The notes beneath the pieces are model-generated. The model saw only the letters and a list, made by a program, of their open reading frames with translations. It did not search any database and was not told the DNA's origin. Source: Sabellastarte sp. h YS-2021 (taxonomy: Eukaryota; Annelida; Polychaeta; Sabellida; Sabellidae). From it: DNA of 64,000 nt. The stretch is taken from NCBI GenBank assembly GCA_964017235.1, contig OZ024933.1:59812255-59876254 (forward strand). The letters are read 5' to 3'. The stretch's first letter is position 1. Each line of letters opens with the position of its first letter. A program made the position numbers and the translations under genes. Positions 1 through 64,000 of this stretch are shown piece by piece.

Positions 1-1714
1 TAAATTGCTTATAACTTCAAAACTATTGCATTTAGAGAATTTCGTATAAATATGTTATTCAGCTACTTTTGGGTCAGCTATAACATAGTAAAATTTCAGA
101 CCTGTAGCTCATGGCATAGCTGAGTAATAGCTACTTTTAGGTCATCACTATTGAGTAAATCAGTTGTAACTTGAAAACTATTGCATTTACAGTATTTTGC
201 TTAAATATGTTGTTCACCTACTTTTGGGTCAGCTATAACATAGTAAAATTTCAGACCTGTAGCTCATGGCATAGCTGAGTAATAGCTACTTTTAGGTCAT
301 CACTATTGAGTAAATCAGTTGTAACTTGAAAACTATTGCATTTACAGTATTTTGCTTAAATATGTTGTTCACCTACTTTTGGGTCAGCTATAACATAGTA
401 AAATTTCAGACCTGTAGCTCATGGCATAGCTGAGTAATAGCTACTTTTAGGTTATCACTGTTGAGTAAATCGCTTATAACTTGGAAATTATTGCATTTAG
501 AGTATTTTGTTTCAATATGTTATTCACCTATTTTGGGGTCAGCTATAACATAGTGAAGTTCCAGACCCGTGACTCATTGCATAGCTGAGTAATAGCTACT
601 TTTAGGTTATCACTGTTGAGTAAATCGCTTATAACTTGGAAACTATTGCATTTAGAGTATTTTGTTTCAATATGTTATTCACCTATTTTGGGATCAGCTA
701 TAACATAGTGAAGTTTCAGATCTGTGGCTCATTGCATAGCTGAGTAATAGCTACTTTGAAGTTCTCACTATTGAGTAAATCAGTTGTAATTGGAAAACTA
801 TTGCATTTAGAGAATTTCGTATAAATATGTTATTCAGCTACTTTTGGGTCAGCTATAACATAGTAAAATTTCAGACCTGTAGCTCATGGCATAGCTGAGT
901 AATAGCTACTTTTAGGTCATCACTATTGAGTAAATCAGTTGTAACTTGAAAACTATTGCATTTACAGTATTTTGCTTAAATATGTTGTTCACCTACTTTT
1001 GGGTCAGCTATAACATAGTAAAATTTCAGACCTGTAGCTCATGGCATAGCTGAGTAATAGCTACTTTTAGGTCATCACTATTGAGTAAATCAGTTGTAAC
1101 TTGAAAACTATTGCATTTACAGTGTTTTGCTTTAATATGTTGTTCACCTACTTTTGGGTCAGCTATAACATAGTGAAATTTCAGACCTGTAGCTCATTGC
1201 ATACCTGAGTAATAACTACTTTGAGGTTCTCACTATTGAGTAAATCAGTTGTAATTGGAAAACTATTGCATTTAGAGAATTTAGTATAAATATATTGTTC
1301 ACCTACTTTTGGGTTAGCTATAACATAGTGAAATTACAAACCTATAGCTCATGGCATAGCAGAGCAATAGCTATTTTCTGGTTCTCACTATTGAGTAAAT
1401 CAGTTGTAACTTGAAAACTATTGCATTTACAGTATTTTGCTTAAATATGTTGTTCAGCTACTTTTAGGTCAGCTATAACAGAGCAAAAATTCAGACATGT
1501 AGCTCATTGCATAGCTGAGTAATAGTTACTTTGAGGTTCTCACTCTTGAGTAAATCAGTTGTAACTTGAAAATTATTACATTTAGAGTATTTTGTTAAAT
1601 ATGTTATTCAGAGACGTTTTGGTCAGCTATAACATAGTGAAATTGCAGCCCTCTATGTCATGGGATAGCTGAGCAATAGCTTCTTTCAGGTTCTCACTGT
1701 TGAGTAAATCATTG
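1..1714. repeat. 155-bp tandem array, about 11 copies
   Basis: The landmark ttgagtaaatc recurs at 151, 306, 461 and 616, giving a 155-bp period. Units share a core with ggtcagctataacatag and gcatagctgagtaatagct. Divergence between neighbouring units is modest. No coding potential is evident; short ORFs here are repeat shadows. Confidence 0.92.
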
Positions 1715-2660
1715 TATCCAACCTGTAGGAAATCATGGGCTGGGAATCTGTTAATATGGTCCGATTTGACCTTGGAACCCTCCTTCAAGGTCAAATGAGG
1801 ATAGCCAAACATAAAAGTGCTTATAACTCGCTTATTATTGGTCCCAGAGGTTGGAATGAAAACCAACCTATAGAAAATCATGAGCTGGGAATTTTTTGGT
1901 GTGGTCGGATTTCACCTTGGACCCCTCCTTCAAGGTCAAATGAGGATAGCCAAACTTAAAAGTGCTTATAACTCACTTATTATTGGTCCTAGAGGTTTCG
2001 AATGGAAAACCAACCTATAGAAAATCATGGGCTGGGAATCTTTTGGTGTGGTCGGATTTGACCTGGGACCCCTCCTTCAAGGGCAGTTGAGGATAGCCAA
2101 ACTTACAATTGCTTAGAACTCGCTTATTATTGGTCCTACAAGTTTGGGATGGTAAACAAGCTACAGGAAATCATGGGCTGGGACTTTTTTTGTGTGGTCG
2201 GATTTGACCTTGGACCCCCTCCTTCCAGGTCAAACGAAGATAGCCAAACTTAAAGTGCTTATAACTCGCGTATTATTGGTCTTGGAGGTTTGGGATGGTA
2301 AACCAACATATAGGAAATCATGGGCTGGGATTCTTTTGGTGTGGTCAGATTTGACCTGGGACCCCTCCTTCAAGGGCAGTTGAGGATAGCCAAACTTACA
2401 ATTGCTTAGAACTCGCTTATTATTGGTCCTACAAGTTTGGGATGGTAAACAAGCTACAGGAAATCATGGGCTGGGAATTTTTTTGTGTGGTCGGATTTGA
2501 CCTTGGACCCCCTCCTTCAAGGTCAAACAAGGATAGCCAAACTTAAAAAGTGCCTATAACTCACTTATTATTGGTCCGAGAGGTTTGGGATGGTAAACCA
2601 TCCTAAATTCTTTGGCTGGGAATCTTTTGGTATGGTCAGATTTGACCTTTGGACCCCTTC
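1715..2660. repeat. 147-bp tandem array, about 6 copies
   Basis: The landmark aaatcatgggctggga recurs every 145-147 bp (about 1731, 1876, 2023, 2169, 2316). The array begins abruptly with tgtatccaacc inside a 155-bp unit, resembling the left terminus of element D, and ends near ggtggaacgaggatat. It looks like an older D-type insertion that lost its own right end. Confidence 0.85.
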
Positions 2661-3009
2661 TTCATGGTGGAACGAGGATATTGCATTTATAGTATTTCTT
2701 TAAATATTTTAACCTATTTTTTACCCTTAAACAATTACCTTGTTACTTTATTTCATAATACCATTTGCAGGGCACAACTTTTTTGTCGTTTTCTTCTGTC
2801 AGCTTCGGAATATCTTTCGAACATGCTGTTCAGTTACCATTTACTGTATTTCTGTACAGCCCTTTCCCTGATAATTATGCTTTCCTCTCATTATCACCAT
2901 CACAAATCAAAAACATTCAGTCAGCTGACACAGTGCCCGTTCACGGGCACTCTCCTCTTGTTTTTATTAATTTTTAAAATAATTTTTAATGCAATAAAAT
3001 TCATGAAAT

Positions 3010-4942
3010 CATGCACTAAATCAATTATAACTTGAAAAGTATTGCATTTAGAGCATTTTATTAAAATATGTTATTCAGCTACTTTTTCCATAGCTACAAC
3101 ATGGTGAGTAACTTGGGTGTCTATCTCAATAGCTAAGTGAGTAATAGCTACTTTTGGACTTTTCAGTAACTTCCATCATGAGTAAAATCACTTGTAACTT
3201 GAAAACTATTGCATTTAGAGAATTTTGTGTAAATATGTTATTCAGCTACTTTTGGGTCAGCTATAACATAGTAAAATTTCAGACCTGTAGGTCATGGCAT
3301 AGCTGAGTAATAGCTACTTTTATGTTATCACTGTTGCGTAAATCACTTATAACTTGAAAAGTATTGTATTTAGAGTATTTAGTTTCATATGTTATTCACC
3401 TACTTTTGGGTCAGCTATAACATAGTAAAATTCCAGACCAGTGGCTCATGGCATAGCTGAGTAATAGCTACTTTCAGGTTATCACTGTTGAGTAAATCAC
3501 TTATAACTTGAAAACTATTGCATTTACAGTAATTTGTTTGTATATGTTATTCAGCTACTTTTGGGTCAGCTATAACATAGTAAAATTTCAGACCTGTGGC
3601 TCATGGCATAGCTGAGTAATAGCTACTTTCACGTTATCACTGTTGAGTAAATCACTTATAACTTGAAAACTATTGCATTCACAGTAATTTGTTTGTATAT
3701 GTTATTCAGCTACTTTTGGGTCAGCTATAACATAGTAAAATTTCAGACCTGTAGCTCATGGCATAGCTGAGTAATAGCTACTTTTAGGTTATCACTGTTG
3801 AGTAAATCACTTATAATTTGAAAAGTATTGTATTTAGAGAATTTAGTTTCATATGTTATTCACCTATTTTGGGGTAAGCTATACCATAGTAAAATTCCAG
3901 ACCAATGGCTCATTGCTTAGCTGAGTAATAGCTACTTTGAGGTTCTTACTCAACACTAAATCATCTATAACTTGAAAAGTATTGCATTTAGAGCATTTTC
4001 TTTAAATATGTTATTCAGCTACTTTTTCCATAGCTACAACATGGTGAGTAACTTGGGTGTCTATCTCAATAGCTAAGCGAGTAATAGCTACTTTTGGACT
4101 TTTCAGTAACTTCCATCATGAGTAAAATCACTTGTAACTTGAAAACTATTGCATTTAGAGAATTTTATGTAAATATGTTATTCAGCTACTTTTGGGTCAG
4201 CTATAACATAGTAAAATTTCAGACCTGTAGCTCATGGCATAGCTGAGTAATAGCTACTTTTAGGTTATCACTGTTGAGTAAATCACTTATAACTTGAAAA
4301 GTGTTGCATTTAGAGTATTTACTTTCATATATTATTCACCTATTTTGTGGTCAGCTATAACATAGTAAAATTCCAGACCAGTGGCTCATTGCATAGCTGA
4401 GTAATAGCTACTTTGAGGTTTTTACTCAACACTAAATCATCTATAACTTGAATAGTATTGTATTTAGAGCATTTTCTGTATATATGTTATTCAGCTACTT
4501 TTGGGTCAACTATAACATAGTAAAATTTCAGACCTGTAGCTCATGGCATAGCTGAGTAATAGCTACTTTCAGGTTATCACTGTTGAGTAAATCACTTATA
4601 ACTTGAAAACTATTGCATTTACAGCAATTTATTTGTAGATGTTATTCAGCTACTTTTGGGTCAGCTATAACATAGTAAAATTTCAGACCTGTATCTCATG
4701 GCATAGCTGAGTAATAGCTACTTTCAGGTTATCACTGTTGAGTAAATCACTTATAACTTGAAAGCTATTGCATTTACAGTAATTTGTTTGTATATGTTAT
4801 TCAGCTACTTTTGGGTAAGCTATAACATAGTAAAATTTTAGACCTGTAGCTCATGGCATAGCTGAGTAATAGCTACTTTTAGATTATCACTGTTGAGTAA
4901 ATCACTTATAACTTCAAAAGTATTGCATTTAGAGTATTTAGT
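3010..4942. repeat. 155-bp tandem array of E2, about 12 copies
   Basis: Same 155-bp unit as 1-1714, with more divergent copies. Some units carry the variant with tttttccatagctacaacatgg (3080-3103, 4020-4045). The array is cut at 4942 by element D and the interrupted unit resumes at 6581. Confidence 0.9.
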
Positions 4943-6580
4943 TGTATCCACCGGACAGCAGGATATGTTCCTCATTATAAAATCTTGACTGGAAATATTT
5001 GGGTCCTCATTTTGAAAAATAACAAAACAACATGGCCGCCACAGGCGTTTCTTTATCAGTCATGAAAAGTGCTTATAGGTCGCTTATTATCGGTCCTAGA
5101 GGTTTGGGATGGTAAACCAACATATAGGAAATCATGGGCCGGGAATCTTTTGGCGTGGTCGGATTTGACCTTGGACCCCTCCTTCAAGGTCAAACGAGGA
5201 TAGCCAAACTTAAAAGTGCTTATAACTCGCTTATTATTGTCCTACAGGTTTGGGATGGTAAACCAACATATAGGAAATCATTGGCCTGAATTCTTTGGTG
5301 TGGTCAGATTTGACCTTGGACCCCTCTTTCAAGGTCAAACGAGGATAGCCACACTTAAAAGTGCTTATAGCTCACTTATTATTGGTTCTAGAGGTTTGGG
5401 ATGGTAGAACAACCTATAGGAAATCACGGGCTGGGAATCTTTTGGTGTGGTCAGATATGACCTTGGACCCCCCCTTCAAGGTCAAGCGAGGATATCCAAA
5501 CTTAAAAGTGCTTATAACATGCCTATTATTGGTCCTAGAGGTTTGGGATGGTAAACCAACCTAAAGGAAATCATGGGCTGGGAATCTTTTGGTGTTGTCG
5601 GATTTGACGTTGGACCCCTCCTTCAAGGTCAAACGAGGATAGCCAAACTTAAAAGTGCTTTTAAGTCGCTTATTATTGGTTCTAGAGATTTGGGATGGTG
5701 AACCAACCTATAGGAAATCATGGGCCTGGATTCTTTTGGTGTGGTTGGATTTGACCTAGGACCGCTCTTTCAAGGTCAAACAAAAATAGCCAAACTTAAA
5801 AGTGGTTATAACTTGCTTATTATTGGTCCTAGAGATTTGGGATGGTAAACCAACCTATAGGAAATCATGGGCCTGCATTCTTTTGGTGTAGTCGGATTTG
5901 ACCGTGGACCCCTCTTTCAAGGTCAAAAGAGGGTAGCCAAACTTAAAAGTGCTTATAGCTCGCTTATTATTGGTCCTAGAGATTTGGGATGGTAAACCAA
6001 CCTATAGGAAATCATGGGCCTGGATTCTTTTGGTGTGGTCGGATTTGACCTTGGACCCCTCCTTCAAGGTCAAACAAAAATAGCCAAACTTAAAAGTGCT
6101 TATAACTTGCTTATTATTGGTCCTAGAGGTTTGGGATGGAAACCAACCTCTAGGAAATCATGGGCTGGGAATCTTTTGGTGTGGTCCGATTTCACCTTGA
6201 AACCCTCCTTCAAGGTCAAACGAGGATAGCCAAACTTAAAAGTGCTTATAGCTCGCTTATTATTGGTTCTAGAGGTTTGGAATGGAAAACAAACCTATAG
6301 GAAATAATGGGCTAGGAATCTTTTGATGTGATCAGATTTGACCTTTGGCCCCTCTTTGAAGGTAAAATGAGGAAAGCCAAAATTAACAGTGCTTATATCT
6401 CGCTTATTTGTGTTCCTAGAGGTTTGCAATGTCACACCAACCCATAGGAATCATGGGCTAAGAATCTTTTGACATGGTCAGATTTCACCTTGAGCTCCAA
6501 GGTTAAGCATGTTTTAATGGCTTTTGTGAGTTTTCTGGTGGATACAATTTGCATCAGTTCTCCGATGCTGTAGGTCTAGT
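4943..6580 (+). mobile_element. Element D, HINE-like, core of 147-bp repeats
   Basis: The left end tgtatccaccgg has an inverted copy at 6536-6546 (tggtggataca). An imperfect hairpin gcatcagttctccgatgc (6551-6568) is followed by tgtaggtctagt. Removing 4943-6580 joins tatttagt to ttcagtg, which matches the uninterrupted unit at about 3370-3385 (tatttagtttcat), so the insertion is at T|T with no target duplication. The interior holds a unique left segment (4950-5085) and about ten 147-bp units (5086-6500). No ORF of transposase type is present. Confidence 0.8.
5086..6500. repeat. 147-bp tandem array of element D
   Basis: Successive units share aaccaacctataggaaatca, gatttgaccttggacccctc and aaagtgcttataactcgct. 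The last unit or two before 6500 are degenerate. Related to the arrays at 1715-2660 and 36604-37560. Confidence 0.88.
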
Positions 6581-6903
6581 TTCAGTGTGTTATTCACATA
6601 TTTTGGGGTCAGCTATAACATAGTAAAATTAAAACTATTGCATTTGCAATATTTTCATTAAATATGTTTTTAACTTACTTTTTACACCTTAACAGTTACC
6701 TTCTTACTTTTCTTCCAAACACCACTTCCAGGGCACAACTTTTGTGTTTTTTTCTTCTGTCACTTCTACTCTGAAACTCAAAACACACAGTCAGCTGACA
6801 CAGAGCCCGTTCACGGGCACTGATTGCTTGTTTTACATTTTACAGAAATAAAAGTACACAAGAGTTTCTGACATTGTTCATTCTGACATCGTTTTTTCAT
6901 CGT

Positions 6904-8770
6904 TTATTCACCCACAATGCCTTCATCTGTTTCATCTGGCCTGGCAGAAGGAGCATAAATTCTCCCACATGAAGCTAGTAGGTGCTTTGCTGTAATTTCA
7001 CCTGAAGAAAAAAGATCCCACAGCTTCTTGATCCTGAGGTTGATGTCCCTGTATTATTTTCTTTCCATCCTCCTTAGGTCATTAGCCTGGACAAGCCTTG
7101 TTTGGATGCCCACATATTCAGCCTCCTTGTGGAGGAGCTCAATAAGGAGGTACATCTGGATTTGGGCCCGTCCAGCATTTCTGTTAAGCCTATTATGCCA
7201 TCCCTCAACATCATTGTTCGTTCTTACATTTTGTTGAAAAACAGACCAAGCAGATGGACGAAATACTGTGGCATTGATCCATGTAGATTCAATGTAGCCA
7301 CACAGAGATACCAGCAATGGTTCAGTAGCTTCTGCTTTTAAAGATTGGAAGAGAGCCAGTATCAGTTCATGAGGTGCAAATGAGAGTGCAAACAGGCGCC
7401 TACAATAGGCCCTGGTCCCTTCATCATTGTTGTAGGCACTAGACAGTAGGGCTGTAATCATTAGCGATTTATGTAGATCGAGGATCACCTGTCAGATGCG
7501 AGTTGAACTCGAGTAAATGACACAAATATAAATAACAATGTCCAAATATTGTCATTAAGGAATTTGCCATTACGTAATTGTGTTTAGTACCTTTTTAGTG
7601 CAAGGAAATATATTTTGTTGCCGGTTAAATTGTGCAGATATGTATGTGCACTTTATGGAAGAATATATATAAGGAACAGCCACGCAAATAAGGGAAATAA
7701 AAAAACGACCATTGCTCATTGATTTTTACTTCTTTATGGTTAAATAAATTGCAAAAGTGCTAGTTTGTAACAAGATTAGTATATCATTATTTATTTCTTA
7801 AAAACTCGAGTTTAAATTGCGTAAACTGATGTTATCCCCAAATATCGCCCATCGAGTTACGACTCGAGTTTCGGTCAACTCGTTACAGCACTACTAGACA
7901 GGCCTATTTCCCTAAGTTTCCTGTTAACTGCTTGAACCCAATGGAATGCACAGCCTTTGAAGTTGATTTCAGGGAATGCATACCTCAGGCCATGCCACAT
8001 TGCCATCTCAAAATCCATCAGTGCCTCTTCAACCTGGAAGGTTCCAAGAATAATTTTCAGGGAGTCAAAAACGCCCTTATAGTCAGACTTGTTCTTCCCT
8101 GACATCAATATGAAGACCAGTGGCACCTGTCTCATATCATCTCCTCTTTTAACAAAGGCATGCACACTAAGGAGCTGTGTGAAGGGAGCCTTTGTAACTT
8201 TAAAGGTGGCATCTGTATACCACCTCTTGGCCTTCTGGAGTAACTGTATCTGATGAGATGTGGCAAATAACAGGTGCCTCCTTTCATTTACCACTATGTC
8301 CCTCTGGAGGAAGTTCTCAGGCACATGGTTATACTGTACCTCAAAGTTCAGATCTGTGGGGTGCTTTGGGCGGAATTTCTGTCTATGTCTATTGCCTACT
8401 CGCTCCAAGTTTGCAGGCTTTGGCAAAAAGTTTTCATCTGAGTTTACTGTCAGAGCTTCTTGCACCAGGGTCCCTGCAGATTTAAACACATGCTCCTGTG
8501 CAGATTTCTTCACTGAAACACTTATTTTGGCCTTTGCAAGGGAGCCTGGGTCAGCTTCATGGAGGTGTGGATGAGGTCCTGCAGTAAAATGGGCACCCCT
8601 CTGCTTCACAGTTGCCTTACATCGGAGTTTCTTCCCCCTAACTGTGCACTACCAATCCTTTGAATACTCAGAGGTTTTCCTGAACAGATTATAGGTATAA
8701 CCCAGAGTGTCAATCAGTTTGTCTTTGCCCCTTTTGGTCCCACTGGGCACCACAGTCTATGTCATGTGTA
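6904..8770 (-). pseudogene. FLYWCH-MULE transposase gene, broken
   Basis: Reading the minus strand from about 8770, a FLYWCH-type zinc-finger region is visible (LIDTLGYTYNLF, then DW-stop-C, then RCKATVK). It is followed by a MULE transposase core (YTDATFKVTKAPF, FILMSGKNKSDYKGVF, LMDFEMAMWHGL, GCAFHWVQAV) and a C-terminal part with NNDVEGWHNRLN, ending at a TAA at 6904-6906. FLYWCH plus MULE proteins are domesticated or transposon-derived proteins common in invertebrates. Damage is clear: an amber codon where the finger should continue (about 8650), a 447-bp MITE in the transposase region (7447-7893), and an in-frame TAA at 7054-7056 followed by still-coding sequence (INLRIKKLWDLFSSGEITAK). 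A functional product is not expected. No terminal inverted repeats were identified for the parent element. Confidence 0.82.
7447..7893. mobile_element. hAT-type MITE inside the MULE fossil
   Basis: The termini are tagggctgtaat at the left and, in reverse complement, tagtgctgtaac at the right, so the inverted repeats match at all but two positions. The flanks are a perfect 8-bp direct repeat ctagacag (7439-7446 and 7894-7901), the target-duplication size of hAT elements. Removing the MITE and one duplicate restores the MULE reading frame. It contains no ORF of note. Confidence 0.88.
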
Positions 8771-8812
8771 GTGGCCCAGGTACAATCACAGGAGTCAGAT
8801 CCTGTAATGAAA

Positions 8813-9188
8813 TAAATGTCCCTGTAAAAGAACGATCTGCATCGTCTTAAAAGATTTTATTTCACGGCTAACACAAACTCATGAATATTCATGAGCAAAT
8901 CAGAACTTCGTGGTAGGAAACAAAAATATTACTGGCCATTTCTATTTGGAGTAAATGTCCCTGTAAAAGAACGATCTGCATCGTCTTAAAAGATTTTATT
9001 TCACGGCTAACACAAACTCGTGAATATTCATGAGCAAATCAGAACTTCGCGGTAGGAAACAAAAATATTACTGGCCATTTCTATTTGGAGTAAATGTCCC
9101 TGTAAAAGAACGATCTGCATCGTCTTAAAAGATTTTATTTCACGTCTAACACAAACTCATGAATATTCATGAGCAAATCAGAACTTTG
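8813..9188. repeat. 139-bp tandem repeat, nearly three copies
   Basis: aaatgtccctgtaaaag starts at 8814, 8953 and 9092, a 139-bp period. Each unit carries the palindrome tcatgaatattcatga or its close variant with cgtgaatattcatgag. Copies differ at only a few bases, so the expansion is recent. The third copy stops after agaactttg. Confidence 0.92.
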
Positions 9189-10358
9189 ATAATTCCAATT
9201 ATGTAACTATGTGGCGAAACATCTGAAGTAATTATGTGGCGAACGGGTCTTGTGGCGAATGACCTGGTTACCTGACAACCAACCCAAATTTGAGTAACCG
9301 TGAGATTTAGTACCTATACCCCATTAGAAGTCTTCAGTAAACAAATGGTAATGAAACTGTTGAAGAAAAACATCTATTTAACCAGGTATTATAGAATATG
9401 GAGTAAATTATATATTTTTAGGTGGAAATGAATAAATGTTATATATCTGACACAAACGTTTCATTTCGCGGGTGATAGTGCAATACTCTGTGAGTAATCG
9501 AGTAGTTAAAATGGACTCAAGTACTAGCAAAGACGGACTCCTCTATCGAGACTCAATAACCATTCGCAGCCCTAGTATGGGTATAAAAGTTTCTTCCATT
9601 ATTTCACAGCTTTATCAAAACAATGTGCTGTTTGCACCGAGTATTCATGCCTCTTGTGTCAAGCGGGATCTTAGCCTGTCCTCTTTTATTCTTCTGTGTG
9701 TATGCACCCATTATTGCCCATATTTGTCATTACTGCTCAGCCAGTGAAGTTTGTCACCCCAGTGAAGGTTATTGCCTGCAGTTTCTGAAAAAAATTAGAG
9801 TTTTTACTGTGAACTTTCTGCATACATGTATACCTTGCTGCTGAAAGTAGCTATTTCATTTATTTAAATATGAATATTGCCTCTCCTTGAGCATTTTTAA
9901 AACAGATGACAAACTTCACTGGCTGACCACTATGTCTTTTGGTATAAAAGTGTACTTGTCAACACATAATTGAAGGAAAACATAAAATACATGTATTGGA
10001 AAGAAACAACAAATTTGAAGAAATTGTACACTTTTATCTCATATCTTTGTGCATTTGAGGACTTTTATTGCAATTTCACTGACTGGAAACATCCATGTTT
10101 GATTGGCGAATACTGAAATGCAGAGTCCTGGAATCGAAATGGTTTTGCATTGGCGACCTCCCAATTACACATTTTTCATGCCAACTCATACCTAGTATCT
10201 ATTGTTACAGGTTTGTGACGTCTGATTACTCTGAAAAATGTCATTTTGCAGCCGAAATTTTTGGGATGTAGTATTTTTTTGTCGGTCCTCAATGAAATGG
10301 TTTTGACTCTTTGTTTTATTGCACAATTGTGTTTTAGATAAATTATTACATCATTGTA
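9189..10358. other. Non-coding stretch with one long inverted repeat
   Basis: No recognisable gene. A perfect 19-bp inverted repeat (tcagccagtgaagtttgtc at 9737-9755, its complement at 9908-9926) flanks 152 bp. Two ggtataaaagt motifs occur (about 9580 and 9950), but no coding region follows either. Confidence 0.5.
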
Positions 10359-10440
10359 ATTAAGCGGCTTATGTGTTTTCACATAAGTTTCACTGATCGC
10401 CGCCACCGGATTATGGTCTCCCTTGTTGATGTTATTTTAA
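10359..10440 (+). mobile_element. Left-end fragment of element family F, cut by the DIRS insertion
   Basis: taattaagcg followed by tcgccgccaccggattatgg and tctcccttgttg resembles the segment at about 61988-62070, which has taattaagcgtcc, a hairpin, then tcgccgccgcattatgg and tctcccttatt. This looks like another hairpin plus GC-microsatellite left end of the HINE type. The DIRS element begins directly after it. Confidence 0.4.
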
Positions 10441-10457
10441 CATTTTATTGTGTTAAT

Positions 10458-10645
10458 ATATCTTACCTAGTGGACAGATGCATTTGTCCGGCGCACAGCC
10501 GGTCCCGCCAAACGTTAGAGAAAAACGCCTCGAGCTGGGCTCTGGCCCGGACCGGTAGTGTCCTGTTTACTCGCCAGGTGGCTGTATAGCCTCCCTGCCG
10601 GTGCACTGCGCGTGCGCGCGCATGCGTACTTCCTCCTTTTGTTTG
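10458..10645 (+). repeat. Left inverted terminal repeat of the DIRS element
   Basis: From atatcttacctagtggacag through gcacagccggtcccgcc and gcgcgcatgcgtacttcc to tttgtttg, the segment is present in reverse complement at 16674-16861. The GC-rich middle contrasts with the AT-rich outer tails, which differ between the two ends, as usual in DIRS elements. Confidence 0.92.
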
Positions 10646-10756
10646 GCGCGAAGACGAGAGGTCGTCTGTTTTTTTGGAGAAACTTTTATTTTATTTTATA
10701 TCTGTTACAGGATATATTTTGGTAAATTCTTTGTGTAGAAGTGTTGTTTAATAACT

Positions 10757-12934
10757 ATGGATTCACCAGGACAAAGGCGGGGATCGTGCGGCCATAAGAT
10801 GGCTGGATTTGACATGCATGAGAAGTGTGCTCGTTGTCGAGACAAAGGTCTGGGTAAAGATCCCTGCATTGTGGGAGGTGCGATATGCAAGATTTGTGAC
10901 AATTTTACAGCAATTCAACGTGATATGCTGGCCACTCCACAGTATCAAATTCGCAAGGACAAGAAAGCGGGTTTGCTAGTGTCACCACGAGATGTAACTG
11001 TGCTGTCTCCAGTTAATTCTTCTCAACAGCCAGCTAGTACTGCGCATGCTCAGCAGACGATTTCTGAAGATGACAGTGCGCATGCGCAGGACCTCCCTGG
11101 GGGTAGCGATAATGTGAGTTCTTCAGATTTTGTTTCCAAACAAGATTTTGACAAATTAAGTGACCAGTTAGATGAGAAATTCTCTCGTTTTGAAGCACTC
11201 TTATCAAGAGGCAATATATTTGCTACCCCCAAAGTACCGGTTCAGGTTTCAAACCCACCGGTTTCTGATCAGCCATTCATAGATCCTGCCTCTGCCCGAA
11301 CCACCGGTCCGGTGCGGTTTCCGGCAGTACAGGCTAGTACAGGATCAGATGGCAAGAAAGATTCAAAGAAGAAGCACAAGTCTTCTCATCATAAATCTTC
11401 CAAAGCAAAACCGGTTCCGGTTGAGGAAAATACCGGTCCGGTACAGAAAAAGCCCTCTGACACTGCACTTCAACAATCTAAACCGGTACCGGTCGGGGAG
11501 ATGACCGGTCCGGTCAGGGCATACCAAACTGGCACCTTTGTACCCAAGGAACCGGTTCCGGTTGGGGATGGATTTTTTACCGGTCCGGAACCGGCTGCAC
11601 CGGCTGGGGAGCCGTTTATTAGAAACCTTGCTTCTGCTGGTGGCTCAGATAATATGTCCCATGTTGAACACCCCTTAACAGATGTCTTGCCTGTGGCTTC
11701 AGACGAACCACTCTTTGGGGATCATACATCAACAGATGTTGTGGATAGGGATCATACATCACCAGATGTTTTGGATAGCGAGGATGGTGAGCTTTCTGAA
11801 TCAGACACTGATAAACCAGAAAAGAATGAAGAAATGAGTTACAGGGAAACAGTTCGTTCCATCAGGGCCTTTATGGGCTGGAACTTTATCCCAGACTTTG
11901 ATTTTGAGTACAGTGACCCGGATAAGTCCAACAATCCGTGGCGTGGAAAAAATCCGAAGACAAGTTCAAAGGTGTCAGTAGCCATGCCAGCAGACGATTG
12001 GCTCTGTCAGAAGCTGGAGAGGATTAATCTGACTGTAGCTGAGGGTTACCCTTCCCGAAGTCAAGAAGCTGGTGGTTTGCGTACTGACCAATTCATACGC
12101 ACCCCTAAACCACAGGATAAATGGTATCCCATGCATAAGTTAAAGACAGATGGTCCCCAGCGACCAGGTAGAAAGCTGTTCAACTGGCATGGTTCTGAGG
12201 CGAAACTAAATGCTCAATTCTCAAGAATTGTCAAACCAACTGCATATCTCGCAACAGGTCCCGTTTCTCGTCCCATATCGCAAGAAGTACTACGCAGATG
12301 GGAAAGGTGCGCCCGAGAGGGTACTTACACAGTGAACCATGCAGCTGGTTTCAGCAGATGCACTAGCGAGATTCAAGATCAGATGGCACATCACATAACT
12401 TTCCTACAGACTCATCTCAGTAAGGGCAAGTCAGCCAAGGAGGTGTCTGAAGCACTTAAGGAGTTAAGGGATTTATGTGCTTTCCACCAGAATGTATCTG
12501 TCTCTCTTGGGACAGCTCTACAGCACCTGGCTGATAGCCTTTTTGTGCAGCTGGGGAACTTCATTCTGATGCGTCGGGACTCCTATTTAGATCATGTTCA
12601 TCCCGGTATGAAGATGGACACTTGGAATGAACTGAGGAATGCTGCTCTTTTTGGATATGGGTTATTTCCCGACGCGGCCTTGAATGTCGCGGAACAAGAT
12701 ATCAACAAGTTTGAGACACAACATGTGTCGGTCCAGTCTCGAGTTGGTCCCCAGCACCAACAGAAGACCAAGTATCGCTATAAACCTTATGAGAAGAAGG
12801 AGGCTAAGACCATGGTTCAGCCGTCATCTGCTCCTCAACAACCTTGGCGACAGTTTGGGTCACGAGGTCGTGGCCGTGGTTCTACTAACCACCGTTTTTC
12901 CAAGTATGCCCGGGGTGGCAAAAATTATAAATGA
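10757..12934 (+). CDS. DIRS ORF1, gag-like protein (725 aa)
   Basis: This is the first ORF of the DIRS element, presumed to be its structural nucleic-acid-binding protein. Residues about 10-50 hold a Cys/His cluster (CGHKM, HEKCARCR, CIVGGAICKIC) typical of DIRS ORF1 N-termini. Residues about 150-290 are low complexity, with a Lys/Ser/His-rich stretch (KKDSKKKHKSSHHKSS) and several PVPVGE or TGPV repeats encoded by repeated CCGGT motifs. The middle third is acidic. The C-terminus is Gly/Arg-rich (GSRGRGRGSTNHRF), a likely RNA-binding tail. The first ATG after the left terminal region was chosen. ORF2 starts inside its 3' end in the +1 frame, so ORF2 needs frameshifting, reinitiation or its own transcript. 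No frame damage is seen. Confidence 0.85.
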   Translation: MDSPGQRRGSCGHKMAGFDMHEKCARCRDKGLGKDPCIVGGAICKICDNFTAIQRDMLATPQYQIRKDKKAGLLVSPRDVTVLSPVNSSQQPASTAHAQQTISEDDSAHAQDLPGGSDNVSSSDFVSKQDFDKLSDQLDEKFSRFEALLSRGNIFATPKVPVQVSNPPVSDQPFIDPASARTTGPVRFPAVQASTGSDGKKDSKKKHKSSHHKSSKAKPVPVEENTGPVQKKPSDTALQQSKPVPVGEMTGPVRAYQTGTFVPKEPVPVGDGFFTGPEPAAPAGEPFIRNLASAGGSDNMSHVEHPLTDVLPVASDEPLFGDHTSTDVVDRDHTSPDVLDSEDGELSESDTDKPEKNEEMSYRETVRSIRAFMGWNFIPDFDFEYSDPDKSNNPWRGKNPKTSSKVSVAMPADDWLCQKLERINLTVAEGYPSRSQEAGGLRTDQFIRTPKPQDKWYPMHKLKTDGPQRPGRKLFNWHGSEAKLNAQFSRIVKPTAYLATGPVSRPISQEVLRRWERCAREGTYTVNHAAGFSRCTSEIQDQMAHHITFLQTHLSKGKSAKEVSEALKELRDLCAFHQNVSVSLGTALQHLADSLFVQLGNFILMRRDSYLDHVHPGMKMDTWNELRNAALFGYGLFPDAALNVAEQDINKFETQHVSVQSRVGPQHQQKTKYRYKPYEKKEAKTMVQPSSAPQQPWRQFGSRGRGRGSTNHRFSKYARGGKNYK

Positions 12935-15233
12935 CAATCATTGTACAAACCCACACAACCAAATAATTCCAAAGATAGTGGGTCAAAACATCAGCCCTCA
13001 AAACTTTTCAAAGACTGTATACTCAAGAACTGCTGTAATTCCTGTTCCTATTGTTGTCGGTCCCGGGCAGCCGCAAAAGAAAGGCCTAAGTCCCGATCTT
13101 TGTCAGACAGAAATAAAACATGTCAAAAGTGCTTCTTTTGTCTCTCCTTGTCGTTCTGTCCCTCATGTACCAAATGTCCACAGTGTTGCAGAAAATCCTC
13201 CTGTAGGATGCAGGTTGCACAGGTTCTGGGAAACGTGGCTCAGCCTGGGTTCAAATCCTCGGGTAGTCTCCATCTTGAAGGACGGTTACAACCTCCCGTT
13301 CAAGATGAGGCCCCCATTGACCAGGTGTCCTCTGATAATCAGCGGATACGCCAACCCTCGCAGAAACAAGTTTTTGAAGGAGGCGTTGCAGTCCCTGATT
13401 ACAAAACAGGCCGTAGAAAAAGTAGTGGTTCGGGCTTCTCTGGCCTTTTACAACCGGCTGTTCATAGTTCCCAAACCAAACAACAAATGGCGTCCAATCT
13501 TGGATTTGAGCAAACTCAATCTTTTCCTCCACTCGGAAACCTTCAAAATGGAAACTCCGGAGACCATCCGGCTATCCCTTCAAAAAGGCGAATGGGTCAC
13601 ATCGCTGGATTTCAGCGATGCCTATTTCCACATTCCCATCAACCCAAGGTCGAGGAAGTATCTCCGTTTTCACCTGCACGGTCAAACCTTCCAGTTCAGG
13701 GCTCTGCCGTTCGGCCTAGCGACGGCTCCTTTGGAATTCACAAAGGTGGTGAAGGAGGTGAAATTGATGGCCCAGTCCAGGGGTATAAGGATCCACCAGT
13801 ACCTAGACGACTGGTTGCTTCGAGCGCCCTTTCGGGAGGCTTGTGTGAACCAAACGCGGACCCTGATGGCTCTGTGTCAGCAGTTGGGATGGTTAGTCAA
13901 TTTGCAAAAATCGGAACTTGTTCCCCAACAGGAGTTCAACTTTGTCGGTTATCATTTCGACCTCGCCAAGGGTCTAGTGAAGCCGACTCAGGAGAGGTGG
14001 CAAACCCTAACTCAAAAAATAAAGATGCTAATGAACAGAGACCATTGTTCGGTCCGAGAGTTCATGTCTCTCATAGGTTTGTTGACAGCCACAGAGAAAC
14101 AGGTGGTTTCGGGGCGCCTTCACATGAGACCGATTCAGTGGCACTTAAAGAATCACTGGCACGTGCCAGAGGTACTAGAGAAAGAGATTCCTCTTCCCAG
14201 ATCTCTGTACCCTCATCTGCAGTGGTGGCTGGACGAAGACAATGTGCTCAGCGGCCAACCTCTTCATCCTCTACAACATGCTCTGCAGTTGTTTACCGAC
14301 GCCTCAAACGAAGGTTGGGGCGCGCACTTAGGAGACCACACGGCAAAAGGAGTTTGGTCGGACTCAGAAAGCCAGTTGCACATAAACTTTCTCGAGCTAA
14401 AGGCGGTCCTTCTGGCCCTCAAGAAGTTCGAGCAACAGTGTTGGGGCCAGATCATTTTGATAGCCACGGACAACACAACGGTTGTCTCATACATCAACAA
14501 GGAGGGGGGTATGAGATCAGGCTCACTTTGTGCCCTCCTCTGGAGACTGCTTTCCTGGTGCAATCGCAGACAGATAGTTCTAAGGGCCAGGCACATTCCG
14601 GGAAGGCTGAATGTGATAGCAGACAAATTGTCCAGGAGCACTCAGGTTATTCAGACAGAATGGTCCCTCCTGCAGGAAGTCTTCGACCACTTATGTGCCA
14701 GGTGGCACACTCCCCGAGTGGATCTCTTTGCAACAAGGTACAATCACAAACTACCCAAGTTTGTGTCCCCAGTACCCGATCCACAGGCATGGAGAGTAGA
14801 TGCTCTCAGCCTGAATTGGGAGAATATGGATGCCTACACGTTCCCTCCTGTGTCTCTTTTGGGCAAGGTGGTGTCCAAGATCCTAGATCAGGGAGTTCAC
14901 AGGTTGGTTCTGATTGCTCCAGGGTGGCCCAACATGCCTTGGTTCTGGGATCTAGTCAGCATGTCTGTTCAGATTCCTCTCTCCCTTCCAAACGTGGAGA
15001 ACCTGCTGACCCAACCGTTCAATCAGTGTCCCCACAGAGATCTCCTAGGGCTCAACCTCCACGCCTGGCTCCTAGAGCCTCTAGCATACAGGCACAAGGA
15101 TTCTCTAATGAAGTGGCAACGCGAATTGAGGCTCCTCAAAGACAATCAACCAGAGCCATCTATGAATCGAAGTGGTCCATATTTGTCAAATGGTGCGAGT
15201 CACACAAGGTGGACTTCGGGTCACCTTCTTTAA
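12684..15233 (+). CDS. DIRS ORF2, reverse transcriptase and RNase H (849 aa)
   Basis: This is the polymerase that copies the element's RNA. The RT domain runs from about residue 180 to 420, with RPILDLSKLN (about 270), SLDFSDAYFHI (about 308), LPFGLATAP (about 342) and the catalytic YLDDW (about 373). RNase H follows (FTDASNEGWGAH about 537, an ELKAV helix about 570, ATDNTTV about 594, HIPGRLNVIAD about 637). The C-terminal region beginning VDLFATRYNHKLP (about 679) is the segment following RNase H in DIRS elements that has been assigned to a Dam-like methyltransferase; that label is from family knowledge. The annotated ATG lies inside ORF1; the true N-terminus is uncertain because the first 75 or so residues overlap ORF1. 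The frame is open throughout. Confidence 0.9.
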   Translation: MSRNKISTSLRHNMCRSSLELVPSTNRRPSIAINLMRRRRLRPWFSRHLLLNNLGDSLGHEVVAVVLLTTVFPSMPGVAKIINDNHCTNPHNQIIPKIVGQNISPQNFSKTVYSRTAVIPVPIVVGPGQPQKKGLSPDLCQTEIKHVKSASFVSPCRSVPHVPNVHSVAENPPVGCRLHRFWETWLSLGSNPRVVSILKDGYNLPFKMRPPLTRCPLIISGYANPRRNKFLKEALQSLITKQAVEKVVVRASLAFYNRLFIVPKPNNKWRPILDLSKLNLFLHSETFKMETPETIRLSLQKGEWVTSLDFSDAYFHIPINPRSRKYLRFHLHGQTFQFRALPFGLATAPLEFTKVVKEVKLMAQSRGIRIHQYLDDWLLRAPFREACVNQTRTLMALCQQLGWLVNLQKSELVPQQEFNFVGYHFDLAKGLVKPTQERWQTLTQKIKMLMNRDHCSVREFMSLIGLLTATEKQVVSGRLHMRPIQWHLKNHWHVPEVLEKEIPLPRSLYPHLQWWLDEDNVLSGQPLHPLQHALQLFTDASNEGWGAHLGDHTAKGVWSDSESQLHINFLELKAVLLALKKFEQQCWGQIILIATDNTTVVSYINKEGGMRSGSLCALLWRLLSWCNRRQIVLRARHIPGRLNVIADKLSRSTQVIQTEWSLLQEVFDHLCARWHTPRVDLFATRYNHKLPKFVSPVPDPQAWRVDALSLNWENMDAYTFPPVSLLGKVVSKILDQGVHRLVLIAPGWPNMPWFWDLVSMSVQIPLSLPNVENLLTQPFNQCPHRDLLGLNLHAWLLEPLAYRHKDSLMKWQRELRLLKDNQPEPSMNRSGPYLSNGASHTRWTSGHLL

Positions 15234-16135
15234 CTCAGGTAGCGGAATTTCTCCTATTCCTTTTCAAGGAGAAAAATCTTCAACCTAGCACCATAGATGG
15301 CTATAGAACTGCTATAGCCGACAAAATTGGTTGTGACAAGGTTAATTTTGGTAAAGACGAAAACCTTACCCGCTTGCTAGACAGTTTCCATAGAGATAAA
15401 CCCAAGGGTCTTCGAGGAGTCCCTAGCTGGAATCTGTCTCTGGTCTTGCATCAATTAACCCAGTCCCCCTTTGAACCCCTTCGAAAGGCGTCTCTGAAAC
15501 ATCTTACCTTCAAAACGGTGTTTCTCCTGGCTTTGGGCTCGGGCAAAAGAAGGAGTGAGATTCATGCCTGGGTACACAGGAACATTAGACATCAGGAAGA
15601 TTGGGCTAATGTTTCTTTATTCCCTTCTCCTTGTTTCTTGTCCAAAAATCAGTTGGCTAAAGAAGGGCCTTCTTCAGTAGCTCCGGTAATTATTCCGGCC
15701 TTGGCCCCTACGTTGGATAAGTCTCTCAAGGAGGATAGAACCTTATGTCCAGTTCGGGCTTTGCGTTATTACCTGGACAAGACCAAAGACCTCCGTTCCG
15801 GCAAACAGTTGGTCTTTGTGTCTTTCAAGAAGAACTTCAATAAGGACATCGCTCCTGCTACGATTTCTTCTTGGATTAAACAAACCATCTTGTTGTGCTA
15901 TCAATTGTCCAATGAGGATGCACAACAATTACATCAGGTCAGAGCCCATGATGTGCGGGCCTTTGCAGCTTCTAAGGCTTTTCAAGGAGGTGTGTCCTTG
16001 GACCAGATCCTCTCAGCCTGCCACTGGAAGTCACACAATACCTTCACCCAATTTTATTTGAAGGATGTAGCATGGGCTGATGCTGACCTGTACCATTTAG
16101 GACCAGTGGTCGCAGCCCAGCACATACGCGAGTAA
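15080..16135 (+). CDS. DIRS tyrosine recombinase
   Basis: This is the recombinase that integrates the circular DNA intermediate of DIRS elements. The N-terminal SAM-like region starts near RIEAPQRQSTRAIYESKW. The catalytic domain shows an Arg in LGSGKRRSEIHAW (about 15545-15552), HDVR with catalytic His and Arg (His codon 15947-15949), a CHWKS motif and the nucleophile Tyr in TQFYLKD (codon 16055-16057), so the R-H-R-Y set is intact. The frame is -1 relative to ORF2 and overlaps its end by about 150 bp. The open frame extends upstream to 12941, but that part is a shadow of ORF2. No in-frame Met lies near the domain start, so the start given is a domain boundary rather than a translation start. 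Confidence 0.88.
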   Translation, partial: SSIQAQGFSNEVATRIEAPQRQSTRAIYESKWSIFVKWCESHKVDFGSPSLTQVAEFLLFLFKEKNLQPSTIDGYRTAIADKIGCDKVNFGKDENLTRLLDSFHRDKPKGLRGVPSWNLSLVLHQLTQSPFEPLRKASLKHLTFKTVFLLALGSGKRRSEIHAWVHRNIRHQEDWANVSLFPSPCFLSKNQLAKEGPSSVAPVIIPALAPTLDKSLKEDRTLCPVRALRYYLDKTKDLRSGKQLVFVSFKKNFNKDIAPATISSWIKQTILLCYQLSNEDAQQLHQVRAHDVRAFAASKAFQGGVSLDQILSACHWKSHNTFTQFYLKDVAWADADLYHLGPVVAAQHIRE

Positions 16136-16516
16136 CTGGTATCCTTGAAAGGATAACTTGTATATAGTGTAAAGCGTTTAGAAGGAGTAGTGGGTTGTTT
16201 TAGTTGGCTCCTTCTTTTTTAGTTATCTTGTTTTGTAACCCCAGCGCGCAGTTCTCAACCGGAAGGGCTGGTGTGGGGTATGAGTTATTTCTATTTTATC
16301 CTGTTCTGCTTCCTTCGGAATCCTTGGGACTGAACTCTTACCTCCTCTCTCCTATAGTCCTAGCCCAGGTGGCTCGGTAGACGGCAAAAAAGAGGGGGGG
16401 GGAACCAACTATGGTGTAGGGTATGGGAAGGATCCCTAACCCTTGGGCCGGAGGCCCAGAGTTCTGACAAGAGTCCCTGTTGAGTTTAGCTGCCCTCCAT
16501 CCAATGGGTAGTTATT
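16136..16516 (+). other. DIRS 3' non-coding region
   Basis: No ORF fits. It lies between the recombinase stop codon and the internal complementary region. It contains a G run (about 16393-16402) and GC-rich patches, and may carry the 3' processing signals of the element; none was identified with confidence. Confidence 0.5.
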
Positions 16517-16617
16517 CTGCATCTGTCCACTAGGTAAGATATATTAACACAATAAAATGGAAAATTTAATAAGTAAATTAAATTTTTATAAGTTAATATC
16601 TTACCTAGTGGACAGAG
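16517..16617. repeat. DIRS internal complementary region (ICR)
   Basis: 16517-16558 is the reverse complement of the extreme left end (10441-10482), and about 16555-16617 is the reverse complement of the extreme right end (16843-16902). The two halves meet at cacaataaaatg|gaaaattt. In DIRS1 elements this region is held to template the joining of the two ends into a circle. The match to both ends is essentially perfect. Confidence 0.9.
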
Positions 16618-16673
16618 GGATTCCCACCCTGCCTTCCCCGCAACAAACATTCCCAGGGGACTCAAACAGGGTG

Positions 16674-16861
16674 CAAACAAAAGGAGGAAGTACGCATGCG
16701 CGCGCACGCGCAGTGCACCGGCAGGGAGGCTATACAGCCACCTGGCGAGTAAACAGGACACTACCGGTCCGGGCCAGAGCCCAGCTCGAGGCGTTTTTCT
16801 CTAACGTTTGGCGGGACCGGCTGTGCGCCGGACAAATGCATCTGTCCACTAGGTAAGATAT
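16674..16861 (-). repeat. Right inverted terminal repeat of the DIRS element
   Basis: Reverse complement of 10458-10645, from caaacaaaaggagg to ccactaggtaagatat, followed by a distinct AT-rich tail to about 16901 that is matched only by the ICR. Confidence 0.92.
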
Positions 16862-16901
16862 TAACTTATAAAAATTTAATTTACTTATTAAATTTTCCAT
16901 T

Positions 16902-17339
16902 TGCTTTGTTATAAATCAAAATTTTGAAGTGCACACTGGGTGGAGTTTTATTTACCTTTATTACTTTACTGGACATTAACCTGGGTACAATATTGGATAA
17001 GTGTGTCATTTAATGCTTTGCATAAAGTGTGTCTTCAAAGAAAAATGCTGGTCCTGACCAAAACCCAAATCTTAGGAAATTACCAGGAATATAGCACTTA
17101 TGTGTGCATATCTCACAGGCCATGATATTATTATGTATACATTATATACTCTGTGCTTCATAAAATCAAATCTGATTATAACAATGGTCCAGCTGAAGTC
17201 AAAATAGAACCTGGCACTGAAGATCCAGTTACCAAATAAGCCAAAATTATTTGCCTCTTTGCTGGGTGATATTTGTGACCTAACACTGCAAACATCACTG
17301 GATAAAGAATACACTGATTTTGTGGAAGATGCTGCCAGA
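16902..17339. other. Flank right of the DIRS element
   Basis: AT-rich sequence without an intact ORF. Its 3' part may hold further decayed hAT coding sequence, since it abuts the hAT C-terminal fossil, but stops and frame changes prevent a firm reading. Confidence 0.35.
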
Positions 17340-17530
17340 ATAGCAATCTGGTGAATTTAGATACCCAAACATGACAAAGCTTGCAAAAGCATACTTGGCC
17401 ATTCTGGCTACATTTGTACTGAGTGAAAGAACTTTTTCAGTTGCTGACATCACCATGACAAAATTAAGGTCTTATTTAGATCCATATATATTAGGTGAAA
17501 TAATTTTCAGAAGCAAAAAGTGCAAAATTA
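17340..17530 (+). pseudogene. hAT transposase fossil, C-terminal dimerisation region
   Basis: The translation contains YPNMTKLAKAYLAIL, then SERTFSVADITMTK and RSYLDPYILGEIIFRSK. This fits the hAT C-terminal dimerisation motif of ZBED/hAT transposases (P-x-LA-x-LA-x-x-YL, SER-x-FS-x-A, K-R-x-x-L-x-P). Only about 60 residues remain. The upstream catalytic region is not recognisable and the expected WW motif just before is interrupted by stops. A decayed transposon copy, not a working gene. Confidence 0.75.
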
Positions 17531-17799
17531 GAACAGAATCCACCCAATCAAGATCTCTCCTCAAATGATGGCACAGTGTTGGACAATACAGATAAAACTG
17601 AGGCTACTGCTGATATCATAACCAAATAAAACAAGAAGTCACTCAACCAACTCACCGACCGCCTTTACCCAGTTAAACTGACTTTTAACAGATTTGGGTT
17701 AAAAACAAAAACAAAAAAAAAAACAAACTGAACAGTTACAGCAATTTTATTATGTCCACCCCCCTGGGGGGTGGATATATTATTTTTGCTTTTTTCGCC

Positions 17800-17862
17800 G
17801 TCCGATGTCCGATGTCCGTTGTCCGATGTCCGATGTCCGGCGTCCGGCGTCCGATGTCCGGC
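17800..17862 (+). repeat. Heptamer microsatellite, nine GTCCGAT-type units
   Basis: Nine consecutive 7-mers of the form gtccgat, gtccggc or gtccgtt. Element A2 has only four at 25794-25821. Microsatellites next to the left hairpin are typical of pearl/HINE-like elements. Confidence 0.9.
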
Positions 17863-18198
17863 GTCACGCATGGTTTCCGCTCATTTAAAGGAAAAGTATT
17901 AGAGCTATTGTCACCAAATTTGGTATGCAGGCTTATTGGGTCAGTAGCTTGCTTGGGATTGCTTTTGGCTGTTGTACCTCTTTTGCTTACTGAGTAATAC
18001 TTAAGTACAGCTATTTTCAGTACCCATTGGTTTCCGTGCATTTAAGCCAAAATAATTAAAGATATTTTACTACAATTTTGAATACAAGATTGTTATGTCC
18101 ATAGCTCGCTTGGTATTGCATTTGGGACTGATAGCTTTGTCAGTACATGAGTAATAGCCATTTAGGTACTTCATTGTGTATTTTCAGTACTACTTTTG

Positions 18199-21100
18199 AG
18201 TAATTTGCTTCTATCTCCTTAACCGTGCGAGATAGAGCGATTTCGGCAAAATTTTCGACCCGCAGGGTATCTGAGGAGTGTACTCTTTGCAATTTTCAAA
18301 AAATTTTCCCCTCCCCAAAAATGGCGGCCATTTTGAATTTTCGAATTTTTGCCAAAAATGGCAAAACACAAATTTGCTTCTATCTCCTTAACCGTGCCAG
18401 ATAGAGCGATTTCGTCGAAATTTTCGACCCACAGGGTATCTAAGGAATGTAATATTTGCAATTTTCCAAAAATTTTCCCCTCCCCAAAAATGGCGGCCAT
18501 TTTGAATTTTCGAATTTTTGCCAAAAATGGCAAAACACAAATTTGCTTCTATCTCCTTAACCGTGCGAGATAGAGCGATTTCGTCGAAATTTTCGACCCA
18601 CAGGGTATCTAAGGAATGTAATATTTGCAATTTTCAAAAAAATTTCCCCTCCCCAAAAATGGCGGCCATTTTGAATTTTCGAATTTTTGCCAAAAATGGC
18701 AAAACACAAATTTGCTTCTATCTCCTTAACCGTGCGAGATAGAGTGATTTCGGCAAAATTTTCGACCCACAGGGGATCTAAGGAATGCAATCTTTGCAAT
18801 TTTCCAAAAATTTTCCCCTCCCCAAAAATGGCGGCCATTTTGAATTTTCGAATTTTTGCCAAAAATGGCAAAACACTAATTTGCTTCTATCTCCTTAACC
18901 GTGCGAGATAGAGCGATTTCGGCAAAATTTTCGACACACAGGGTATCTAAACAATGCAATCTTTGCAATTTTCAAAATATTTTCCCCTCCCCAAAAATGG
19001 CGGCCATTTTGAATTTTTGCCAAAAATGGCAAAACACAAATTTGCTTCTATCTCCTTAACCGTGCGAGATAGAGCGATTTCGTCGAAATTTTCGACCCAC
19101 AGGGTATCTAAGGAATGTAATATTTGCAATTTTCAAAAAATTTTCCCCTCCCCAAAAATGGCGGCCATTTTGAATTTTCGAATTTTTGCCAAAAATGGCA
19201 AAACACAAATTTGCTTCTATCTCCTTAACCGTGCGAGATAGAGCGATTTCGTCGAAATTTTCGACCCACAGGGTATCTAAGGAATGCAACCTTTGCAATT
19301 TTCAAAAAATTTTCCCCTCCCCAAAAATGGCGGCCATTTTGAATTTTCGAATTTTTGCCAAAAATGGCAAAACACAAATTTGCTTCTATCTCCTTAACCG
19401 TGCGAGATAGAGCGATTTCGTCGAAATTTTCGACCCACAGGGTATCTAAGGAATGTAATATTTGCAATTTTCAAAAAAATTTCCCCTCCCCAAAAATGGC
19501 GGCCATTTTGAATTTTCGAATTTTTGCCAAAAATGGCAAAACACAAATTTGCTTCTATCTCCTTAACCGTGCGAGATAGAGCGATTTCGGCGAAATTTTC
19601 GACCCACAGGGGATCTAAGGAATGCAATCTTTGCAATTTTCCAAAAATTTTCCCCTCCCCAAAAATGGCGGCCATTTTGAATTTTCGAATTTTTGCCAAA
19701 AATGGCAAAACACTAATTTGCTTCTATCTCCTTAACCGTGCGAGATAGAGCGATTTCGGCAAAATTTTCGACGCACAGGGTATCTAAGCAATGCAATCTT
19801 TGCAATTTTCAAAATATTTTCCCCTCCCCAAAAATGGCGGCCATTTTGAATTTTCGAATTTTTGCCAAAAATGGCAAAACACAAATTTGCTTCTATCTCC
19901 TTAACCGTGCGAGATAGAGCGATTTCGTCGAAATTTTCGACCCACAGGCTATCTAAGGAATGCAATCTTTGCAATTTTCCAAAAAATTTCCCCTCCCCAA
20001 AAATGGCGGCCATTTTGAATTTTCGAATTTTTGCCAAAAATGGCAAAACACAAATTTGCTTCTATCTCCTTAACCGTGCGAGATAGAGCGATTTCATCGA
20101 AATTTTCGACCCACAGGGTATCTAAGGAATGTAATATTTGCAATTTTCAAAAAAATTTCCCCTCCCCAAAAATGGCGGCCATTTTGAATTTTCGAATTTT
20201 TGCCAAAAATGGCAAAACACAAATTTGCTTCTATCTCCTTAACCGTGCGAGATAGAGCGATTTCGGCAAAATTTTCGACACACAGGGTATCTAACCAATG
20301 CAATCTTTGCAATTTTCAAAATATTTTCCCCTCCCCAAAAATGGCGGCCATTTTGAATTTTTGAATTTTTGCCAAAAATGGCAAAACACAAATTTGCTTC
20401 TATCTCCTTAACCGTGCGAGATAGAGCGATTTCGTCGAAATTTTCGACCCACAGGGTATCTAAGGAATGTAATCTTTGCAATTTTCAAAAAATTTTCCCC
20501 TCCCCAAAAATGGCGGCCATTTTGAATTTTCGAATTTTTGCCAAAAATGGCAAAACACAAATTTGCTTCTATCTCCTTAACCGTGCGAGATAGAGCGATT
20601 TCGTCGAAATTTTCGACCCACAGGGTATCTAAGGAATGTAATCTTTGCAATTTTCAAAAAATTTTCCCCTCCCCAAAAATGGCGGCCATTTTGAATTTTC
20701 GAATTTTTGCCAAAAATGGCAAAACACAAATTTGCTTCTATCTCCTTAACCGTGCGAGATAGAGCGATTTCGGCAAAATTTTCGACCCACAGGGGATCTA
20801 AGGAATGCAATCTTTGCAATTTTCCAAAAATTTTCCCCTCCCCAAAAATGGCGGCCATTTTGAATTTTCGAATTTTTGCCAAAAATGGCAAAACACTAAT
20901 TTGCTTCTATCTCCTTAACCGTGCGAGATAGAGCGATTTCGGCAAAATTTTCGACGCACAGGGTATCTAAGCAATGCAATCTTTGCAATTTTCAAAATAT
21001 TTTCCCCTCCCCAAAAATGGCGGCCATTTTGAATTTTCGAATTTTTGCCAAAAATGGCAAAACACAAATTTGCTTCTATCTCCTTAACCGTGCGAGATAG

Positions 21101-23905
21101 AGCGATTTCGTCGAAATTTTCGACCCACAGGGTATCTAAGGAATGTAATATTTGCAATTTTCAAAAAATTTTCCCCTCCCCAAAAATGGCGGCCATTTTG
21201 AATTTTCGAATTTTTGCCAAAAATGGCAAAACACAAATTTGCTTCTATCTCCTTAACCGTGCGAGATAGACATTTTGAATTTTCGAATTTTTGCCAAAAA
21301 TGGCAAAACACAAATTTGCTTCTATCTCCTTAACCGTGCGAGATAGAGCGATTTCGTCGAAATTTTCGACCCACAGGGTATCTAAGGAATGTAATCTTTG
21401 CAATTTTCAAAAAATTTTCCCCTCCCCAAAAATGGCGGCCATTTTGAATTTTCGAATTTTTGCCAAAAATGGCAAAACACAAATTTGCTTCTATCTCCTT
21501 AACCGTGCGAGATAGAGCGATTTCGTCGAAATTTTCGACCCACAGGGTATCTAAGGAATGTAATATTTGCAATTTTCAAAAAAATTTCCCCTCCCCAAAA
21601 ATGGCGGCCATTTTGAATTTTCGAATTTTTGCCAAAAATGGCAAAACACAAATTTGCTTCTATCTCCTTAACCGTGCGAGATAGAGCGATTTCGGCGAAA
21701 TTTTCGACCCACAGGGGATCTAAGGAATGCAATCTTTGCAATTTTCCAAAAATTTTCCCCTCCCCAAAAATGGCGGCCATTTTGAATTTTCGAATTTTTG
21801 CCAAAAATGGCAAAACACTAATTTGCTTCTATCTCCTTAACCGTGCGAGATAGAGCGATTTCGGCAAAATTTTCGACGCACAGGGTATCTAAGCAATGCA
21901 ATCTTTGCAATTTTCAAAATATTTTCCCCTCCCCAAAAATGGCGGCCATTTTGAATTTTCGAATTTTTGCCAAAAATGGCAAAACACAAATTTGCTTCTA
22001 TCTCCTTAACCGTGCGAGATAGAGCGATTTTGTCGAAATTTTCGACCCACAGGGTATCTAAGGAATGTAATCTTTGCAATTTTCAAAAAATTTTCCCCTC
22101 CCCAAAAATGGCGGCCATTTTGAATTTTCGAATTTTTGCCAAAAATTGCAAAACACAAATTTGCTTCTATCTCCTTAACCGTGCGAGATAGAGCGATTTC
22201 GTCGAAATTTTCGACCCACAGGGTATCTAAGGAATGTAATATTTGCAATTTTCAAAAAAATTTCCCCTCCCCAAAAATGGCGGCCATTTTGAATTTTCGA
22301 ATTTTTGCCAAAAATGGCAAAACACAAATTTGCTTCTATCTCCTTAACCGTGCGAGATAGAGCGATTTCGGCAAAATTTTCGACCCACAGGGGATCTAAG
22401 GAATGCAATCTTTGCAATTTTCCAAAAATTTTCCCCTCCCCAAAAATGGCGGCCATTTTGAATTTTCGAATTTTTGCCAAAAATGGCAAAACACTAATTT
22501 GCTTCTATCTCCTTAACCGTGCGAGATAGAGCGATTTCGGCAAAATTTTCGACGCACAGGGTATCTAAGCAATGCAATCTTTGCAATTTTCAAAATATTT
22601 TCCCCTCCCCAAAAATGGCGGCCATTTTGAATTTTCGAATTTTTGCCAAAAATGGCAAAACACAAATTTGCTTCTATCTCCTTAACCGTGCGAGATAGAG
22701 CGATTTTGTCGAAATTTTCGACCCACAGGGTATCTAAGGAATGTAATCTTTGCAATTTTCAAAAAATTTTCCCCTCCCCAAAAATGGCGGCCATTTTGAA
22801 TTTTCGAATTTTTGCCAAAAATTGCAAAACACAAATTTGCTTCTATCTCCTTAACCGTGCGAGATAGAGCGATTTCGTCGAAATTTTCGACCCACAGGGT
22901 ATCTAAGGAATGCAATCTTTGCAATTTTCCAAAAATTTTCCCCTCCCCAAAAATGGCGGCCATTTTGAATTTTCGAATTTTTGCCAAAAATGGCAAAACA
23001 CAAATTTGCTTCTATCTCCTTAACCGTGCGAGATAGAGCGATTTCATCGAAATTTTCGACCCACAGGGTATCTAAGGAATGTAATATTTACAATTTTCAA
23101 AAAATTTTCCCCTCCCCAAAAATGGCGGCCATTTTGAATTTTCGAATTTTTGCCAAAAATGGCAAAACACAAATTTGCTTCTATCTCCTTAACCGTGCGA
23201 GATAGAGCGATTTCGTCGAAATTTTCGACCCACAGGGTATCTAAGGAATGCAATCTTTGCAATTTTCCAAAAATTTTCCCCTCCCCAAAAATGGCGGCCA
23301 TTTTGAATTTTCGAATTTTTGCCAAAAATGGCAAAACACAAATTTGCTTCTATCTCCTTAACCGTGCCAGATAGAGTGATTTCGTCAAAATTTTCGACCC
23401 ACAGGGTATCTGAGCATTGTACTCTTGGTAATTTCTAAAAAATTTTCCCCTCCCCTAAAATGGCGGCCATTTTGAATTTTCAAATTTTTGCCAAAAATGG
23501 CAAAACACAAATTTGCTTCTATCTCCTTAACCATGCGAGATAGAGCGATTTCGTCGAAATTTTCAACCCACAGGGTATCTAAGGAATGTAATCTTTGCAA
23601 TTTTCAAAAAATTTTCCCCTCCCCAAAAATGGCAGCCATTTTGAATTTTCGAATTTTTGCCCAAAATGGAAAAACACAAACTGGCCTTAACCGTGCAAAA
23701 TAGAGTTATTTTGTTGAAATTTTCGACCCATAGGGTATCTAAGAAATGTACTCTTGGCAATTTTCAAAAAAATTTCCTTTTCCCAATAATGGCGGCCATT
23801 TTGAATTTTCAAATTTTTGCCAAAAATAGAAAAACAGGAATTGGCTTCTATCTTCTTAACCGTGCAAGATAGAGTGATTTCGTCAAAATTTTCAACCCAA
23901 CCAAT
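18199..23905. repeat. 169-bp tandem array of A1, about 34 copies
   Basis: Landmark gccaaaaatggcaaaacaca recurs every 169 bp (18347, 18516, 18685 and onward). Each unit has cttctatctccttaaccgtg, an AT-rich spacer and a near-palindrome aaaatggcggccatttt. One unit is truncated to about 77 bp near 21270. The last units (from about 23390) are more diverged. The many 74-104 aa ORFs on both strands are repeat shadows. Confidence 0.95.
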
Positions 23906-24118
23906 GCAAAAAGGCATGAAGCTGAAATAAATTACATCTACACTATCAAATATTTAAGCATCATTGATATATTTTACAAATGAAACAGGGTCTTGTAAGA
24001 CTACTGTACAATTTGGGCAAAAGGTTCATGGGTGGACATTACACATGATAATGTGTGTTCTTCTATGCTATCCTGTTTCTATTCGCATCTACTATCAACA
24101 GGGCGGCCTATTTCTAGT

Positions 24119-24807
24119 TTTATTTATTTATTTTTTTTATTTAAGTATTATTCAGTACATTTTGTAAAAACAGAAGTAAATTAGAGCTGAGGCAACCATG
24201 GTCCATGGATAAGTGCACTGTTTTAGGTTTGGGATGTCATGGATATAGACAATGGCAGACATGGATATGGATGAATAAAAATGGATCGACAAAATTCTAT
24301 ATACTACTCACAAAAGACAGTTGTCCTTATTTTATGCTTCTATGTCTGTGTCTACTATTGTCCTGATTGTAATGTGCTAGAGTATTTTGATATAAAGCCG
24401 TAAACTATAGTCTGTACACAACTACCCATACAAAAAGAATGGTTCTTCAGCTGTTTTCCTTGATACAGACATTGATACACTGTTTTGTGCCAAAAAGCTA
24501 GGGTGTTACAGGCACAGGTACAGATGAGGAGAGGTGTATTTCCTCTTAGATCTTGTTTATGTCACTATGTATCAGCCATTTCGCACTGAGGTGTGGCTGA
24601 AAACAACAGACTTTATTATTTCTGGAAAAATGAAACGGCATCCAATGTAACATTAAAATGAGAAAATGGCAAGTAAAACTATTTTCCAGAAGATTTTCCA
24701 ATATTCTTGTGCATTAAGTTTTTATTTAAAGTCTATAGTTTTGCAACAACAAAAAACACTCCGAGAACGCAGTGCTTCATCAAACAGCTCATTTCCACCC
24801 CAATTTT
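24119..24807. other. Unique sequence between A1 and E3
   Basis: No exon of the downstream palmitoyltransferase gene and no other gene was recognised. 24645-24703 is clearly similar to 41229-41290, on the other side of E3. This is probably intergenic or intronic host DNA. Confidence 0.5.
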
Positions 24808-25204
24808 TATGTCAGCTGACTTGTCAGTCAGCTGGCATTATGTCGTCACTCTGCGGCGTGGGCGTACGCGTCCGCGTGAACAACTTCTCCTCCAAAACTA
24901 CAAGGCCTAGAGATGTGCTGTTTTTTTTAAAAGATACCTTATCTATCGAGGATGAAAAATTGTTCAAGGCATGCAAATCTGTCTGTTCGTCTGTTTGCTA
25001 GAGACATTACAAGGGGGGTACCCCCACCAAAAGTGTGAAAATTTCAACTTTTTATCACAATTTTCTCAGTGACTATTGCAGGGATTTCTCTCATATCTTG
25101 CATATATGTACTAGGCCAGAGGTAGATTCTCTTGTGTGAGTATGAGACCTGGATCTCTCTTACTTTTTTTTAAATAAATTTTTTTAATAATTTTTAATGC
25201 ATTA

Positions 25205-25744
25205 ACATTCATGAAATCATGCACAAAATCATTTATAACTTGAAAACTGTTGCATCTAGAGCATTTTGTTAAAATATGTTATTCAGCTACTTTTTTCATA
25301 GCTACAATATGGTGAGTAAGTTGGGTCCCTGTCTCAATAGCTAAGTGAGTAATAGCTACTTTTGGGCTTTTCAGTAACTTCCATCATGAGTAGAATCACT
25401 TGTAACTTAAAAACTATTGCATTTAGAGAATTTCGTATAAATATGTTATTCAGCTACTTTTGGGTCAGCTATAACATAGTAAAATTTCAGACCTGTAGCT
25501 CATGGCATAGCTGAGTAATAGCTACTTTTAGGTTATCACTGTTGAGTAAATTGCTTATAACTTCAAAACTATTGCATTTAGAGAATTTCATATAAATATG
25601 TTATTCAGCTACTTTTGGGTCAGCTATAACATAGTAAAATTTCAGACCTGTAGCTCATGGCATAGCTGAGTAATAGCTACTTTTAGGTTATCACTGTTGA
25701 GTAAATCGCTTATAACTTGGAAACTATTGCATTTAGAGTATTTT
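25205..25744. repeat. 155-bp units of E3, left of insertion A2
   Basis: About 3.5 units of the 155-bp repeat. The last is cut after gagtatttt at 25744, and its continuation gtttcaatatg is found at 34646. Confidence 0.9.
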
Positions 25745-26159
25745 TATGTCCACCCCCCTGGGGGGTGGATATATTATTTTTGCTTTTTTCGCTGTCCGAT
25801 GTCCGGCGTCCGATGTCCGGCGTCACGCATGGTTTCCGCTCATTTAAAGGAAAAGTATTAGAGCTATTGTCACCAAATTTGGTATGCAGGCTTATTGGGT
25901 CAGTAGCTTGCTTGGGATTGCTTTTGGCTGTTGTACCTCTTTTGCTTACTGAGTAATACTTAAGTACAGCTATTTTCAGTACCCATTGGTTTCCGTGCAT
26001 TTAAGCCAAAATAATTAAAGATATTTTACTACAATTTTGAATACAAGATTGTTATGTCCATAGCTCGCTTGGTATTGCATTTGGGACTGATAGCTTTGTC
26101 AGTACATGAGTAATAGCCATTTAGGTACTTCATTGTGTATTTTCAGTACTACTTTTGAG

Positions 26160-29100
26160 TAATTTGCTAATATCTCAGAAACCGTGTGAGATAGAGCGAT
26201 TTCGTCGAAATTTTCGACCCACAGGGTATTTAAGGAATGTAATATTTGCAATTTTCAAAAAATTTTCCCCTCCCCAAAAATGGCGGCCATTTTGAATTTT
26301 CGAATTTTTGCCAAAAATGGCAAAACACAAATTTGCTTCTATCTCCTTAACCGTGCGAGATAGAGCGATTTCGTCGAAATTTTCGACCCACAGGGTATCT
26401 AAGGAATGCAATCTTTGCAATTTTCAAAAAAATTTTCCCCTCCCCAAAAATGGCGGCCATTTTGAATTTTCGAATTTTTGCCAAAAATGGCAAAACACCA
26501 ATCTGCTTCTATCTCCTTAACCGTGCGAGATAGAGCGATTTCGTCAAAATTTTCGACCCACAGGGTATCTGAGCATTGTACTCTTGGTAATTTTAAAAAA
26601 ATTTTCCCCTCCCCAAAAATGGCGGCCATTTTGAATTTTCGAATTTTTGCCAAAAATGGCAAAACACAAATTTGCTTCTATCTCCTTAACCGTGCCAGAT
26701 AGAGCGATTTCGTCAAAATTTTTGACCCACAGGGTATCTGAGCATTGTGCTCTTGGTAATTTTTCCAAAAATTTTCCCCTCCCCAAAAATGGCGGCCATT
26801 TTGAATTTTCGAATTTTTGCCAAAAATGGCAAAACACTAATTTGCTTCTATCTCCTTAACCGTGCGAGATAGAGTGATTTCGTCGAAATTTTCGACCCAC
26901 AGGGTATCTAAGGAATGCAATTTTTGCAATTTTCCAAAAATTTTCCCCTCCCCAAAAATGGCGGCCATTTTGAATTTTCGAATTTTTGCCAAAAATGGCA
27001 AAACACAAATTTGCTTCTATCTTCTTAACCGTGCGAGATAGAGCGATTTCGTCGAAATTTTCGACCCACAGGGTATTTAAGGAATGCAATCTTTGCAATT
27101 TTCAAAAAATTTTCCCCTCCCCAAAAATGGCGGCCATTTTGAATTTTCGAATTTTTGCCAAAAATGGCAAAACACCAATCTGCTTCTATCTCCTTAACCG
27201 TGCGAGATAGAGCGATTTCGTCAAAATTTTCGACCCACAGGGCATCTGAGCATTGTACTCTTGGTAATTTTTAAAAACTTTTCCCCTCCCCAAAAATGGC
27301 GGCCATTTTGAATTTTCGAATTTTTGCCAAAAATGGCAAAACACAAATTTGCTTCTATCTCCTTAACCGTGCCAGATAGAGCGATTTTGTCAAAATTTTC
27401 GACCCACAGGGTATCTGAGCATTGTGCTCTTGGTAATTTTTACAAAATTTTCCCCTCCCCAAAAATGGCGGCCATTTTGAATTTTCGAATTTTTGCCAAA
27501 AATGACAAAACACTAATTTGCTTCTATCTCCTTAACCGTGCGAGATAGAGCGATTTCGTCGAAATTTTCGACCCACAGGGTATCTGAGCATTGTGCTCTT
27601 GGTAATTTTCCAAAAATTTTCCCCTCCCCAAAAATGGCGGCCATTTTGAATTTTCGAATTTTTGCCAAAAATGGCAAAACACTAATTTGCTTCTATCTCC
27701 TTAACCGTGCGAGATAGAGCGATTTCGTCGAAATTTTCGACCCACAGGGTATCTAAGGAATGCAATCTTTGCAATTTTCCAAAAATTTTCCCCTCCCCAA
27801 AAATGGCGGCCATTTTGAATTTTCGAATTTTTGCCAAAAATGGCAAAACACAAATTTCCTTCTATCTCCTTAACCGTGCCAGATAGAGCGATTTCTTCAA
27901 AATTTTCGACCCACAGGGTATCTGAGCATTGTACTCTTGGTAATTTAAAAAAAATTTTCCCCTCCCCAAAAATGGCGGCCATTTTGAATTTTCGAATTTT
28001 TGCCAAAAATGGCAAAACACAAATTTGCTTCTATCTCCTTAACCGTGCCAGATAGAGCGATTTCGTCAAAATTTTCGACCCACAGGGTATCTAAGGAATG
28101 CAATCTTTGCAATTTTCCAAAAATTTTCCCCTCCCCAAAAATGGCGGCCATTTTGAATTTTCGAATTTTTGCCAAAAATGGCAAAACACAAATTTCCTCC
28201 TATCTCCTTAACCGTGCCAGATAGAGCGATTTCGTCAAAATTTTCGACCCACAGGGTATCTGAGCATTGTACTCTTTGCAATTTTCCAAAAATTTTCCCC
28301 TCCCCAAAAATGGCGGCCATTTTGAATTTTCGAATTTTTGCCAAAAATGGCAAAACACAAATTTCCTTCTATCTCCTTAACCATGCCAGATAGAGCGATT
28401 TCGTCAAAATTTTCGACCCACAGGGTATCTGAGCATTGTACTCTTGGTAATTTAAAAAAAATTTTCCCCTCCCCAAAAATGGCGGCCATTTTGAATTTTC
28501 GAATTTTTGCCAAAAATGGCAAAACACAAATTTGCTTCTATCTCCTTAACCGTGCCAGATAGAGCGATTTCGTCAAAATTTTCGACCCACAGGGTATCTA
28601 AGGAATGCAATCTTTGCAATTTTCCAAAAATTTTCCCCTCCCCAAAAATGGCGGCCATTTTGAATTTTCGAATTTTTGCCAAAAATGGCAAAACACAAAT
28701 TTCCTCCTATCTCCTTAACCGTGCCAGATAGAGCGATTTCGTCAAAATTTTCGACCCACAGGGTATCTGAGCATTGTACTCTTTGCAATTTTCCAAAAAT
28801 TTTCCCCTCCCCAAAAATGGCGGCCATTTTGAATTTTCGAATTTTTGCCAAAAATGGCAAAACACTAATTTGCTTCTATCTCCTTAACCGTGCGAGATAG
28901 AGCGATTTCGTCGAAATTTTCGACCCACAGGGTATCTAAGGAATGCAATCTTTGCAATTTTCCAAAAATTTTCCCCTCCCCAAAAAATGGCGGCCATTTT
29001 GAATTTTCGAATTTTTGCCAAAAATGGCAAAACACAAATTTGCTTCTATCTCCTTAACCGTGCGAGATAGAGCGATTTCGTCGAAATTTTCGACCCACAG

Positions 29101-29297
29101 GGTATCTAAGGAATGCAATCTTTGCAATTTTCAAAAAATTTTCCCCTCCCCAAAAATGGCGGCCATTTTGAATTTTCGAATTTTTGCCAAAAATGGCAAA
29201 ACACCAATCTGCTTCTATCTCCTTAACCGTGCGAGATAGAGCGATTTCGTCAAAATTTTCGACCCACAGGGCATCTGAGCATTGTACTCTTGGTAAT
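26160..29297. repeat. 169-bp tandem array of A2, left part, about 18.5 copies
   Basis: Same 169-bp unit as in A1, with an extra subtype carrying gagcattgtactcttggtaat. Blocks 28000-28506 and 28507-29013 begin as near-identical three-unit copies, pointing to a 507-bp higher-order duplication. The array is cut by element B after ggtaat. Confidence 0.95.
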
Positions 29298-29371
29298 TGT
29301 ATCCCCGACGCGAAGCGGGGATACTATGGATTCATCATCGTCGTCGTCCGCGTCCGCGTCCGCAGAGATTT

Positions 29372-29685
29372 CTTGTTAGCGACCTACAGTCCACATTTCT
29401 TTCCGGATTTCTTTCATATTTGGCAGGTGACTTGATATGGTAGAGGACTCGCCACCCTATCTTTTTGGTAGGCTTTATGTCTAAATTAGGCCTGTGGTAG
29501 ACAAAAATGTCTAAAATGTGGAATATTGCTTGTTAGCGACCTACAGTCCACATTTCTTTCCAGATTTCTTTCATATTTGGCAGGTGGCTTGGTTTGCTAG
29601 AGGACTCGCCACCCTATCTTTTTGGTAGGCTTTATGTCTAAATTAGGCCTGTGGTAGACAAAAATGTCTAAAATGCATTAAAAGT
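29372..29685. repeat. 157-bp direct duplication in B
   Basis: cttgttagcgacctacagtc starts at 29372 and 29529. The two copies differ at few positions. The segment tttttggtaggctttatgtc recurs again near 30930, right of the second left-end-like sequence. Confidence 0.88.
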
Positions 29686-29699
29686 CATGAAATCATGCA

Positions 29700-30806
29700 C
29701 TAAATCACTTATAACTTAAAAAGTGTTGCATTTAGAGCATTTTGTTAAAATATGTTATTCAGATACTTTTTTCATAGCTACAACATGGTGAGTAACTTGG
29801 GTGTCTGTCTCAATAGCTAAGTGAGTAATAGCTACTTTTGGGCTTTTCAGTAACTTCCATCATGAGTAAAATCAATTGTAACTTGAAAACTATTGCATTT
29901 ACAGAATTTTGTATAAATATGTTATTCAGCTACTTTTATGTCAGCTATAACATAGTAAAATTTCAGACCTGTAGCTCATAGCATAGCTGAGTAATAGCTA
30001 CTTTTAGGTTATCACTGTTGAGTAAATTACTTATAACTTCAAAAGTATTACATTTAGAGTATTTTGTTTCAATATGTTATTCACCTATTTCGGAGTCAGC
30101 TATAACATAGTGAAGTTCCAGACCTGTGGCTCATTGCATAGCTGAGTAATAGCTACTTTGAAGTTCACACTGTTGAGTAAATCAGTTGTAATTGGAAAAG
30201 TATTGCATTTACAGAAATTTGTGTAAATATGTTATTCAGCTACTTTTGGGTCAGCTATAACATAGTGAAATTACAGACCTGTAGCTCATGGCACAACTGA
30301 GCAATAGCTATTTTCAGGTACTGACTGTTGAGTAAATGACTTGTAACTTGAAAAATAGTGCATTTGGAGTATTTTGTTAAAATATGTTGTTCGCCTACTT
30401 TTGGGTCAGCTATAACGTCGTGAAATTACAGACTTATAGCTCATGGCATAGCTGAGCAATAGCTATTTTCAGGTTGTCACTATTGAGTAAATCACTTGTA
30501 ACTTGAAAACTATTGCATTTACAGTATTTTGCTTAAATATGTTGTTCACCTAATTTTGGGTCAGCTATAACATAGAAAAAATTCAGACATGTAGCTCATT
30601 GCATAGCTGAGTAATAGCTACTTTGACGTTATCACTGTTGAGTAAATCAGTTATAACGTGAAAACTATTACATTTACAGTATTTTGTTTAAATATGTTAT
30701 TCACATAATTTTTGGTCAGCTATAACAGAGTGAAATTGCAGACCTCTATGTCATGGCATAGCTTACCAATATCTACTTTCAGGTTCTCACTGTTGAGTAA
30801 ATCATT
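29700..30806. repeat. 155-bp tandem array inside element B, about 7 copies
   Basis: Same unit as in E1-E3, although B has different ends. It stops at aaatcattgtatccactgga, the same junction type at which the 147-bp arrays start in E1 and E3. Confidence 0.9.
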
Positions 30807-30999
30807 GTATCCACTGGATAGCCGTAGTGTGTAGAGAGATTTCACCATTACCGCTCTAACAAAAAAAAATATTATAGCTAGCCTTCTCGAGTTTGCAAAG
30901 TATATTACAGGGTGCACCACAGTACTCTATTGGTAGGCTTTATATCTAAATTAGGCCTGTGGCTAAATTACTTACCTACTAAAAATGAGTAATTCTGCA

Positions 31000-32100
31000 T
31001 TTTGTCTAAAAGTATTGCAGATAGCAAATTTTTCTTAAATAACTCATTCACCTACTTTTGGGAGAGCTTTCACATGCTGAAGTTCCAGACCTGTAGGTAA
31101 TTACTCACCTACTCAAAATGAGTAAATGCGAATTATCTCTAAAAGTATTGCAGATAGCCAATTTTTGTCAAATAACTCCTTCACCTACTTTTGGGAGAGC
31201 TTTCACTTGGTGAAGTTTCACACCCGTAGGTAATTACTCACCTACTCAAAATGAGTAAATGCAAATTATCTCTAAAAGTATTGCAGATAGCGAATTTTTG
31301 TCAAATAACTCCTTCACCTACTTTTGGGAGAGCTTTCACTTGGTGAAGTTTCAGACCTGTAGGTAATTACTCACCTACTCAAAATGAGTAAATGCAAATT
31401 ATCTCTAAAAGTATTGCAGATAGCCAATTTTTGTCAAATAACTCCTTCACCTACTTTTGGGAGAGCTTTCACTTGGTGAAGTTTCAGACCTGTAGGTAAT
31501 TACTCACCTACTCAAAATGAGTAAATGCAAATTATCTCTAAAAGTATTGCAGATAGCCAATTTTTGTCAAATAACTCCTTCACCTACTTTTGGGAGAGCT
31601 TTCACTTGGTGAAGTTTCAGACCCGTAGGTAATTACTCACCTGCTGAAAATGAGTTAATGCAAATTATCTCTAAAAGTATTCCAGATAGCCAATTTTTGT
31701 CAAATAACTCCTTCACCTACTTTTGGGAGACCTTTCACTTGGTGAAGTTTCAGACCTGTAGCTAATTATTCACCTACCCAAAATGAGTAAATGCTAATTA
31801 TCTATAAAAGTATTGCAGATATCCAATTTTTTATCAAATAACTCATTCATCTACTTTTGGGAGAGCTTTCACATGGTGAAGTTCCAGACCCGTAGGTAAT
31901 TACTCGCCTACTGAAAATGAGTAAATTCGAATTATCTCTAAAAGTATTGTAGATAGCCAATTTTTCTCAAATAACTCATTTGCCTACTTTTGAGAGAGCT
32001 TTCACTTGGTGAAGTTTCAGACCCGTAGCTAATTATTCACCTACTCAAAATGAGTAAATGCGAATTATCTCTACAAGTATTGCAGATAGCCAGTATTTCA
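31000..32100. repeat. 133-bp tandem array in B, about 8 copies
   Basis: actcaaaatgag recurs at 31111, 31244 and 31377, a 133-bp period. Units contain ttgggagagctttcac and cagacctgtaggtaattac, distantly like parts of the 155-bp unit. Degenerate 147-type sequence follows at 32110-32350. Confidence 0.9.
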
Positions 32101-32437
32101 CAAATAACTCATTATTATGAAAACAACTTAGAGGAAGTCATGGGCTGCAAATCTTTTCATGTGGTCAGATTTCACCTTGGGCCCCTCCTGCTTATTATTG
32201 GTCCTAGAGGTTTGCAATGTGAAAACGACTTATACGAAATCATGGACTGCGAATCTTTTGATGTGGTCAGACTTCACCTTGGGCCCCTGCTACAGGGTCA
32301 AATAAGGGTAGCCAAACTTAAAAGTGCTTTCACCTTGCTTATTAACGAAAAATGCTTTTTATCTTCTAAACTATGTTAGTTGGCCTTTGTCGGTGGATAC
32401 ATCCAGCATCTGGCCACAGATGCGTCCTATTTCTAGT

Positions 32438-34449
32438 TTTTAAAAAATTTTCCCCTCCCCAAAAATGGCGGCCATTTTGAATTTTCGAATTTTTGCCAAA
32501 AATGGCAAAACACAAATTTCCTCCTATCTCCTTAACCGTGCCAGATAGAGCGATTTCGTCAAAATTTTCGACCCACAGGGTATCTGAGCATTGTGCTCTT
32601 GGTAATTTTTACAAAATTTTCCCCTCCCCAAAAATGGCGGCCATTTTGAATTTTCGAATTTTTGCCAAAAATGACAAAACACTAATTTGCTTCTATCTCC
32701 TTAACCGTGCGAGATAGAGCGATTTCGTCGAAATTTTCGACCCACAGGGTATCTGAGCATTGTGCTCTTGGTAATTTTCCAAAAATTTTCCCCTCCCCAA
32801 AAATGGCGGCCATTTTGAATTTTCGAATTTTTGCCAAAAATGGCAAAACACTAATTTGCTTCTATCTCCTTAACCGTGCGAGATAGAGCGATTTCGTCGA
32901 AATTTTCGACCCACAGGGTATCTAAGGAATGCAATCTTTGCAATTTTCCAAAAATTTTCCCCTCCCCAAAAATGGCGGCCATTTTGAATTTTCGAATTTT
33001 TGCCAAAAATGGCAAAACACAAATTTGCTTCTATCTCCTTAACCGTGCCAGATAGAGCGATTTCGTCAAAATTTTCGACTCACAGGGTATCTGAGCATTG
33101 TACTCTTGGTAATTTAAAAAAAATTTTCCCCTCCCCAAAAATGGCGGCCATTTTGAATTTTCGAATTTTTGCCAAAAATGGCAAAACACAAATTTCCTCC
33201 TATCTCCTTAACCGTGCCAGATAGAGCGATTTCGTCAAAATTTTCGACCCACAGGGTATCTGAGCATTGTACTCTTGGTAATTTTTAAAAAATTTTCCCC
33301 TCCCCAAAAATGGCGGCCATTTGAATTTTCGAATTGTTGCCAAAAATGGCAAAACACTAATTTGCTTCTATCTCCTTAACCGTGCGAGATAGAGTGATTT
33401 CGTCGAAATTTTCGACCCACAGGGTATCTAAGGAATGCAATCTTTGCAATTTTCCAACAAATTTTCCCCTCCCCAAAAATGGCAGCCATTTTGAATTTTC
33501 GAATTTTTGCCAAAAATGGCAAAACACAAATTTGCTTCTATCTCCTTAACCGTGCGAGATAGAGCGATTTCGTCGAAATTTTCGACCCACAGGGTATCTA
33601 AGGAATGCAATCTTTGCAATTTTTCAAAAAATTTTCCCCTCCCCAAAAATGGCAGCCATTTTGAATTTTCGAATTTTTGCCAAAAATGGCAAAACACAAA
33701 TTTGCTTCTATCTCCTTAACCGTGCGAGATAGAGCGATTTCGTCGAAATTTTCGACCCACAGGGTATCGAAGAAATGCAATCTTTGCAATTTTCCGAAAA
33801 ATTTTCCCCTCCCCAAAAATGGCGGCCATTTTGAATTTTCGAATTTTTGCCAAAAATGGCAAAACACAAATTTGCTTCTATCTCCTTAACCGTGCGAGAT
33901 AGATCGATTTCATCAAAATTTTCGACCCACAGGTATTTCAGCATTGTATTCTTGGCAATTTAAAAAAAAATTTCCCGTCCCCTAAAATGGCGGCCATTTT
34001 GAATTTTCAAATTTTTGTCAAAAATGGCAAAACACAAATTTGCTTCTATCTCCTTAACCATGCGAGATAGAGCGATTTCGTCGAAATTTTCAACCCACAG
34101 GGTATCTAAGGAATGTAATCTTTGCAATTTTCAAAAAATTTTCCCCTCCCCAAAAATGGCAGCCATTTTGAATTTTCGAATTTTTGCCCAAAATGGAAAA
34201 ACACAAACTGGCCTTAACCGTGCAAAATAGAGTTATTTCGTTGAAATGTTCGACCCATAGGGTATCTAAAAAATGTACTCTTGGCAATTTTCAAAAAAAT
34301 TTCCTTTTCCCAAAAATGGCGGCCATTTTGAATTTTCAAATTTTTGCCAAAAATAGAAAAACAGGAATTTGCTTCTATCTTCTTAACCGTGCCAGATAGA
34401 GTGATTTCGTCAAAATTTTCAACCCAACCAATGCAAAAAGGCATGAAGC
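32438..34449. repeat. 169-bp tandem array of A2, right part, about 12 copies
   Basis: This continues the unit interrupted by B. The last units (from about 33930) are nearly identical to the last units of A1 (from about 23430), including shared variants such as ggcagcc and gcccaaaatgg, followed by the common right segment. Confidence 0.95.
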
Positions 34450-34645
34450 TGAAATAATTTACATCTACACTAACAAATATTTAAGCATCATTGATATATT
34501 TTACAAATGAAACAGGGTCTTGTAAGACTACTGTACAATTTGGGCAAAAGGTTCATGGGTGGACATTACACATGATAATGTGTGTTCTTCTATGCTATCC
34601 TGTTTCTATTCGCATCTACTATCAACAGGGCGGCCGATTTCTAGT

Positions 34646-36603
34646 GTTTCAATATGTTATTCACCTATTTTGGGATCAGCTATAACATAGTGAAGTTTCA
34701 GATCTGTGGCTCATTGCATAGCTGAGTAATAGCTACTTTGAAGTTCTCACTATTGAGTAAATCAGTTGTAATTGGAAAACTATTGCATTTAGAGAATTTC
34801 GTATAAATATGTTATTCAGCTACTTTTGGGTCAGCTATAACATAGTAAAATTTCAGACCTGTAGCTCATGGCATAGCTGAGTAATAGCTACTTTTAGGTC
34901 ATCACTATTGAGTAAATCAGTTGTAACTTGAAAACTATTGCATTTACAGTATTTTGCTTAAATATGTTGTTCACCTACTTTTGGGTCAGCTATAACATAG
35001 TAAAATTTCAGACCTGTAGCTCGTGGCATAGCTGAGTAATAGCTACTTTTAGGTCATCACTATTGAGTAAATCAGTTGTAACTTGAAAACTATTGCATTT
35101 ACAGTATTTTGCTTTAATATGTTGTTCACCTACTTTTGGGTCAGCTATAACATAGTGAAATTTCAGACCTGTAGCTCATTGCATAGCTGAGTAATAATTA
35201 CTTTGAGGTTCTCACTATTGAGTAAATCAGTTGTAATTGGAAAACTATTGCATTTAGAGAATTTAGTATAAATATGTTATTCAGCTACTTTTGGGTCAAC
35301 TATAACATAGTAAAATTTCAGACCTGTAGCTCATGGCATAGCTGAGTAATAGCTACTTTTAGGTCATCACTATTGAGTAAATCAGTTGTAACTTGAAAAC
35401 TATTGCATTTACAGTATTTTGCTTAAATATGTTGTTCACCTACTTTTGGGTCAGCTATAACATAGTAAAATTTCAGACCTGTAGCTCATGGCATAGCTGA
35501 GTAATAGCTACTTTTAGGTTATCACTGTTGAGTAAATCGCTTATAACTTGGAAATTATTGCATTTAGAGTATTTTGTTTCAATATGTTATTCACCTATTT
35601 TGGGGTCAGCTATAACATAGTGAAGTTCCAGACCCGTGACTCATTGCATAGCTGAGTAATAGCTACTTTGAAGTTCTCAATGTTGAGTAAATCACTTGTA
35701 ATTTGAAAACTATTGCATTTAGAGAATTTAGTATAAATATGTTATTCAGCTACTTTTGGGTCAGCTATAACATAGTAAAATTTCAGACCTGTAGCTCATG
35801 GCATAGCTGAGTAATAGCTACTTTTAGGCTATCACTGTTGAGTAAATCACTTATAACTTGAAAACTATTGCATTTAGAGTATTTTGTTTCAATATGTTAT
35901 TCACCTATTTTGGGGTCAGCTATAACATAGTGAAGTTCCAGACCTGTGGCTCATTGCATAGCTGAGTAATAGCTACTTTGAAGTTCTCACTGTTGAGTAA
36001 ATCAGTTGTAATTGGAAAACTATTGCCTTTACAGAAATTTGTGCAAATATGTTATTCAGCTACTTTTGGGTCAGCTATAACATAGTGAAATTACAGACCT
36101 GTAGCTCATGGCACAACTGAGCAATAGCTGTTCTCAGGCACTGACTGTTGAGTAAATCAGCTATAACTTGAAAAATATTGCATTTGGAGTATTTTGTTAA
36201 AATATATTGTTCACCTACTTTTGGGTTAGCTATAACATAGTGAAATTACGGAGCAATAGCTATTTTCTGGTTCTCACTATTGAGTAAATCAGTTGTAACT
36301 TGAAAAATATTGCATTTACAGTATTTTGCTTAAATATGTTGTTCAGCTACTTTTAGGTCAGCTATAACAGAGCAAAAATTCAGACATGTAGCTCATTGCA
36401 TAGCTGAGTAATAGTTACTTTGAGGTTCTCACTCTTGAGTAAATCAGTTGTAACTTGAAAATTATTACATTTAGAGTATTTTGTTAAATATGTTATTCAC
36501 AGACGTTTTGGTCAGCTATAACATAGTGAAATTGCAGACCTCTATGTCATGGGATAGCTGAGCAATAGCTTCTTTCAGGTTCTCACTGTTGAGTAAATCA
36601 TTG
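34646..36603. repeat. 155-bp tandem array of E3, right of A2, about 12.5 copies
   Basis: Resumes mid-unit directly after A2. Its order of variants matches parts of 650-1714 in E1, indicating a common source copy. Confidence 0.92.
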
Positions 36604-37560
36604 TATCCAACTTGTAGGAAATCATGGGCTGGTAATCTGTTAATATGGTCCGATTTGACCTTGGAACCCTCCTTCAAGGTCAAATGAGGATAGCCAAACA
36701 TAAAAGTGCTTATAACTCGCTTATTATTGGTCCCAGAGGTTGGAATGAAAACCAACCTATAGAAAATCATGAGCTGGGAATTTTTTGGTGTGGTCGGATT
36801 TCACCTTGGACCCCTCCTTCAAGGTCAAATGAGGATAGCCAAACTTAAAAGTGCTTATAACTCACTTATTATTGGTCCTAGAGGTTTCGAATGGAAAACC
36901 AACCTATAGAAAATCATGGGCTGGGAATCTTTTGGTGTGGTCGGATTTGACCTGGGACCCCTCCTTCAAGGGCAGTTGAGGATAGCCAAACTTACAATTG
37001 CTTAGAACTCGCTTATTATTGGTCCTACAAGTTTGGGATGGTAAACAAGCTACAGGAAATCATGGGCTGGGAATTTTTTTGTGTGGTCGGATTTGACCTT
37101 GGACCCCCTCCTTCCAGGTCAAACGAAGATAGCCAAACTTAAAGTGCTTATAACTCGCGTATTATTGGTCTTGGAGGTTTGGGATGGTAAACCAACATAT
37201 AGGAAATCATGGGCTGGGATTCTTTTGGTGTGGTCAGATTTGACCTGGGACCCCTCCTTCAAGGGCAGTTGAGGATAGCCAAACTTACAATTGCTTAGAA
37301 CTCGCTTATTATTGGTCCTACAAGTTTGGGATGGTAAACAAGCTACAGGAAATCATGGGCTGGGAATTTTTTTGTGTGGTCGGATTTGACCTTGGACCCC
37401 CTCCTTCAAGGTCAAACAAGGATAGCCAAACTTAAAAAGTGCCTATAACTCACTTATTATTGGTCCGAGAGGTTTGGGATGGTAAACCATCCTAAATTCT
37501 TTGGCTGGGAATCTTTTGGTATGGTCAGATTTGACCTTTGGACCCCTTCTTCATGGTGGA
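36604..37560. repeat. 147-bp array of E3
   Basis: Nearly base-for-base the same as 1715-2660 in E1, including the abrupt start tgtatccaac and the end near ggtggaacgaggatat. Confidence 0.9.
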
Positions 37561-37687
37561 ACGAGGATATTGCATTTATAGTATTTCTTTAAATATTTTT
37601 AACCTACTTTTTACCCTTAAACAATTACCTTGTTACTTTATTATATCCCCAGACGAAAGTCGGGGATATATTGGATTCAGGTCCGTC

Positions 37688-37690
<3 letters not shown>

Positions 37691-37726
<36 letters not shown>
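37691..37726 (+). repeat. (CCG)12 microsatellite of C1
   Basis: Twelve perfect CCG units. The homologous tract has 6 units in C2 and 16 in C3. Confidence 0.97.
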
Positions 37727-37727
<1 letters not shown>

Positions 37728-37839
37728 AGAAATTTCCTTGTGGACGCGATAACTCAAAAACAAATTAATATTTTTTTTTCAAACTTGGTACACATGTTAA
37801 GGGTGCCCAAAGGAAGATCCCTATTTTAAGGTGACCTTA

Positions 37840-39700
37840 AACTCCCAGTAAAAAAGAACTTATGGCCACCTTAAGGTCAGAAATTGGACTTTTGGCCACT
37901 TAGAGCCCTGTAGGTCACAAACTATGATGCTCAGCTGGCTGAAATTTTACCTGACAACACATTAATATGTTCTTAGTACATGTGCCGAAAATCACGACTT
38001 TAAGTTGAGGAGAAAATTGTGTTTGAGGCCCATAAATACCCCCACTTGGGGATTTTTTGCTATACTTTTCACATATTTTGCCCTATAATTTGGAAGTGGT
38101 AATTCTGATGAGTCTCAAACTGCGCTAGGTATAACTTTGATATGTAATCCTTGTCTGTAGAAAATTTTAGGGCTGTAGGTTTACCCAAAGGGGTCGACTT
38201 AAGGTCTCAAAAGTGCCCACAGAGACCCAATTTATGCACTTTTTGCCACTTTCAAGCACTGTAGCTTTCAAACTATGTCTCTCATCTAAGTTAAATATCA
38301 TCTGGGAATATATCTATGTGTTTTCTTATATGTGCCCCAACATTTAGGCCTTTAATAGACAGTTAACCTGTGTATCAGGACCATAAACACCCACCCGAGT
38401 GACCCTTATAAGACATTTTTCACATCTTTTTCCCTGTAACTTGGAAATGGTAAGTCTGAGAAGTTTCAAACTGTATTAGATATATATTCTGTGTGTAATC
38501 TTAGTATGTAACAGATTTTAAGTCTGAAGCTTTAATTTTGAAGGTCAAATTGAGGTCTCTAAAAGGCTCCCAAAGACCCAATATTTGGACTTTTTGCTAC
38601 TTTTAAGCCCTGTGACTGTCAAACTATGTGACTGATAGAGCTCAAATCCTATCTGGGAAGATATTAGTATGTTATTTATATATGTGCCAAAAATTAAGGC
38701 TTTAAGAAGACATTTAACCTGTGTATGAGGACCATAAATCCCCACCTGAGTGACCATTTTTAGACATTTTTCACATATTTTGCCCTGTAACTTGGAAATG
38801 GTAAGTCTAAGAAGTTTCAAACTGTATTAGATGCATATTCTATGTGTAATCTTAGTATGTGACAAATTTTAAGTCTGAGGCTTTAATTTGAAGGCCACAT
38901 TTAGGTCTCTAGAAGGCCCCATAAAGACCCAGTATTTGGACTTTTTGCCAATTTTAAGGCCTGTGACTGTTAAACTATGTGACTGATAGAGCTGAAATCT
39001 CATCTGGGAATACATTATTATGTTCTTTTTACATGTGCCAAAAATCAAGGCTTCAAGTAGACATTTAACCTGTGTATGAGGACCTTAAACACCCACCTGA
39101 GTGACCCTTTTAAGACATTTTTCACATATTTTGCTCTGTAACTTGGAAATGGTAAGTCTGAGAAGTTTCAAACTTTATTAGATACATATTCTATGTGTAA
39201 TCTTAGTATGTAACAAATTTTAAGTCTGAAGCTTTAATTTGAAAGCCACATCGAGATCTCTAAAAGGCCCACAGAGACCCAATATTTGGACTTTTTAACC
39301 ACCTTTAAGCCCTGTGACTGTTAAACTATGTGATTGATAGAGCTGAAATCCCATCTGGGAATGCATTATTATGTCCTTTTTACATATGCCGAAAATCAAG
39401 GTTTTTAGTAGACATTTAACCTGTGTATGAGGGCCATAGACACTCGCCCAAGTGCCTTTTTGGACATTTTTTCCGTATTTTGCCCTGTTATTTGGAAATG
39501 CTTAGTGTGACAAGTCTTAAACTGTATTATATATAATTTTTGTTTGTTATGTATGTCCCCCCAAAAGTTTCAGATCTGTTGTTTAATTGCTAAGGTCTCT
39601 TTAACAATTGTAAAATGCCCACAGAAACCCAATTTATGGACATTATGCCACTTTAAAGCCCAGTAACTGTCAAACTATGTGGGTTATAGAGCTGAAATCT
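37840..39700. repeat. About 351-bp degenerate tandem repeats in C1
   Basis: Repeating blocks with caaactatgtgactgatagag, cctgtaacttggaaatggta and agacatttaacctgtgtatg, spaced about 351 bp and increasingly diverged at both edges. The same organisation occurs in C2 and C3. Confidence 0.85.
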
Positions 39701-41390
39701 TTGAATTTTTAAAAGGAAATGCCTGTCTATTTAAATTTTGAATATTAATAATGTTATGGCTATCTTAGTCTTTTAAGAACTTATTTTTGTGTGTTATACC
39801 TCTGCTTGCTGAGTTTTTAACTTTTTAAAATGAAACTGGTTAAACATATTCAAGTAGACAAAATGGACACTTTAAGTGAGCTTTAAGTCCCAATATTAAT
39901 GAAATTATATCCTTATGTAGTAAAAGTAGGGGATTTTTAACCCTCAACTAGCCCAGTTTTATTCAACTTGCCTCAGTTAATTTTGACACAGCTCCTACAG
40001 TTATGAACTCATTTCAGTTGATAATCACATACTTAAAATTCTCAATTCTTTTTGTATTTGAGTACCCCTTTTATATAGATTGTTTGTTTACCATTTATGC
40101 ATCCCCCACCCGGATTCCCCCCACCCACCTCTGGGACCTCCAGCTATATTGAGTGACACTAAATAAACAAAGGTATTTAATGATATCAGATGAGAAACAA
40201 AGAACTCAATGGGGTTGCAGATCTTGTGTAATAGTGAGAGAGGTGTGGAGAAGGGGAGAGGGGTGGGGGTGGGAGGTGGTGGGCTTCATTACATATAACA
40301 CAAAGGGGAGTCAGAACTGAGATTGTGTCACATATTTAGGTTGCATATATATGGACCACATATATAGGTATAGAGGAAATGAATAACTGAAAACAATTTG
40401 CAAATTCTAAAAATAATATAATAAAATAATAATATAAATAATTTTTTTTAAAATAATATTTTATTTGTGAACAAATATAGAAACAGATATGCGCTTTTGG
40501 GATTATGAATTTTAGAATGGACATTGAATCATCAATCATTTAAATACTTTGAAGGAAGATTGAAAAGTATGATGAGTTGAGTTAAAAATAATATTTTATT
40601 TGTCAACAAATATAGAAACAGATATGCTCTTTTGGGATTATTATTTTAGAATGGACATTCAATCATCAATCATTTAAATACTTTGAAAATAGGTTTAGAG
40701 TTATCATTGCAGGAAGATTGAAAATATAATTTGAGTTATGTATTCGGCGTCTGGGGATACACCATCTTCCTTGGAAGATATAAACAGAGTAGATTGATGT
40801 GCTGAAGTTCATATAATAATGGGTAATTATGTTTTAAAAAATTCCCGATCAAAACCTGTGGCGTGAGTGATGACCTGTCTGGGGATATGTTGGCGCCGAG
40901 TTGGCCCAATCTAGTTTCATAATACCATTTGCAGGGCACAACTTTTTTGTCGTTTTCTTCTGTCAGCTTCGGAATATCTTTTAAACATGTGTTCAGTTAC
41001 CATTTACTGTATTTCTGTACAGCCCTTTCCCTGATAATTATGCTTTCCTCTCATTATCACCATCACAAATCAAAAACATTCAGTCAGCTGACACAGTGCC
41101 CGTTCACGGGCACTCTCCTCTTGTTCCTGTTAATGATCACAGTATCTTGAATTTTGTTAGTCTGGGCAAGATTTATTTATAGGAGGGTCCTATGTATTTT
41201 GTGAAGCAATCTGAAAATTAGGTCATGAAACATTAAAAATGAGGAAATGACAAGTAAAACTGTTTTCCAGAAGATGAACAATATTTTTAGGCCCAGAGAC
41301 TTGGGGTTATATGATGCATACTGTTGCAAAATAATGTCAAGGTAATTTTACTACTACATGGATGATAAACCTGTGCTCTTTCTGTTTCAG

Positions 41391-41512
41391 TGTTCCAGGG
41401 CTGGTTCAAGATTACACAATTGGGGTGCCAATCTATGAAGGGCTGTTGTCCATCTTTGTGATAGTCAATTTTGGCTTGGCTACTTTCATGGACCCAGGAA
41501 CATACCCGCGAG
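41391..41512 (+). CDS. ZDHHC5/8-like exon a: TM2 and DPG motif
   Basis: Acceptor tgtttcag and donor gtgaga. Encodes [18 protein letters not shown], then a hydrophobic span ending in [11 protein letters not shown]. The DPG motif directly after TM2 is conserved in DHHC enzymes. Enters with one leading base and leaves with one base of a split codon. Confidence 0.9.
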
Positions 41513-44500
41513 GTGAGACTTAATAATGATACAGTTAGTCTAACAGCGAACGTAACTAAGACTGCCTTTGGTACCTGAAAACTGTACAGAAACTAATAGT
41601 GGGTACGTTGTTTATCGATATTGGCAATATTACTTTGGGAAAGGGTTGCCAATATCCATGTGTGAAGATGTATATCAACTAGGGCTGCCACGAGTAGCAG
41701 TTTTTGTACTCGAGTACTCTCTCACCATTACTCTACTCTAAAACGAGTAGTCTTTTTAGCGATAAACAAAATGTGCCATTTCGAGTACTCTCTCACCATT
41801 ACTCTACTCTTAAACGAGTACTCTTTTTAGCGATTATCAAAATGTGCCATTTTCCCCCTGAAAATTAACAGAAATTTACCCAGTTTATGTCACTTTTATC
41901 GAGAACGTTTTGAAAAATGCCACTATTTGAGTGTAAAGGAGTATTCTTTTCTTCATTTTGTACTCCAAATAATTTAGTAATCTAATCTTTAATGAGTATT
42001 CGAGTACTCTTTAACAGCCCTAATATCAACATAGGTATTTTATGTACAACAAATACTATAAACCTACAACTGTAAACATTTGAAATAAACCCTAAATCTG
42101 AAGAAATTATACCATTTTATCTCACGATTTTTCAGTTGGTATTGCGGTTTTAATCAGAACTGCCATATTTGTTTTAATAAATTTCATTTCCTGTTAGCAC
42201 CTGGCGATAAGCTAGAATAAAACTTTTTCTGTAGACAATATTTTCCTCCGAATATTCGATGATATCAAAATATTTTTACATTTAATATTGATGTCCATAT
42301 GCTCAAACAATATATCCACTAGAAATTAGTGGACCAAAGCTCGAAACAAATAAAATAATTTTTATATCATTCTGTGAATAACATCGGCAAGATTTCTCTA
42401 AAACTAAGTACTGCATTTTCACATTTTTGGTAAATTACTTGTTTTAAAGTGAACTAGGTTCCTGCAAACTCATCCTGGAAGAACATAAAGATTTTTCCAA
42501 GCTTTCTTATTATACTAAATTAGTCTCCACACAATAGTTTCAAACAAAGATGAACAACATATTACATATAAAACAAACACTACCTGAAAGAGAACCTTAT
42601 GATTCAGTACAAAATAGGGATGTCACGACTCCCAGTATTTTATGTCCGCTAATTGTCAAGCACTTTTCGTGCCTATAAAATAAAATGAAAATATATATCC
42701 CTAATCTGTAAAATTAAATATATTTGTTTTTTTTCCTACAATTTGTGGTTCATTTATTTCAGACAGGAAGTGGGGTATATAAGAGGTATATGCCTATATG
42801 GTACATTTGGTTTTATTTGAATGCATAAACAATACAGAAAACATGGCTGTAGTATGATTTTACCTTATTTTATGTGGCAATATCCAAGTATTTGATGAAT
42901 TCAAACCTTTTGCCATCTTTTACTACATTGAGTGATTATTTGTTGTTTAAAATGTGATGCCAATACATCTCACTATTCTAACCCTCGATAAGTTGGCCAG
43001 TCGTGACTTTCCTTGTGCAAAATTTAAAAGTTGGAATAAAGTTATGAATTAATATGGCTATTGAACATGAAACAAAATTTATGCATTTAAATTTATGGAA
43101 CAATGGATACATTAAGGGGCTAAATATGTGGCATATATAAAGACTGCGTTTGTATTGAAATAAAGGGACTTGCTCCAGGTCTTTGCCATGGTGTCCATCA
43201 TTAACCTGAAAGATAAATTCCAAGTAGAAACTTTCAGGAGTTCATTAAACCACCAGCATTCTGGAGTAAGGGGGTAGTTTCTAAAAATGCAGTGTATCAT
43301 GAGGTTTACCACAGAAGAAACTCCTTTGTTTTCTCCAAAATTCCTACCACCTTTGTGAATGGGGTGAAGGCGGGGTGGGGGGGGGATGTATTTCAGGCCA
43401 TTGTATTGCAGGATGTTTGTGGATTTTCTTAATCTAGATGAGTGTCATAGTTATGTTTATCAGTTCGAACTTACAACAAACTAGTGTATCTGGATGCATA
43501 GTTGAACCGTATTGACAAAAAATATTTTTTTTTTTCTGCAGCACATGAAGATGAGAATCGAGAAGATGATTTCCGAGCCCCACTGTACAAAAATGTGGAT
43601 ATTCGTGGTATTACAGTGCGGATGAAGTGGTGTACAACCTGTCAGTTCTACAGACCCCCAAGGTGTTCCCACTGTAGTGTGTGCAACAACTGTATTGAGG
43701 TGAGGGCCCATTGTGGTCAATGTAGCAACAAATCCAAATCCCCTTTGAAAATTTCCCTGTGGGATGATATATCTCCTGGGGTTATGGAAAGCCAAATTAC
43801 AATTTGATTTCAAATTAAAACTTGAATTCAGTAGCACCACATGCTTCTGGATTAGATAAAAGCACATAACAATCAATAACTTGACCAGTCATTGATTGTT
43901 GTAGAGTATTTTTTTTAAAAATTAGAGTAAGGAGTATTACAAACATTAAAGAAATGAGTACTTTTTTCAGTGGTGTGAAGCTAATGTTTTGCCTGTTATG
44001 CTACCGAGCCTCTAAATAAAATATTCCAGCAATGCATAATTCTAGTAGTTATTATGCACCAAGGAGCTTCCTTAAGTTTTTGTGTTGAGGTTGGTTTAGT
44101 GCTAAAATTCTAAAAAACAAAACATAGTTTTCCAAATTGGGATTGGTTGTTGCCAAATGGATACCCAGTCTTGTTTTCTGTATATTTCTCTGTATTTTCA
44201 GACATTTGACCATCATTGTCCATGGGTCAACAACTGTGTTGGCAGAAGAAATTACAGGTACGTTGTCAAGTACAGTGGATTTGGTCTAAGTCGAAGTTGC
44301 TAAATGTCAGCCATTTACTTCTACTTATGGCAACTTCTAGTTATACCCACTTTGAAAAATACTAGTACATGAAGTACTAGAGACAATATGTAATTTAAGT
44401 CTCTTGCAATAATTAACACTTGTGTAATCACTCTACTGTGAAATTTATTTGCTTGGTCAGACTTAGTAACACAAAAGTGAGGAATCAGGCCAAGAGTGTC

Positions 44501-47500
44501 ACAATGGTACTATTTTGTCACCTCTTTCTTGGATATTGATATTTCTGTACATACAAGATTTATAGGTTCTACTTATACCTTGTTATTCCCATTGAAAAGT
44601 AACACTGTGCATCAAATTAGGTTCTAGTTATGGCAACTTTCTATAAGTCGAACTTCTAGTTATCCTTATATTTTGCACTAATAATTGTTGGGACTTAGAA
44701 ACTACTTCTACTTACTGCAATATTCTACTTATGTCCGTTCTACTTATACCAAATCTACTGTATACCAACAGGGGTCCTCAGTGGCCTCATAGTTACTCAG
44801 TCTGGTGTCTTATCATAGGCTGTCACCTCTGTTTGGGTGTTGCTCCCACAGGTGGCAGTGTTGAGGGCATGTCCTAACATGATGCTGGCTGTTGAACTGA
44901 TTGTGGAACCCCAACTTTGAACTTTGTCATGAATACCATGACTAGTTAAGGTGCTTTCCTGAAAAACATAAAACAAATTATAACTCATGCTTTTATGCAG
45001 CGGTAAAACACATACATCATTATCATTAAAACAAATTGCAGTAGTTTTACCAGTTTCTGTAGTTTTGAAGGTTATAAGGTTAAAACAGGATCCTGTCATG
45101 ACCATTAATACTGGGAGATACCTGTCGATGTTCATTTAAAAATATATATATATATTAAACTAAATTATGGAGAATACACAAATCACAAATTTAACCAAAA
45201 TTTAACCTAAAAGCTTTTCAAAAATGCCTCTCTCAAAACATACTTTACTGAATCTATCTTCTCATGTGGTTGGCTGATTTTATGTTTACCTTTCAACTAG
45301 GTAAAACCCCAAGGAGTCTTTTTTGTTTACTTTATATTTTTAAATTTATGGCTAGTTCTGTCATTTTAATCAGTAACAGTATCAAATTTTCACAAATTAT
45401 GATAGTGGTTAGTGTTTTATTTATTGTTTACAAGTTTAGAATCTAATGGTTGTACTTCAATTTTACCGATCATTGCTCGGCAGTGACCTGGGTCACCCCG
45501 CACGTGATAATAGCAGACTTTGCAAATATCAATACCCAGCACTAGTGAACATTAAGCCTTAGGTTTCTTTTATGTCCTTATAGCTCTCTACATGGTTATC
45601 CAGAGCTGGTGGTCAGTTGCAAATATATGAAATCTCGAGAACCTAATGATGTTAAAAGGTTGAGTGCAAATTAATGCTTTTCTAGTCTCAACAATTTTGG
45701 GAAAAAACTTACTTTTTCAGCAAAGATTTTACTTTTACTCAGTCTTCCATAAAAAAAAAGTAGAGTAATTAAGATCTTATGAAGCCATAAAGTTTTTCCA
45801 GTTAAGATATTTTGAGGTCTAGTTTTTCTTTCAAGGTTGTTTCATCCTTCACTTGTCATGTGTTTCAGGTTTTATCCTGTGTGGAATATCACTGTATCCA
45901 TATGCTAAGCATGTGTTTTATGTCCAGTTTGTTAGTCTGTTATTTGACAATGTCTTGTTACCTTGCACTTCTCATGTGATTCAGATTCTTGTTACCTTTC
46001 ACTTGTTATGTGTTTCAGATTCTTCTTCCTGTTCCTGATGTCACTGTCTGTTCACATGGTCAGCGTGTTTGGTCTGAGTCTTCTCTACGTACTAAAAAAC
46101 CGGTCCACACTCATCACCCCCAACAATATTGTGCTGTATCCTTTTGTTTGTGGGAAGAGTTATACTGTGGGTATGCAAAATAACATGCAATATTGAAAGA
46201 CTAAAAGATTATTTAGTATAAGAATATATGAACACAAAACATCAATGATAAACTTGAAGTAGATGTTAGTGTCTAGACTTTTCATATCTGCAGGACTCAA
46301 CAACAATAACATAAGACTTTTTTATGTTTAATCCATTACAAGCAATTTAGAGAGACTTCAGCTCATATTTATGGACATTCTTAGATTTAGAATTTTCTAA
46401 GAAAAAAATGCCTCCATGTTTTAGTACATCCCAAGCAAACAAAGGTTATGAAGTGTCGTAACCAAAACATGGCAGGTCTGCTCAATGTAACTGCAATAAA
46501 AGTCTGCAAATGCCAAAAAAATATGGATTAAAAGCTTATAATTTGTTCAGATTTTGGGTATGTTCCCAGTATTTTGAGTCTTCCTTCCATTATATGTGCT
46601 GACAAGCGAAGTGGTGGTTGTAAAATGTCCTCATGGTATTTCAGTAAAATGCTGTCCATACTGAGACACCGGGCCCTACCGACCCATCCCTAGAGTCTGA
46701 CCATTATGGTATAATTGTGACTAACTTCTCTGTGTACCTACTCTACATGCACATTAGTTTAGCAACTGGTTCTGTTGATACAGAATCTAAAGCAATAAAG
46801 ATGGAAAGAGGCCCTCTTCAAGAAGTGGTTTATGATAGGTTTACGATTTGAAGTAATAAAAAAAATCTACGATCTAGGCTTTAGTTTAAAAGTTTAACCC
46901 TCTTTGTGAAGTGGTTTATGATAGGTTTATAATTTGAAGTATTAAAAAGATCTACGATCCAGGCTATAGTTTACGATGAGGTTTAAAATGCATTCCCAAT
47001 GCACAAGATATTTTTCCGATGGCTTCACGATTGGTGTTGCTATTGCCTCAGAAAATCTTCTGAAAGGATTACGATAGTTTCCCAATCCATCCAATTGGTT
47101 TACGATGGATCTAAGATGAAACAGATAGGTTTACAATTGCCACAAGATGGAAAAGATAGCTGTACGAGTGTAAGATAGATTTAAGATCGTTGTAAGATTA
47201 AAAGATGGCAATATGATAGGTTTACGGTGTCATAAGTCTGAGAATTGAGAAAGGTTTGTGATAATTTCAAGGCAGTCAGAAATTCTCATAAACTGTTACT
47301 GATGGACTCCCGAGTGCTGTACTTGTAAACCTATGGGAAGTACCATATTTTCCATACAGGATCTCTGTACAATGGCATTAAGATCATTAAGATGTATAAA
47401 ATTCATTTCCCAATTCCCAAATTTACACAGTTACGAGCAAGGTTTATGATACATCGCAGAAATGGAGCAGCCTTCTAACCGATCTCCAGACACAGTCTTA

Positions 47501-48997
47501 TCCAGACTGTTGCAGTACTTAATCTCTCAAAAGGGGACAGTAAAGTGCATCAATAGATTATTTCAAAATAGTATAGCTATTCGAATAACATGAGATTGTT
47601 CACCATGTTGGTGTTCTGTTGGTTAAACTTGACTATTAAAAATAATGCTCCTTGTTGCAACAATAAATTTCAGAATCTTTTGTGGTACAAATTTATGATG
47701 TTTTCCTTGACCTTGGTGTATAGTATATGTGTGATGGGGCTCATTGGGCTACTGTTTGTGCCTATCCTGGGCCTCACATTCTTCCATGTCTTCCTCGTTT
47801 CCAAAGGGAGGACAACCAATGAACAGGTATGTGCCATGGCCATTTTGAAAAGTTCAATATATTAGGTAAGAATGTTATATGGACTAAAATAGGGGTAATG
47901 ACCTTAAGAATATCTTGCAATTTCCTTGTGGTATTGGATTTGTGGTTCAGATATGCATTTATCTCCAGCTCATATAAGTAGCAAACAAATGAAAGTACAA
48001 GATTTTGGTTATTTGGTTGCTCTGGAAGAATTTTGTTTAGCTGTGCAATGTCATGATACAGTTTTGATTTGACCTCAATGGGGTGATGTTTGCCTTTGAA
48101 CTCTTTTACAGACCATTTATTGGGGAAATAAAATGCATAACAAGTTCATACTTTTCAGAGATATTGATTCCACATTCAGGCATGTAAGATTAGAATATTA
48201 TATTGTAACCCTGATTTTACCCTTGACCTTATTTCATTGACCTTGATCATTCAGATCTTGTGTGAGCCATTTCTAAAAAAACTGTAATATTTATTAAGTT
48301 TATGCATGCAAGGCGTATGCGGGGACGGCGGTTGGTGGAGCTGTGCAGTGTCATGGTTTGACCCTTGCCACTCTCACACTATTGATATATATTGCTTGTT
48401 ACACAGACTCTTTTTGTTTGGACAATTTAACCTCTTGTATCAGGTTATAGGCTTCTCTGATATTGTTTTATGTTTGTGAATGTCGGTAAAATAGAGAAAT
48501 TTCATCTACTTAATTGCCAATGAATAGTCAATAATTTTTTCGTCTGTTTTAGGTGACAGGCAAATTCCGGGGAGGTCACAATCCATTCACCAGAGGGTGC
48601 TGGCTCAACTGCAGATATACACTCTGTGGACCTCATTGGCCCAAGTATATATTTACACTCTATTCCTATTGTTTTTGATACAAATATATTAAAAAATAAA
48701 TAATTTTGCAGATTTATGTAATTTGTCTTACTAAATGATAATGTATGTATAAAAATTTCATCAGAAAATGGTTGCATTCTGCTGAGGAATGCTCTTTGTA
48801 TATGTGGTAAAATTTTTTAAGCCATTTGAGTTTTGTAGTTGCATTCAGTTCCTGAGATTTACATTAAAATTTTGTTTTTGTATCTTAATAGTTATTGGGG
48901 AGTGTCTAGCAATGGCTGTTGCCATGGCAATGCGTTTAAGATTTTTCAGTCTTAACCTTTTTTGGGTTTTCTACAGCCTAAACCTGAACATGGATTT

Positions 48998-49040
<43 letters not shown>

Positions 49041-52000
49041 TATATATTCTGTCAACATATTTAAAGGAGTACACAGTGGCTTTGGTCTTAAGGTCTGTAT
49101 ATATTGTGACAATATGACTGTATATACCTTGGCAATATGACATAAACTGACACAGTTCAATAAATAAGTTAAAACTGGTAGGATTGACCTCCATCACCTT
49201 GTCTAGTTTCTGAAAATGATTTGATATGAGCTGGTTGAAAATGATTTTTACTTTAAAAAATTCTCATAATACTCATGGTCAGATATTATTTCTTGACCAA
49301 TTTTGAAATTGTTTCGCCATCTTCCTCAATTTAAAGAATGCTTTTTTTTTTTTTTTTTTTTTTTTTCACTTTGATATATTTTATTCACCCTTTTTTCACA
49401 AAGTATTTTCCACAGATCCCGGGAGGGCGAGGGTAGCCAACCCCCCATCGGGTCTTTTGTATTTGGTATTACATATATAGATAAAACAGTAGGTAAAACC
49501 ACATGAGTTTACCAAGTTTTTAGTATCTTCATTACAGCAAATTTTTTGATCATTTGATTCACATTAGACACATCCAACATGTTGGATTTTGCCCTTTGTA
49601 CTTTACTGGTTGTACAATTACTACCTCTCTGGTCAAATTTCAAAAATATTTGTACTACATTTCCAGATACATTTACATACATATTTATATATTTATACCA
49701 CTCTGAACATCCAGAAATATCTCTCTTGGGATTGAATATAATGATATTACTTTCTTGCTATTGCATTACTGTATAGGTTAGTTGATTATATAGTGTTCTA
49801 TTATCTGCCATTGTTTGTCGAAAAGTTCCTCTTTGTGTGTTAATTTAGACAAGAATTGTTGTTCATTATAAATATTTTTTAAATGTAATCGCATCCCTTG
49901 GAAGTTTGGACTTCTCTTTTTCTTTGCGCAGTCAAATAAGTAATGCTTTGCAATTAAATAAAGAATATTATGTGATCGTTGTTTCTTATTCAGTTCACCT
50001 AGTAGTATGTGTTCTGGTTTTATGCTAACATTTTCCATTCAGTTTTTAGAGCTATAATTCCTTATATCCTCCCATAGTTTGTTTGCATGAGTACATGTAA
50101 CAAAAAGGTGTTCTATGCTTTCTTCTGATTGTTGGCATAATCTACATATATTGCTATCACAATTACCCATTTTTTTTCTTAGCGATAATGTTCCAAGTAT
50201 CCTATGTATGATTCGGTATTGAAGCCATACAAGGTTGTTATCTTTTATTGTGTTAAAGCATATTTTAAAAATTTTTGGCCAATCCTTCTCCGTTATTACT
50301 ACATTTAGTTTTTCATCCCACTTTTTAGATAGATTTTGATTTTGGCCTTTATCTTCATATGCTAGCACTATACGGAATTTCTTTGTTCCTTTTAAATGAG
50401 TCCTTAAGGCCAATGCATTTGATGGGTATATTGGCCCATATCTTGTTTTTTTTTCCTTCCCTATATAAGGTTTTACACACCTGTGAACTCTCATATATTC
50501 CAAAAAATTTGGTTTAATATTATAATTTGACTCTATTTCAGCTTTCGACATTAGGCCTCCATTGAGGTTCATAATGTCTGACACAAAAGATACTCCTTTT
50601 TGCCACCAGTTGGGTAGGAAAAGTTCATGTTTAGAAATATTAGGGTTGAACCATAAGGGAACAGACTCCTTATCCTCTGGCGAAAGATTTGAGTTATACT
50701 TATTTAAATATTCAACCCATGTATTTAAAACACCATTCCAGAATGGGTTTTTGGTCTGACTTGCCCTTTTTTTTGCCCATAGAGATCCAAAACATATCAG
50801 TTTCTCTTTAGAAGGGGTCGAGTATGTGCTGACCTTTTTCCACATAGGATTTTGGTCACCTACGAGTCTTTTGATCCAATTAATTTGAAGCCCTTTTATG
50901 AAACTCATTAGGTCTATCATTTCTAGACCCCCGTCTTCTTTATTTTGTACTAATTTTCTTCTACTGATTTTGTCTGGTTTTCCATCCCATACAAAACTAA
51001 ACATGATTTTTGTGATTTGTTTCACTAAGTTATCTGGGGGAGGTGGTAGCGATTGGAAGAGATGAACAAATTTTGACAGAATAATAGTTTTTAAAACTAT
51101 TATTTTTCCTATTGGAGATAATATTCTTTTCTTCCATGAATTAATAACTTTAGATACCCTTTGTAGAAGGGGCTCATAATTTTTTGTTGGTATGTCATCT
51201 AGGTTTGTTGAAAATGTTATACCTAACAGTTTAAATTCTGTTTGTCCCCAAGAGAGAGTTGTGTTCTTACAAAGTTTCGCTTTTGTGTGTTTTTTTTTTC
51301 CGAACCATATTAGTTCTGATTTATCCTTATTCATTTTTAACCCAGAGTAGGTGCCAAAGATTTCTATTATGTTGAGGGTGTTTTGGAGTGAGCCCTCCAT
51401 GCCATCTAGAAAGATAGTAGTGTCGTCAGCAAATTGTATTATCTTTACTTCGTCATTGCCTAATTTTATTCCTTTGACTAGTTTATTTTGGTCAATCATA
51501 ACTGTAAGAAAGAAAGAACAGATGATGAAGAGGTAAGGAGCTATAGGGTCACCTTGTCTACAACCTCTGCCAATCTGAATTGGGTCTGAGAGGTAACCAC
51601 ATTGAAGAACGGATGCGTAAACTTCTTTGTTTAGGGTATTAATCCATCTTATAAAACCGGTGCCGAAGCCTAATATTTTTAGACATTCATTTAAAAAGCT
51701 CCATGATATTGAGTCAAAGGCTTTTTCAAAGTCCACCAGAAGGAGTAGCCCTGGGATATTTTCTTTTTCTGCATAGTACATTATATCGTAGACTAGGCGT
51801 GTACAGTCGCTTATATTTCTACCTTTTAAAAATCCTGTTTGATTATTTGGTATGATTTTTTCCAAAATCGGTTTTAATCTATTCGCTATTGCTGCAGATG
51901 CAATTTTGTACACGACTGACAGCAATGTTATTGGACGCCAGTTTTTGATGAATTCTCTTGGCTTTTGCCCTTTTGGCAAGCAAGTAATCAGACCGTGCCT

Positions 52001-53435
52001 TAATGTTGTAGAGAGAATTCCGTTATCGTAACTTTCATTTAATGCATGCAATATAATATATTTGAGCTTTGCCCAAAAGGTCTTGTAGAATTCCGATGGG
52101 AAACCGTCTATACCTGGGGATTTTTCATTCTTCATGCGCAATAAAGCTTCACTTATTTCTGTTAACATTAGTTTTCCTTCTAGCTTTTCCATATCTGATT
52201 CATTTAACTGCGGCAAACTGTAGTTTTCTATAGCGCTTCTCAAGTTTAATTCTTTATTTTGACTATTCTGTTGGGCGAATAGTTTTTCGTAGAAGTTTTT
52301 AATCTCTTTTAGTATTAATTTCTGATCGTAAATATTAGTTCCATTTTCGACTTTTAATTTCTTTATTGTTTTTTCTGTAAAATTATATTTTTCTAAATTT
52401 TCAGAAAAATTTAGATGCTCGTTCTCCATCTTTTAACCAGTTTGCCCTGGATCTAATTCTGACACCATTCATTTTGTCTTCTCTTAGTTTTTCTAATTCA
52501 TTTCTTTTATTTTCAAGGTTTAAATCAATAATATTATTTACTTCTAGTTCTGCTATTTCATTGATCAATTCCTCCTCTTTCTTTAACCGTTTTTTTTTCT
52601 TAATTGTTGAGTATTTTATTGTTTCACCTCTTAATCTGAGTAATATTACTTCTAGAAGTAGACTGTAGCTAATGTTGTCATTAGGTCTCATGACACTGTC
52701 ATTAGTTGCCATATTGTATCTAGATGTTTCGTCATCTATTGCTTTATTCATTTGTATTAGATATTCTTTATCTTTTAGAATGGAACAGTTAAGTTTCCAG
52801 ATCCCCTTTCCTCTTATGAAATTACAAAAGGTTATGTCGAGTTCTAAGATAGAATGATCAGACCTGTATCCTGGTTTGATATCACAACTATTTATGATGT
52901 CTAACAGTGGGGTCGAAGCGATAAAGTAGTCTAAGCGTGCTTGTTTGATTGGGTTTTTCCTTCTCCAGGTATATCTTCTTTTTTCGGGATTTAGATTTCT
53001 GTATACATCACATAAATTTTGTTTTTCAATTATTTCTAATAGTTCTTTTCTTGCTCCTGGGTTATTTATGTGTTTGTAATTATCACAGTCTAATCTGGGG
53101 TCTAGTGTAAGATTTAGATCTCCGCTCAATAGAATATGCTTAACCCAAGAATGTCCAGGGCTAATAGGTTTTCAAGGAGTATCTTCGATTGCTTCTTGCC
53201 AAACAGATAACCAGACCCTATTATCTTCCCCAGTCACAGCCTCTCGTACAATAACGCTACGCATTCTTTTCACACTTTTTTTTATCACAACAGATTACTA
53301 CTCAGAAAACCCAGTGTTGATTACACCAAGTATGTGAAGAATGCTGCTGTGGCTTATCGTGTCCCAGATAACAACGTCAAGATATACATGGAGACCAGTA
53401 ATGGCGTCCAGAAGGGAACTCGGGATTACAAGAAG
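41391..53435 (+). CDS. DHHC palmitoyltransferase, ZDHHC5/8-like, seven internal exons
   Basis: Protein S-acyltransferase that would attach palmitate to cysteines of membrane-associated proteins. Seven phase-compatible exons (41391-41512, 43542-43699, 44202-44257, 46019-46135, 47724-47826, 48553-48644, 53294-53435) encode about 263 residues: end of a luminal loop, TM2 and DPG motif, the Cys-rich domain with DHHC, TM3, TM4, the TTxE-like motif (GRTTNEQ) and the start of the cytosolic tail. The motifs [16 protein letters not shown] and NPFTRGC are characteristic of the ZDHHC5/8 group. The N-terminal exon or exons and the long C-terminal tail are not found here. The 5' exon may lie left of the repeat block. 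All splice sites are GT-AG and no disabling change is seen. Confidence 0.92.
41597..42321. mobile_element. hAT-type MITE in intron, host of a second MITE
   Basis: Ends tagtgggtac and (in reverse complement) tagtggatat. Imperfect 8-bp flanks gaaactaa and gaaattag. Internal sequence near 42080-42200 is homologous, inverted, to 54840-54990 in the MITE at 54699-55088, so both belong to one family. Confidence 0.7.
41680..42022. mobile_element. hAT-type MITE nested in the MITE at 41597
   Basis: Termini tagggctgcc and (reverse complement) tagggctgtt, with a perfect 8-bp flanking duplication atatcaac (41672-41679 and 42023-42030). The inside holds a direct duplication of about 73 bp (ctctctcaccattactctac twice). 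The terminus matches that of the MITE at 7447-7893. Confidence 0.88.
43542..43699 (+). CDS. ZDHHC5/8-like exon b: Cys-rich domain, first half
   Basis: Acceptor tttttttctgcag and donor gtgagg. Encodes [18 protein letters not shown], then [20 protein letters not shown] and VCNNCIE. The Cys and His residues fit the zinc-binding pattern of the DHHC Cys-rich domain. An acidic patch precedes it, as in ZDHHC5/8. Confidence 0.93.
44202..44257 (+). CDS. ZDHHC5/8-like exon c: catalytic DHHC
   Basis: Acceptor tgtattttcag and donor gtacgt. Encodes [19 protein letters not shown], containing the catalytic DHHC cysteine and the conserved CPWVNNC. An intact active site supports a working enzyme. A MITE begins 15 bp into the following intron. 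Confidence 0.95.
44273..44760. mobile_element. Tc1/mariner-pogo type MITE in intron
   Basis: The left end cagtggatttggtctaagtc pairs with the reverse complement of the right end, cagtagatttggtataagta. TA flanks both sides (44271-44272 and 44761-44762). No ORF. It lies 15 bp after exon c, so insertion did not disturb the donor. Confidence 0.85.
44763..45850. other. Intron c-d sequence
   Basis: Nothing firm. 44770-44890 has a look of a retroposed short element (gtggcctcatagttactcag, then a run toward ggtgttgctcccacagg), but box A and B motifs could not be confirmed. Confidence 0.3.
45846..46018 (+). promoter_or_regulatory. Triplicated 3' splice-acceptor motif before exon d
   Basis: The sequence cttcacttgtcatgtgtttcag (ending 45868), then gcacttctcatgtgattcag (ending 45984), then cacttgttatgtgtttcag (ending 46018) are clear relatives. 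Only the last gives the conserved reading frame. The one at 45984 is 34 bp upstream and would shift the frame. Confidence 0.6.
46019..46135 (+). CDS. ZDHHC5/8-like exon d: TM3 and loop
   Basis: Acceptor cttgttatgtgtttcag. Encodes [20 protein letters not shown] followed by [18 protein letters not shown], the third membrane span and part of the luminal loop. Donor gtatcc after GTG CT. Two upstream copies of the acceptor motif exist (see the separate entry). Confidence 0.9.
46830..47260. other. Intronic stretch of irregular tttacgat / aagat words
   Basis: Variants of gtttacgat, ctacgat, aagat and gataggttta recur many times without a fixed period; two imperfect blocks (46825-46885 and 46910-46975) are direct duplicates (gtggtttatgataggttta). 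Possibly a degenerate tandem repeat. Confidence 0.45.
47724..47826 (+). CDS. ZDHHC5/8-like exon e: TM4 and TTxE-like motif
   Basis: Encodes [20 protein letters not shown], then [14 protein letters not shown]. The start at 47724 (acceptor cttggtgtatag) was chosen because it fits the phase left by exon d. The stronger-looking tttcag at 47671-47673 would put the exon out of frame. Donor gtatgt. Confidence 0.88.
48553..48644 (+). CDS. ZDHHC5/8-like exon f: NPFTRGC region
   Basis: Acceptor tctgttttag and donor gtatat. Encodes [20 protein letters not shown] then [23 protein letters not shown] is a strong signature of the ZDHHC5/8 group. The following 4.6-kb intron holds the antisense LINE. Confidence 0.92.
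49000..49039 (+). repeat. Poly(T) tract, 40 bp
   Basis: Uninterrupted T40 in the intron after exon f. It may be the tail of an antisense retroposed copy, but no body was recognised to its right. Confidence 0.9.
49778..52429 (-). pseudogene. LINE reverse transcriptase ORF with in-frame stop
   Basis: RT domain landmarks in order: [72 protein letters not shown], then [10 protein letters not shown] with the catalytic ADD. The C-terminal part has [18 protein letters not shown], the Cys/His knuckle of L1-like ORF2. The pattern fits the L1/Tx1 group. A TGA at 50039-50041 interrupts the frame, which then continues for 86 residues to 49778. Not expected to encode a full product. Confidence 0.88.
52401..53129 (-). 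pseudogene. LINE endonuclease fragment and linker
   Basis: Contains [30 protein letters not shown] and [12 protein letters not shown], the C-terminal half of an APE-type endonuclease (SDH catalytic motif). A Lys/Glu-rich linker follows and ends [12 protein letters not shown]. The RT ORF continues in another frame, so a one-base frameshift lies near 52400-52430. The N-terminal half is missing because of 5' truncation. Confidence 0.85.
53294..53435 (+). CDS. ZDHHC5/8-like exon g: start of cytosolic tail
   Basis: Acceptor tatcacaacag and donor gtaagt. Encodes [20 protein letters not shown], then [19 protein letters not shown] and KGTRDYKK. The frame is set by exon f. The remaining tail exons were not found up to 64000. 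Confidence 0.88.
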
Positions 53436-54605
53436 GTAAGTTTGCTTTTAACAAAAATATATCATCAAGCCGCGTGAAATTTTTAATTTCTTTCTTGGGT
53501 AAAATCTGCTACTCTAAATGGTGGTTTTTCTGGTCAGTTTTCTGTGCTGTTATAGTGTGTGGCCAGTTGTTTATTTATTTGTATGTATTTATTTTTTTCA
53601 AATTTGCAGTGAACATTTGCGGATCTCTTGCAAATATTGCCTCATGATTTTACTTGTACTGTAAAAACAATGGAAAATAGAAAAGTAAAGTGAAAAAAAA
53701 AAAAAATTAGAAGAATTTTCTTAATGTTTTGTCCTTGATATCTGCTGCTGAACATCTGATTGCAGTTTTTGACACACATTTCATTTTTAAGTAGACAACT
53801 CTTAACACCTGAGGCCCTCTTCTCAAAGATTATATATCAGTTCTTAGCTTTAAATAAATATTTTTCTTATCTTAATAATCTTTCGCACTTCTTAAAGACT
53901 TAATATGATATTTTATTTTGAAACAAATTTCCATTATAGTAAAAAAAAAAAGTGCCTTTTTCATTTCAGAAAAACTTATTTAGAAATATTCAGCATTACT
54001 TATTAAACTAATTCCTCACTGGAGGAAAGAATTACTTAGAATTTTTCATTGCACTAAAGATTAGCCTTGTAAAATATAGAAAAATTCTGTATTTTAATTT
54101 AAGAAAAAAGAATGTTTGTGCTTACTAGCACTGATCTGTGAAACATAAACTGATCTTGAAAGTAATTAACTCCAAAGGGGTAGAAGTCCCACAGAAGGAT
54201 CAGGTCTCAGACCATTTTCTTCAAGGTTAAACTTTTTTTCCTTTTTTTTTTAAATTGATACTTTTTCACATGTGACATAAACAGGATTATTGATCCGTTC
54301 ATTGTAGTGTATCAGTCATATTTATTGCTTTCTTAAACCATTAATTCCAACTAATTACAACTAAACACTAAATTTTTCTTCCACTTGGGCTATTTATTAA
54401 GTTGAATCCTAGAATGTTCTCTGCATTTATGATTTTTCACTGTATTTTTCCAGAATTAAAAATGTTCAGAGTTCTTCAGTATTTTAATATTTTCTTATTG
54501 TGAGCAAAGTTTATGCAAAAGACATACAAAGTACAACAACTTCTGTAGTCTTGCAGTTTATTTCAAACCTGGGCATTAGTTTGGAAATATGCAGTATATT
54601 AATGA
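53436..54605. other. Intron or downstream sequence, AT-rich
   Basis: No exon was recognised. Short A runs (53693-53706, 53941-53951) and T runs occur. The expected C-terminal exons of the ZDHHC gene are not apparent. Confidence 0.45.
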
Positions 54606-55162
54606 CAGTAGACTCTTTACCACTACTATAACCTTCTAATATACACATGATTTTGGTTCAAAACTCGACTTATACCGACTAAAATCTGTTTTATTTACTA
54701 GTGGGTAAATCATTTGGCTGTGTGGATATCGATATTAGATGTAAAAATATTTCAATATCACCGATATCAGGGTAGAAATATTGTCTTACGAAATAGACCG
54801 AATCCGAGATCCCGAAAACTTTTTGTTTTATTAAACTAGCATATCCCCAACTGCTAACAGTAAAATTTACCAAAACAAAACATGGCAGTTTTCATCAAAA
54901 ACGCAGTAAAACTAGAAAAATATGAGATAAAAGTTACAATATCTTTAGGGTTTATTTCAAATATTTGCAGTGTCAGTGTATAGTTTCACTTAAATTAGCA
55001 ATATTGATATACGTCTTAAGACATCAATATCGGACACCCTGTCCCAAGACAATAATATCACTGATATCGATAAACAATGTACCCACTAGTATTTACTGAA
55101 GTATTGACATGCTAACACCTATATCCCACATTTGCTATATTCCAGTTACAGAGAGTCTACTG
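54606..55162. mobile_element. Tc1/mariner-pogo type MITE, interrupted
   Basis: The left end cagtagactctttac and the right end (reverse complement) cagtagactctctgtaac form inverted repeats. TA follows on the right. The left flank is GA, probably mutated. It contains the hAT MITE 54699-55088. Confidence 0.72.
54699..55088. mobile_element. hAT-type MITE nested in the MITE at 54606
   Basis: Perfect 9-bp terminal inverted repeats tagtgggta / tacccacta. 8-bp flanks ttatttac (54691-54698) and gtatttac (55089-55096) agree at 7 of 8 positions. Same family as 41597-42321, opposite orientation. Confidence 0.83.
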
Positions 55163-55895
55163 TATAACTCATCTGATCTATTGTATGTCTTTGTCAGATT
55201 TATCCCAGTGTTTATGTTTCTAACTGAAATGACTTCCTATTTCCCCACTAAAGCAATTTGTATTATTATTCAAAACTTGAAGTGGTGTTTTTTTTTGGGG
55301 GGGGGGGGCTTTCTGCTACAATTTTGATTTGTCACCATTTTGTGTCCCTACTCTTAACCCTGTGTACAGAAAATACCAGCATTCAAACATTTTATTTTTG
55401 AAGATGAAAACATGTTTAAAATTTTTTTTTTCTTTTAATACATGTGAAACTCCAACAGGTTCAGAGTTATTGACTGTGTTTTCCTGCAAAACATAAAAAT
55501 CTTAATTATACTTTTGTTTCATTACTAACCGCAAAGAAAATTGGTTTGCTAACTTATTCTAACTTTTTGGGTTATGTTTATAGCTGTAGATAACTTTAGT
55601 AGACATTTTGGTTATGCTATCGGTTGAGGTCATAACACTGTTATACTTGAGAAACTCCTTAAAAATCTTGGCTTGATTGGTCTCCTCAGAAAAACCAACA
55701 TTTGGCTAGAACTTTTCAAAATCACTTTTTGATTTCAAAGTTAAAATATGTAATTATTATTTTCTGCATTTTAAACACTCCAAATTGTAAGGTTTTCAAA
55801 ACTAACAAAAAAGGTTTCTTATCATTTTGGACTATCAGGTGGTTTGCTTTATTGCTTGTTTGATAATAGGTCAAATATGTGTGTCAAAGCATATA
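55163..55895. other. AT-rich spacer
   Basis: No gene or element was recognised. Contains a T run plus G10 tract (about 55292-55310). Confidence 0.4.
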
Positions 55896-56714
55896 CAGTA
55901 GAACCTCAATTATCCGAACCCCATGGGAGACATACAATCCGGTCGGATAATCGAGGGGTTCGGATAGATGAAGGAAGCCGAGATTCACCGTCTATGGGTT
56001 ACCGAGTGGACGATAATTGAAGAAATGTCGTTTTTATGCAATAAACATAGATGTTGGTGGTCATTCATAAACTAATGTAATATATTTGTGTCATATAATA
56101 TAAGTGACCCTTCAGTTGTCGTTTATTTACTCCATATCCATGGATATTGTTATTTTTATTTGGAATATTATGCGGACTTGAGCTGGCTGCGTTCGGTTGG
56201 TACTTGCATTGTTGACATTTTAATTTTAGATTAACATCGTCCCGCATTTGAAATTGAAAAACTCGGGGAGATTATTTGTTGTAAAACCCCAAGCGAACAT
56301 GCCTTCAGTGATACGTGTGTTTGGTTGGTAATGCATTGTTAACGTCTTTTCTTTTATACACCTTGTCAGTCTGTGAATAGACATACTCCGGGAGATTATA
56401 AATTTGTGAAACCCAATCGAACACCCTTTCATTGATTGGCGCATATTATCAAAGAAGTGGTGTAGTGGGGTCGTGTAATTGAATTAATCCCTCCCCTATT
56501 GTAACAATGTTGATAAAGATCAAAGAAGTTAGGCGTTCTGTGAACGGTACGTTTTATAAAGCACTACAATTAATCGTTTCTGAGACTGTAAAATCGTGTA
56601 TTATCGCTCACTTTACACGGTGCATTATGTGTACTGCCAGTAGGAAGACACAATTTCGGGTCGGTTAATCCGGAGATTCGGATAATAGAAGGCCGGATAA
56701 CCGAGGTTCTACTG
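55896..56714. mobile_element. pogo/Tigger-type MITE
   Basis: The left end cagtagaacctcaattatcc and the right end (reverse complement) cagtagaacctcggttatcc are near-perfect inverted repeats. TA flanks both sides (55894-55895 and 56715-56716). A second inverted tract with ccggtcggataatc and gggtcggttaatcc lies inside. The interior has no convincing transposase ORF. Confidence 0.9.
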
Positions 56715-56731
56715 TATTTATGATGCATTAT

Positions 56732-59700
56732 TATATCCCCAGACGAAAGTCGGGGATATATTGGATTCAGGTCCGTCGCGCCGCCGCCGCCGCCGCCGTA
56801 GAAATTTCCTTGTGGACGCGATAACTCAAAAACAAATTAATATTTTTTTTTCAAACTTGGTACACATGTTAAGGGTGCCCAAAGGAAGATCCCTATTTTA
56901 AGGTGACCTTAAACTCCCAGTAAAAAAGAACTTATGGCCACCTTAAGGTCAGAAATTGCACTTTTGGCCACTTAGAGCCCTGTAGGTCACAAACTATGAT
57001 GCTCAGCTGGCTGAAATTTTACCTGACAACACATTAATATGTTCTTAGTACATGTGCCGAAAATCATGACTTTAAGTTGAGGAGAAAATTGTGTTTGAGG
57101 CCCATAAATACCCCCACTTAGGGATTTTTTGCTATACTTTTCACATATTTTGCCCTATAATTTGGAAGTGATAATTCTGATGAGTCTCAAACTGCGCTAG
57201 GTATAACTTTGATATGTAATCCTTGTCTGTAGAAAATTTTAGGGCTGTAGGTTTACCCAAAGGGGTCGACTTAAGGTCTCAAAAGTGCCCACAGAGACCC
57301 AATTTATGCACTTTTTGTCACTTTCAAGCACTGTAGCTTTCAAACTATGTCTCTCATCTAAGTTAAATATCATCTGGGAATATATCTATGTGTTTTCTTA
57401 TATGTGCCCCAACATTTAGGCCTTTAATAGACAGTTAACCTGTGTATCAGGACCATAAACACCCACCCGAGTGACCCTTATAAGACATTTTTCACATCTT
57501 TTTCCCTGTAACTTGGAAATGGTAAGTCTGAGAAGTTTCAAACTGTATTAGATATATATTCTGTGTGTAATCTTAGTATGTAACAGATTTTAAGTCTGAA
57601 GCTTTAATTTTGAAGGTCAAATTGAGGTCTCTAAAAGGCTCCCAAAGACCCAATATTTGGACTTTTTGCTACTTTTAAGCCCTGTGACTGTCAAACTATG
57701 GGACTGATAGAGCTCAAATCCTATCTGAGAAGATATTAGTATGTTATTTTTATATGTGCCAAAAATTAAGGCTTTAAGAAGACATTTAACCTGTGTATGA
57801 GGACCATAAACCCCCACCCGAGTGACCATTTTTAGACATTTTTCACATATTTTTCCCTGTAACTTGGAAATGGTAAGTCTAAGAAGTTTCAAACTGTATT
57901 AGATGCATATTCTATGTGTAATCTTAGTATGTGACAAATTTTAAGTCTGAAGCTTTAATTTGAAGGCCACATTTAGGTCTCTAGAAGGCCTCATAAAGAC
58001 CCAGTATTTGGACTTTTTGCCAATTTTAAGGCCTGTGACTGTTAAACTATGTGACTGATAGAGCTGAAATCTCATCTGGGAATACATTATTATGTTCTTT
58101 TTACATGTGCCAAAAATCAAGGCTTCAAGTAGACATTTAACCTGTGTATGAGGACCTTAAACACCCACCTGAGTGACCCTTTTAAGACATTTTTCACATA
58201 TTTTGCTCTGTAACTTGGAAATGGTAAGTCTGAGAAGTTTCAAACTTTATTAGATACATATTCTATGTGTAATCTTAGTATGTAACAAATTTTAAGTCTG
58301 AAGCTTTAATTTGAAAGCCACATCGAGATCTCTAAAAGGCCCACAATGACCCAATATTTGGACTTTTTACCACCTTTAAGCCCTGTAACTGTTAAACTAT
58401 GTGATTGCTGAAATCCCATCTGGGAATGCATTATTATGTCCTTCTTACATATGCCGAAAATCAAGGTTTTTAGTAGACATTTAACCTGTGTATGAGGGCC
58501 ATAGACACTCGCCCAAGTGCCTTTTTTGACATTTTTTCCGTATTTTGCCCTGTTATTTGGAAATGCTTAGTGTGACAAGTCTTAAACTGTATTATATATA
58601 ATTTTTGTTTGTTATGTATGTCCCCCAAAAAGTTTCAGATCTGTAGTTTAATTGCTAAGGTCTCTTTAACAATTGTAAAATGCCCACAGAAACCCAATTT
58701 ATGGATATTATGCCACTTTAAAGCCCAGTAACTGTCAAACTATGTGGGTTATAGAGCTGAAATCTTTGAATTTTTAAAAGGAAATGCCTGTCTATTTAAA
58801 TTTTGAATATTAATAATGTTATGGCTATCTTAGTCTTTTAAGAACTTATTTTTGTGTGTTATACCTCTGCTTGCTGAGTTTTTCACTTTTTAAAATGAAA
58901 CTGGTTAAACATATTCAAGTAGACAAAATGGACACTTTAAGTGAGCTTTAAGTCCCAATATTAATGAAATTATATCCTTATGTAGTAAAACTAGGGGATT
59001 TTTAACCCTCAACTAGCCCAGTTTTATTCAACTTGCCTCAGTTAATTTTGGCACAGCTCCTACAGTTATGAACTCATTTCAGTTGATAATCACATACTTA
59101 AAATTCTCAATTCTTTTTGTATTTGAGTACCCCTTTTATATAGATTGTTTGTTTACCATTTATGCTCAACCCACATCCCCCACCCGGATTCCCCCCACCC
59201 ACCTCTGGGACCTCCAGCTATATTGAGTGACACTAAATAAACAAAGGTATTTAATGATATCAGATGAGAAACAAAGAACTCAATGGGGTTGCAGATCTTG
59301 TGTAATAGTGAGAGAGGTGTGGAGAAGGGGAGAGGGGTGGGGGTGGGAGGTGGTGGGCTTCATTACATATAACACAAAGGGGAGTCAGAACTGAGATTGT
59401 GTCACATATTTAGGTTGCATATATATGGACCACATATATAGGTATAGAGGAAATGAATAACTGAAAACAATTTGCAAATTCTAAAAATAATATAATAAAA
59501 TAATAATATAAATAATTTTTTTTTAAATAATATTTTATTTGTGAACAAATATAGAAACAGATATGCGCTTTTGGGATTATGAATTTTAGAATGGACATTG
59601 AATCATCAATCATTTAAATACTTTGAAGGAAGATTGAAAAATATGATGAGTTGAGTTAAAAATAATATTTTATTTGTCAACAAATATAGAAACAGATATG

Positions 59701-59990
59701 CTCTTTTGGGATTATTATTTTAGAATGGACATTCAATCATCAATCATTTAAATACTTTGAAAGTAGGTTTAGAGTTATCATTGCAGGAAGATTGAAAATA
59801 TAATTTGAGTTATGTATTCGGCGTCTGGGGATACACCATCTTCCTTGGGGAGATATAAACAGAGTAGATTGATGTGCTGAAGTTCATATAATAATGGGTA
59901 ATTATGTTTTTAAAAATTCCCGATCAAAATCTGTGGCGTGAGTGATGACCTGTCTGGGGATATGTTGGCGCCGAGTTGGCCCAATCTAGT
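56732..59990 (+). mobile_element. Element C2, full-length HINE-like
   Basis: Same structure as C1 along its whole length, with 6 CCG units (56781-56798). Ends tatatccccagac and ccaatctagt. Flanks gatgcattat and tgtcaataag show no duplication beyond T. It starts 17 bp right of the pogo MITE. Differences from C1 are scattered substitutions and small indels, so the copies are recent. Confidence 0.88.
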
Positions 59991-60818
59991 TGTCAATAAG
60001 CTTTGTATTTTTTTAAGGTATTTTATCATTTTGTAACTGGGTGATATCAGTTTAATGGTTTGTTCTATACTGTTGAAGTCAACTTTAAGTTTAAAAAGAA
60101 TAAGTGAATTTGATCTTGTCCATAATTGTACACATGATGTGAAGTCGGTGTTGCAGTATTGGGTGTACATCCACTTGCACACATGATTAAGTTGTTGAAT
60201 TCTGAATATATTAACTGTCATTGAAATATATAAAGTGTTGAGGTTTTGAAACTGTTATTTAAAGTATTTCTTAGTTTATATAATCACATATTTCACTTGA
60301 ACTTTCATCTCAAACTTTGTTATTTGCAAATTAGTGTTGTAAGCTTGTTTCTGATTGGTTGGCATTCCAGATGGTGCCTGTGTCAAGCTCATTGTGATTG
60401 GCTCTTTATTCTGTGATATTAACAAGCTTGACCAAATTTTTGAGGTAGGGTAAGACAAAAAAGAAGTGCCTGTTATATTTTTATTATTATTCTTTTTTTG
60501 CTTTCCTAACAATCTGTCATTTACTGTCATTTGATTTCTCTTGTAAATATTAATTTCTGTATTTTTCCTTTCCGTTTATATTTGCTGGTGAACTATAAAC
60601 AAAATGTATTGAATATTACATCAATGTGGATGGTTGTTTGAATGATTGTAAGTTGTGCAAGGATCGAAGTGCGATTTTTAATATCATTATCAAACTCCAG
60701 TTTGGCCACAGTATATTTTGCTCAGTCATGAACTATTCTTTCAAGTAATTAAAAACCATACACTACAAAGTTGAATAAATTCATTATTTTGCACCAACTT
60801 TGACTTCTTACAATGCAG
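59991..60818. other. Spacer, no gene recognised
   Basis: AT-rich sequence. No exon, RNA gene or transposon end could be supported. Confidence 0.4.
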
Positions 60819-61090
60819 TAGTGTTGTGGTTGAATGTGAATTTTAGAACCGGCTTCCGAAAGAGGAAATTCGGCAAAAAACCATGTGTGTTTGATTTATT
60901 AAATGAAAAGACAAAAGTTTTCAAATGCATACATAAGCCATAACTCGTATATTAATAAGAACCACGATGGGCTTTTTGAAGACTTTCGAGGATAAAATCT
61001 GTGATATATTAATAGAATGTCATAAAATACTGTGAAATATTTGTTGTAGTTATATTTTGGTAAACTTAAGTTAAAATAATGACAGTAATG
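60819..61090. mobile_element. Partial copy of the hAT-type MITE at 61164
   Basis: tagtgttgtggttgaatgtg through ttttggtaaacttaagttaa aligns with 61164-61430. The right third and right terminus are missing. Divergence is clearly greater than within the full copy's ends. Confidence 0.75.
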
Positions 61091-61163
61091 AAACTGAATA
61101 GTTAACTCCTGTTCAGTGAACTGATGAAGACATGATTGAAAATTTGAAATCAATACTTTGAGT

Positions 61164-61532
61164 TAGTGTTGTGGTTGAATGCGAATTTTGGAACCGGTTT
61201 CCGAAAGCAGAAATTCGGCGAAAAACCGGGTACGTTTGATTTATAAAACGCGAAGAAATAAGTTTTTGAAACGCGTACATGAGCCTTAACTCGTATATAA
61301 ATAAGAACCACAAGGGACTTTTTTAAGACTTTCGAGGACAAAACGTGTGATATATCAATAGAATATTATAACATACTGGGAAATATTTGTTGTAGTTCAA
61401 TATTTTGGAAAACTTAAGTTAAAATAATGAAATATGTGACGAAACCGGTTTTGGTTAGAAGAAAACGAAACGTAACCGGATCACTGTCTTTCGGTCGGCA
61501 AATAGGTTTCCGGGTTACCGTCTTCAACACTA
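61164..61532. mobile_element. hAT-type MITE with 8-bp target duplication
   Basis: Termini tagtgttg and caacacta. Perfect 8-bp flanks ctttgagt (61156-61163 and 61533-61540). Length 369 bp with no ORF. It sits about 75 bp right of a partial relative. Confidence 0.88.
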
Positions 61533-61987
61533 CTTTGAGTATGGATGTTAAAAACCAAGAAGCTAAATACAAGGACAAATATTGAAATATCGATATATGA
61601 TTCATTCCGTAGTTATTAGATGTCGCATTAATGTCGGGGGCTTGTTATTCTTTTCCTGTTTCTTGGCTCAGCTTTGTACTTGCAAGTTGCAATACTGGTG
61701 GGTGTGTACCAAGTAATAAGTATTCTATTTGATCTATCTTGTTCATCTTTTACCATTACTCTGTTCCTTATCGAACAGTCTTTGGCACAAAAGGAACCAG
61801 ATAAGCCACAATATATAGTTTTGGTATCATTGTTGATAAAATGAAAACTGATTATTTAAGACCTTGAATCAGGGAAACCGTATGTTCATTTGCCTGTCAC
61901 TTGTGAAAAGAAATGGCACCAGGGGATATTTAAGTTTACAAACTCCTCTTATTCTTCTCAAATAGTTGATTGAGTTTACTAATTTTT
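61533..61987. other. Spacer
   Basis: Nothing recognised. Confidence 0.4.
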
Positions 61988-62105
61988 AATTAAGCGTCCC
62001 CGAAAGGGCGCTTATTTGTTTTCGCCCCAGTTTCCTCGCCGCCGCATTATGGTCTCCCTTATTATTAGAATAATAAGGGATGTGCCCCCCCCCCCGTCAT
62101 CACAG
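61988..62105 (+). mobile_element. Left end of an element of family F
   Basis: taattaagcgtccccgaaag with hairpin aagcg...cgctt, then ttcctcgccgccgcattatgg, tctcccttatt and a C13-type run (62087-62096). The counterpart is 10359-10440. Only the left part is recognisable. Confidence 0.4.
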
Positions 62106-62205
62106 TTCAGGAAAAACTACTTGCTACACAGCGTTATAATTTGACACACCTGTTCATACTCTCGAAAATGCGATTTTGGGAGCAATCCCTTGAAAAATGT
62201 CTCAT

Positions 62206-62251
62206 TATATCCCCAGACGAAAGTCGGGGATATATTGGATTCAGGTCCGTC

Positions 62252-62303
<52 letters not shown>

Positions 62304-64000
62304 AGAAATTTCCTTGTGGACGCGATAACTCAAAAACAAATTAATTTTTTTTTTTCAAACTTGGTACACATGTTAAGGGTGCCCAAAGGAAGATCCCTAT
62401 TTTAAGGTGACCTTAAACTCCCAGTAAAAAAGAACTTATGGCCACCTTAAGGTCAGAAATTGGAATTTTGGCCACTTAGAGCCCTGTAGGTCACAAACTA
62501 TGATGCTCAGCTGGCTGAAATTTTACCTGACAACACATTAATATGTTCTTAGTACATGTGCCGAAAATCACGACTTTAAGTTGAGGAGAAAATTGTCTTT
62601 GAGGCCCATAAATACCCCCACTTAGGGATTTTTTGCTATACTTTTCACATATTTTGCCCTATAATTTGGAAGTGGTAATTCTGATGAGTCTCAAACTGTG
62701 CTAGGTATAACTTTGATATGTAATCCTTGTCTGTAGAAAATTTTAGGGCTGTAGGTTTACCCAAAGGGGTCGACTTAAGGTCTCAAAAGTGCCCACAGAG
62801 ACCCAATTTATGCACTTTTTGCCACTTTCAAGCACTGTAGCTTTCAAACTATGTCTCTCATCTAAGTTAAATATCATCTGGGAATATATCTATGTGTTTT
62901 CTTATATGTGCCCCAACATTTAGGCCTTTAATAGACAGTTAACCTGTGTATCAGGACCATAAACACCCACCCGAGTGACCCTTATAAGACATTTTTCACA
63001 TCTTTTTCCCTGTAACTTGGAAATGGTAAGTCTGAGAAGTTTCAAACTGTATTAGATATATATTCTGTGTGTAATCTTAGTATGTAACAGATTTTAAGTC
63101 TAAAGCTTTAATTTTGAAGGTCAAATTGAGGTCTCTAAAAGGCTCCCAAAGACCCAATATTTGGACTTTTTGCTACTTTTAAGCCCTGTGACTGTCAAAC
63201 TATGTGACTGATAGAGCTCAAATCCTATCTGGGAAGATATTAGTATGTTATTTATATATGTGCCAAAAATTGAGGCTTTAAGAAGACATTTAACCTGTGT
63301 ATGAGGACCATAAATCCCCACCCGAGTGACCATTTTTAGACATTTTTCACATATTTTGCCCTGTAACTTGGAAATGGTAAGTCTAAGAAGTTTCAAACTG
63401 TATTAGATGCATATTCTATGTGTAATCTTAGTATGTGACAAATTTTAAGTCTGCAGCTTTAATTTGAAGGCCACATTTAGGTCTCTAGAAGGCCCCATAA
63501 AGACCCAGTATTTGGACTTTTTGCCAATTTTAAGGCCTGTGACTGTTAAACTATGTGACTGATAGAGTTGAAATCTCATCTGGGAATACATTATTATGTT
63601 CTTTTTACATGTGCCAAAAATCAAGGCTTCAAGTAGACATTTAACCTGTGTATGAGGACCTTGAACACCCACCTGAGTGACCCTTTTAAGACATTTTTCA
63701 CATATTTTGCTCTGTAACTTGGAAATGGTAAGTCTGAGAAGTTTCAAACTTTATTAGATACATATTCTATGTGTAATCTTAGTATGTAACAAATTTTAAG
63801 TCTGAAGCTTTAATTTGAAAGCCACATCGAGATCTCTAAAAGGCCCACAGAGACCCAATATTTGGACTTTTTGCCACCTTTAAGCCCTGTGACTGTTAAA
63901 CTATGTGATTGATGGAGCTGAAATCCCATCTGGGAATGCATTATTATGTCCTTTTTACATATGGCGAAAATCAAGGTTTTTAGTAGACATTTAACCTGTG
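62206..64000 (+). mobile_element. Element C3, cut by the window end
   Basis: Left hairpin tatatcccc...ggggatata, ggattcaggtccgtcgcg and 16 CCG units (62255-62302), then the 351-bp repeat core as in C1 and C2. The right end lies beyond 64000. Confidence 0.88.

Follow-up and report, generated by a model that had tools for sequence, protein, structure and literature searches.

Nonautonomous Helentron-like elements of the HINE type have been described from the oyster Crassostrea gigas (Cg_HINEs; PMC7492417) and, as HINE/DINE-1, from arthropods (PMC4067079). In bivalve genomes, HINEs disperse satellite-like arrays; in the available text of PMC7492417, autonomous elements could not be related to the Cg_HINEs. 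A Cg_HINE combines a 5' subterminal inverted repeat (subTIR) and its inverted partner, a short microsatellite, tandem arrays, and a 3' subTIR with a palindrome. The arrays consist mostly of 140- to 180-bp units, sometimes two in a row. The elements occupy T-rich sites without duplication, and some are inserted in fragments of other TEs. The elements found in the 64-kb stretch of DNA analyzed here (the window) resemble the Cg_HINEs in the subTIRs, the arrays, and the T-rich sites without a consistent duplication, and several of them also in the inverted partner, the microsatellite, and the palindrome. The microsatellites of several Cg_HINEs are GTCY, GTCC, or GTCK, and that of family A in the window is GTCCGAT/GTCCGGC. 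The array of the A copy A1 comprises approximately 34 units (18.2 plus 15.6 by TRF), compared with 29.3 units in the longest Cg_HINE array given in that text. The 351-bp unit of family C sets the window apart from the Cg_HINEs, compared by description rather than by sequence. Neither a nest whose sites are exact to the base nor a composite of three families was found in the available part of PMC7492417.

The accessible part of PMC4067079 reports for arthropod HINE/DINE-1 elements the same structure, T-rich targets that stay unmodified, and flanking Ts that cannot be assigned. Four of the five families in the window end in CTAG under the TT...CTAG convention; 5' TT and 3' CTAG ends are given there for a proto-Helentron of Phytophthora, which inserts between A and T. 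The same source proposes missed termination or composite transposition for HINEs. For the canonical Helitron Helraiser (Helibat), the portion of PMC4778049 at hand demonstrates bypass of the 3' end, a hairpin terminator. The window elements share the CTAG 3' end with Helraiser/Helibat and, if the reading of the composite B given below is right, also the hairpin terminator and its bypass to a downstream terminator. Unlike Helraiser/Helibat as described there, they lack a 5' TC start, their targets are not consistently A^T, and no RepHel was seen.

Elements of the window and the anatomy of their ends

Self-comparison of the window revealed arrays of 155-, 169-, 147-, 133-, and 351-bp units as blocks that interrupt one another, with five or more HINE-type families in the interval from 24807 to 41123. 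This interval is occupied by the outer HINE-type element E3 (24807 to 41123), which carries 155- and 147-bp arrays and is the host of the nest. Here and below, ends are written as TT...CTAG or TT...CTTG, and all elements lie on the + strand. The HINE-type element A2 (25744 to 34644), with a 169-bp array, sits in the 155-bp array of E3, and the composite unit B (29297 to 32436) sits within the 169-bp array of A2. Two further insertions interrupt E3 directly, namely, D1 (36601 to 37569), a decayed D-type insertion with a 147-bp array and a lost 3' end, and C1 (37641 to 40914), a HINE-type element with a 351-bp array. The original prediction that E3 is broken by A2, A2 by B, and E3 again by C1 was confirmed, with limits of E3 that agree within 1 bp. 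Its "four-level" nest is reduced to three successive insertion levels (E3 > A2 > B), and a fourth is reached only if the internal content of B is counted.

Relatives of these elements are present elsewhere in the window. E1 (1 to 2960) is a relative of E3 that is cut by the window edge and contains D1 at 1712 to 2680. E2 (2961 to 6830), another E3 relative, has no 5' end in the window and is the host of D2 (4942 to 6579), a D-type element with a 147-bp array that lies in the 155-bp array of E2. The second A copy, A1 (17750 to 24117), is identical to A2 at 416 of 417 and 220 of 223 positions of the ends. C2 (56731 to 59989) matches C1 at 3219 of 3249 positions, and C3 (62205 to 64000), cut by the window edge, matches C1 at 1685 of 1699 over approximately 1.7 kb.

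Directly after the 3' end of E1, the E-internal T-rich leader goes on (2966 to 3030 versus 25174 to 25238, 89%); the start of E2 at 2961 to 3030 may reflect insertion of E1 into E2 or truncation of E2. A 64-bp direct repeat (85%) lies approximately 100 bp outside each end of E3 (24645 to 24708 and 41225 to 41288). All 11 recognized HINE-type insertions (E1, E2, E3, A1, A2, B, C1, C2, C3, the D1/F ancestor, and D2) are on the + strand. Over the whole window, this strand has 1069 T runs of at least 4 and 767 such A runs, and the T-run excess might cause an orientation bias of the insertions; both orientations are reported for C. gigas HINEs in the available text of PMC7492417.

Analysis of the element ends revealed perfect subTIRs of 10 bp in A1 and A2, 12 bp in C1, C2, and E3, and 11 bp in D2, in agreement with the approximately 11 to 15 bp of HINEs; the subTIR measures 9 bp in F, the D-type part of B, and only 7 bp between the outer ends of B. 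Among 2000 shuffles, the subTIR length was matched by none for A2, C1, C2, and E3, by one each for A1 and D2, by 8 for F, and by 100 for B. The 5' inverted partner spans 8 to 9 bp in A, B, C, and E3 (8 bp in the last), 5 bp in D2, and 6 bp in F. The 5' repeats stand at the terminus, and the 3' inverted repeats start 38 to 44 nt before the 3' end (88 nt in A). A microsatellite is present in A, C, and B (GTCCGC in B); by eye, none was seen in D2, F, or E. The elements start with TTATGTC, TTGTATC, or TTATATC; the end sequences are 5' TTATGTCCACC, TTATATCCCC, or TTGTATCC and 3' CTAG. CTAG ends A, B/F, C, and D2, and CTTG ends E1, E2, and E3, with T as the next base.

Folding of the last 50 nt gave z values of -3.6 for E3, -2.0 and -1.8 for B/F, -0.4 for A1, 0.1 for A2, 0.3 for both C1 and C2, and -0.65 for D2. 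E3 and B/F have a clear 3' stem, D2 has a shorter one, C an interrupted one, and A one of 6 bp; the folding energy beats shuffles only in E3 and, mildly, in B/F. The subTIRs, the 5' partner of A, B, C, and E3, the arrays, and the CTAG/CTTG 3' ends support the HINE/Helentron-type anatomy originally proposed.

Empty sites and target duplication

For the empty-site test, joined flanks of 80 + 80 and 40 + 40 bases were compared without gaps against the whole window. The empty site of A2 was found at 583, inside E1, with 160 of 160 positions identical. That of B was located at 27188, in a 169-bp unit of A2's own array (159/160; next best, 158). The joined short flanks of C1 matched E1 at 2711 (79/80). 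With long flanks, identity dropped to 128/160 at 2671 because of indels in the flanks, and a gapped alignment cut one T longer gave 155 identical positions in 161 columns with 3 gaps. The empty site of D2 lies in the 155-bp array of E2 (74/80; 126/160), and that of E3 is absent from the window. Excision had originally been said to restore the sequence interrupted by A2, B, and C1, as was confirmed; D2, the fourth nest with an empty site, was new to the present analysis, as were D1 and the E fragment inside B.

When the right flank was slid from -6 to +6 bases, the maximum was at 0 for all four inserts, with near seconds for B (74 at -1 versus 79 at 0) and D2 (71 at +1 versus 74). We estimate that, with array units of 155 or 169 bp, chance would bring both flanks into exact register about once in 155 to 169 cases.

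The alignment of flanks to paralogous empty sites had been suggested originally as a check for duplications of 2 or more bp. A2 leaves room for a duplication of at most 1 bp, B and C1 each for one of 2 bp (TT), and D2, by eye, for one of 2 bp. A general target duplication of at least 2 bp is refuted by A2, and a TT duplication at B, C1, and D2 is neither shown nor excluded. By eye, each of the four filled sites exceeds its empty site by two Ts, which are assignable to neither end. The four sites are T-rich and carry no consistent duplication, as expected of HINEs and as originally claimed; insertion "between T residues" proved approximate, the base left of the insert under the TT...CTAG convention being T for A2, A for B and C1, and G for D2. 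A2 and D2, which belong to different families, hit the 155-bp monomer within 2 bp of one spot (GTATTT^TGTTTC at 25744 and GTATTTAG^TTTC at 4942).

Composition and origin of B

Both outer ends of B restore one 169-bp monomer, so that, as judged from these flanks, B is shown to occupy A2 as a single insertion unit of 3140 bp. B had been listed as an ordinary element, a description that is ruled out by its internal homologies to C, E, and D. The first part (29297 to 29671) opens with a 5' end like that of C, followed by two 157-bp units that are alike at 147 of 154 aligned positions. From the first base, the 5' end of B aligns to that of C2 with 71% identity over 83 columns (E, 1e-6) and to those of C1 and C3 with 72% over 68. 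At AATG (29672), B switches to E sequence. This second part (29672 to 30804) contains 155-bp units, aligns to E2 and E3 (212/229 positions with E2, in a stretch that begins before the join), and ends at the same TTGTATCC junction as E1 (1712) and E3 (36601), with the last monomer shared. Across the array/TTGTATCC junction, identity is 218/243 between B and E3, in a stretch that passes the junction, and 246/250 between E1 and E3. The third part, F (30805 to 32436), is a D-type element complete with both ends of its own. It starts with TTGTATCCAC; next come 133-bp units and what remains of 147-bp-like ones, and its 3' part is alignable to that of D2 (236/293).

All families may have been moved by one machinery, as originally proposed; the chimera suggests only that the 5' end of a C-like element can be used together with the 3' end of a D-type one. 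The simplest origin of B, which we judge slightly more probable than its contrary, would be read-through from a 5' end lacking its own terminator, across the adjoining E array, as far as the terminator of the nested D. The AATG join, where no element end is present, would require an earlier rearrangement before any read-through. The chances are even that the transposition that produced B crossed families, beginning at one HINE family's 5' end and terminating at the 3' end of another family nested downstream. Alternatively, recombination or break repair with filler DNA might have made an ordinary element composite, after which the finished composite transposed normally. This course of events is less likely, though a serious rival. 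In its favor, the 157-bp repeat and the E fragment meet in a common AATG away from any element end, and part of the 157-bp unit recurs within F (77% over 62 bp), which indicates shuffled modules; stepwise acquisition of filler DNA has been argued for insect Helitrons in the available text of PMC6544945. However, filler DNA should leave B its own 3' end, and the actual 3' end belongs to a D-type element (by D2 homology and the 9-bp pairing) whose 5' end is within B. A limited literature search yielded no nested HINE chimera, which leaves room for one in print.

Insertion order, class, and significance

At this locus, E3 is older than A2 and C1, as the original order had it, and B landed in the array of A. 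Since inner elements can travel with their host, the proposed sequence "B after A2" holds for B and the array of A2 alone; B is younger than this array, yet it may already have been within A before A entered E3. No relative order is obtainable for A2 and C1.

E1 and E3 contain the same internal D insertion (D1) at the same junction. From this shared position, we infer that E moved, or was copied, carrying the older D insertion; D1 thereby indicates that passenger elements probably occur in the window. In ungapped comparison, E1 and E3 are identical at 965 of 968 positions in the 147-bp arrays and at 274 of 277 in the 3' parts, and E1 and E2 at 160 of 188. By sequence identity, A1/A2, C1/C2/C3, and E1/E3 appear to be close copies, and E1/E2 shows that not every copy is young. 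The high likeness of E1 and E3, together with the position of the E1 5' end beyond the window, would also fit a segmental duplication instead of separate insertions, in which case the shared D insertion would say nothing about comobilization; this is improbable, since the likeness ends at the shared 3' end CTCTTG and the DNA past that point differs. Still less probable is an origin of part of the nest as an assembly artifact of collapsed or misjoined repeat arrays: long, similar arrays of 155-, 169-, 147-, 133-, and 351-bp units are hard to assemble, but the breaks coincide with element termini, and at four inserts the interrupted sequence is recovered when the flanks are joined.

The interval very probably represents a nest of HINE-type elements, with B as a one-unit composite. 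The canonical Helitron start with 5' TC and insertion at A^T were not found (5' ends TTATGTC, TTGTATC, and TTATATC; left bases T, A, A, and G); as to the canonical 3' CTRR, the CTAG of A, B/F, C, and D2 fits, and the CTTG of E1, E2, and E3 does not. Cut-and-paste DDE (MITE-like) elements with TT target duplications, least probable of all, would have terminal inverted repeats and a duplication of fixed length, and despite a possible TT in B, C1, and D2 and the two extra Ts in every filled site, this reading was rejected, as A2 permits 1 bp at most, the 3' inverted repeats lie 38 to 44 nt (88 in A) inside the 3' end with only the 5' ones terminal, and the 3' ends show CTAG or CTTG before T. For the HINE-type reading, a Helentron Rep/helicase would nick in T-rich DNA, and a single strand would be peeled off from the 5' end. 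The 3' hairpin/CTAG would stop the strand, which would then be joined into a T-rich site elsewhere.

A strict de novo scan of the window gave 7 hits on the + strand, comprising A1, A2, C1, C2, E3, and two cross-pairings, and missed B, D2, and F. On the - strand, 12 of 13 hits were in 147-bp arrays and one was at 44942 to 46329; no convincing - strand HINE-type insertion emerged from this strict form, which imperfect members escape. Twenty shuffled sequences gave 0 to 4 hits. A loose form of the scan was unspecific (5 to 18 hits in 6 locally shuffled controls). Viral contigs scanned for two patterns, the 169-bp core and the 5' end of C, gave 0 hits for either. A Pfam search (E, 0.001) of 7 of the 8 window ORFs of at least 130 aa revealed no Helitron domain. 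Pfam domains mark other transposable elements in the window: a MULE transposase domain (PF10551) at 7875 to 8609 (- strand), a LINE-like reverse transcriptase with zf-RVT at 50039 to 52429 (- strand), and a DIRS-like retrotransposon with reverse transcriptase and RNase H domains at 10757 to 16135. The end of one ORF of the latter, without a Pfam match, resembles a tyrosine recombinase.

The HINE-type members of the window are of an already known kind, as the available texts on oyster (PMC7492417) and arthropod (PMC4067079) elements describe them, and a candidate cross-family read-through is readable in it. How such elements combine can be read here with unusual clarity; B as a composite and D as a passenger most deserve to be followed, and the exact empty sites open the TT question to test. 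If true, B would give a tangible example of what the accessible part of PMC4067079 proposes, missed termination or composite transposition, and its C-like 5' and D-type 3' ends would be indirect evidence of an enzyme shared among families. One transposase would then serve HINE families of this genome that look unrelated, and T-rich tandem arrays would be landing pads through which nests become new composite mobile units.
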